NCBI RefSeq assembly: GCF_030867145.1
Contig: NC_134428.1
Coordinates: 22,981,537-23,045,536, forward strand
Origin: Opisthocomus hoazin
Lineage: Eukaryota > Chordata > Aves > Opisthocomiformes > Opisthocomidae
DNA length: 64,000 nucleotides
Direction: 5' to 3'
Positions 1 through 64,000 of the stretch are shown piece after piece. The notes beneath the pieces are model-generated. The model saw nothing but the letters and a program-made list of their open reading frames with translations. It was not told the origin of the DNA and searched no databases. Numbering within the stretch: position 1 is the stretch's first letter; each line of letters opens with the position of its first letter. Position numbers and translations under genes: made by a program.

Positions 1-706
1 AAAAGCAATGGATATTTCTGCTTTTTCTCACTCCCCACGTAGTTTTTCCTTGTCTGTGCTACAGCAGAGCTTGGCTGCAGCCAGGCGCTCCTGGGGCCTC
101 AGGGCCATTTTCAGCTCCCCTCCTCATTCTGCGTCTTCCCCCTGCAGAATCACTGGGGTGGGAGCGATGCAGGTGAATCTGGGAACGTCGCTCCAGCTGC
201 AGATTTTTGAGCAGGAGTTGTTGGGTGTATCTTTAGAGGTGTTTTCACCTTTGCTTTGCAAGCAGGTTGTGGTCTTAGGCAGGTTTGCCTTGCGGCTTCT
301 GCCATGCTCCGGCAGAGCGGTGCAGGCGGCGGGAGAGACTGGGCTGGCTGCCTGTGCTTGCCCGCTGTCCCTGGGAAATCGAGGCAGGATTTGGGGCTGA
401 AATCTGGGTTTTGAGGCGCAGCCCTCTGTTGCAGGACGGGTTTGCACAGGCGTGCGGCAGGCTCGGGTAGGCAGAGCGTGCCCAGACACACTCAGTGAGG
501 CCGATTTGGGTGCACGGTCCTTTTTGGAGCCGTTCGTACTGCTGAGCAGCAAAGAGTTAATTTCTCTGCTTGCTTGTAGACCACTTTTTTGCCCTCATAT
601 CTCTGTCTAATTTAATACATATCTACAAATAATTATATGGAGGTGTGCGTAAGGGATATATAAACGCTGACGATGAGCTTTGGGCTTTCGGATCAATGAA
701 AAAGAG

Positions 707-800
707 GATGGTTGAGGTTGGAAGGGCCCTTGGAGATCGACTGCTGCGACCCGCTGCTCGGGCAGCATCCCCTCGAGCAGGACGCCCCTGAACTCCGGAT
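707..800 (-). repeat. CR1 LINE fragment, decayed, minus orientation
   Basis: The + strand reads GGTTGAGGTTGGAAGGGCCC followed by a CTCGGGCAGC-type block. This is the reverse complement of the CR1 3' end (TTGGAAGGGACC ... CTGCTC.AGCAGG). It is diverged, with no ATTCTGTGA tail left, so it looks old. Edges are approximate. Confidence 0.6.
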
Positions 801-1767
801 CATTTACCTCCAACGCCGCATTCCTTTAGGGTGAAATTTCCAAGGGTGTTTGTTTTAAAAATTGAGGTCATTTTCTGCTTGTTGTGGCTGTGCACGGAGC
901 CAGGACCCGCTCCCTGGGAGATGCTCCGGCAGCTCCGGTGCTGCGAATGCCAATTTGGAGGTGCAGGGCTAAAACCCAGCCATGGCTCTGCTGCGGTGGG
1001 AGGGCAGATGGAGGGGATGCCCCTTGCAGCCCGTGTCCCCAGCCTGCGGCCGCTGGCTCGGGTGCTCCTGGCTTTCCCCTGCTCCATGGAAAGGAAACAA
1101 GCAGCCAGGAAACTTCCCACTATCTGGAGACTTTGGAGGAGGGTTAATTGTCATTGATTTATTGGTGGCTTTAAGAAAAATAATCTGTTAATGCAGAAGC
1201 TTAATACGACAACAGCAAAACATCTGGTAGCGAACAAAGCCAAACCCTAAATGAGTTGTGAAAGCTGCTGCCTCTCTGGGGCGTGCGCTGGACCTGGGCT
1301 GCCCGGGCTGCGGCCGCTGCCATGGCATCATCATCTGATGGACTCCAGAGCCCCGCGGTAGCTAGAGAAGCGTTTAAGATGATGAGTATTGTTATAAAAT
1401 AGCATAAAGCTCAATGCAGTGTTGTGTTTCCTTTTTAAAAGAAGCAACCTGTAACCAAAGCACGCGGGAGGAGTACAGCGGTGGTTGGGTTTTATTCTTT
1501 TTATCAGTGGCCCGTAGCAAGCCAGCTGTGACCAGCAAACAACGCAGCTGCTGGTGGCAGGGAATTCATTTTCTCCTCCATCCCATGTCCTGTAGCTTGA
1601 TTTCCTCGTTGTTCGGGGTTTTTTTTTGACGTTAGTTATAGTACTGAGAAAATTCAGACCTGGCAAACGAGACCTGGGAGAGAAGCCCGGTGTTGGTCTG
1701 TGTTGGTGAGAGGCGGTGGCTGCCCACGAGCCAGCCCGCAGAGGGACAGGGGGTGTGCAGAAGTATT

Positions 1768-1885
1768 GGGGACCTGGAGAAGGACCAGGGACATGGAGAA
1801 GGTCCAGGGCTGTGGACAAGGACTGGGGACATGGAGGTGGACTGGGGACGTGGAGGAGGACCAGGGGCATGGAGAGGGAAATGGA
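1768..1885 (+). repeat. Degenerate minisatellite, about six copies of a 19-bp unit
   Basis: Units of the form GGGGACATGGAGAAGGACCA recur about six times with 18-20 bp spacing, each with a few substitutions. It is intronic and G/A-rich on the + strand. It explains the repetitive Pro/His-rich and Gly/Trp-rich open frames on both strands, which are not genes. Confidence 0.75.
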
Positions 1886-2339
1886 GGATGCTGTGTTTAT
1901 TTGCATCAATTACAGAGGATGCACTGGCACCCCATGCTGGGTTTTGGCAGAGGTGAGGGGAGCATTTCCCGGTTCCCCGTGAGTCAGGACCCGACAGACC
2001 CGTTTCTTTGCAGGCTCTGCAGTGTGTTGCACAGAAATTGGGGTGCACAGCCCCACACATGTTCTGGGCAGCTTTTGGGAAGAGCTGCTGTGCCGGAGTG
2101 GAGCCGCGTGGGGCCCTGCGTGCCAGGGAAGAGCCGAGGCTTTGCTCCACTTGGGGCCAGGCTGCGTGGGCACGAGATGAGCTTGTCCCAAGCAGTTACG
2201 TGTCGGTGGCCACAGCCTCCTGTGCACCGCACCAGGAGGGGCAGTTCCTATCCGAAAACAAAGCCTGTGAGCCCCTCTGCTGCCACAGCGCTGGGCGAAG
2301 GTCTCCTTCGTTTGTTGGCTTGCCCAGAGGAGACCACAA

Positions 2340-2778
2340 CAATGATCCGAGGGCTGGAGCACCTCTGCTGCGAGGAAAGGCTGAGGAGTTGGGGCTGCTC
2401 AGCCTGGAGAAGAGAAGGCTCCGGGGAGACCTTATCATGGCCTTTAAATACTTAGAGGGAGCTCATGAGAAAGATGGGGACAAACTGCTTAGCAGGGCCT
2501 GTTGCGATCGGACAAGGTGGGATGGTTTTAAACTGAAAGAGGGGAGATTCAGACTGGATGTAAGGAAGACATTTTTTACCACGAGGGTGGTGAAACGCTG
2601 GAAGAGGTTGCCCAGAGAGGTGGGAGATGCCCCATCCCTAGAGACGTTCCAGGTCAGGTTGGATGGGGTTCTGAGCAACCTGATCTGGTTGAAGATGTCC
2701 CTGCTCACTGGAGAGGGCTGGGACTAGATGGCCTTGAAAGGTCCCTTTGGACACAAACCGTTCTATGATTCTGTGATC
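2340..2778 (+). mobile_element. CR1 LINE 3' fragment (end of reverse-transcriptase ORF plus tail)
   Basis: This is a 5'-truncated CR1 retrotransposon inserted in the MPRIP intron in sense orientation. Frame pieces such as [20 protein letters not shown] and RLPREV are typical of the C-terminal end of CR1 ORF2. It ends in GGTCCCTTTGGA and then TTCTATGATTCTGTGATC, the diagnostic CR1 tail. It is a non-LTR retrotransposon relic and not a functional gene. Confidence 0.9.
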
Positions 2779-3135
2779 TTTTCCCAGCTGGATGCGTGGG
2801 GAGGTGTGGCTGGTGTCAGGAGCCCTCCTCGGGGCCGGACAGTGAGGGACATTTCCTCTCTTGCTGTGAGAGCAGCGATGGTCCCTTTGGCCTAGGAAGT
2901 CCTCACCCGTCACCCCACCACGCTGCCCTGGGGCAGGGTTTCCACCTGCGAGCTTGTCCCCGTGGGAAAGTGGCGGTGGCACGTGGCTGGGCAGCCCTGT
3001 CCCCATCATGGCATGCGTCGTGGGCAGCACCCAGGCCCCGTGGGACCTACGCCTCCAGGGACAGCCCCGTGGGGACCCTGGGTGCGGAGCTGTGGCAAAC
3101 CCCTCTAACCCTGCTGTCTCCCTCATTCTCTTTAG

Positions 3136-3346
3136 GAGCCTGGTCCTGCTAAGATGGCCGTGACCAGCAGCAACATCCCCAGTGCGGAGAAGGTCCCTGC
3201 CACCAAGTCCACGCTTTGGCAGGAAGAGATGAGGGGCAAAGACCAAGCGGACGGGAGCAGCGGCATCAGCCCAGCGCAGAGCCCGGTGCAAGGCCAGGCC
3301 GGGGCTGCCAGCTCCCTGAAGGATTCCGTGCTGGACAGCAAGGAAG
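3136..3346 (+). CDS. MPRIP: MPRIP exon, linker between the PH domains
   Basis: The acceptor is CTTTAG before 3136 and the donor is AAG|GTGAGG after 3346. The exon starts in phase 0 with EPGPAK, matching the family linker, and carries the conserved block KSTLWQEEM. It leaves one base (G) to the next exon. The ATG at 3154 is internal and is not the start codon. The product is a Ser/Pro-rich, probably disordered linker. Confidence 0.95.
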
Positions 3347-6300
3347 GTGAGGGATGGGGATGCCATCACTGGTGTGACGCTGTGGTGACCCAGTCAGGGC
3401 AGAAAACCGCCGTACAGGGAGCAGTTTTCCATGGGTTCAGTTCCTGGAGCATCCCAGCATGGAGGGGGAGGCAGCCTCCGTCCCTGTTGTGTTGTGTGGG
3501 GACCCAGGCGAGGCGTTACGGGCTGGAGTTCAGGAAGGAAAAAATTTGCGTCACGTGCTGGAAGACCACACGGCATGGGGCCCGATCCTGCCCCGGCAGG
3601 GAGTCAGGGCTGCCTGGCCTCGTAGGTGATGTTGCCCTGGTACTGCAGAGGAAAACAAGGGGGAAAATGCCTTTTCCAGCCCCTCCGCGTCCGCAGCACC
3701 CGCAGCGTGTGGGGCCATGCTGTGCCCAGCCCTGAGCGCCGCTTCCTCCTCTGGCCCCTGCGCCAGGGCCCTGTTTACGTTTGGTCTCCCCGATGAGTCC
3801 CTGGAAGGCGCCGGGGCCGCGGCATTGTTCTCCCTGGAACAATAAGGGCTGGGGACTCTTCCTGCCGGGGCCGCGGACAGGTCCCGCGCGCTGCGGCCCT
3901 TTCCGTTATCTGCCCGCTCGGATGGGGAACGCTTTCCGTCTGCTCCCCGCTGCCGGGAGCGAGGTGGCCGTTGCCTTGCGCCTGCAGAGCTGTGGTCGGT
4001 GCTGGGTGGGGAAGGACGGGGATGGAAATGGGTGCAGAGTGGTGACCGCAGCCGTCCATTTCTTGGTTTGAAGGTTCAGGTCTTTCAGCCGTGCAAGCCT
4101 GTCCCAAGGGTTGGACCGGCATGCCCAGCTCCCTGCAGACCGTCCCACCATCTCCATGGGCGTGACGGGTGGCCAGGGGTGGAAAAGCCAAGGGTGCAAG
4201 AGGTGGCACAATGTGGGGCTGGGGCTCAGAAGTCTGTCTCTGCTCTCGTTTCCTGCCCCTCTCCTGGGTGGAATCAAGGTGGTTTCTGTTAAAAGCAGAA
4301 CTCAGACTTGAAACCAAGCATGGTGACTTTTCCATCCCTTAGATGAGAGCTCCATGAACGGAGACCGGATAGACTGTGGGCGGAAGACGCGTGTCGAGAG
4401 CGGGTACTTCTCCTTGGAGAAGACCAAGCAAGACTCGAAGCTGGAAGAGCAGCAGCTGCCGCCCCCGCCGAGCCCACCCAGCCCCAGCACCCCGAACAAC
4501 AGGTACAGTTATCCCAAATCGCCCTCGCAGGAGCATGCCCAGCCCTTTCCTTCCCCAGGTACCCGATCAGGCGACCGAATGATTCACAGCTTCTCTCTGA
4601 ACTCCTTGGACTCGAAGAGCAGTTGCCCCATGCACAAGGACTCCAGCAGCAGAGATGTAGGAAGGGGAGCTGAAAAAGCGGGGCGTCCCCTTTCTTTTAA
4701 AGCCAGCCGGCAGTACACCACCCTGGCCGACGTTCCCAAGGCCGTTAGGATCAGTAATCGTGAGGCCTTCCAGGTGGAGAGGAAGCGGCTAGAGCGGAGA
4801 ACCCGGGCCCGTAGCCCTGGGAGAGAAGAAGTGGCCCGGCTCTTTGGCAATGAGAGAAGGTAAGGGATGAGTGGCTCGTCTCCTCCTTGCATGCTTGCAA
4901 CGGCAGCTGGACGGAGCAGGCAGCGTTCGCTGGGTGAAGCCCCTTTCTGTGACAGTGCTCTTGGGTTGAAGGACGCCCGTCCACACCGCCCAGGTGGTGG
5001 GATGTCCTTGGTGGTGCCAGCGGGCGGGTGTCACACTGCCTGGCTGCTCTGGGGACAGCCAGCTGAGCTGGGTGATGTCCGGTGGCCACATTTGCAAGCG
5101 AGCCCACCCTCGCCATCCCCTCCCCTGCGTGGCACACGCTGGCAGCTGGCACCATTAATTAGGTTAGCTCGCTGAACGGCGTTGGAGCCGGGTGCGTTAC
5201 GCAACTGCCTAATGAGCTGAGAGAGGTTTCAAAATGTCACGGCATTAATCTGGGAGAGGAGAGGCGGGTGCAGTGCTGAGGCAGGGCGCAGCCGGCTGCA
5301 CAGCAGCTTCGTGCGGAGGAGGACGGGGAGGGCGTCCGCACGCCGGCGTGCTCGGTGCTCCGCGGGCGAGGCGAAGGACGGGCTCGGCTTGCCCTGGGAG
5401 AGACTCGTTTCTGCTACAAGGGAAGCCGAGCAAACTGGGAGACAGGCCCCTGGCGAGCGGGCCGCCTGCCAGTCTGATTTTCTTGCCCTGGGTTTCCTCC
5501 GGGCATGTTCTCTCTCGCACGGTTTCAGCAGGCGCTTCTCCTCTGTTGCTTCCCAGCCCCTAAAGGACTGTTTTCCAGCCTGGCTTCCTCGCGCCGGGAG
5601 CTGGGAGCGGGTCTGGGGAGGGTGGCGCAGCCTCGTGCCAGTGCCGTGGGTTGGCAGGAGGATGCCAAACCCAGCCCGGCCTCGGCAGCATGCGCAGCGA
5701 GTGCCGGGCTGGGGATGAAGGAGAAGAGCATGGCTTTGGCTTTCTCTGCCTGGGGAGTTGGGGGAGAGGAGGAGGATGCACACAGGTCCCCTGGCCACCC
5801 TGGCTGGGGAGGAGGCTGAGGAAAGGCTGGTGACCAAAGGTTTGCAGGCTGAACCGGTGCAGCAGGCGAGATCGTGTCCGCGCTGGGTTTGCTTGCGCAG
5901 GACACCCCAGCCAATGCCTGGAACCAGTGTGTGGGGACAGCGCGTGCCTCCGGTGCCCGCAGTCCCTTGCTCCGGCCCCGGGGGTATCGGGCAGCGCTGG
6001 GATCCGGCACCGAGCTGGGATGTGCCAGCCGAGGAGAGGGAGGAGCGGATTTACAGGCAGATGACAAGGCCTGGGAGAGGATGCTGCTGCCAGACACTCT
6101 CCTTTTTTAATGTCAGCCTCACTCGTTGCCTGCTGATGGGTGCCTTTTCCCAGGGAAAGTCTGTTTTTCCCAGCCCAGCTGGGCTCCTGGGGCTGTTAAT
6201 AGGGTTTTATTCCTTTATCAGTATTGGCAAAAATTCCCCTATGTCAGTCCAAGGCCTTTTATCAGAGCAGGACGGGTGCAGGGAGAGGAGCGGGCTCTGC

Positions 6301-9300
6301 ACCAGGTGCAGAGTTCTTGCTGCCCGCAGGGCTGAGCCCGGTCCAGTGTTTGGGGAGGAGGTGATGGCAGAGAGCAGAGCGAGGGGTCTCCACCAGCCAG
6401 AGGGTTCAGCCGGGCACCACAGCCGGAGGAGCCTGCCATGAGCAGGGATGGTGTTTAGGGACGGGCACGTTCGCTTTCTCCTCCAATAACCTGGGAATTG
6501 GCCCGTGCTGGTGGGGGGGATGGAGAGGCCGTGTGTGCCGGAGCTCGGGGGGACTCGGCAGGGCACGGAGGGGCAGTCCAGTGTCTCACCGGAGACCTGA
6601 CATTCGCCAGCACCCTGCTCAGCTTGCCTTGGCTGCTTTTAAATTTGGATTCACTTAGTCCACGTATCGCTCTCATTTTTCTCCTCTGAGCTCAGGCTGT
6701 GCTGTTGGAGGTTGAGCAAATACAGTAACTCACTTCCATGCTGCAGGGTCAGCTTTTTCCCCCAGGTTTAACACCATTTCTGATAATCCTGCGCAGTAAC
6801 CCACTAACACATCTGGGAACGCTTGCCTGACATCGCTTGCCGACATGCCAACCCCAGAGGTGCCAGCCGGGTGTCGTTCGGATCGGCCTTTCATCTCTCA
6901 CTGCAGCCAGACAAATTTGCTCTGATTCTGTTGGTATTTTCGGCTGTTCCTCCCATTTTCCATTTACCCACTGTAACTCAGTGTGAGTGTCAAAGCTGTG
7001 GATGGCAAAGAATTATTTTAGGTACCCAGTGCTGCGTTCTGAGTGCTGCTCCTGTAGGCTTAGCTCCGGATAAAGCTGTTTTTCAGGCTTCTTGTCCTGT
7101 TTCTGTATAGTAAGAGATATTACGTGACTTATGTCCAGGACTGTGCTGGGGATTTTCTGTGTTGACCATTTATACCTGACGCTGCCTCCACGCCCTGTCC
7201 GCGCCCTGCGCAGCCGTCTGAGCTCGCGGCTGCTCAGAAACGTGAATCAGAAAACAGGGGATAATCTCCGTGATTTTGGCGTGCGTGGCGGAGCGGCGGA
7301 GTGTGAGTTCCCTCTGCTGGCACGCGGCAAGGACGGGGCTGCCCGCACCGCGCTGCCGGCACCGCGCAGGGGGTCCGACCGGGCCAGGGCAGAGGGTCTG
7401 TGTCCGGAGAGGTTGAGCCATGCCTCAGGTCTCCCACCTCAGACCCATGCCTAGGGCGAAAGAGCCAGGGCAGCTCTTTGGAAACCCCATAGATAACTCT
7501 CGAAGCCTGTTTTGCACGCAGAATCGCAGCGGAAGGGGCTGCAGGGACAACCTTGGATGCTGGTCCCCATATCCCAGCGGAGCTCTGCAGCTGCGGGGAT
7601 AAGTCCTGGCGCATCTCCGGAACGTGCGAGCAGCGTTGGGAAGGAGACCACCATCGGGTGGGGAGTCCTTGGGGTGCTGAGACCCAGAGTCCCTTCCTCT
7701 GGGTCTGCGGCTGCCGGCTTCCCCACATCCTGCAGCTCCCCAGGGAGCACTGGGATGTCTGGTTGGCAAACTTGGCTTTTTTTTTTTGCATGCTTCCAGG
7801 GATGCAGCCTCTAAAATTGCGGCTTTCCCAGTTGACCCCACGTTCTGCTCACGCTGGCATCTGCTGAATCTGCTGTAGGAGCGTGGTCAGGGGGCTGAGG
7901 AGTATTTCTAGCCTCTATAAATAACAGGGCTGCCTGAAATTGCTTAAAAGGCTTCCCTTTCTCAAATTCCTTCTCTGGAGCTGCTTGACGTGTAAGGCTC
8001 TGCTCTGAATGCTGCTTCTACCCATAGAGAGGAGCGCCTGCTCTCCCAAGTATTGGGTTTTTTTCTTGTGTAACTATCCTGTTCATTTTTGTGGACCTTT
8101 TGGGGAAATTCCTCTTCCTTTTCCTGACACTCACTGTCCTTCTTGCTGCTAAATAATGAATGAATCCAATAAAAACAAGCCCTTTCTTCCAATCAAAGAA
8201 AGAAAATCACTTTAACGATAGCTCGTGCTGGTCTTTATAGCTTTCCTTCCCACCGCACACACCCCTCCACCTAACAGCCGAGATCTGCGGCTCGGGTTTA
8301 GTGGCCTGGAAAAGATTTAACAGCCAGCATGGCCGAGGAACTCCTTGGGACGAGCTTTGCAGCTGAGAAAGCACTAAATGGCACCGCGGCTTTTAAAACG
8401 CTTCTTCGTACCCGTCCGCAGCCTCGCGTTGTCAACACGGAGCTGCTGTTCAGAGGGAGCAGCTCTCTCCTCGGCGCGGTGGGGAGGAGAGGAGAGCTCT
8501 TCCCCTCCCCGTGCCCCCAGGATCTCTGGCAGTAACCACTCTGAAATGTTGAGCTAATGGGGAAAAAAGCCCGATTCTTTCCTGTAATCTGGATTATATT
8601 AACCCTTGGGGCTGTGATTTGGTTGCAGTGATTTATTTTTCTCCTCCCTTTTTCAATGACGAATTACTGGAATGATTTTGATTTTGTTTTGTATGTAGAT
8701 GCAGATATATGATTTCCTCTTCTGTTCATTCATTTTCCAGCCTTGTTTTCTTCCAGGTCTTGTTGCTCTCCACCTTCTCCTGCTGTGTTGCTGTGTGACG
8801 TGTCCGCCTTTACTTCGCCTGCTTCGCTACCATCTCATCTCAATCTCAAGCCGTAGAACAACCTGGTGGTGCAGCCCCTTTCATGAGAAATCAACCTGCT
8901 TTTGATTTTGTTTTATGTTTTTTTGGTTGGGTTTTTTTTTTTTCTCCTGATTTGTTTTTCTTCAGGCCTTCACCTGACAGGGTATAGATAATGTTAATTC
9001 ATGGACCTCTTACTCCCTCCTAAACTGACACTCAGAGAAGGCTGGGCCAGTGTAAAAAGGGTTAAAAAATTGTGACTCCAAAACAGTTCCCTGTCTGTCG
9101 GTGAGCTGAGAACGAGGATTTGCTCTCCAGAGGCTGGCTTATGTGAACGGACGTCTTGTGAGCGGAACATCCTAGGGGGTTTGGGAGCTCTGCACCAGCC
9201 CGGGATCTGCCTGCTCCCAGTCTGCAAACTGGGAGGTGGCGGTGGCTGAACAGATGTCCCATAAAAACATCACAGACGTTTGAATTTACAAAGCAAAGTC

Positions 9301-12300
9301 TTCCCCGCCAGTTTTGTCCCTTCCTCTTCGGTTGTGGGCTTCAGCGCCCAGTCCTGGCAGCCTGGCTCTGAGCAGCAGTGGGGGCCCCCAGCCCGCCGGG
9401 GGATGTGATGTGCTCTGACTGTTCTTCTCATTTATGGAATTTGGTTCAAATGTTGGTTGAAAACTGAACATCTCATGGTTTTTGAGCCCTTAACCTGCTG
9501 TTCCTTTTTGTGAGAAGTGTTAAGAATGTCGGTTTTATAACCTGTTTCCCCTCATGTGGTTTCCATTGTGATTTTCATGCACATCAGAGGTTCACACAGA
9601 GCAAGCAGCCTCGAGTTTAGATGCGGCACGTGTGGGTCCAAATTTTGTGTCAAAAACCCACCTGGACTGAGCTTTTTGGAGAGGTTCAAAACTGAGTTTT
9701 AAACCTCACAGCTTGGAGCTCAGCTGGTGTGCGTGCTGGTGGTGGGTTGTTGCTTCACATTCCCAGGTTGTGGTTAAAGACCCGAGGTTGATACTTGCCC
9801 GAACTCCTGGGCTTCAAACTTAGATACCAGCAGGTCCTTTGAAAATTCCAGTATTTCCTCTCCTGTGGGTCAGTGAGCAGCTTTTCATGCTGAAACAGCG
9901 CTGGCAAGTCCACCTGCAAAGGCCTGTTGTTTGCTCATTCTTAGGAGCATCCCATTTGGGTTTGGTCCAGGGTTGGCTCCTGCTCCATCCATGGACACGT
10001 GTGCCATGGAGCGATGGGCCACTGAGACGGTGTCCGAGAGCCCGGGTTGTGCTCCCTGCTGCCCATACTGGATTTGCAGACCAGTTTGAGAGGAGGGAAG
10101 AGCCCCAGGTTTTGCAGGGGATGCCCTGCTGTGCCTGCACAGGGTGCTCCTCATCTCCTCATGCCTCTCGGCACCCTGCAAGGCAGCCCCATTGTCCAGA
10201 GGCACCTACGGACACTCCTCACCCAGTGCAGTCCTGTGGACGTTACCCGTGCGGGGCTGGGTTTTGACAGGGTCTCTGTCGCAGTGAACACGCAGGGTGA
10301 CCCGTAGGCACCCGTAACCTCCGCACCCCAGCTTGGTCTGACGTGTCTCTGCTCCGTGGCCTGGGGAGCCGTCGATAGCTGCGGTGCTAGAGACCAAAGA
10401 CAACGCTTAAGCCAAAGCTGCTCAGTAATCCCTGCTTCTCAAAGGCTGTAAAATTCATAAGTAAAAAAGTCATTGCTGATTTTGCAAGGGTTTTCTAGAT
10501 ATTTAAGAAGATAGTATTTGTGGAGCTGAGTAGTGTGAGGTTTTTCCCCACTTTGGCTGCAGGTAAAACGGTGCACGTCAGATCGGGGCGTTTTGCCCTG
10601 GATTTGTGCACGCTGGAGCTTGCAGAGAAACAGGGACCAAAAGCCGGGTGTGCATGAACACTGGGTCGAGCCATTCTGCAGCCTTACATTGGTGGGATTG
10701 CACAGCTCAGCGCAGTCACTGTTCATGTGTTTAAACGGGCTCTGGTTTCCCCTTTCTCTCTGTTTTCCAGGCGATCCCAGGTAATTGAAAAATTTGAGGC
10801 GTTAGATATTGAGAACGCGGAGCACATGGAGACGAACGTGTCAGCCGGCACTGCCCTTTCCAGTGAGACGCGGCAGGGCAGGAGCGAGAAGAGGGTTTTC
10901 CCGCGGAAACGGGTAAGCTGCTGGGCCGAGGTCTGGTGGGGGGGTTTGGAGGGTGGCCCCTGGGATCCGGCAGACCGGGACAGAGGGTTTAGCTCTAGGG
11001 ATTAGCTATAGGGTTTGTCCCTGGATGGAGCAGGGGATCTGGAGTCACAGGCAGGCTCGTGCGGGAGCCAGACCGCTGTGTGTGCTCAGCCTGTGCGGGT
11101 TTGCTGCTTGCTGCTCTGCTCCCTTGGCCCAGCTGCAGAGCAGTGGAGCTTCAGGCAGTCTTTTCTCCTTCCTCCAAAACAGAAGGAGGGAAACTTCAGA
11201 TCTGGCGTGGCAGGACACATCAGGACGGGGCGAAGTGACAAAAGAAGCAGGCAGCCTTGAGAGTCCCAGATAAGCTTAGATATATTGGGAACAAATTAAT
11301 GCACGAGAGGACAAAAAAAAATGTCTTGCCAGTGAAATGACACTTGTTCTGAGCCTGAGATGCCCCTGAAATAAGTGGATTTTTGTGCCATGGGCCAAGA
11401 GAGTGGGACGCGCTGTCCTAGTTCCTGCGCTGATCTGGGCTAACGCTGTTTACGCAGGACTTCACTTGCGAAGGTGCAGCTGTGGGCTCCGTCCTGGATG
11501 TGTCTGCATCTCCTCTGTCCCCCCATCGCCGGGCAAAGTCTCTGGACAGAAGGTCCACGGAGTCCTCTATGACGGTGAGCACCAGGGCCACGTCCTCTGC
11601 CTTGGGGGAGGACGTGAGAGGCCCTTGCCGGGCAGGTCCAGTGAACACGGGGCTGGCTGCTGCTCTCCCTGCAGCTAGCATGTAGGACATGGGATATGCT
11701 CGGGTTCAGAGCAGGTTTCAGTGACTTGGCTTCCCGCTTCACACTCGGCATGTCAAGGAGAGCAAACACATGGCCTGGTTTTCTAATGCCGCTTCCTTGG
11801 TGTTTGTGCAGTTGCAGGTGGGTGTGAGTGGGACGAAGGCTGTGAGGAAGGGCTGAACCTGCCCTCCTGAGCCTCCCTCCCTTGGCATGTTTCAAATGCT
11901 CACCAGACCTGGAGGCAAACAGTACAGAACAAACACGAAATGCTCTCCTCTCACTCACCGCCCTGCTGTAGGAACAAAATAAACACATCTGCTAATCTCT
12001 CAGAAGGATTACACCGCCACTGTAAATACGGGCTGCATTTTTCGTAGCTTGGACAGCTTCTGCTGAAGGACTTCTCAGAAATATGCAGTAGCTTAGTGTT
12101 TCTGTAGTAGCTTTTCATGTAGACTTGTACAGCCACAAAAGTGTTTTTTAAATTCTTGGTGGTAATAAAAAAGGTGCCAGAAGTGCACATTAAGTGGCCA
12201 TGCACATCACTAATGAAGGCAAGAGAAGCATGCAGTCAGTGGGAAGGAAACCTTTTCCTTGCATGAACCACAGAACAGAACAGAATCCCAGCATGGCAGG

Positions 12301-15300
12301 GGTTGGCAGGGACCTCTGTGGGTCACCCAGCCCAACCCCCTGCCCAAGCAGGGTCACCCAGAGCAGGCTGCACAGCACTGCATCCAGGCGGGTCTGGAAT
12401 ATCTCCAGAGAAGGAGACTCCACAGCCTCCCTGGGCAGCCTGGGCCAGGGCTCCGTCACCCTCAGAGGGAAGAAGTTCTTCCTCGGGTTCAGCTGGAACT
12501 TCCTCTGCTTCAGTTTGTGCCCGTTGCCCCTTGTCCTGTCGCTGGGCACCACTGAACAGAGTCTGGCCCCGTCCTCCTGACCCCCACACTGCAGATATTT
12601 AGAAGCATTTCTAAGGTCCCCTCTCAGCCTTCTCTTCTTCAGGCTGAACAAGCCCAGCTCCCTCAGCCTCTCCTCGTAGGAGAGATGCTCCAGTCCCCTC
12701 ATCCACTCCTGCTATAAAAGTAGCTACGTAAGAAAAACCTGCATGCCTGCTGGCTTATGACCGTGACTGCGAGACTCTACCCTGCCTGTCAGGCTCGCTG
12801 TGTCAGATTAGATGGGATATCCCTCGGGATAAAGCCGAGGGAGACTTCATCCCTTGTTAGGCTCGGTGGGTTACAGCAGAGCTGTGGTGTGCGCTGTGTG
12901 GGTGTCTCTTCCATCACGTGCTTCATCTGGTTTTGGTTTCGAATGTCTACACCCATCAGTGGCAGCTGGTCCCAAACCTTTTGCGCTTCGGCAGCTTTGC
13001 AGCTTTGGGCAAAACCTGCGCTCTCCTGCCTGCCCGAGCGCTCAGAGGGAAGCAGAGGGGTTTCCGTGGAGGAGCGGGACCTGCAGGAGAATCCTTCCCG
13101 CTCCGAGTGCTGCTGTAGTGTCTCGCCTGTAATGTGCAGATACTCTTTAGCAGCGTCTTTCCTCTCTGGGTGCTTCTGCAACTTCACTTAAATTTTAAGG
13201 AATTTAACCAGTGTAATAAAGTGGTATGAATGCTGCTAAGGAGGGGTTTGTCTGCTTTTGCGGAAGATTCTTGTGTCGTGCTGCTTCCCGGTTGATAAAT
13301 AACAAGCCCATGCGCAACTGTAGCACTTGCAGCCCTTCTGTTTTCCTTTTCTGCAAAGTGTGTGACTGGGAGACGGTTGGTTTTGATCCAAAATGTAGAC
13401 CCTTTGCTCAGCGCTCTCCCCTGGTACAAGAAAGGGCTTAAACAGGACCCGGGTCCTGGACGCACGATCCCACCTGCGCTGCAGCAGAGGAGGAGCAGGC
13501 GTGCAGTGGTATCGCTCTCTCAGGGTACATTAAGGCTGAGATTAGAATGCCCAGCTCCTCATGGCCTACTTCAGAGATGGATGTAGTCATTGCAAATGCA
13601 ATTTTCTCTGTGGTTTGTTGGTGGCTTGTCGCTGCCTCGTCAGCAGGTCCTGGCGGGGCTCGGCAGGTTCGTTGCCTGCGGCCACATCACAGCCAGGGCT
13701 GCGCAGGCTGGCGTCTGCCCGCTCCCTCCTCCGCTTCTCTCGGGATTCGGGATGGGCAGGGTGGCATTTACTTTCCGCTGTGTTTTTGTGGAGCGGGGCT
13801 GGGTTGCCACCACCGTGGGAGCACTCAAATGTGGGATGTGCCGCCCCATAGCATTGGTTTATTGAACAGGCTTCCAGACCCCGGTTTTCCGTTGCTCCCC
13901 TTGCTCTAGCCCATTTCAGAGGCTCCAGCTGCGTTTCACACACTGCTGTCCTTTCCTCCTCCGCTCCGCAGCACGTGGAGGAGCTCGGCCTCCAGGGAGC
14001 AGAAGCGTTTCCACCACGTCCTTGCAGGGCTGGCGGGAGTTATCCCACGCTGTCTTGGTTGCTTTTCTCAGAGCTTCAACATCCCAGTGCCCCTGCTCTG
14101 GAGGAAAGAGCAGGTGTCGTTTGGGCGGTGCAGCGCTGGGATTTCCCTGTATTTCCAGCCTCAGGAGCTCAGTCTTGTTTTGAACCCTGCAGCCTTGCAT
14201 CGGTAGCACATAGTTTGTCCTTCGTAACACATAATAGCGGGACAAAACTGCCTGCAGTCTTGCTAATCCCTTTCTTCTCCTGCCTCTGTAATGCCAGCGT
14301 AGCGGTAGGAAATTGCAAGAGAAGGGCTAGGAAGGGGACAGCCTGAATAAACTGTACAGCAGCTCTCTGTTCTTCCTGGGAGCGGACATTTAGCCTCCAC
14401 ACAGTAGAATGATCCAATTTAACTGTTTCTGGTCTCTTTTATCGCTGTGCTGTGTTTTGTCAAGCTGCTGCTGTTGTCTGCTGGGTGTGGGCGCTTCCAA
14501 CCCTCCGCTCTGATCGCCTCTCTCCTCTCTTGCAGCCCGACCTGCTGAACTTCAAGAAGGGCTGGTTGACAAAGCAGTATGAGGACGGGCAGGTGAGTCT
14601 GGGAGAAGGTCTGCCCTTCGCATCAGCCTTCAGTGCCACGGTCGGTCCCGGTTTCTGGCAGCTGACAGCCACTCCAACGTGCCAGCTGTGCAGGGGCTGC
14701 TTTCAGCGCTGCCGAAGCCCCGATGTCCATGCAGGGTAGATCAGTATTGGGCCGTGCTCGAGATGGGAGAATCCAGACGTAGGCACTCGGGGCAGAGCAG
14801 CGACAGGGAATTTGCACGGCTCTGGAGCCGGGCAGCAGTGGCTGTGTGTGAGCCCTGTGCAAGCGGTGTTTGTCTTGGAGCGGGAGTAGCTGGTGCTCTG
14901 TCCTGGGGAAGTTTCAAAGCCCCACGGCTGGATATCGAGTCGTGTGTTTCTAGGGAGCCAGGGCAGCTTAGATAGCAGCGCTGGTTTCGTGTTCCCGTTC
15001 TCGTATTAGTCTCCTCTCCCTTGTGACCCAGCAACCTCTTTGGCGTCAGTAATGAGGCTCAGGAAAGGTCTCCTAAGCGCCGGGGAAATGGCAAAGCCAA
15101 GAAATAAAGAAGTGCCTCTGAGCTGGCGCTGAGTGAAGCAGCCCCTGCCGTGTTCCTCCTGTCCATTCCCGGAGGGATGCGGGATGTGTGGCTCTATCAG
15201 AGCCTTAGCGATGGGCATTGATGCCAGGGCAGTGTGGGTCCCTGGCTGGTTGCACACCATCCCTTGTCTGGATTTCCTTCCTTCCTGCTCAGCCTGGTGA

Positions 15301-18300
15301 GGGAGAATGAGGATGACTTGCCCACGGCTGCGAGTGCCGTGGGCTGGGCTCCGCTGCGGGTACCCACTGGTGTGTTGGGCCCTGGGGCTGAGGACCCATC
15401 TGCAGGCAGCCAGAGCAGGAGTCAGCTGCTGGAGCGAGTGCTTGATTAACTGAAAGCTGCCCTGGGGAAGCCTGTGCCTCTCTGGGAGCGTGTGGAAGGA
15501 GTATTTGTATAGAGCAAGGGCCAGGAATAGTCTCCAACTCAGTTTCTAGGTACTGCAGACAAACCATGAATGTTTTACTGCTTTTTTTAATTGTTTTTTT
15601 TTAATAAAAAGTCCCTCCAAGGCTTTAAGTGCGGCCACTAAAAGCATCGTCTTAGTGGAGCTAATGGAAAGGCTCCAACTGCCCCATGGCTCTGGCGATG
15701 TTTCACCATCACATGCAGGATTGGTGACGCTGAGGGTCCGGTGCTCTGCCGGTGCGGCAGCGCTGGGGAAATCGGGGTCCTGGCAGTGCAAACCATCACG
15801 GTGTCCCTTGCATTGCCGACTGTTTGGGTCTCCCCTTCCCCTCGGGAGGGTCTCTTTGTGAAGCCGGGTGTGGAGCTGGGAAGGGAGAGGCTGCGAGCTG
15901 CCTCCCTGCGGAGCATCGCTGCTGGGTGACCTGTGATGAGCTGCCCGGGCTTTGCTGGTAACTTCCCCATCTCGGTTGTTTCCTAGTGGAAGAAGCACTG
16001 GTTTGTGCTGACCGACCAGAGCCTGAGATACTACCGGGATTCGGTGGCGGAGGAGGTAGGAGTCTTCCCCAGTGGCATTCAACCCATTGCTCTGCACCCA
16101 GGGCAGCCACAGGTGCTCTTAAGCTGACCATGGGCAGGTTGTCTTCCCAGATGCCGGGGTCCTGGAGCACCGCTCTTCTGGGCTTTGCGCTTCCCGAGGA
16201 CCTGCTGCGTGCCTCCCCGCGAGCCCACCGCGCTCTGGGGTTGCAAAGCACTACGGCTTATTTTACCTCTTCCCTCTCCAGGCAGCTGACCTGGATGGAG
16301 AAATCGATTTATCCACGTGCTACGATGTTACGGAGTACCCGGTTCAGCGAAACTACGGCTTCCAGATCCACGTAAGGAAAATGTGGGCAGGAGGAAGAGT
16401 CCGGCTGCGGGACGGCCGATGGGGCTGCTCATGCCGTGCTGCTGCCTGGGGATGCTCATCGGAGACAGGGAAAACATCTCCCCAGACACCTAAGAGAGGC
16501 CACCTGGCATCACCCCCTTGCTCCAGCGAGCTGTGGCCTTGGGTTTGAGAGCTGGTTTTTCGGTGCTCAAAAAATGGAGGGGGAAAGAGAAGATTTTGTC
16601 TCAGCGTTAGGGTCTCAGCTGCAGAAAAACTAGCCTGATGGCTGAGAAACGCTGATTCTCCCCGTGAGCGTGCTGGGTGATCGGGGCTGGGTGCAGGGTT
16701 GGGGCGGGGGGGGTGAGAAGGTGCTGGTGGGTGCAGTCAGCTGCTATGAGCTGGTCTTCCTCTCCCCGTAGACGAAGGAAGGAGAGTTCACCCTCTCCGC
16801 CATGACGTCGGGCATTCGCCGCAACTGGATCCAGACCATCATGAAGCACGTTCGCCCCACCACTGCTCCTGATGTAACAAGGTAAAGGGAGGAATTTAGA
16901 AGCCCCTGCAGTTGTCTGGTTTGCTGTGCAGGAGAAACTCGCCCCTCATCCCCTTTCTTTCCTCTTTTCTGAGCCTGTCCGTTCCTGGAAGTTGCGGCTC
17001 TTTCTCACATCCCTCTCTCTGGGCTTAATTTGGATACGCTTTGTGGGGATGCTGATATGCTGAGTTACTCTTAGGCCTGCAGATTTCAAAGAGGGTTGAA
17101 AATGTGGCTTTAATTTGTGCATAGGAATATGAAATACTGTTCCTATATCAAGGCTCCTCTGGATTCCCACCAGGTATTGTGAAACCACTTGGATTCAGTT
17201 GTGCTGGGTTCCCCCTTTCCTCTGGCTACTGTTCAGCACGAGCTGCCCAGCCCCTCCGCGGGTCACGGCAGCACGAGCCCAGGGTTCAATTTAGAAGCTG
17301 TTTGGCTCCGATATATTTTTAAACTCCAGGCAGCGAATCGTCTTCCCTCCTCTTTTGATCTTCCAGATAGCTGCCGCGGCTCCTTCCCCTTTCGCGTTAG
17401 TAGTGCTCGCGTCTCCTCCTGCCGTCAGTGCCAGAGGAAGGGACCCCCCCACTTCACAGAGTGCGATCTGTGAGCGCTTGCGGCTGGGGGTGAAGGGTGT
17501 TTGACCTCCTCACAGCTAACCGCGCCAGCCGCACTCGTACGGGCCACCTCTTACAGGCTTCGTGGACACGGCCGCACCGTTAACTGCGTCTCCTGTCCCT
17601 CCCTGCAGCGAGCAGGTTTTTTGCCAGGTTTGTCCCCACATTGACGGAATGGCTCTTCTCACCCGGGGCTGTTGACCTGGAGATGCTCCAGCCGCTCCTT
17701 CCCCATCCCGCTTGGCACTCGGCCACCGTTGCCCAGCCTTGCCCGAGCTCTGGTGGATCTCGCGGGGGTCTCGGGGAAGCCGCCTCTCTCCTCACTCCTG
17801 TGTATGTTTGATTTCCATGCAATCCCAGGAAAAACTTCTCTTTGAAACTATCCGTGCTGAAGCCCAGGTTGGAAAACTGTGTTCTCTCCTGTATTAACGT
17901 TTTGTGGTTTGTATATCTCGTGATTCACTGCATGCTCCTCCTTTTCTGCACCTCAGATGGGAAGTCCTGCAGTTTCCATTTATTTTTCTTGATTTTCTTT
18001 TTTTTTTTTCCCTTTTTTTTTTTTTTCCCCCCCTTTTTTTTTTTTTCTTGAAATAAAAGCCAGAGAGAAGGGAAGAAGCAGCCTGCTCTTGACACTTGAT
18101 TTCCCCACACTGGTATCTTCCGATGTGACTAGATACGAAGATGAAGACCAAGGAAATTTGAGGGGACCTCTCTGCCTCTAAAGAGCCAGATACATTTATA
18201 GCCTAACAGGTTACTGTAGCACGGTGCTGCTGTGCTCACTGCCTCTGCGTCTGCTCTGAGCCCGTGCAAAGAGGTTTGTCTTGGCTTACCCCAGTGAGAG

Positions 18301-21300
18301 GGTCCAAGCACAGGTACCAGTTGGGCAGTAGCTTGTTAGGCTGCATAAACAGACCGGGAATCTCAGACTTGAGCTGGGGTAAAAGGAATTACAGGTGCAC
18401 TTGTGTTTTCCACCAAGCTGGTTTCGGATGGGGTAGAGCCTGGCACGGGTTAGTCACGTTGTGGAGAAGTTGTGTGGGGCTGTGCTCACCCGGTGCCTGC
18501 TCGCAAGCCCTTTGCCGTGGCATGTGGGTGCACGGGGTGTCCCAGCCCGTCCCGCCTGGCTTCGGGCACGTCGTTAACATCTGCGGCTTGTGGACGGGGC
18601 TGCTGGAAAGCCGGAGGACAGACTGCCAAAGGCTCGTCATGGAGAGGTGGCAAACGTCTGCACGGCGCGGCCGGAGTGTGAGAGGGACGTTAGTCTGGAT
18701 GCTCGGCTGTGCCGGAGGGCGGTGGTGTTCGGCCGGTCCTGGGGGCCAGTCCCGCTCTGCATGCTCTCGTTAACCCTCTGCCATGTCTCCCCTGAGCCAA
18801 ACACACGTTTTCCTGGTTATTCATGTCCTAATTACTGTTTGTATTGCTGCGTGTGTCAGCACCTGGGGAGGGGAGGCAGGTTCTGCACTGCTCCCTGCCC
18901 TCAGCAGTGCCCTGCAAACTGCAGAGGCACTAATTACGCTCTGCTAACGATGACCATGCAGATATAAAATACCCACAAGAAAGAAAGTGGCCGCTTCAGC
19001 GTTGGGTCCTTCTTCAGCTCCCAGCCTTGGTGAGGCTGAGTTCCCCAGTGCCCCCCCCCAGTTCCCTGCAGCCCTCATGTGCTGCTTGTCCACTGTCACA
19101 GCGTGCTCGGCTCACAGCTTGCACTGCTCCCACAGCCACCTGTATTAAAACCAAAAAACTTTGTGTTTTGACCTATAAATACCATTGTGCAGCAAAGACC
19201 CCCCCTCCTGTGTGATCTGAATTAATTTGTCTGGGATGGGAGAGAGGTGTAATGCTTGAGCAGAATTAATAGCCGTGGGGCACCTGCGGGAGATGAAATG
19301 AGGAACTTCGGGTCAGTCTTCTGAGTCTCTTAACTCGGTTCCCCGCGGCCGTCGCTCCGCTCCCTGACACACATCCCGTGCCCTTCGGAAAGCAGCCGAG
19401 GAGAAATGAGCTCGCGAGAGATGTCACCTCTAGAAATGCCGAGCTTCTTCCACGTGGTATTCAGAGCAGCAGAATTTCTGTCTCCTAACAACGTCCAAGG
19501 AGACCCAGGGCCCCTTTTTTCCTAGCGCTCTGCTCCGTCTTAAGACTCCATCTCATCCCCGCTTTACTTATTTAAAATGCAGCTGTAGTCACTGCCTGGC
19601 TCCAGACTGCGCGCACGGCTTTGGAGTCACGCAGTATCTTCTGATGGGTGAGGAGCAAGGAGGTTCCGTCGTGATGCCTTTTGGGTTGATGTCATTAGCT
19701 GGAGGTGACAGAGCTGAAGATGGGATTATCTCTGAGCTGGTTTTAGCCTGTAACTGCTCGAGTTTCTTGAAACCCCAGCTCTACTGAGGCTGTGGTTTGG
19801 TCGTGGGTGAAAGTGCATCGGAAGATACTAGCTCCGGACCCATGCAGCGTCATCTCTTCCGCTCCGTTCTTTGTTTTGGGCACATGGCACATACAGGAGG
19901 TCGCTGGCTGCGGGCGCTGGGCTGTGTTACCGAGGCGGGAGGAGAAGCTGTGGCTGCTGCTCCCTCCCAGTCATGGTGGCCTCGGAGCTTGCGGTCCTGG
20001 GGGTCAGAGCCCAGTGAGCAGCGGTTTGCCTGCAGCGAAGGGCCCGGGGAGCTGCTTTCCAGCTCTTCCCACTGTGCCCTGCTAGAAAGCTTGTCGAGGC
20101 TGTGCTGGAGGCTGGAGCCCGGGGGATGCTATGGTTGTACTGGGAGGGGGGAGAGCCAGGAGCTGCCCTGAGCTGCAGGGCAGTGCCTTGGAAGGCACCT
20201 CGGGGGCTCCTTATAGCAAGGAGGGTTCAGCAGGTGCCTGCCGATCCCTCAGGACAGACTTCCTCTGCAAACTTAGCATACTGCTATTTTCTTTTTTAAT
20301 TTTGATGCATGTTCCAAGGCTGGCATGTCTACATCTAATAAGCTAATACTGCATTATGGATTATCCATAGGTTGGAAACAGTATTGCCCTCCCCTGTTAA
20401 CTTTCCCTGCTTGACGAGTATGTCTCCCCTCTCAACCCACCACTCTCTAACTCAGCACTAAAAATCATCCCTTGCTTGAGAAATCAGCATTTTCAGTGAC
20501 TTCCACGGTGTGTTGAATAACTCTTGCTCTCCTTGCTGCACCAACAACTGCACGTACGGCGTGCAGCCCCGTGCCGGGGTGGCTGCCCGCGCTGCCCGCA
20601 AGGCTGGTTGCCCCGGGGGAGATCTGCGCCTTCAGTGCAGATAGTGGCACGGAGAAGTTTTCGACCCATTAATACCCCGACTTTTGCCAAGCTCAAGGAA
20701 AACCTTCCCCCTGTTACCCAAGACCTCTGGGAGCTGCTCTGTGCTTCTCCGCCCCACAGCTCCGAAGCCAGACTGACTTTGGTGGGACTGGTGGCATCCT
20801 CCCCGCAAGCACGTGACGATGGCCGCGTCGACCGGCGCGTGTGCATGGAGCCCCGCAGCCGGGGAGGCAGGCGGGGAGCCAGCTGCGGGCGCCGGAGGAG
20901 CTTCCGAAGCCTCTTCCCCGCCTGGCAGGATGGCTCAGGGTCGCTGCCTCGGCCACTGGCTGCTGCTGGGTCGCGGTGGCCGGCCCCGGGGTGGCTGCTG
21001 AGGAGGAGCGAGATCGGGATCGGCTGCTCTCCGGGGACCGGGGGGTGCCCGCGAGCAGCCGCTTGCACCAAGGCTTTGCACACCAGCAACCCTGGGGAAG
21101 GGCAGCGGCGGCTCCTGCGCCCGAGAGGCAGTGGGGGACGGAGGGGCAGGGGGGCACCCACATGGCATTGGCTTGGGCTTCCAGCAGCCCCTTTCCACCC
21201 GGCTCTTCGAAGCATGCCTGGGAGCGCCTGGCCGTCTCGAGCACCCACTGACACTTTTCTTCACCCTCTCTCTGTCCTCGCAGCTCCCTGCCGGAAGAGA

Positions 21301-24300
21301 AAAGCAAAACAAGCTCTTCCTTCGAGACTAGTCCAAAGCCGAGCGAGAAGCCAGATGTGGAGCAAGCTGAGCTGGACCCGGAGCAGAAGCGGAGCCGAGC
21401 CCGGGAGCGCCGGCGAGAAGGACGATCCAAGACCTTTGACTGGGCCGAGTTTCGCCCCATCCAGCAAGCCCTGGCGCAGGAGCGCGCAAACGCTGCAGAC
21501 TCCTCTAAGAGCGGCTCTGCCGCCTTCCCCGGGGACGCCGGGGCCACTGATGCTGACCCGGGAGAGCTGGAGCGGGAGCGGGCCCGGCGGCGGGAGGAGC
21601 GGCGCAAGCGCTTTGAGATGATCGATGCCGTGGACGGGGCAGGATCGGAAGAGGTGCTAAGGATGGAGGTGGACCGGATCCTGCCCATCTCGACGGACAT
21701 CAAACCGCAGAACGTCCACGTCGAGATCGAGCAGCGCTGGCACCAGGTGGAGACCACGCCGCTGCGGGAGGAGAAGCAGATCCCCATCACGCCCCTGCAC
21801 CTCGCCCACGCCGAGGACCGGGACGAGGGGCTGACGAAGCAGCACTTGACCACGCTGCTGGAGAAGGAGGTAAGGTGGGGTGCAGGCCACTGCAGGAACT
21901 GTAGGAAGCTGAGCAAGGTTTAAAAAAGCTGCGTTTGTTTCTACTTTGTGACAGCGACGAGTGGGGATGCTGTAGGATCCCCTGGGAGCTGGCAGGGCAC
22001 AGATCTGTGTCCGTTCCCATCTGGCTCTGCTGGCAGCCTGCCTCTGGTGAGATGGGTACAGTCCACGTGTGTTAAGCAGATTCTAAATTCAAGCCCATGC
22101 TTCTGTGTGCCTCTGCAGCTGTAGATTAGTGTCTGCAGTTATGTCTACCAGGCTATAAGCTGGCTTGGGTTATAGCACACAGCACAAAGGTTCCCTGTTT
22201 GCGGAGCCCGCATCAGGCCATCTTACGATTTTAGGAACAGAGAGGGGGAGGCTCAGCTCGCTTGGAAGAGGTCCACGCCTGGGATAACAAAGGTTTTTGT
22301 TGGTTGGGCTGAAGGTGTATTAGCAGGAATGGAAAGGGTGCAGGCGTGGAGTAAGCAGGAGTATCGCTGATCTGAACCGGGCTGGGATTTGCCTGGGTCC
22401 TGCCTGGCACGAGCTGGTGCCATTCGTCCTTAGCTTTGCGGTGAGCTTTACGAATTAAACTACCGCGTAGCTTAGTTCTTTCAGGGGGAGGGATCTTGCC
22501 TGGCAAAATGAAATCCAGATCCCAGAGCAGAGCAAAGCAGTGGTGCCATCAAAAGCCCCGTTCATTCTGCTCTGCGTCCCCTCCGAGCCGCCGACTCCTG
22601 ATGTCCGACCCCCTGCCCACTCCCTGGACGCTGTCTCTGTTCGTGTCCCTCCAGCTGGAGCAGAAGCAGAAGGAGGCCCTGGAGCTCCTGGAGCAGAACC
22701 GGCACCTGCAGGACCAGCTGAAAGTGGCACTGGGCCGGGAGCAGAGTGCCCGGGAGGGCTACGTGTTGCAGGTAGGAGAGCGGGGAGGAGAGAGAAGCCT
22801 GTCTTCCTCTGCGCCCGAAGGGGACCCTGGGTGGGCTTCAGTCCCGGGTGTTCGTGGGGGCACCCTGGTCGATGTGGAGATCTGCACCGCTCTGCAAGAG
22901 GTTTGACCTTCTTGGAAATTTTGCTCGTTCTGTAGTCGTACCAGGATCATCTGCTTAACAAAACCACTGAGCTGGGATGCGGTCGACAGAAGATAGCATT
23001 ACCTACTGGCGTTCCCGAGGGAAAACAGCCATGGGAGACAGATGGGACCTCAGCAAAGTCCACCTCGGATCCATCCTGTGCTGTGTTTGCCTATGCAGCA
23101 GCTCTTCCCCCTTGCTGTGCCCCGGGTTGTCCCCTCGGGCAGTGAGGTCCACCTAAGGCTTGCGAAGCCTCTCGTAGCCCAGCGTTGCTCCTGGCCGGGG
23201 AGTTTGTGTGGCGGTTACGTGGGCAAACACAGCACCTGCCGGCGTACCCCCCCGGCCCGTTCCCCGCAGCCAGAGAGGGATTTGCACCGGCACGACCTGT
23301 TGTCACCTTGGGTGGTTTCTTCTGTTACCAGATGCCTTTCTTGCAAAGCCTAGAAGTGTGTTTTGGAGGTTCTGGCAGAAGAGATGGGAAAGTCTCTTGG
23401 GAAGCCTTTCCTCCCCTCCTCCAAACGCAGCGGACTTTTTCCAGCCCTTGCTCTGGGAGCATCTGTGCCTGGAGGAGCTGTGGTGCCTGCAGGGCAGCTT
23501 CTGGCTGCTCTCCTGGGTCCGTAGTCCTGTTTTGTGCAGAGTCAGCGTTTTGACCTGCTCAAATCTACTTGGCCAAACTGGCTCTGGATTGAAGTCACCA
23601 CACGCTGTACTCCCAGGGCAGCAAACCCGGTGTCGACGCTGAGCCTTGTGTCCTTATTTCTCACGGGAGAAATTTCCCCCGAAGAAGGCACCAACTAAAG
23701 CACAGGAAGTTCTGTCTGAATATGAGGAAGAATTTCTTCACTCTGAGGGTGACAGAGCACTGGAACAGGCTGCCCAGGGAGGTTGTGGAATCTCCTTCTC
23801 TGGAGATATTCAAGACCCGCCTGGACAAGGTCCTCTACACCCTGCTGTAGGTGACCCTGCTTCGGCAGGAGGGTTGGACTAGATGACCCACAGAGGTCCC
23901 TTCCAACCCCTACCATTCTGTGATTCTGTGAAGTTGCATGGGCAGTGGAGCCGGCCCAGGTCGGGGGGCATCTTGCCTTCCTTGCCGGAGATCTCCTTGG
24001 AGGAGATATTAATGCATTTATTTCTGGAGTCCCCGAGCTGACAGTGCTGGCTTGGAGGAGCTCCATTTTCACTTGGCAGTGTTGGAAAACTAACCAACTC
24101 CCACTTCCCTGGGGCAAAGGTATCTGACCTTGCTTTGCCTGGAGCCTGGAAAAATCAGGGAATGAGGCTAAAAGCTGGATGCTGAATCCGCCGTCAGATT
24201 GGCCGTGTTGAGGTTGGCAGCAGTGCCTCGATACGAGGAGGGGGGGCAAGAGGGGAAGTCTGCAGAAGGGCTGAGCAGATCGTCGCTGCAGTAAGAAGTG

Positions 24301-27300
24301 ACCCAAGCTTGGACCTAAAGTTTGAAAGGGTTTTTGGAAGGACTGGGGGCTTTTTCTTGCTCCAATCTAGTTGTTCTGAGCATTTCCCTTACATTTCCCC
24401 GGGAGCAGAGGGATTAAAGTGCCGAGGCAGAAGGGAGGAACCCCACCAAACCCTGCTAGGGTGAAGGGAGTGAAAGCGCTGAGGCGGGGGTCTGCGGCCC
24501 CAGACTGCGGGCAAACATCACAGCCCTTTTTTTTTGGACGGACCATCTGAATTTCGCGTGCCCCTCACTTCCATCATGCCTAATTTTGGAGAGGTTCCGA
24601 CGTTGTCTGTGGGGCGGGAGGATGGAGGAGCCTGACTGCTGCCAGCCTGTCCCTCCCGAGCTGTCCGGGGGGCACCGACCCCTCCTTGGCAGCACGAACA
24701 GCCCCATCCAGACCCCCAGGCGTTGCCCTGACATCAAAGACGCTGCGCGTTTCGTGAGGCAGCTGCTGAGATGCCCACCCCGATGCATGTGCCATGCACC
24801 AACGCCTCTCCGGCCTCGCGTAACCCCTCTCTCGCTCTGAGCTTCCTCGGGATGGGGCACCCCAACTTTGAACCCTACTGGGGGGAACGGCGGGGGCTCC
24901 TGCTCCTCGCAAACGGGCCGGAGCCGTCCCCGGCTCTGGTCACGGCGGGCGGGAGGGGTCACGTACTAACCTGTCCCGGGCAGATGTTCTTGCATGTTTT
25001 TGGTGTAAAGCATGAAATTTAACTTAACGTAACTGAGTGTCACATCTGTGGGCTTTCCTTATCAGCAACCAGAGTACAGCAAGGCAGGCCAAATTCCTAG
25101 GCTTCACGCTGTGCTTCTCTCGCCTCTTCCTGTCTGTGTATTTTTTTTAAAGATACATAATTTCTGTCGCCTTTTGCATGACTCTCTCTGTGAGTTTTCT
25201 CTCTGCATGCTACATTGCTTTGGTTTGAATCTCACACAGGTTGGTTTCTTTTATTTTACATTCTCATCACACCTTTTCCCTCCCTTCACTTGTCGGGCTT
25301 TTTATTTTGTCCTTTGTTTTCTTTATTTTGCAGGTTAGAGAAATTAGACCCTCCCTAGTCTTAAACTGTAGCGTAACAACATCTCTTTAATGCGATGAGC
25401 AGCCACTAAGTCCTGTCTGGCAGTCGCAGAAATGACATCGCCACGCCGGCTGTCCTGCCTCCCTGCGTCTGGGTGGGATGTGATGTCATTTGCTGTCACC
25501 TCGCTTTCTGTCGTTGCTTTTGGTCGGTAGGACTGCGTTACCTGAACTGTGCACTTTTTGTTTCACGACAAAGCAGACAAACGTGCTAAAAAAAGCAAGT
25601 CCTTTCTTCTCGACCTGTTCCCATCCCCTCCTCCTCCTCACCCTTCCCGTTTTTCTCTCGTCTGTCCGTCTCTGTTTTACTGCTGGTGTTCCTTTTTCAT
25701 CGTTTTTTGGTTCTATTTGATTTTGGTTTTTTTTTTTCCTTTTAGCCTGTTACTGTACAGCTGTTTTGATGTTGTGGTCCGTGTTTTCTGTTACTGGAAA
25801 GCAGCTGTTGCTCATTCAAAAAAAAAAAAAACAACCAAAAAAAGTTAGTTAAAACAAACAAAAAAAATTGTGCCAGGAATAAATCATCCCAATTGGAGCA
25901 TGTGGGTGGCAGCCAAAGCGCTGCGAGGAGCTTTTCCGTGGCCTATCTGGCCAGAGGTGTGACACTCAGAAGGGAGAGCCAAGAGTGTTACTAATCTAGT
26001 ATTTAATCAATTTTTTTAAGACCGAGGTGGCCACCTCGCCATCAGGTGCCTGGCAGAGGCTCCACAAAGTCAACCAAGACCTCCAAAGCGAGCTGGAAGC
26101 CCAGTGCCAGCGCCAAGAGCTGATCAATCAGCAGATTCAGTCACTGAAGCGCAGCTACGCCGAGGCCAAGGACGTGATCCGGCACCACGAAGCCGAGATT
26201 CAGAGCCTGCAGGCGAGGCTCAGTAACGCAGCAGCCGAGCTCTCCATCAAAGAACAGACCCTGACCAAGCTCAGGAGTGACCTGAGGAGCGAAAAGGAGA
26301 AAGCCAAAGAGCAGCTGGAGGAGTGGCAGCACGGCGAGGCCGCGCTCAGCTCCCAGCTGAAGGCCAGCGAGCAGAAGCTGAAGAGCGCGGAGGCTCTGCT
26401 CCTGGAGAAGACCCAGGAGCTGCGGGACCTGGAGATGCAGCAGGCTTTGCAGAGGGACCATCAGAAGGAGGTGCAGCGGCTCCAAGACAGGATCGCTGAC
26501 CTGAGCAGGCAGCTGAACACTAGCGAGCAAGCGCGGATCCTCATGGAGGAGAAGCTGCAGAAGAATTACGAGGCTTTGCTGGAGAGCTGCGAGAGGGAAA
26601 AGCAGGTTTTAATACGGAGTCTGAAGGAGGTGGAGGATAAGGCCAATGAGTATGAGAACCAGCTGCAAAATAACGAGCAGCAAATGGAGATTCTGCAGAA
26701 GGAGAAGCTGAGCGCGAAGTTCGAAGGCAGCGAGCTTGTCCACCAGCTGGAGGAGCAGCTGGTGATGAAGGAGACCAGCATCCAGAAACTCGCAGAGCAC
26801 ATCAAGGAGCTCGAAAGAGAGAGAGATCAGATCAAATGTCGGTTCCACGAGCTCATGAATCAGGTTGCTGAGTCAGATAATGAAGTTGCAAAGCTGCAAG
26901 CAAAGTTGAAAATGGAAGAGACCAACTACCACAACCTGGAGCAGTCGTTCGAGGAGGTGTCGGATCAGTTCCAGGGTGTGCAGAAGGTGCTGAAAGAAAA
27001 AGAAGAAGAGCTGAGACACGTTAAGGAAATGCACTTGAGAATTTTGGAGAAGAAAGATCAAGATCTCAGTGAGGCTTTGGTTAAAATGGTTGCTTTAGAT
27101 AGCAGTTTAGAGGAGACGAAAGTAAAGCTAAAGGCCAAAGAGGAGGCTTTAAAGAAATTAGCTAGTGTAGGCACAGGTCCGTGTGCTGAGGAGGCGGAAG
27201 ACCTTGGCCCCAGTCTTGAGGCTGATGAAAGTCATCCATCCCAACTGGGGCAGCCTCTGCAAACTCAGGATGTCCTCCCAGCTCTGACTTACGCACTGAA

Positions 27301-30300
27301 GGAGGAGGAGGAGGATGAGGTTCTTGAGACCAGCCAGAGGCAGGCAGAGGAATTCGGCTCCCCGTCCAAAGCTGTAGAGCTCCAGGACCAAGAGTTAGTT
27401 CAGAAAGCCTTAGCAAAGCCTGATGTAGGAATCATGGGGGCCAAGAGGCAAAGAATCCGTTTTTCAAGCATCCAGTGCCAAAAATACATCCATCCAGATG
27501 GATCAGAGAAAAACTGGACAAGCAGTACCTCTTCAGATACTAGTCAAGACAGATCACTGTCTGAAGAAAGCATGTCATCAGAGCCAGCTCTTGGTTACCC
27601 GTCATCAGGGACAAGCGACTCTGAGACCTATCTTTCAATCATCCATTCCCTGGAAACCAAGCTTTATATTACAGAGGAGAAACTCAAAGATGTGACAATG
27701 AAGCTTGAAAGCCAGCACGGCCATAATCAGGAGACGCTTATTGCCCTCCACCATCAGTGGGCCAGCACAGAGTCTCAGCTGCGGGAACAACTTCAGACCA
27801 GCTTATCCCAAGTCAGTGCTTTGATCTCACAGCTGGAGAGTGAGAGGCAGGAAAAGTTCAAGCTCATAGAAAATCACGTTAGTGAGCTGGGAGGTTTCCA
27901 AATGAAAAATGATCAAGCGCTGACTTGCTTGGAGAAGTGCAGGGAGCAGCTAAGATCTTTGCCCAAATCAGACAAGGAAAAAGAGGGTGATTTGTTCCTT
28001 GTTACTCTGTCCAGCATGGAGACGACCTTATCAAACGCAATCCAAGCCTTGAGAGGGGCCTCAGTCCTGTCGGAGTATCAGCAGAGCGAGAGCCTTATCG
28101 CGGAAAGCCCCGCTCCAGAAGGAGGTTTGCTGGGAGAAGAGGAGCACGTCTCCAAGGAGCAGCGAGCGGAAACGTTTGACGCCGGCCAGCTGAGATGGCT
28201 TTCTGAGAGAGTGGCATTAGAGGCCTCCCTCATCAACCAAATAGCGGAGTCTTTGAAAAACGCAAGCTCTGAGATATCTCAGCTTCTGAGAGAGATCCAG
28301 GGAACAGCTGACGTGGTTTTGTTGGAGCCAGCAAATGTTTCTCATACAGCAGTCGACTTGGCCGGCGTCCTATCTAAGAAGCTGCTGCTGGAGGGGGAGT
28401 TCTGGAGCCAGGTGGAGGAGCTGAGAGTGCACTTGAGCACCAGGGAAGGAGAAGCCGAGGGCAAAACAGAAACAACAGGTCTGGGCTTTTCTCCGTGTTT
28501 TCTCAGTGCTGTAGCAGATGCTACATTGATCAAGGCAGAACTTGGATTTGTTGCACAGAAAATGAGAGAATCTTTCCATCAGAGATTAAAAACAATCGAA
28601 GAAGACCTCCACAATACCAAAACAGCTCTCCAGCAGCATAAATGTATGTTGGAGGTGATTGTCAAAGTGTACAGGACTCCTGATTTTGACAGAGTTATGC
28701 ACCAGATTTCTGAAGCACTTGAAATTCAGGAAGATGCTTCAGAGAGAACCCAAATCTCCTGGGATGGGAGCTGTCTCCAGATGAAGCCGTGTCAGGAATT
28801 AGCCAAGGCGGAGGAGATTGGCAGCCTGCCGGACTGCAGTAGTGAAGCTCTTGTTTCCATTCAGGAAGATCTTGCCCAACAACTAAAGGACAAATCAAAT
28901 GTTCTGAAGGAAATATCTGTTGCCTTACTCTCTCTGCCTCCTGAAGAGGCAATGAGAGACTGTCAGAAGCTCCTGAAGATCTCTCAGAGTCTTTCGTATC
29001 GTTCATGCATGGGAGACCTGGAACGGTATTCCTCTTTGTTAGTCCAAGATGCAATTGTTCAGGCTCAGGTTTGCTATGCTGCTTGCAAAATCCGACTGGA
29101 GTACGAGAGAGAGCTGAAGTCCTACAAGGAGTCCTTGCAGAGCATGGACGCGCTCTGCCAAGAGCGCGTGAAGACGGTCTCTCTCCTTCGGGATGAGTAC
29201 GAAGACTTGCTTAGAAAGCAGCAGGGTGAGTACGGCGAGGTGATCGCCATGCTTGAACGGGAGAACGCTGATCTCAAAGCAAAGGTGTCCCAGCTTGACA
29301 GTCAGCGAAGGCTGTTGGAGGAAGAAGAGCATAAGCACAGCAAGAGCTTGAGCGAATTGCAGGGACGGTATGAGGAGGAGATTCGAAACGTGATAGAGCA
29401 ACTGAACAGGACAGAGGATGCTCTGAAGGCCGAGAGGACAGAGGGCCTCAGCCAGCTGGATGCCATCGTCCGTGACAAGCAGAACATGGAGCGGTATCAC
29501 CTGGAGCAGATGCAAATGCTGGAGGACAAGTTCCAAGCCAAGATCAAGGAGCTGCAGGTCATCCACGGCGAGGAGCTGCAGGCGTTGCAGGAGCACTACA
29601 GCCAGAACCTGCAGCGCTTGCAGGAGACCCTGGATGAGTACCAGAGGCAGCACCCGGAGACGTCCCCTGCGGCAGGCCCAGGTGGTGGGGACGCCTGGAT
29701 GGCTGGTGGGACAGGTGGCACCGGGCAGGGCCCTGGCAGCGACCTGGACTCCATGCACGGCCTGAGGGAGCGCATCCAGGAGCTGGAGGCGCAGATGAAC
29801 GTCATGAGGGATGAGCTGGAGAACAAGCATCTGGAGGGGAACGCTTCCACCTTGAGGGAAAAATACCAGAAAGACTTTGAAAACTTAAAGGTCTTGATAC
29901 ATTTAATGCTTTACACTTTACGTTGCTGAGTGCGCAGGAGGGCGCGTTTGGTCCTGGGGTTCACTTGCTGAACCAAGGGGTGTCCCCCAAAAGAGCCAGC
30001 ACACCAAGCAAGCCCCACAGTGTTAGAAGGGCCTCTGTGAAGCACGGCGTTTCCCTTTTCTCCATGCTGGGGTATTCTAAATGCATTGCTGAGGGCTTGC
30101 TCTCGGTGAGAGAGCTGGTGGTTGGAGGTGGTCTCTGATCTTTAAGGTCCCTTCCAACCTTTGCCATTCTATGTAGAGGGAGGGAGGGTTTTGAAGTAGC
30201 TTGATGACTTCACGTTGTCCTTCAGTTGGGAGACCGTAATGTTTCTCCTTGTACCTGAGGAGTACGTTTTGTTCGTGACTTCTCTTTAAAAGCATTCCTC

Positions 30301-33300
30301 AACTCTGTCTTTCCTAGTCTGATCAAATCTCCAGTCTGTCTCCGCTGCCCTCAGAAATGTCAGATGAAACGGAAACTTAACGCTCTCAAAATGCCTGTTC
30401 CTGGGGAAAGCAGCTGCAAGCAGATGCCAAATTCTGCAGCAAAGCAAAGCTCTTCTGCACGAGGCTGCAGGGAGAACCACCCTGGTGTTGCACACCAGCA
30501 GTTCTTCAGCAACAAACAGTGCACAGTGACGGGAAACCCAGGCTGGGCGCAGAAAAACGCGGTGGCAATGAAGTGCCCATGTTCAGATTGCTCCACCAGG
30601 CAGGGCTGGCTGTAAAACCAGCCTGGGACGGTACAGCGTCTGAAAAAACCTCTTGGGTTTGGTGTTTTGCTTCTGGTTGGAGAGCGTTGCAGTTAGGAAG
30701 TGGGTGTAGGGCAGCAGAGGACGCCCGGCAGCGCGCAGAGAGGCTTCCAGGGTGAACGGGCAGCCCGAAGGGCAGCGATGCCGGCTGCGTGCCGAGGCCG
30801 TGCTGGTGAGGCCCTCATGGAGCGTTGGCAAAAACGTGAGCGAGCTGGCTTCCAGCCGCAAGATCTTGAGCGTAGCTTTGGGCTGGGGGTAAAGCCCAGC
30901 TCAGCTCTGGCCAAAAGCTGGTTTTAGCCCGGGGAGAGCAGTGGTTCTGCTGCGTCCTGTCAGGGTCAATTGGGTGTCCTGGGGAGGGAGAGCTGCTGGG
31001 GAGATGGGAGGGAAGCGGAGGTGTTCCCTGAACGCCATCTCCTCCATCTTAACCCTGAAGAAGGACAAACCCTGCTTGAACGCCCGGCTCAGGTCAGCGG
31101 GACACACAGGTAACGCCATGTCCTGCCTGCTGGCACCGAGGAGGGGCACCGGTACCGGGGGATGTTCTTGCTTTGGAAGAAGCAAGAAAGACCAGAACCA
31201 AAATAGAGGCTGAAAAATAATAGCAAGCACTGAACCTGAACCTCCTGCCTCTGTTTTCGGCTGTGCCCTGCCAGACTTGCAGCTTGCCCGGTGGGAAGGC
31301 AAGCGGTGTCTTCTGGGCAGAGCGGCGCGGCCTCTCCCTGCAGCTCTGTAGGAAGCAGAGGGACAGACAGCAAAACAGAGACCTCCCTTGGTTAGAAAGC
31401 TAACCAGGCGATGGGAAACCGGTCCGGTTTACAGGCTAAAATGTGCTCAGTTCTGCTCTGCTGAGGCTGATGGAGGATCTGTGAGAGGCTGGTCTGTACG
31501 TGTTCGAATGTCCTGGGTTTGCAGCAGTGCATTTACAGTACGTTAAATACTGGGTCTCCAGCCAGAGCTACGGAGCAGCGTTCGCCATTTTCCTCCAGCG
31601 TTAGAGGTGCAGTGAGGAATCCTGCGATGCGGCTTCCTGCCTCTGTAATCGGCCAAGTCCAGGCAGGTTCTGGCACTGAGTTATGAGTTTCAAAAAAAAA
31701 AGGGCTGAGAAAATGAAGGATGCCTCAGGATTCAAACTTAAAGGGGAGGAATAAGAGCACCAGAGCTGAAAATTGGGAGTGGCACAGATATGGAGCGTTA
31801 GACGACGAAGCGATGCTGAAGAGTGTGTGTTAGAGCAGGTCAGCGGGTGTTTGACTGTCGTGAGCAGCTTTGTCAGTGGGGGAGGGAATTTGTCCCCCTT
31901 AGATCTCCCGTGGAGTCCCAACGGCTCCCTCGGTGACAGTTCTCGCTGCCCGCAGAAAACACGAGTGTGGATCAAGAAGAAACGCGCTGAGGTCAGGAAA
32001 TAAAGCCAGCCTGTAACATCAAGAGGGAGAGAAGCCCGGTGCAGTGCTTGGCATCGGGGTTGCCCCCGGGCATCTGACGGGGCTGGTGCTGGGCATCCCC
32101 GGTGCCGTTCCCAGCTCGTGGCTCCTGCCTGCCCGTGGCTTGGCCTCCCAGTAATCAATTAGCAAGTAATTGCCCGTGCAGCATTTGGAGCAGTACTCGG
32201 TTGGGAATTAAGGTCCTGTTGCTGCCATGAGTCATTTGTTTTCCACCCCAGAGGCGGCCGTATAAAATCAGGCACTGCAAAAGAGAGCAGAAGGGGCACA
32301 GTGGGCGCTTTTTTTGTTATTGTTTTTAACACATCTTTGCATTCCCCAATCATATCTGACCCCAGACCTACCCCATCCTTCCCTTTCACCAGAGCTGTCA
32401 GGGGTCGAGCTGGCAGGACAAGCTCCGACCTTGCGAGGTCCATCTTCAGCTGGCTCCTCTGTGGCTGGGAAGGGAGAAGATCCCCGTGATGGGACTTGGG
32501 TGCTGACCCACCCACTGGTGTGCAGCTCCAGGCAGGCTCACCACTGCTGTGATGCTGGCCCTGGGCTCCTGGGCCAACCCCTTCCCTCACCCCTTTTGCA
32601 GGCAACATGTGAAAGGGGCTTTGCAGCCATGGAGGAGACACACCAGAAGAAGATCGAGGACCTGCAGCGGCAGCACCAGCGGGAGCTGGAGAAGCTGCGG
32701 GAGGAGAAAGACCGCCTGCTGGCAGAAGAAACGGCTGCCACCATTTCAGGTACGGGGACACGCCAGAAGGTTCCCTGCGGTGGGGTAGCTCCGTGTTGAT
32801 GGGGACATGGGGATGGCTTTGCTCCAGTCCTGGTCCTTCTCCAGGCTTGGTATCCCTCTCCTTGGCTGTAACATGGTCTGATCCATTTTCTGTTCCATCT
32901 CAGAAAGGCCTTAGTCATTCCTGTGGTTAATTTATTGCTGATTTCACGCTGAATTCATTCTTCAGTGCCCCAGGGAGTTTTAAAGCGCTGGAGCCCAGGG
33001 TCTCTGCCTTAGAAGTCCCCCAGTCCAGGAAGAAACATGTGAATTGGACAATCGTTTGGACTTTATGAAATAAAGAGTGGGATTTGCAGAAGCTCCTGTG
33101 CTGCTTTGCAGCCAGGGGCACAGACTGAAGGGGCCACAAAGCAGTGGGAGGTTCACTGGGATGACTCGGGTTTTGTTCCTTTGAAAAACAAACAAAGCAA
33201 AATTCAAAAAAAATCTGCCCTTGGGTGGAGCGGTGCTGGGTGCTACGCTGTGCTGTCCCCCGCAGCCATCGAAGCCATGAAGAACGCGCACCGGGAGGAG

Positions 33301-36300
33301 CTGGAGCGGGAGCTGGAGAAGTCCCAACGCTCGCAGATCAGCAGCGTTAATGCCGACATCGAGGCCCTCCGAAGGCAATACCTGTAAGACCATCGTCATC
33401 CTCAGCCTGTCGCTGTGTCCTACAGGGAGACCACGCCTGTGGGAGACCCCTTTCACCCCTTTGATTTGGGCAGAGTTAGGGGCAGACCTGTCATCTCAGG
33501 GACCTCTTCCCTTGGTCCCGACCCAGCTGTGCCCATCGAAGGCTCCTGGTTGCCTGTAATGTTTCGGGCTCCAGGTCAATGTCCCCAGACTACCCAAATT
33601 CAGCTGCGTTACGGTCACCAGGAGTAGCAGATGTACAGACATGATGCTGCTTGACACGCAGCTGAGGCGAGAGGTTGCTCAGCCGGATCTAACCAGGCGA
33701 GGAGAAGGCACTGAGCTTCTCGTGGCAAGGCTGTCCTCACGTGGGAGCTGAGCAAAACAGCCACGTGGCTTTCTTAACCTTGATGCATCTATGCAAGATG
33801 TGTAGGTGTGCAAATACACCCAGTCCCGAGTGCCAGGGCGAACCTGATAGATCTCAGCTCAGTTTTTGGAGGCTTGAGGAAGTCCTGACATTCAGCCTCC
33901 TGGAGAAAGACCTCCCGTCCCCTTTGGTGCCCGAGCACTGCTCTGCCAGGAGAGGGAAGGGCTGGCTCGCTCTGGGCTGGAGGCTTCTCCGAAAGGGATG
34001 ATCCAAGTCCTCCTCCACAGCGCTTGGATCCCTGTCGGGTTGTCCCGGGGTGCTGGAGGAAGGGTGGGCGCGGGTGGGTGTGAGCGGGGAGAGCACTGCC
34101 TGGCGTGTGTCCCACCAGGGAGGAGCTGCAGTCGGTGCAGCGGGAGCTGGAGGTGCTTTCGGAGCAGTATTCGCAGAAGTGTTTGGAGAACGCCCACCTG
34201 GCGCAGGCGCTGGAGGCTGAGAGGCAGGCCCTCCGGCAGTGCCAGCGGGAGAACCAGGAGCTCAACGCCCACAACCAGGTGAGGGTCCCCGCCGTGCCCC
34301 GGGGCAGGGGGCTGACGGACGCACCGCCCGACGGTGGGCTCCGCGCCGCAGCCGCGCTCCCCCGTCCCACAGCGGCTCTCCTCCTCTTCCCAGGAGCTGA
34401 ATAACCGCCTGGCTGCGGAGATCACGCGATTGCGGACCCTGCTGACCGGGGAGGGCGGGGGAGAGGCTGCTGGGTCGCCTCTCACGCAGGGCAAGGACGC
34501 CTACGAGCTGGAGGTGAGCTCTGCCGCGCCGAAGGGGCACGAGTGCCCGGGGACCCCCGGGAGCGTGCCACGGCCATCCATCCCTCCCTCCACGCGTCGG
34601 GTCTGCGTGGCTGGTCAGCACTGCGTGTCGTGGCATGCGGTGGGGCCAGGAGGTTTTGCAGCCCTCATCTTCCTGTCTCGCCATGTCGAGCCGAACACCC
34701 GCTCTTCCTTTGCCATCCCCTGCTTGTCCCCAGGGGTGCAGTCTCTGCAAAGCAGTGGGGTCTAACAGAAACCGAGGGGTGTGCAGGGAGCACATCAGCG
34801 GTGCAAGCTCAGGCCAGGTCCCACGAGGTGCCGGAGTCATTTGCTGGCATGAACCAGAAGACAGCTTTGCGGTGCTGGCGCGGAGCCGGCGCAGGGCTGA
34901 GCCTCCAACCCTGACTCGGTTGTCACAGGGCGCAGTGGGCACCTCGGGGCCATGCTGCATCTCCTCGAGTGTGAACACGTGCTGCTTTTGCTCCCACAGG
35001 TCCTGCTGCGGGTCAAAGAATCAGAAATCCAGTACCTGAAGCAGGAGATCAGCTCCCTCAAAGACGAGCTGCAGACGGCACTGAGGGTAATGCCCAGGGA
35101 CATTTCTGCAAATCCTCTGCCGGGCTGTGCTCTGCTCCTCGGGGTGTGTGGTGTGCTTAGATTTCAGCTCACTTATCCCCACATTTCAAACAACGTTTAA
35201 TTTTTCCCCTGAATGGAACTGAATACCCATTTTGGTGTCATCAGTAAAGCACCCCATGACTGTATCAGCTCAGGACTTACCCCTTCTGCCGTCTTGTGGG
35301 AGAACATCCCCTCCGGTGTTCTTCCCTGCTTCCTGCCACATCAGATCAGATTTGAAATGACAAAAGTAATCAGTGTTAGAGGTCTGCCCAGCCTCCCAGC
35401 ATCAGATCTGGTTTGCTCCGGACGGCCTCTTTGCCAAGACCATTTCTGGGAATTCTGCTTGAATTCCCTGTCTTTGCTAAAATTAAAACCCACAGACAAG
35501 TAATCCTGTAACGAAGGGGCTGCGTGCACGGGCAGGGCTGTACGCTCGCCGCCGGGCTCCCAGCTTTCTGCCTGTCTCAATTGCTGTGTCGCTGCGAGAC
35601 GGAGCTTCGAAAGCGTGTGTGAAACGCGTGCGTTGTCCCGGCTGAGCGTTTCTCCCCGCCGCCGGCTCTTCGCCAGCGTTTGCCAAGCTGCCCTTCAGCG
35701 CGTTCGCAGCCCCCTCGGCTCCAGCTCTGTGCCTGACTCCCTTGCGTTCTTCTTGTTCCTTTGCCAGGATAAGAAATATGCCAGCGACAAGTACAAGGAC
35801 ATCTACACGGAGCTGAGCATCGTGAAGGCCAAGGCAGACTGTGATATCAGCAGGTTGAAAGAGCAGCTGAAAGCAGCCACAGAAGCTCAGGGAGAGAAGT
35901 CCCCTGTGAACACCACTGTATCGGGATATGGTCAGTCCTCCTCCAGCGGTTCTAAGCGACCGTGGGTTCTCCCGAGCTAACGCGTGCATCCTAGCGTACA
36001 ATCCCTGGTGCAGAAACCAGTCTGGAGTGGTGCTTTTTTGCCGTTTTGTGCTGCTTCCCAGCTCTGCTCCATGGAGACAGTCTCACTGGAGATGGCAGGG
36101 ACCAGGCGGACCTGGATTGCCGTTCCTCCTTCCAGCCCCATGGCTGGGAAGCTGGCGGGCTTTGAAAGCCTTCTGGCATCTTCCATTGGGAAAGCCTCAC
36201 GCTGCCCGTGGCGCAGGGGAGCGCAGACCCCCGAGAGTCCCCGCTGCCCTCCCAGCAGCGCTGCTGGAGTCGGGCTCGTCGGGGCGCTTGCCTGGGCTGG

Positions 36301-39300
36301 GAGGGTGGAGGAGCCCCAGCCCTGCTCCACACAGCAAGCCCACGGGCACCACACTAACACTGTTTTTTTCACTTCTCCCCAGATATTATGAAATCAAAAA
36401 GCAACCCTGATTTCTTGAAGAAAGACAGATCCAGTGTTAGCCGGCAACTAAGGAATATCAGGTCAAAGGTGAGCTCAGATCTCCTTCCCCGTGATGACAA
36501 TGCCCAGCATTCCTCGCTGGTGGAGGTCCCAGGTGGGAAGAAACTGATAGAGGAAGAAAACGGAGAATTTCCCAGTTGCTAGCGCTAGCCTGGATGGCAC
36601 TGGGGAGAAAAGTGAGCTTTTGACTGGGAGACGGCTGGCTGCGCAGCCCGGCAGGGCACACGCGCCTGGCCCTGCGGAGATCCAGGTGGGAAGATGCTCC
36701 CCGCTTAAAAAAAATGATGAATTCAGTTCACCCTGTTGTTTGGTCTTTCCCAGGAGGACTCTCCCAGTGTTTGCTCCCCATTTTCAGCTGACATTTAGGT
36801 GGTGTCGATAGGCGGAAACGCGCACGTCATTCTAGGTTTTGCAGTGTTCATCACTGCAAGATTTTTGGTCTTTATTTGGAAGAACGATTCCCTGGTCCTG
36901 GGCGTAGTTAACACACGTCTCGCTTGTGTGTTAACGTGGTGCAGGTGGCCCTGTATTTCTCCGGCCGTTCTATACTCGCTGTTGGTCCCAGAGCCCCGGG
37001 ATGCTCTGCCAAGCTCGCCTGCTTGGCCTGCAGAGCTCCATCGTGCTACGCGCTGGGACCACAGGGATAAAAAGGGCAAATAAAGCCGCTGAGAGGTCAC
37101 CGTTAAACGTAGGTCAGTTGGAAGGAAGGCTAGCGTGGGCAAAACCTGCTTTGCCTCTCACCACTGTGTACCTGGTGTCTTGTGCTGATGTTTGAAGTGG
37201 TTGGGACCTCGGGCAGAGCAAGAAGCTGGGCAGGCAGAAGGCTTCTAGCTCGGTGCCCGTGCTGGGGAAACAGTCAGCACCCGAGCTCTGCGAGCGGGAG
37301 GCCCTCAGCTTGGGGCGTCTGCGCTGCACCCGGTAAATGCAGAGAGCGTCTCTGGGCATTTCGGGGGCAGCCCAGAGCTGCTGGGCCAGGTCTGATGCTG
37401 GGTTTCCCTTCACCACTTCAACTCAGACCATTTGTCTTGTGGTCCCCAGCGTGTGTTGCTTGGTGGGGGAAGGAGGAGAGGAGAGCAAGCATGGGCTCTG
37501 CCTGGGCGCGCTGCCCGCTCGCATCGCTGCTGGGCCGGGGGGCTGGGGCTGCGCGAACGCCAATGCATTTCGGATTGATCAGCTTCTTGTTTTGTTTTGT
37601 TTATTTTGCTTTCTCCTTCAACAGTCCGTTATTGAGCAGGTCTCATGGGATAACTGAAATGAACCCGAGTCCAGGTTCCCTGCCACGTAGGTAAACAAAC
37701 CGGCACCCACCAAGCGACGCAGCTGCCCGCTGGAGCAGCCCACTTTTGCATGCACTGCTCACACCTCCGTGGCACACGAGAGCCCTTCTTCTCTTAATGA
37801 CTGACTGGTTTATTTGTGGCTAATTATTTTCCTGGGGGAGGGGGAAAGGGAGGGGAGAAGTCAGCGGACCCACAGTCCGTACGAGATGCAATCTCTGTGG
37901 CTCTTCCCTGGGCAATGGGGCTTTCTCGCCTTCCTGCTCCTCCCACCCTCGCCAACACAGCTCACCGTCACAGAGAGGACTGGGACGCGGTGGGACACGT
38001 TTTCCTGTTTGCTGTGTTGGGAGCGCGGGACGCTGAGTGTGCATGCTTGAATGACTCTGCATGCCTCAGACTAAACTCCAGCAACGTCCAGGTCTTGTAG
38101 GAAAAATAGCCAGTTTGCAGTTGGCCAGGCGGAGGAGCGGGTCAGTGATGCCTAGAAATGCATTTGCCGTGAGGGCCTGTAGAGTGTGAAGTGGTGGCCC
38201 CCATCTCACCTCCAGAGGGGATCTCCTGGGCTGCCCTGAATTTCCTTCACCCGTAATTGCCATTTCTTTAGGTTGAGCCGTGCCTGAGCAAAAGACTCTT
38301 CCTTGCCCAGTAACCTCCTCCTGCTCTCCAGGCTTCCTCCAGCTCCCCGGTGTCCACCCCGCTGCTCTCCATCCCTTGGCACCGCGCCTTCATCCCACAC
38401 ACTGGCCCAAGGCTTCCGAGCTCACCCAGCAAAAAGAGGGAGCTGACGAGAAACGAGGCCAATCCTAATGACCCAGATACCTCGAGTCACTGGAGCAATA
38501 GTGAATTTACTGGCCCGTGGTAAAGGCTGAGGCGAGAGCACCTGCAAGGGAGGTTAGAGAAAAGAGGGGAGCTCCCCAGTATGGTGGCAGAGGGGTGGCT
38601 GGAGAGCCCCAGGAAATCAGGAGGAGGATCCTTTAATCACAGATTTCATCCTACGTTGGTCTCCCTTCATCAGGCTCCCCTCGCCAGCAGCTCAGATGGG
38701 TTGTGAGGCTGCCCAAGGGGTGAATTTGCTGAAATTTGTACCATCAGGCAGAGCAGTCAAATGGCTTCTGTTGCCTCCTTCCTTCTAATGAGAAATCGGC
38801 TGCACAAACTGGAATGCAGGGGTTGCTGCCCAGTTAGAGGCCCAAAGTCAACTTCCTTTAGGAAACGTGTGCTCAGAGACCCGCGTCCCGAGAGACCCTG
38901 CTGCCTGTTGAAAAGAAAGCATACGGCATCTGTGAACTCGGACCGCTCCGTTTCAGTGCCTTCCTTCCCGTGCCGCTTCCCAAAGCCTTGCTGTGTTTGT
39001 GGGCCTGTGGGAGGAGAAACGTTCACAGAAATACCGTAACCATGGAAATCTGCGCAGCCTCGGGCCAAGTTTATCATGGAGTCCTGCCTTGATAAACACA
39101 CGTTGAACAAAACCCAGCCCCAGAGCCTAACCTGCTGCTGTGACTGCGCAGTCCCCTGGCCGGGGAAGCAGAGGGGGAGATGGCTGCCCGTTCCTAGGAG
39201 GGGCTTCGCATTCAGGGCTGCGCCTTTTGAAGCCGCCACGTCTTGGTCTGTGAAGCAAATAATGTTCCAGCTGCAGAGTGGATTCCTTGCAAGTTGTAAG

Positions 39301-40499
39301 GCAGGGGCTCGCAGGCAGCGGTTGCGTGCAGGCAGCTGCCTGTCCCCGAGCAGGAGCAGCCCGGCAGTGAAAGCCTCCACAGCGCGTAGGGGCAGAGCCG
39401 TAGCTCTGCGGGCACGGCTCACGGTGAGGGAGATGGCTGTGCCTCCTCAGCAGCAGCAGGCAGGGAAAACCCACCGGTGCTCTGCTCCCCTGAAGCTCCT
39501 GCGCCGCAGCTGCGGGGCTGCAGGGAGGAGGGAAGGATGGCTTCAGGCTCGCGTGTCTCCTCGGGCTAGTTTCGGGTTAAAGCTGTCTTAGAGGGGGCAA
39601 AGCAATTTGCTTCTGGGTCTCTGCCCCTCACGTTGCTGTTCTGCTGGGTTCCCACACATAAGCAAGGGTACAATTCACAAATTCAAATGCCGAGGGCTAG
39701 CGGGGTGGGCTTTTCTGTTGGCTAGCTGAGTGTCGTGCCTTGAAATCTCGATGCTGCATCTGAGTTGGATCAGCCATCGGATCCTGCTAGACCTGCAGCG
39801 AGCACTTAGCGAGTCCTCTGTCTAACCCTGTGCAGTAGAGGCAGCTTCGGCTTGGGAGAGCCCCCAGGCTGGGGTTAGAGAAAGGGTGGGATTGTCGCTG
39901 GCAACAAAAAAAATGGAGTTTTCAGGGCTGCTTGAGCAAAACCTGCACGTTGACCGGAGCCAGGACCGCCCCAGGCGGACGCGCGCTCGCTCGGTGCTGC
40001 CGTGGCACGGGGAGGGTCGGCGTGCAGGTCCTGCTCAGCAGCGTGGTGCGTTAGCAGATCCGAGCTGACCTTCCCAGGGCTCCCACAGTGCTGGAGCTCC
40101 GCTGAAATTGCCCCAGCCCCCGCTGCACCGCAGACCCCGGGGGTCATTTTCAAGTTGAGCTGATCCCGCTTGCGGCATGGTGTGCCTCTCATGTGCTTCT
40201 GGTCCGTCGCCTGGTCCGTTCGCAATCTCACCCTCTCTCTAGGCGCCATTCAGCAGTAACCGCCCTCCATAACCATGTCTTTTCTCTTAGCATGTCCCAC
40301 TAATCTCTCTGCCAAGGAGGCCATTCTCCCGCTGCCCACGTCTCCTTTGCCTGAGCATCGCACCCTCTCCGTGCGCTGGGTGCCCGCCCGCCCGCGCCCG
40401 ACGCTGTCTGTCTTTTGTCTCTCCCAGAGTCTGAAGGAAGGCCTGACTGTGCAAGAACGCCTGAAGCTTTTTGAATCCAGGGACTTGAAGAAAGACTAG
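3136..40499 (+). CDS. MPRIP: MPRIP, myosin phosphatase Rho-interacting protein (3' part of the gene; 5' exons outside window)
   Basis: MPRIP (M-RIP/p116Rip) is a cytoplasmic actin-associated scaffold that binds RhoA and the myosin phosphatase targeting subunit MYPT1. Eighteen constitutive exons join in frame to 870 residues and a TAG stop. In order they encode a Ser/Pro-rich linker, the second PH domain (exons 14536-16881), a basic Arg/Glu-rich helical segment, and a long C-terminal coiled coil ending ESRDLKKD. The order and nearly every exon end match my recollection of the 1,025-residue human protein. The N-terminal PH domain and start codon must lie left of base 1, because the first exon here begins in frame (phase 0) in the linker. 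Adding the giant exon (26021-29890) gives 2,160 residues in the window, and the longer 4343-4859 exon form adds 119 more. TRIOBP is the paralogue, but the PH linker and C-terminus fit MPRIP better. Confidence 0.97.
4343..4502 (+). CDS. MPRIP: MPRIP exon, linker (short splice form)
   Basis: The acceptor is CCCTTAG before 4343 and the donor is ACAG|GTACAG after 4502. It continues the frame as DESS, then carries the conserved block [14 protein letters not shown] and a Pro-rich tract. Two bases (AG) are carried over and complete Arg in the next exon, where [13 protein letters not shown] follows as in other vertebrates. A second donor downstream gives a longer form (see 4503-4859). Confidence 0.95.
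4503..4859 (+). CDS. MPRIP: MPRIP alternative in-frame exon extension, 119 codons (second 5' splice site)
   Basis: The reading frame stays open past the donor at 4502/4503 and reaches a better donor, AGAAG|GTAAGG, after base 4859; the TAA stop comes right after it as part of that donor. The added stretch is exactly 357 nt, so both donors leave the same phase (AG carried) into the exon at 10771. The peptide is non-repetitive and protein-like: a Ser-rich half, then basic helical blocks such as [13 protein letters not shown] and a final [13 protein letters not shown] infer alternative 5' splice-site use and cannot tell which form dominates. Confidence 0.75.
4864..10770 (+). other. MPRIP: MPRIP intron, about 5.9 kb
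   Basis: This is GC-rich intron without a clear CR1 copy or coding exon. Open frames at 5229-6441 and 7131-7867 have shifted-frame composition and no splice sites that would join them to MPRIP. I see nothing else that I can support. Confidence 0.6.
10771..10912 (+). CDS. MPRIP: MPRIP exon, linker
   Basis: The acceptor is TTTTCCAG before 10771 and the donor is ACGG|GTAAGC after 10912. It completes Arg with AG from the upstream exon and encodes [19 protein letters not shown] and a basic end, [10 protein letters not shown]. It ends in phase 0. Confidence 0.96.
11458..11574 (+). CDS. MPRIP: MPRIP exon, linker
   Basis: The acceptor is TTACGCAG before 11458 and the donor is ACG|GTGAGC after 11574. 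It has 39 codons in phase 0. It contains the conserved [19 protein letters not shown] stretch, a basic motif with likely proline-directed and basophilic phosphorylation sites. The first dozen residues differ from mammals. Confidence 0.95.
12269..12704 (-). mobile_element. CR1 LINE 3' fragment, minus orientation
   Basis: Read on the minus strand, it runs from a GGACTGGAGCATCTCTCCTA-type block to GACCCACAGAGGTCCCTGCC and a tail of repeated TTCTG units at 12269. The CR1 ORF2 C-terminal frame ([29 protein letters not shown]) is still open over nearly the whole fragment. This suggests a fairly young insertion. It sits in the MPRIP intron, antisense to the gene. Confidence 0.92.
14536..14592 (+). 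CDS. MPRIP: MPRIP exon, start of second PH domain
   Basis: The acceptor is CTTGCAG before 14536 and the donor is CAG|GTGAGT after 14592. The 19 codons in phase 0 include [10 protein letters not shown], the first beta strand of the PH fold (the KxGWL signature). Confidence 0.96.
15987..16055 (+). CDS. MPRIP: MPRIP exon, second PH domain
   Basis: The acceptor is TTTCCTAG before 15987 and the donor is GAG|GTAGGA after 16055. The 23 codons WKKHWFVL...LRYYRD form the second and third beta strands of the PH domain. Confidence 0.96.
16282..16371 (+). CDS. MPRIP: MPRIP exon, second PH domain
   Basis: The acceptor is CTCTCCAG before 16282 and the donor is CAC|GTAAGG after 16371. It has 30 codons in phase 0, including [15 protein letters not shown] and NYGFQIH, the middle strands of the PH domain. 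Confidence 0.96.
16772..16881 (+). CDS. MPRIP: MPRIP exon, end of second PH domain
   Basis: The acceptor is CCCCGTAG before 16772 and the donor is AAG|GTAAAG after 16881. It encodes the last strands and C-terminal helix of the PH domain, including the invariant Trp in [12 protein letters not shown]. Two bases (AG) carry to the next exon. Confidence 0.96.
16882..21283 (+). other. MPRIP: MPRIP intron, about 4.4 kb
   Basis: No exon is seen. A long pyrimidine tract lies at about 17979-18049, followed by an AATAAA at 18052-18057. The 20524-21621 open frame runs across the true exon in another frame and is not coding. Confidence 0.6.
17979..18049 (+). repeat. Homopyrimidine tract, about 70 bp
   Basis: Long runs of T separated by short runs of C, almost purine-free on the + strand. 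It is a simple low-complexity tract inside the MPRIP intron. Such tracts can form triplex DNA, but no function is shown by the sequence. Confidence 0.85.
21284..21869 (+). CDS. MPRIP: MPRIP exon, basic helical region after the PH domain
   Basis: The acceptor is CCTCGCAG before 21284 and the donor is GAG|GTAAGG after 21869. It completes Ser with AG from upstream and continues [11 protein letters not shown]. It includes the conserved Arg-rich block [20 protein letters not shown] and [20 protein letters not shown]. It ends in phase 0 after LLEKE. This long charged helix leads into the RhoA-binding and coiled-coil part. Confidence 0.96.
22655..22771 (+). CDS. MPRIP: MPRIP exon, start of C-terminal coiled coil
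   Basis: The acceptor is CCTCCAG before 22655 and the donor is CAG|GTAGGA after 22771. It has 39 codons in phase 0, with heptad-like leucines in [19 protein letters not shown], ending GYVLQ. In the short form this joins directly to the exon at 32602; in the long form it joins to the giant exon at 26021. Confidence 0.95.
22772..26020 (+). other. MPRIP: MPRIP intron upstream of the giant exon
   Basis: It holds one CR1 fragment (about 23684-23931) and, from about 25540, a T-rich then A-rich stretch before the giant exon acceptor. No further exon is supported. Confidence 0.6.
23684..23931 (+). mobile_element. CR1 LINE 3' fragment
   Basis: The sequence from about AAAGCACAGGAAGTTCTGTC through GGTTGGACTAGATGACCCAC to CATTCTGTGATTCTGTGA is close to the CR1 3' consensus. 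It is 5'-truncated, about 250 bp, in the same orientation as MPRIP. The intact tail suggests a young copy. Confidence 0.93.
26021..29890 (+). CDS. MPRIP: MPRIP giant alternative exon, 1,290 codons of coiled coil
   Basis: A 3,870-nt exon in phase 0 at both ends. Its acceptor is TTTTTTTAAG before 26021 and its donor is AAAG|GTCTTG after 29890, which is weak at positions +3 to +6. Because it is a multiple of three, the 22771-to-32602 join works with or without it. Residues about 12-383 form a Glu/Gln/Leu-rich coiled coil. About 384-535 is an acidic, Ser-rich linker with a Glu run and a basic [10 protein letters not shown] motif. From about 536 there are further coils, and about 1218-1243 is a Gly-rich break before the last coil. 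Vertebrate MPRIP is known to have long isoforms, and I infer this is that exon. Without splicing at 29890 the frame stops at 29927-29929. Confidence 0.93.
29891..32601 (+). other. MPRIP: MPRIP intron after the giant exon
   Basis: A small CR1 3' remnant lies at about 30106-30172. A stretch at 32158-32295 looked like a decayed interspersed repeat, but I could not assign it. No exon is seen. Confidence 0.6.
30106..30172 (+). repeat. CR1 3'-end remnant
   Basis: The piece TCTTTAAGGTCCCTTCCAAC followed by CATTCTATG is the extreme 3' end of a CR1 element. Upstream sequence is no longer recognisable. It is short and diverged. Confidence 0.65.
32602..32749 (+). CDS. MPRIP: MPRIP exon, coiled coil
   Basis: The acceptor is TTTTGCAG before 32602 and the donor is TCAG|GTACGG after 32749. 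It starts [12 protein letters not shown] in phase 0, as in the mammalian protein, and has strong heptads in [17 protein letters not shown]. One base (G) carries over. Confidence 0.96.
33266..33383 (+). CDS. MPRIP: MPRIP exon, coiled coil
   Basis: The acceptor is CCCGCAG before 33266 and the donor is ACCT|GTAAGA after 33383. It encodes [19 protein letters not shown] and ends in EALRRQY with two bases (CT) carried to the next exon. Confidence 0.96.
34119..34278 (+). CDS. MPRIP: MPRIP exon, coiled coil (MYPT1-binding region)
   Basis: The acceptor is CCCACCAG before 34119 and the donor is CAG|GTGAGG after 34278. It completes Leu and reads [17 protein letters not shown] through NQELNAHNQ, very close to mammals. 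The C-terminal coil is the region reported to bind MYPT1; that role is family knowledge. Confidence 0.96.
34394..34513 (+). CDS. MPRIP: MPRIP exon, coiled coil with Gly break
   Basis: The acceptor is CTTCCCAG before 34394 and the donor is GAG|GTGAGC after 34513. The 40 codons in phase 0 encode [19 protein letters not shown], a Gly-rich hinge, then GKDAYELE. The upstream intron is only 115 bp. Confidence 0.96.
35000..35086 (+). CDS. MPRIP: MPRIP exon, coiled coil
   Basis: The acceptor is CCCACAG before 35000 and the donor is AGG|GTAATG after 35086. The 29 codons in phase 0 include [20 protein letters not shown]. Confidence 0.96.
35768..35930 (+). CDS. MPRIP: MPRIP exon, end of coiled coil
   Basis: The acceptor is TTTGCCAG before 35768 and the donor is TATG|GTCAGT after 35930. 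It encodes [18 protein letters not shown] and [16 protein letters not shown], ending VSGY, with one base (G) carried over. Confidence 0.96.
36383..36468 (+). CDS. MPRIP: MPRIP exon, C-terminal region
   Basis: The acceptor is CTCCCCAG before 36383 and the donor is AAAG|GTGAGC after 36468. It encodes [17 protein letters not shown] and RQLRNIRSK and ends in phase 0, where the two alternative C-termini branch. If the intron were retained, the frame would stop at 36580-36582. Confidence 0.95.
36469..40427 (+). other. MPRIP: Last MPRIP intron (about 4 kb), contains an alternative cassette exon
   Basis: Apart from the cassette exon at 37625-37690, I see no coding exon and no recognisable CR1. Open frames at 38757-39591 lack conserved features. 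Confidence 0.6.
37625..37690 (+). CDS. MPRIP: MPRIP alternative C-terminal cassette exon (ends [10 protein letters not shown], stop at 37655-37657)
   Basis: After TTCAACAG, the phase-0 reading is [10 protein letters not shown] and TGA. This closely matches the alternative C-terminus I recall for a human MPRIP isoform, which ends the same way apart from the last residue. A donor TAG|GTAAAC follows base 37690. If it is spliced on to 40428, the stop lies 33 nt before the last junction, within the distance that normally escapes nonsense-mediated decay. The coding part is 37625-37657; the rest would be UTR. Confidence 0.8.
40428..40499 (+). CDS. MPRIP: MPRIP last coding exon and stop
   Basis: The acceptor is CTCCCAG before 40428. 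It encodes [19 protein letters not shown] and LKKD, then TAG at 40497-40499. This is identical or nearly so to the conserved vertebrate C-terminus. Confidence 0.96.
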   Translation, partial: SLKEGLTVQERLKLFESRDLKKD

Positions 40500-41574
40500 T
40501 TCTCCCCGCTCCGCTTGACCACGCGCACCTCCCAGCTTGAGGCAGCACAGCACCAGCACCGTTTGTCTCTCGTCCCTTACGACTGTCCTTGCTGTCGTTC
40601 GTCTTGACGCCCCTGACGGGACCCGGCGCCGCAGTGGGGGTCCCCCCCGCCGCCCCCCTCGCCTCCCCAGCACCTTTCCCTGCTTGTGAGACGCTCCAGA
40701 GACTCTGAGAGGGAGAGGAAGGGATCGGGGTGGGGTTTTCTCCCCTTTCTTCGGCGCTTTGTAGGAGAATCTTTCCTTTACTGTAACCCATTACACTAAG
40801 TGTCAGTATTAAGGCTCAGTAGCCTGTTAATAAGCTAGCTCTGTCGTACCAACCGTTTTGGTACGCAAGCAGGGCCTGGGTGGTATCGGCCATACCGAGC
40901 TCTTACTGCTGTCAAGAGACCCAGTGCTCAGAGCACGCCAGGAGCCTAATCTAACCGTTGATCTCGATTGCATTACTTGCACCTACAAGGGGGGAAAAGC
41001 CTGGGGGAAGCTGTTGGGGAGCGCAAGCCCGTGCCGGCGCACGCAGCCTGGAGGTACCAACACTGACGTCTCGCTGGAGAAGGATGCAAGAAATGATCCT
41101 CCCGCCCTGTGACTGTGCCGTATCCTGAATGTAGGCGACGCTGAAGCCCACTGAGCTTCGGTGGCTGCCCGGGTGGTCATGGATAGGGAGCTGCAGATAC
41201 TCACGTGCGCCGTCGAGTCCGCCCCGTCGGCGTGTCTTTGCCTCCCGTCTCGCTGGTGGTCGGAGTCGGTGTTTCGGGGGCCGAGCTGTGAGATCACTTT
41301 CTTGCCTCTGTTAGATCAAGCCCAGCACTGTCTTTTTTTTTTTTTTTTTGCTGTTACTCCCTTCCTCTCATTGAGTCCCGTGTATCCCAGGGTCTGTGCG
41401 CATGTGAAACTCCCTTTTCCTAGTCCAAGGAAAGTAGAGTAGAAAGTAGAGCCAATATTGACTGAAAATGCACAGTGCTCAATGCATATAATGCTCCTTT
41501 TTTATCAGCTTCTTGAATTCAACTCTTCTTGTCAGCAGGGCAGCTCCTATTTTAATTCTTTAATCTTTTCTTGA

Positions 41575-41580
41575 AATAAA
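41575..41580 (+). terminator. MPRIP: Candidate proximal MPRIP poly(A) signal
   Basis: AATAAA about 1.1 kb after the stop codon, in a T-rich context. It is followed by a GT-containing stretch (CAGTATGTGCTTC) that could be the downstream element. Confidence 0.5.
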
Positions 41581-44500
41581 AACCTCGAAACCAGTATGTG
41601 CTTCAGACCTTCTCAGTCCTAACAGCTTTTGCATTTAAAGCGTGCAGTTTAGCACCGTCAGGCCGTTAATCGGACCCAAACTACGAGTGAGGCGAGGGAG
41701 CTGGTAGCACTAGGTGCAGTGTCGGGGCTGCCCCGGCACGGTGGCTTCAGCCCAGAGTCATGAGAACGTTTCGAGATGTAGAGACCGCAGGTCCTGCTGC
41801 ACCAGGAGCAGGGCTGATGCAGCGCGCCGGCACCTTGGCTTCCCAGCGCTGTGTAGCCGCCGAGCAACCTGCGGCACATCGGGGTGGGCTGTGCAAAATA
41901 CACCCTAGCTGCTTCTTCTCTTGCGGGCGCTGAACACATGGTTGAAGCAGGCAGCTCCGTGCTTTCCTGGCTGATTTGGGTCCGTTAGGTGAGTGGAGCA
42001 AATTCTTCGCTGCGGCTCTGGAGCGGTGGGCGCTGTGGGGCTGGTGACAGCCGTTGCCAATCCTGCCAGGCTGGACCACGGCGGATGCCGGAGAGCTCGC
42101 TCTCCTCCTCCTGCTCGGAGCAGCAAGTCTCTCAGCCACCAGACCCTCAGCAGGAGATGGTGTTGTCTGTGAACCAGGCTCTCGTCCAGCTTGTGTGGCC
42201 AAGTGCTTGGCTTGACACCTCCCAGGGCACTTGCAGCAGCGTGTGGCAGCCGTTCAGTCCTCCCCGTAGGAGCCTGACTTGTCCCCAGCCAAGATGCCAG
42301 CGTCGCGCAGCCAGCAGAGCATGTACGGGGATGCTCTCCCGCGGCGAGCCTCTGTGGTCTGTGCCTGGGCGTACGTCGAAGTCCTGGAGATAGGAGCAGC
42401 GTAGGAAAGATGCTCGACCACTCAGATACAAAGGCTTTTCCCTCCTCAGCAGGCCCGTGCCCTCTAAGATGTTTTGATGTGCAGCCCCTTGCCCTAATCT
42501 GAGTTCACTGCAGCGCTTGCCGTAATCTGAGCGTTGGAGGACCCGGGAGCCTTCCCATCCGTGACCCACCTGGACCGCCTTTCCGATCAACCATCAACTG
42601 CTTCCAGGAGTCCCAGAGCTGCTCCTTGTGTTGTGTTTGCTTTCACCCATCAGCCAGCAGCCGCCTTCGTCCTCCTCCCATCGCACCGTCAAGGCGTGGA
42701 GCCTGTGCGCCCAAAGCTGCTCGCCATCGGCTTCTCGCCTGCGTGGTGGGACTCCAAACTTGGGAGCCCCAGAGTGGAAACAGGCACCTTAGCCTGTCCT
42801 GGGGCTGTGGAAAGAACTGCTGTCACGATGCTGGGCTAGGTCATGGCCACCTAAAGCAGAGACTATTGTTGATAAACCCATGATGTTGGTAATACTTAGC
42901 AGTGGCTTTTTATAGCCATGGCATGGAGTCCTGCTTGCCGTCTAGTTGAGGAGATCCAGATGCAGCTCTCCCTGGTTGTAGCCCTTCCCAAATTCAGCCT
43001 TCTCCAGGTCAAGTGTGCATGTGTTGTGCTTAGAAGTCCACTTCTGGAAGAAGAGGGTCCTTTGTCACTAGTCGTGTGCGGGGTTTCTCTCCCCCTCCCC
43101 GCTGGCATCTTGCCCTGGTCTGAAGTGAGAGGTCTGGTCTGCGGTGTAACCTCACCGTTGGGTGAAGGGTGCGTGTTCGGGTCCCTGTGCTCTGAGCAGC
43201 TGGGAGCGTGACACTTCGGTGGCGTTTGTGAGCAGTTAAAGGCAGTCCTTGAGTTAAAGCAGGGACACCAATGCCTGCCAACTGGAGCAGACTGCAGGAC
43301 CAGCAGAGATGTCAGTGCTGTGGTCCAGGTTCATCTAAATTCGGGCTATTACTTGGGTGGGAAGGTGACTCTACCCACCGTTGTGTATATTGTATACACC
43401 TTCCAGACCGTGTCAGGAGATGGTCACCTGGCCCAGGTGCCTGGCTTGGTCCCATCCAAAGTCTTCTGTACAGTTCTTAGCAGTGGTAACCTTTAGATTT
43501 CATCCCTAGCTGCTCTAGATCCACGCGTGGTGAGCTCTGCTCTCCGGCAGCTTTGTGCCCTGCCATCTCCTGGCAGAAACCTTGGGATGCAGCATTAGGA
43601 CGGTGCATTGGTCTTCTCATCGTCATTGCTCTTCTCTTACAAGATATCGCTGGCGCCAGGAGGACGCCCTCTTCCTTCTCTTCTCTCAAGACATGGTGGG
43701 ACTCTGTACTTTTTAGCAAACCAAGCTCTCTCCTTCTCACCATGTGGAACCTTGACCTTTCTTACGTCCCCTAGCAAATCCTGCTTTTCCTTTGCACACT
43801 TCATTTGCTCAGGAGCACTTACTTTAGGCTTGAGGACTAAAGTTAGTACCTTGCTCTTTGCGTTGGCACGTCAGCGGTGTGGAGGACACAAGCTGGACCC
43901 TTTCTGCTGACACAGGATCATCCCACTGAGCACCTCGCGGCTCCCCACGGAGGGATGTGTTCTGCTCTACGCTTGCTCATACCCAGAAATCCTCTCTTGC
44001 AGCATAGCCTCCTGCCTGGGACTCGGTGTTGAGCCTAGCAGTAAGAGCGCGTGATTTCTTTTCCAGCACTCCCGCTTCGAGCCTTATTTCTCAACGCAGA
44101 GCAGAGCTGGGCAGGTGGAGGGCACGTGCGGAGCGATCAGGTGGGCATCATCCCCAGCTTTTGACTCAGCAGGTGTAAATACAATCGTAGGAGTTTTTTG
44201 ACGAAGGGGGTGAGGATGGGCAGGTGGATAGTGCAGGAAGGCAGAAGAAGGTGCGATGAAAACGCAGTGGCACGGGGCGCTGTGCAAAGCACGCGCGGGC
44301 TGAAGGCGGGGAGGGCCCAGAGCAGAGCTTTCTGCTTGGGCTTGGCCCTGAACTGCCCTGCGAGGAGAGGCTATGAGGGGTTGTTCTTGCTTATAGATGT
44401 ATAAAAACATAACGATGTTTGGCAGGGGGCAATGATGTCACCCAGGAACACTTGTGCAGCTCTTTCTCCTTTCCTGTATACATCCCCGTACGCTAAGCAA

Positions 44501-45312
44501 GAGATCTTTTATAACTTCTGGGCCGCTTGTGTGAATTCTCCAACCGAGGGAGCAGAGGTGCTGGTCTGTGTCTCTCCCCGAGGCACTGCCGGGGCTCCGG
44601 CACCAGCAGGAATGAAGCTGGGTTTGCTTCTCTCTTTCCTCTAGTTTGTTTTTACCACATTGTACAGAGAATGCCAGTCCTCACATCACCACCACCCCCC
44701 CTTTTATGGGCTCCCTGACACATTTGTAAAAGGATTTGAACTGAGGTTTGCTGACAGGATCAGACCCGGGGGGATCAGCTGCGCAGGGGTTTGCTACCAG
44801 GGCATTTTTATTTAATACATATTGTCCGGCTTCTCTGGACCTTCAGACAGCAGAGAAAAGCAAACCAGGCAGGTTTGCTGGGAAGAAAACCCTGGCACTA
44901 ACTACAGGTATAGCTAAAATGTGTTGGATGGCAGGAGGGCAGCCGCGGGCGCGCGGAGGGACGGGTAGGACTGGCCGCTATTGCCAAGGTTTTAGCAGTG
45001 TTTAATAAGCCAAATAATTAATCTGATTGCTGAACTTCGTGGGTTGAAAATATTTATCGCTAAGCGAAGGGGTCTTCTGTGAACGTAGTGGTGGTCTCAC
45101 GTGCCGTAGCTTGTAGGAGCAGCTGTCTTCCCCTGGGGAGTTTGGTGCCTTGGAAAGTTAAACCAGAGAACCTGGCTCTGCTGTACGAAGGCACTTGGGG
45201 GGCTGAGCATCATCAGGATCAACCTCACCGTGTGGGGCAGCGCTTCACCAGGTGGGAACGCTGTGCACGATGTCTTGCGGCCGTAGCTCTGAGTTCTGGG
45301 GGGTCACAAAGC

Positions 45313-45338
45313 AGAGGAGGAGGAGGAGGAGGAGGAGG
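45313..45338 (+). repeat. (GGA)n microsatellite
   Basis: Eight or so uninterrupted GGA/AGG triplets within the probable MPRIP 3' UTR. Confidence 0.9.
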
Positions 45339-48254
45339 GAAGATGCTGTGGCATGCAGATGACTGTTCTGAACTGCTGCTGCAGGCTCTGCTCCAGGCTG
45401 CCAGCTCTGCTCCGCTCGCAGCCTGGCAACTCTCTAAGCATCTCTCCGAAGCAAGAGGCAGTACATTACCTTGCCTGGAGGTTAAAGAAAGAGAGAGAGA
45501 CCCTGCAGCACCGATAAGCAGCTCAAAACTGAAATATTTCTGCAGAGAGCAGTGCTTTAAAATAAGGGGCTGGGAGAAAAGCCAGCTGGAAAGCTTTTTA
45601 CTGATAGCGATGGTCCATAGCTATCCTGTCGCTTCTTCCTGCTCCAGGCTTCATCCATCTTTCAAGACAAATCAGTGGCTATTTAAATCAGAAAGTGTGT
45701 GGAGGAGGTTTGGGGGGGGGAAGTATAGGGAGGGGAGGGCGCGCTCCCCGCTTGCACTGGGCTCTCAAAGCCCAGCCGCACCATCCAGCGCGGTCGCTCG
45801 GCACAGCCCGGCTGTGGGCTTCGCTGGCTGCCGTGGTCCGGGCGCGCGGTGCGTCTGCACTATGGATCGTGCTGAAATGTGAGGGCTGGGAAAAAAGTGT
45901 AATGAAGAAGCAGACACAGATGCCTTCTGATTGGCTCCAAGTAATTTTTTTTTTCCCTGCATAAAATTTTCCTCCCATTTGCACCGTCTCCCCTGAAATG
46001 GACCAACTCCTTCTTTAAATGTGGCCTTTTCTTTGCCCGCGTAAAAAAGAAAAGCAAATTGTGTTCATTTGCTACAAAACCAGCGCTGCGTGCTGACCTG
46101 CAAGCCAGAAAAGTCTGTTTTTTCCCCCGGCAGAGAGGCGGCCGGGACTGCCGTGCTGTGTCCCTTTGGTACCAGCTCTGCACTTGCCTGCGCTTCCCCT
46201 AGACCTCCGTGGTTTCGTCATGGTGCGGATACAGAACTTGGTTTGTTGTGAGCACTTCAGCACATGCACACTCCGCATAGCTTGCCTTTCCTCTCTTTTT
46301 CCCTTTTTTTTTAGAAAAAAGCTTTGTTACTCTTCTCTTTTTAAAAAAGTAATTTAAATCCTGTATAGCATTCAAAGCGCGCAATGTAAATATTTATTAC
46401 GCAGAACTTAGCGGAGGGTTCTCTTTGGTGACTAAGCTGTGGGTTTGGTTTTCAACTCTTGTTCTGACGCAGCCGCCCCATGTGGGGGCTGGGAGGGGAG
46501 CAACGAGCGTAACGTGTCCAACCCCCCCATCTGCCCTGATAAACGGTTTGGTTGGGTTTAATGACTGTTATAAATACCTTTTCGAACCTTTTCTGCTGAC
46601 ATTTAGTTTTGAGGATACCTGTCCAAAGATGGGGTACAGTCTATTGCAGAACCGTAACCTTCCTGTGCTATAAACTTGGGTTTTGTGGGTTTTTTTTCCA
46701 TTTGGAGAACTCAATAATCTTGTATTTGCTAGCGGTATTAACACCGTGCGCCTGCAAACTGTTCCCGGTCGTTACGCAGAGCAGCAGCAGCTCCTCGGCG
46801 ACGGAGCAGAGAGGGGTCCTTGCCGGGCAGCTCAGGGCTGGCTGGTGCAGCGAATGCAGGTGTAACGCTGTAGTAACTCGCTCTTGGACTTCGCAAGGGA
46901 CCACCAGGCCCCGCTGTGCAGCCACACGTCCTACAGCAGCACGGCCACGCGCTGTAGCTTACAGTGCATAACTGTTCCAACGTAACTTTCAGCACAACGG
47001 AGTTACTACTGAGCTGAACTTAACGTGATCCTATAGTACAAACCGGTTTTTACAAGAGGCTGCAGACGTGCTGCTGCCGGAGCGAGGAGCGCCAGGTCTC
47101 GGCCCCAGCAGCTCGCCTTGCCTCAGCTCGGGACTCCTAAAAGAAACCGAGGGTGTGGGATTTACTAGCAGAAACCTGATGAGCCAGCCAAGCTGGTACC
47201 AAATGAGCTAAACCAGCTGGCCGTGAAGTCATAAATAATGAGTGCAACTACAATTCTTTTCTTCGTGCTTTTTCCACACGCTGCCTATGCGCAGGATCGA
47301 CAAGAACACTCACCCTTTGTTCTAAACTAGAGACAGCAAAGTGTGTTGTAAAATACTACAGGCTATGGTAAGTAGGAAGCGGACAGAAATGCGCGGTCTT
47401 TGACCCGTGTCCACCCTCCGGCGACCTGGAGTTGGGGATGACTTGAGAATCGTTTGAGAGGACGCAGAGAAGGAAGCTCTGCAAGTCTGTGGTGGCACCT
47501 GAATTGGCACTGGCCGTTCAGGTACTAATGGTCGATCTTCCTCCACCCTCCTAACGAGAACGGGCAGCTTGCCGTAGTTCTGTCTGACCGCAATTTCAAC
47601 CGACGACTGGCCCGTAAGCGGAGGGGGCTCGTTCCAGATTAAAACCACGCACGCGCCGAGCTCTGCCGCTTCTGCTCTGTGAAGGAGTTGCGAGGAACGA
47701 GGATGCACGAGTGTTCCCCAGTTTCGGTGGCGATGCGACGCGGCAGCAGGCGAAGCGGCAGCGGAGCAGGGACGGCGGTGCCCGGGCCGCGCCGGGATGC
47801 TGCAGCCTCACCGCGGCTGGGAGCGCCTGTGGCTCGCACCCGGGGACGCTCACAGCGGGCGGCGGGGAGAGGAGGGAGCGGAATTGTACTCGAGCCCTGG
47901 CCATCCACAGGGCGAGCGGCCTCTTCCAAGGGGCATCTTCCATGCAGATTAATCTGGGAAATTGCATCTCACAGGTGGTTTTCCCTCTGGAATTTTGTGG
48001 GTGTTGGAGGCTCCCGTTTCTCGGCACGCGTGAGTTCCTCTCTCCGTCCCTTCTCCCTTCCACTCCGGTTTATTTCAGTGCTTTGTCAAGAGCCGCTGTT
48101 CCCCACCAACTGCTCACTGCAATAGGAACGTCACTTTTTCCTCACAGTATTTATTCCTTACAAAACCTTGTGTGACATGCTAGGTTCCCATGGATGTAGC
48201 TGATCATTTTTATTTTGTAAATATAATTACCTAACTTTACATTAACTATATCGT

Positions 48255-48260
48255 AATAAA
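48255..48260 (+). terminator. MPRIP: Candidate distal MPRIP poly(A) signal
   Basis: AATAAA at the end of an AT-rich block (about 48205-48270), followed by a G/T-rich stretch (GCATGCTGTGTAGTGAGGGG). The context is typical of a strong 3' end. It faces the candidate PLD6 signal, so the two genes would end tail-to-tail within about 0.5 kb. Confidence 0.6.
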
Positions 48261-48330
48261 CTATTTTTGCACCACCCTTTGCATGCTGTGTAGTGAGGGG
48301 TTTCTTTCACCAAGGATGCTGCTACAGAAA

Positions 48331-48362
48331 GAACGGAGCGGAGGCCGAACGGAGCGGAGGCC
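48331..48362 (+). repeat. Perfect 16-bp tandem duplication
   Basis: GAACGGAGCGGAGGCC occurs twice back to back with no mismatch, just past the distal MPRIP poly(A) signal. Confidence 0.9.
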
Positions 48363-48751
48363 AGAGCCTGAAAACGAGCGAGCTGTTTGCTCTTCTAGCC
48401 ACACTTCACGAAGAATATGCAACGGGTGGCATTTTAATAGCAGTAACGTGTTTAAAGCAGTGTAAATCTCATGCTGCTGAACGAGATTTAATAGAGAATG
48501 CCCTTCCTCAGCTGCTTCCGTAGCTGCTGTGCCAGAGAGAACAGTAATGCTTCTTCCCCCAGACCCATGCCGCTTTCCTCAAACAGAACAGAACAGCTCT
48601 GCAATCTGTTGATGTTGCTCCATGTATCCCCAGTAACACCTGAGGATCTACAGGAATTTTTAATGATTTGGCTCTTTGAAACAGCCAGCCCGCAAGGAAT
48701 GCCTGGAGTGCAAAAACCAGGAGCTGATGTTGAGTTTTTCTGTGAAAATGG

Positions 48752-48757
48752 TTTATT
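48752..48757 (-). terminator. PLD6: Candidate PLD6 poly(A) signal
   Basis: TTTATT on the + strand is AATAAA on the minus strand, about 1.2 kb beyond the PLD6 stop. No closer AATAAA was seen. Confidence 0.4.
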
Positions 48758-49656
48758 TAACCGTGCCAATCACAGCACTACTGCATCAAGCAACACCGGT
48801 AACACAATGTGAAGACCATTTTTCATTCTGAGAGATTTTGAGGCACTCTATATGCAGTATAAAGTAACTCTTACAGAGATGCTATTTAGAGTTTTGAAAT
48901 GGCAAAGTTTACACCCACCTCTGTTCCACCCTGAGCTGCAGGGACAGAGCCCTTCCCTACCCCATGCTGTTCGCTCGCTGTCCCCCACCCTGCTGCTGCC
49001 AGCACAGGCGGGCGAAGCCGCCAAACCAGCCCAGGACCTGGTGTCCCCACCTGAACCAACCGGGGTTTCCTTCCACCGCCCCACTCTGGAGTCGGTGACT
49101 GAACTCCAGCCATGTCTGGTTGCGAGACAAGACCGACTAGGCCAAAAACCAGCTTCTCTCATTCCCTTCCAGACTTCCCCACGCTTGCTTGCTGGAGGAC
49201 AAGCTGTCAGTAGTACCTGTTCTCATGCTTTTACGCTGGAGCGCTGCTAATCTTAAACCAGAGGAAACGTGTGCAATCAAAACGTACTTCTAATTTCTGC
49301 CTTCGTATTTCCCACAAATTTCCTTTTACAAACTTCCAACAGTTAACACCAACACGAAATGTAACTAAGGCGCTTAATCGCTCTATACAAACTCTAGCTT
49401 TGCTGTAGCCCTCGTAACTCTTCCTTTAGAGTTGCTGATGCAGAGGAGCCGTTGGGCTACAATTCCATTCTGCATGTCCCCAGCTGGAAGATGTCCATTT
49501 TGCTGCTGAAACACCTCCCCAGCACCATATGAATGCACCATGGCAGCACCAGGGCACGGCAATGAGCCTGCCGGTAGTTCTCAGCGCCGTGAAGTCCTAG
49601 CACGGCTATCCTCACACAACAACTTCCCGACAGCCGGGTTGCTCCCTGTGGGGAGG

Positions 49657-49850
49657 GAAGGACCCACAGCAAGGGACCTGTGGTGCTTGGGGGGGGGGAA
49701 GGACCCACAGCAAGGGACCTGTGACCCTTGGGGGGGGAGCAATTTGCTTCTTGGGGGGAAGGACCCACAGCAAGGGACCTGTGGCACTTGGGAGGGGGGG
49801 GTTATGACCCACAGCAAGGGACATGTGGCACTTGTGGGGGTGGGAAGCAC
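49657..49850 (+). repeat. G-rich minisatellite, four copies of a GACCCACAGCAAGGGACCTG unit
   Basis: The core GACCCACAGCAAGGGAC recurs at about 49661, 49702, 49762 and 49806, each followed by TGTGRC.CTTG and a run of G. Copy 3 and the end also share a sub-unit like AGCAATTTGCTTCT. Spacing is uneven (41, 60 and 44 bp). It lies in the PLD6 3' UTR region, so the PLD6 transcript would be C-rich here. Confidence 0.9.
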
Positions 49851-49970
49851 TTTGCTTCTCCAGAGGAGCTTACCTAAATTACACTGGGATGGCTCACACG
49901 GCGATGTCTAGACCCTGCACGAACGCTACCTGCAATGCACTCCACCAGCCCCGTGAGGCAGCTCAGTCGT

Positions 49971-50209
49971 TTACTGTCTTTGGGTAAAAAATCTGTAGTT
50001 GACGGGGTTGTACTCTTCCCAGATCCTTTCGAACTCCTCCAGGAAAGGCTTCACGTACTCGGCGTCCTCCACCACCAGCACGTTCTCCCGGTTGCTCTGG
50101 ATGGCTTGCGTGGTCCAGTTGAGGGAGCCAGTGATGAGCAGCCGGCGGTCCACGATGGCGAACTTGTGGTGCATGTACCCGCTCTCCTGGTCATGGCGCA
50201 CCTGGATTC
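49971..50209 (-). CDS. PLD6: PLD6 exon 2
   Basis: The acceptor is TCTTTGCAG before 50209. It reads [20 protein letters not shown] and on through the HKD motif to the stop at 49973-49971. The end FFTQRQ is shorter than mammalian PLD6. The intron between the exons is only 68 bp (50210-50277). Confidence 0.95.
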
Positions 50210-50671
50210 CTGCAAAGACACGGCAGCTCGCAGCCGTCCCCTCGGCACCCGGCCCCGCCGAGGCCCCCCCGCCTCACCGGCGCGCCGGAGCAGGCCGATC
50301 TGCGAGCCCGGCAGCCCCATGTACTGCGCGTCGGTGACGACGCGGACGCGGACCCCGCGGCGGTGGAGGAGGCAGACGGCGTGGCCCAGCTGCGGGCTGG
50401 AGAAGGCGAAGAGGCAGAGCTCGAGGGAGCGGCGGGCCGAGAGCAGGCGGCGCAGGAGGCGGCCGAGGGCGCAGTCCCCCCGCGGCAGCGGACAGGGGCA
50501 GGGCCGCGCCGCCCCGCCGGACCCCGCCGCCTCGGCCAGCAGCGCCTCGGTGCACCTGGGCGGGGAGGGGAAGAACAGCACCTCGCGGACCGGCCGCCGC
50601 CGCCGCCGCCACGCCGCCAGCGCCAGGGACAGCGCCAGCGCCAGCGCCGCCAGCGCCAGGCCCGCCCGCAT
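49971..50671 (-). CDS. PLD6: PLD6 (mitoPLD/Zucchini), mitochondrial HKD phosphodiesterase, 2 coding exons
   Basis: PLD6 is a single-HKD member of the phospholipase D superfamily on the mitochondrial outer membrane. It acts as a dimer in primary piRNA biogenesis (endonuclease) and has been reported to hydrolyse cardiolipin. The spliced product is 210 residues. Residues 3-20 are a hydrophobic anchor followed by five Arg. C40, C58 and C60 are zinc-finger cysteines. [12 protein letters not shown] begins the PLD fold and the HKD motif is H145-x-K147-x4-D152, then [11 protein letters not shown]. The usual zinc His is Arg64, with a Cys at 67. The tail is about 40 residues shorter than human. The start at 50671 is the only Met giving the anchor. 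Human PLD6 also lies between MPRIP and FLCN. Confidence 0.95.
50278..50671 (-). CDS. PLD6: PLD6 exon 1
   Basis: Starts at ATG (50671-50669) with [14 protein letters not shown]. The donor is CCG|GTGAGG after base 50278, with one base (G) carried. It encodes the membrane anchor, zinc-finger-like segment and first half of the PLD fold up to [10 protein letters not shown]. It is very GC-rich (Ala/Arg/Leu codons ending in G or C). Confidence 0.94.
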
Positions 50672-50930
50672 GGCCCCGCCGCCGCCCGGCGCATGCGCGG
50701 GGGCTCCCGGCGGGGGAGCGCGGCCAGGGCGGGAAGTTACCTCAGGGCGGGGGGCGCGCGGCGAGGGCGGGAAGTGCCCGAGGGGCGGGGGGAGCCGAGG
50801 GCTCGCTTCGCCGAGTCCCCTGCCCACCGCCTTCCCTCAGCCCCGAGCCCGCCGCCTGCCCCGAGCCCCCAGCCCGCTGCCTTTCCTGAGCCCACCACCT
50901 TCCCCAAGCCCCCAGCCCGCCACCTTCCCG
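50672..50930 (-). promoter_or_regulatory. PLD6: PLD6 CpG-rich promoter with NRF1 and E2F-like motifs
   Basis: The region upstream of the PLD6 ATG is extremely GC- and CpG-rich, and the island also covers exon 1. A perfect palindromic NRF1-type site, GCGCATGCGC, lies at 50689-50698. Two GGCGGGAA boxes (E2F-like) lie at 50728-50735 and 50766-50773, 38 bp apart. NRF1 sites are typical near start sites of nuclear genes for mitochondrial proteins. No TATA box is seen. The transcription start is not determined. Confidence 0.6.
50822..50930 (+). repeat. Degenerate C-rich tandem repeat upstream of PLD6
   Basis: Imperfect units around CCCCGAGCCCCCAGCCCGCC and CCTTCCC repeat four or five times. They give the Pro-rich open frames seen on the + strand. 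It is a minisatellite-like part of the CpG island. Confidence 0.7.
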
Positions 50931-51184
50931 GCTACGGGGCTGCTTCAGTGGGTGGCTTCGGGCTGTGGGAGCAAGGGCTGAAGAGACCAACTCCAGTCAT
51001 CCCAAGCAAATCTCATCTGAGGATGAAGCCCTGCTCGCCCTCACCGGCCGAGTGACCCAGGGCCAGCCAGCTGCGTCCAGCAGCTGGATCCTGCCTGGCT
51101 GAGGTGACAGAGGTTGCAGAAGGGCTTGGGCAGGTGGTGGTGGGTTGACTTGGTGACTGTAGAGATCTTTACCAACCCCTACGA

Positions 51185-51216
51185 GTCCTCCATCCCACCA
51201 GTCCTCCATCCCACCA
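51185..51216 (+). repeat. Perfect 16-bp tandem duplication
   Basis: GTCCTCCATCCCACCA occurs twice in tandem, followed by a partial third copy (GTCC). Confidence 0.9.
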
Positions 51217-51324
51217 GTCCATTCCTGCAGCCCAGGTCGCTGCCCAGCACCTGGCTCCCTCCTGGGTATATGCTGCTCGGCCACACAAAGAAGGAAATCA
51301 CGCCGGAATAAAGAAATATCCTGC

Positions 51325-51330
51325 TTTAAT
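51325..51330 (-). terminator. FLCN: Candidate distal FLCN poly(A) signal (ATTAAA variant)
   Basis: TTTAAT on the + strand is ATTAAA on the minus strand, near the point where base composition changes. It would give a 3' UTR of about 2.6 kb. Weak evidence. Confidence 0.3.
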
Positions 51331-53690
51331 CAGTTTGTCTTTAAGGCGTAACGTTTACAGGGAAGGAAGGTGGTGAAAGATGTCTGCAGACACGCTTTTT
51401 TGTTAATTAAGTTGTGCTAAGAGGAGCATGCACATTCCAGCCATCGCTGATGGCAAAATGAGCACCGGCGGCCTGATCTGCGAGCTGCAGGAACTTGCCC
51501 AGACAATTACTTGGTAATCCCACGTACAGATCTGTTCTGGCAGGCAAGCACAGCTGGTTTTATGGGTTCACAGACTTCAGCAACTCTCCCCCTTCTTTCC
51601 TGTAGGTATTTCATACGGGATAAATTTGTGGTTTCCTTGCCCTGGCTCAAAAACGGTAACATCATCCAGCGTCTGGCTGTCTGTGACACAGCCCTGTTTC
51701 AGATCAGAACGGAGACCGACCAACATCGTGTACAACTCACTGCTTACACAAGTGCAAGGAGGAAGAAGATGAAGCCTCAGGCTTGACCTGGTGATCATCT
51801 TTTTCCTGTTTTGGAAGCGACCACACCTCCGTTCAGAAACACGGGCTTTGCTAATGGGCGCTCATGCACCAACTCCAGGCTGGAGACAAGGTTTTAACGT
51901 GGAATTCCTTGGGAGAGCTGCTCTTTAAAGGATAAAAACAGTTCCGCAATTGAGAAGGTCTAACCTGTTGTGTTAGGCACCTCTGACCAGACCAGAGCAG
52001 CTTTCAAGTAGAAAAATACGAGAGTACTAGATCACATAAAAGGTAGCCACAAGAGCAAGCACCGACCTAGCACTGGAAATTCTGATTTACTAGTCCGTGC
52101 TTTTCTAGTTACTTCTGTCGCTTTTATCCCACTGTCAGCAGGCTTCATTTTGCCCTCATCAGTAGCACCTAGCACCCAGGAAGCGAGATGAATATATTAT
52201 TCAAAGCTCCCTTTCCTGTGGATAGAGCCTCAGCCCCTCTTTTGTCTCCCGTCCCGGTACTGACAAAGGGGAAATGGAGGCCTTGTCACAAACCCTGAAA
52301 TTAAGTTAATGAGTTAGTTTTTGTAGTGACAAAGCAATGCCTTTTCCCAAGCATCTGTTTGTGGTTTGAATATCCTGTGGTTGTTTTACATCCAGTCAAG
52401 CATTTTTGATTAATAGATCTGAGCATCTCTTGCTCCATATGTAGAAGAAGCTAATACATACAGAGTTCAGAGGAAAAGACCCGTTAAATTCTGTAAATTA
52501 GATCAAGGCTAAGATGCAGGCATTACCATTACCTTGTGGATCAACTGATGCTTCCCCCACCCCAACACACACTGAAAATCAACACAAAAACTGGGCTTTG
52601 TCTGTTTTACAAAAATAGCTCTTAATGAGGTTTAATGCCTGTCTCCATTTTACAGATGTTCCAGACAAAAATCCACCTGCATGTTTTATATACAAGAACA
52701 GAACTCGGGACAAGGGGGAGCACCCCCTTCTGAGCTTGAGTCTCGTTTGAGTGAGTGTAGAAGGTCACCTGGGTAAAACTCGTTGGAAATGTCTACGGTA
52801 ACGTCAAGTTTTCCCAACAATTATCCAGAAAAAAAAAAACAAAAAAAAACAAACCACAAAACAAAAACAAATAAAACTAGATGACTTCACAACAGAAACA
52901 GTAATTCCTTACAAGACAGATAAGGAATATCTGTTTAGGTAATTAAAAAATGCACCAACGTTTCCATGCTATTTTGCTATTAAGCAAAAATGGCTACTAC
53001 AGAGTTATGTAAGAAGGGAGCACCTACAGGTTGGATCTTTTCTGCTTAACTTAATTAGGAAGCTAGAAAACTATTTCTGAAGACAGAAGAACACCAGCAA
53101 CCTTATCTGGTGAGGTTATTTTCATTACCTGGAAGTTTTGCAACCACAGGCCAAACAAGGCGAGTATTTTACCCTCTAGGGAGGCAAGCAGGCTGCATTC
53201 TGAGACTTCTATTACAGTTCTCCCTCCCACACAAGATTTCCAAAGCAAACGCTGAAACTGTCTCAAGTTAAGATATAAATAAATAAAGTGGAGTGACAGG
53301 ACTCCAACAGGACATCCTGACTTATGCTACAGCAGAAAATAGTCTCTTCTTAAATCCGAGCATGAAGTGGTTTGAAATAATTTACACGTGATCCATACCC
53401 TGTGACATGTCACTTATTTTTGGTTCTTGTTCTCACAAGCATTCAGGAGATTTACGTGGGATTTGGAGAGATTAACTAGATCCACTCCCAGGAGTTCCGG
53501 ATGTTGTCACAGGTATCCGAGTCTTGCCAATGAAATCTAAAACCGAGGTCTAGTGCCACACCGTAATGCTGAATGAGGACAGTACAGGATTTTAATTAAT
53601 TCACACCCATTCTATGAGTGTTGCTGTATTTTAGTCTTGAGTGTGCAGGTCTAGATTTAGAGTTGAGTTTCAGGGCAGACAGCAGCACTA

Positions 53691-53696
53691 TTTATT
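53691..53696 (-). terminator. FLCN: Candidate proximal FLCN poly(A) signal
   Basis: TTTATT on the + strand is AATAAA on the minus strand, about 190 bp after the FLCN stop. Confidence 0.35.
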
Positions 53697-53883
53697 AGCA
53701 CTTATTAGTCCAGTCTCACAGCAATTAGAAAAGACTCAAGTCGCTCTTCAAGTTAGTTTTGAGGACCAGAAGAACAGTGACGAAGTTTCACTATCCGCCT
53801 AACGCACGCGCTGCGGGCTCAGCAGTGGCAACTCAGGGTTCCCTGCGATTATCTGAAGGCAGCAAGTGAGGTTTGGGCACCCT

Positions 53884-63391
<9,508 letters not shown>

Positions 63392-63421
63392 AGTGAGAGC
63401 TCAGCACATGCGTCCGGCCTC
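63392..63421 (-). other. FLCN: FLCN 5' UTR part of the first coding exon, with a two-codon uORF
   Basis: Thirty bases between the acceptor AG (63423-63422) and the FLCN ATG. They contain an upstream ATG at 63409-63407 that reads Met-Cys-stop (TGA at 63403-63401), ending nine bases before the FLCN start codon. Confidence 0.8.
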
Positions 63422-63423
63422 CT

Positions 63424-64000
63424 GCAGGGAAGGGACAAAGCACACGACACCACACAACGGGTATTAACGCAGCTCCCAGGCCCGGCTGGCGCACCTCCTG
63501 CTCTCTGTCCCCCCAGGAGCACTTGGCCTTAAGCGCAGCCCGAGGGACCAGCACCCCTCCACCACGGGGTGCCCCGAACGAGGACCCTGACGGGACGGGA
63601 CCACAGCACAGCGGTCCCCCCGCACCCGGGCCCCGGACACCACAGGCCCCGCGGAGGTGGAACGGGACTGGAGCGGAACCCCACCCCGGACACCTCCGGG
63701 CTTACAGGGACGGGCTGGGCTCCGGCAGAGCAGCCCTCCGCGCCCAGGCACCTCAGGCCCGGCCAGGCCCGGGACAGCCTCCCCGCGCCCGGAGGCCTCA
63801 GGCCGCAGCGGGTCGGGCCGGGCCCTGCTCGGTGCCCCCGGACCCGAACGCCTCAGGCCCAGCCGCACCCGCCTACCCGCCTACCCCCCCGGGGGTCCCT
63901 TCCCGCTCCGGGACGGGCCCGGCCCAGGCCCCCCGTGCCCCGACACCCACCACCCGGCCCCGCTCACCGCGGCTCCCCCGCCCCGTCCCGTGTCGTGCCG
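63424..64000 (-). promoter_or_regulatory. FLCN: FLCN CpG island, upstream intron and noncoding 5' exon region
   Basis: From about 63530 to the window end the sequence is C/G-rich with many CpG, as expected for the promoter of a broadly expressed gene. Noncoding 5' exons are expected, since the ATG exon has an acceptor, but I cannot place them. I saw no perfect CACGTG (CLEAR-type) site here. Confidence 0.5.

Follow-up and report, generated by a model that had tools for sequence, protein, structure and literature searches.

MPRIP is a scaffold protein of actin and myosin. Human MPRIP has been listed among the giant protein-coding cassette exons that are bound and repressed by SAFB, and depletion of SAFB leads to splicing-in of its giant exon, according to a study published in Nature in 2024 (PMC10901741). 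In the same study, adenosine is reported to exceed 33% in all human SAFB-repressed giant exons but that of MAPT. The giant exons of ANK3, ANK2, MAP2, MAP4, MAPT and CLIP1 are likewise described there as coding cassettes that lengthen cytoskeletal proteins, in other host proteins and several of them tissue-restricted (PMC10901741). Exon 18 of NIN (2.1 kb), which is regulated by QKI5 and has a QKI motif close by, is a further very large coding cassette of a cytoskeletal protein (PMC6429586). QKI binding in the last 100 nt before a 3' splice site was associated with skipping, and MPRIP was named as QKI-responsive, the exon not being stated (PMC6028027). Human proteogenomics recovered three peptides assigned to an "extended exon" variant of MPRIP, their location not being given (PMC5834625). 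Other published work on MPRIP splicing, as far as the accessible texts go, mostly concerns different, small exons. No function for the insert was found in these texts, in agreement with an earlier sequence-only reading of the hoazin locus that knew of no assigned function.

Here we describe the MPRIP locus of the hoazin, Opisthocomus hoazin, in a stretch of 64,000 nucleotides (the window; GCF_030867145.1, NC_134428.1, positions 22,981,537 to 23,045,536). Three exons are central to the analysis:

22655..22771, plus strand: upstream flanking MPRIP exon (LEQKQKEAL...REGYVLQ), a short coil; called from acceptor, donor and phase
26021..29890, plus strand: giant cassette exon of MPRIP, 3,870 nt, 1,290 codons, phase 0 at both ends; called from open frame, splice sites and codon usage
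32602..32749, plus strand: downstream flanking MPRIP exon, in which the C-terminal coil begins; called from acceptor, donor and phase

The gene had been read as MPRIP, and this identity is well supported. From 38 peptides of the MPRIP family 26 were found, all on the plus strand and in order; the 12 missing ones include all eight N-terminal peptides. A PH domain was recognized (PF00169, E 5.5e-19), and nine matches of the PH part in the PDB were mostly PH domains. The MYPT1-binding C-terminal coil had no PDB match by sequence at 0.01. Eight frames were tested for neighboring genes. These revealed a PLD-like frame (50051-50836, minus strand), whose E of 7.6e-6 narrowly misses the Pfam cut-off, and a folliculin exon (within 61155-61658, minus strand; E 7.6e-26), matching the human synteny of MPRIP with PLD6 and FLCN. 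As had been proposed, the giant exon follows the PH part and precedes the C-terminal coil.

The upstream exon ends at 22771 (GYVLQ/gtagga) and the downstream exon starts at 32602 (cag/GCAACATGT, protein ATCERGF), both in phase 0, and hence the reading frame is kept by inclusion and by skipping. Direct joining of 22655-22771 to 32602-32749 gives the canonical MPRIP reading. The giant exon is bounded by an AG acceptor and a GT donor (ATTTTTTTAAG/ACC at 26021; TTAAAG/GTCTTG at 29890), and its length of 3870 nt is a multiple of three without any stop. The stop-to-stop frame around it (26000..29929) comprises 1,309 codons, with 401 codons for the runner-up among 132 listed frames. This is far beyond chance, because in 30 windows simulated at order 2 no frame exceeded 466 codons. 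Frame 0 had the best codon usage in 10/10 segments of the exon; its scores were slightly negative in five of the ten (aa 388-1032), yet above those of intron controls. The exon thus is internal, larger than 1 kb and open, and leaves the frame intact with or without it, as giant coding cassette exons do. These data confirm that it is real protein-coding sequence and, as regards the frame, optional, so that the open, phase-0 exon of the earlier reading holds.

The donor of the giant exon is exceptionally poor. With -3.82 bits it is the lowest of 14 scored donors, the other 13 ranging from 0.87 to 8.51 bits, and to call it "among the weakest" was an understatement. Two more exons fall outside these 14: one has a donor of about 2.4 bits when calculated by hand, and no donor was assigned to the one at 10771. 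Among the GTs at 26100-29929 the donor ranks only 56/149, and the exact 3' edge of the exon therefore rests on phase and position and not on a strong signal. The acceptor, on the other hand, is not unusually weak, with pyrimidines at 11/16 positions compared to 9-15 at 15 other acceptors. Behind the donor follows:

29891..29936, plus strand: weak donor GTCTTG (-3.82 bits), then an A+U-rich stretch that could provide a TIA1-like context

At +7 to +46 this stretch has a U fraction of 0.38 and an A+U fraction of 0.62, the top values among 15 donors compared.

So weak a donor might be ignored altogether, in which case the giant exon would be an alternative last exon, with a stop ending at 29929, cleavage after AATAAA at 31999, and an MPRIP lacking the MYPT1-binding coil. 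The frame indeed continues for only 12 sense codons beyond the donor, and the downstream intron contains a single AATAAA/ATTAAA, the one at 31999. We nevertheless regard this as unlikely, since phase 0 at the donor suits the exon that follows, the 3' UTR would have to be some 2 kb long, and the giant exon in human MPRIP is described as a cassette (PMC10901741).

The exon might also end elsewhere, either at the GT at 29225 (AGG/GTGAGT, 6.0 bits, the top score among the 149) or by means of an extra small exon in 29891-32601, and the protein would then differ. A donor at 29225, however, would leave phase 1 where the downstream exon starts in phase 0, and the last segment (aa 1162-1290) keeps frame-0 codon usage, which makes another exon end rather improbable.

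Constitutive inclusion in the hoazin, with long MPRIP as the only or main form and the word "optional" being wrong, is compatible with DNA that by itself shows no skipping. In the giant exon, enhancer-like purine-rich trimers reach 102 per kb, roughly double the density of the two flanking introns (46 and 58 per kb), though not above the flanking exons (78, 94 and 149 per kb). Short MPRIP is the canonical form in mammals, and the donor is far below the 13 others, so that constitutive inclusion appears very unlikely. That the exon is a relic, which owes its open frame to selection in the past, is seldom spliced in and encodes a long protein functionless today, would suit the very weak donor and the lack of a functional study in the literature found, but is highly improbable given a chance of ~3e-28 for 1,290 codons to stay open without selection (random sequence of the same composition) and the reported splicing-in of the human exon upon SAFB depletion (PMC10901741).

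Candidate regulatory elements were found in the upstream intron:

25990..26007, plus strand: ACTAAT...TAAT, branch-point-like and compatible with a bipartite QKI element; the giant exon starts 31 nt downstream
23935..25209, plus strand: five TGCATG (RBFOX-type) motifs, at 23935, 24784, 24991, 25175 and 25204

The first is one of two bipartite QKI-type matches on the plus strand of the window. It places an ACUAAY within 100 nt of the 3' splice site, as in QKI-repressed exons, and ACTAAY within 60 nt upstream occurs at 2/16 acceptors. In NIN exon 18 the motif lies downstream and promotes inclusion (PMC6429586), whereas the MPRIP exon has ACTAAY upstream only, from which skipping is predicted. 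The ACTAAT at 25990 may, however, be a branch point and nothing more. The five TGCATG motifs compare with a simulated mean of 0.81 (at least five in 0/200 simulations) and none were counted in the downstream intron, these motif counts being from a single species. The A content of the giant exon is 29.3%, higher than the 22.5% of the window but short of the more than 33% given for the human SAFB-repressed set (PMC10901741); 1/10 segments exceeds 33%. Rfam returned no matches at gathering scores.

The insert of 1,290 residues (147 kDa, pI about 5) can be divided into four parts:

26021..27160, plus strand: first coiled-coil block, aa 1-380, heptads clearest at aa 16-100, 181-245 and 236-345 (heptad test against shuffles)
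27161..27625, plus strand: acidic Ser/Thr-rich (21%) linker, aa 381-535, without heptads, net charge -18, KRQRIRF at aa 475-481
27626..29050, plus strand: block without recognized domain, aa 536-1010, probably mostly helical
29051..29890, plus strand: second coil-like block, aa 1011-1290, interrupted by a Gly-rich stretch at aa 1209-1243

Heptad test and composition thus bear out the coiled coils and the acidic Ser-rich linker that had been read from the sequence. The best heptad register is common to the upstream exon and the first coil, for which the chance is 1 in 7; at the downstream junction no clear continuity of heptads emerged. Pfam gave no match inside the block at aa 536-1010. An AlphaFold2 model of aa 538-1047, computed with no alignment, was all helix at low confidence (mean pLDDT 48), and the block is probably mostly helical. 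A 17-residue Pfam match to Pox_A_type_inc (E 1.2e-4, just above cut-off) was rejected as a coiled-coil cross-match, and Smr and Cas6_N were below their cut-offs. A PDB sequence search with the exon yielded nine weak matches (E 0.03 to 0.85). Patterns for EB1, LC8, 14-3-3, SILK and MyPhoNE were each absent from the exon; the RVxF pattern occurs once, which at a shuffle mean of 0.49 (strict form 0.22) is not significant by itself. The 1.48-Gb hoazin genome yielded no other match to the insert, and a 510-residue core of the helical region had no relative there at E up to 1. Viral and genome contig collections gave one and nine pattern-matching stretches as candidate relatives, none of which was confirmed.

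The same genome encodes a paralogue that we presume to be TRIOBP (contig C8), in which PH exons, the next large exon and C-terminal coil exons are colinear with MPRIP (alignments over 19-159 positions, 30-91% identity). The downstream flanking exon has a paralogous exon there (64% over 39 aa); the upstream one has no significant match (E 2.1). The paralogous interval harbors no giant exon, the longest overlapping plus-strand frames being of 269 (the upstream exon's own) and 174 codons. Presumed TRIOBP has a 475-codon frame of its own, located ahead of the PH exons.

Taken together, we consider it probable that the giant exon is an MPRIP cassette, orthologous to the human one, that is skipped by default, included in some cells only, and encodes a long spacer. 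The two exons lie in the same gene and are both giant and coding (PMC10901741). The exon, its phases, site strengths, motifs and coil character are observed, and SAFB control of the human exon is taken from print; from these we infer the orthology, all regulation in the hoazin and the protein function. Skipping would join 22771 to 32602 and yield the usual MPRIP, about 1,000 residues long, while inclusion would place 1,290 residues after the PH/RhoA-interacting part and ahead of the MYPT1-binding C-terminal coil. The default would be skipping on account of the very weak donor, the branch point overlapping a QKI-type element, RBFOX-type sites in the upstream intron only, and repression by SAFB of the kind reported for human cells. 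The insert would most likely serve as a long helical spacer, flexible in part, and fix the distance between the actin/RhoA end and the myosin-phosphatase end, and the RIRF motif in the linker might dock PP1. In a more elaborate scheme MPRIP would become a two-site phosphatase scaffold, with PP1 docked at RIRF, MYPT1 held by the C-terminal coil, and the orphan helical block (about aa 536-1010) engaging a partner of its own in tissue low in QKI and RBFOX activity; this seems quite improbable.

Of the sequence-only reading, MPRIP identity, the in-frame optional exon, coils, linker, placement and weak donor all stand; the altered reach or multimer state that it proposed for the scaffold is a hypothesis, as is inclusion in any tissue of the hoazin. 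Its implied novelty is reduced, because the giant cassette exon of human MPRIP is already in print (PMC10901741), and a giant optional MPRIP exon is of a kind already known. Giant in-frame cassette exons are a little-studied class, and the hoazin locus supplies a further example at the level of sequence, marked by a very weak donor and a branch point of QKI type. The long form is largely outside existing studies of MPRIP splicing, which in their available parts treat other exons. Inclusion in specific cells, if it occurs, would provide an actomyosin regulator with an alternative form of more than double the length.

Peptide patterns of MPRIP were recovered in 26 of 38 cases, all on the plus strand, in order and between about 10.8 and 36.4 kb, while 12, among them all eight N-terminal ones, were absent from the window. 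The joined exons from 14536 to 21869 encode a PH domain (PF00169, E 5.5e-19). Two neighbors lie beyond the MPRIP end, and a repeat precedes the exons assigned to MPRIP:

1759-1879, purine-rich tandem repeat with a period of 19/38
50051-50836, minus strand, PLD-like frame (E 7.6e-6, slightly under the Pfam cut-off) in a G+C-rich island
61155-61658, minus strand, folliculin exon (E 7.6e-26)

The PLD-like frame is probably PLD6, and the neighbors agree with the human gene order, MPRIP-PLD6-FLCN. Within MPRIP, the exons of interest are:

22655-22771, plus strand, upstream flanking exon
26021-29890, plus strand, giant exon (3,870 nt)
32602-32749, plus strand, downstream flanking exon

The direct join of 22771 to 32602, the short form, reads 12 residues that presumably represent a stretch of canonical human MPRIP. 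The sequence-only reading had described the giant exon as open for 1,290 codons, and indeed it carries no stop throughout. The stop-to-stop frame that contains it (26000..29929) spans 1,309 codons and is the longest in the window; among 132 listed frames the runner-up reaches 401 codons. In 30 windows simulated with the window's order-2 statistics, the longest frame was typically 272 codons and at most 466. Using a codon-usage model trained on 528 codons from other MPRIP exons, we found frame 0 on top in all ten segments of the exon. Five of these (aa 388-1032, counted from the insert start) scored just under zero (-0.09 to -0.28), and two intron controls scored lower than all five (-0.61 to -0.74). 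An antisense open frame of 281 codons within the exon (29039-29884, minus strand) is probably a shadow of codon bias.

The insert amounts to 146.7 kDa with a pI of 4.95. Coiled coils and an acidic, Ser-rich linker had been proposed, and both were borne out. When heptad periodicity was compared with shuffled sequence in 35-residue windows, without correction, the signal was strong in the greater part of aa 16-100, 181-245 and 236-345 and patchy near aa 611-655, 721-785, 1026-1065 and 1186-1230; it was missing from aa 386-540, where no window fell below 0.3. In the linker, aa 381-535, 19% of the residues are acidic, 8% are basic and 21% are Ser or Thr, and a Gly-rich break occupies aa 1209-1243. 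Residues 538-1047 were modeled as all helix without strands, at low confidence (mean pLDDT 48). The sole RVxF-like motif, RIRF at aa 478-481, is a lead only, since shuffles already yield 0.49 such motifs on average. The upstream exon and the first coil of the insert share their best heptad register, which happens by chance in one case in seven; registers disagree across the downstream junction and likewise across the short-form junction.

What is unusual about the giant exon is the weakness of its donor. Scored by splice-site frequencies, AAG/GTCTTG reached -3.82 bits, below all 13 other scored MPRIP donors (0.87 to 8.51), as the claim of a weak donor had it; one donor mis-placed by a base (about 2.4 by hand) and the exon at 10771, which has no assigned donor, were left out. 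It ranks only 56th among the 149 GTs scanned at 26100-29929, where the top-scoring GT (29225, AGG/GTGAGT, 6.0 bits) has phase 1 and does not match the phase of the downstream exon. The stretch following the giant-exon donor is the richest in U and in A+U among 15 donors compared. TIA1-helped donors precede such stretches, and the context here appears to resemble theirs. The acceptor has an AAG end and 11 pyrimidines in 16 positions, inside the range of 15 other MPRIP acceptors (9-15).

Candidate regulatory motifs accumulate upstream of the exon. ACTAAT at 25990, with a TAAT beginning 14 nt on, is one of two bipartite QKI-type matches on the window's plus strand and also a good branch point; ACTAAY lies within 60 nt upstream of only two of 16 MPRIP acceptors, those of the giant exon and of exon 36383-36468. 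TGCATG occurs five times in the upstream intron (simulated mean 0.81; none of 200 simulations reached five) and ACTAAY three times (mean 0.57; 4 of 200 reached three), and the downstream intron contains neither. The TGCATG excess is milder than this implies because the window's own rate (25 on the plus strand) predicts about 1.3 there. RBFOX sites in the intron shortly before a 3′ splice site go with skipping. The same position rule holds for QKI, whose binding directly upstream of a 3′ splice site is associated with skipping in the available sections of PMC6028027. Purine-rich trimers are denser in the giant exon than in introns, yet no denser than in flanking exons. The adenosine content above 33% that the available part of PMC10901741 gives for human SAFB-repressed giant exons is not reached here, since adenosine makes up 29.3% of the exon (window 22.5%) and exceeds 33% in one of ten segments.

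A search of the own genome (1.48 Gb, 415 contigs) with the insert returned only the self-match at E 0.001 (15 candidates scored), as did aa 538-1047 at E 1 (6 candidates scored). A paralogue on another contig, C8, which we take to be TRIOBP, retains four PH exons (63-91% identity to MPRIP), the exon after them (30% over 159 positions) and a counterpart of the exon following the insert's place (64% over 39 aa). For the exon that immediately precedes that place, also 39 aa long, there was no significant match (best E 2.1). About 2.7 kb separate its last two matched exons. All tblastn hits of the insert over 40 kb had E 3.7 or worse, and of the plus-strand frames overlapping the gap the longest two have 269 codons, in the frame that belongs to the upstream exon, and 174 codons. 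With no insert-like exon in the paralogue, the insert was therefore either acquired on the MPRIP side or lost on the side of the paralogue. The paralogue has a large frame of its own before its PH exons:

C8:15682668-15684092, plus strand (7668-9092 of stretch L005), Arg/Ser/Pro-rich repeat-like frame, 475 codons

This frame resembles TRIOBP-4/5; given its position, the large extra coding stretches of the two paralogues sit differently.

The giant in-frame exon and its very weak donor thus stand, but its novelty does not: as an in-frame exon it is ordinary in kind, and PMC10901741 already includes human MPRIP among the genes whose giant coding cassette exons are repressed by SAFB. For human material, PMC5834625 describes an MPRIP variant with an extended exon, represented by three peptides, in a section without coordinates; this variant need not involve the same exon. 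Other MPRIP exons in the sections available are exon 9 (PMC3302840, PMC9249217), exon 23 (PMC10156590, PMC7290316) and a 63-bp exon (PMC9312936), probably the one of about 63 bp given by coordinates in PMC9723635; the portions examined of PMC6613909 and PMC6028027 leave the MPRIP exon unnamed. The gene table of a chicken hair-cell single-cell RNA study includes MPRIP without isoforms (PMC6855842, as far as available). A close precedent, judging from part of PMC6429586, is NIN, with its own 2.1-kb exon controlled by QKI5. The protein part of the insert is unstudied; our literature search, with most subscription journals outside its reach, found no study of its function. Our best inference from the sequence is that the giant exon would be skipped by default and that its inclusion would add a long spacer to MPRIP.
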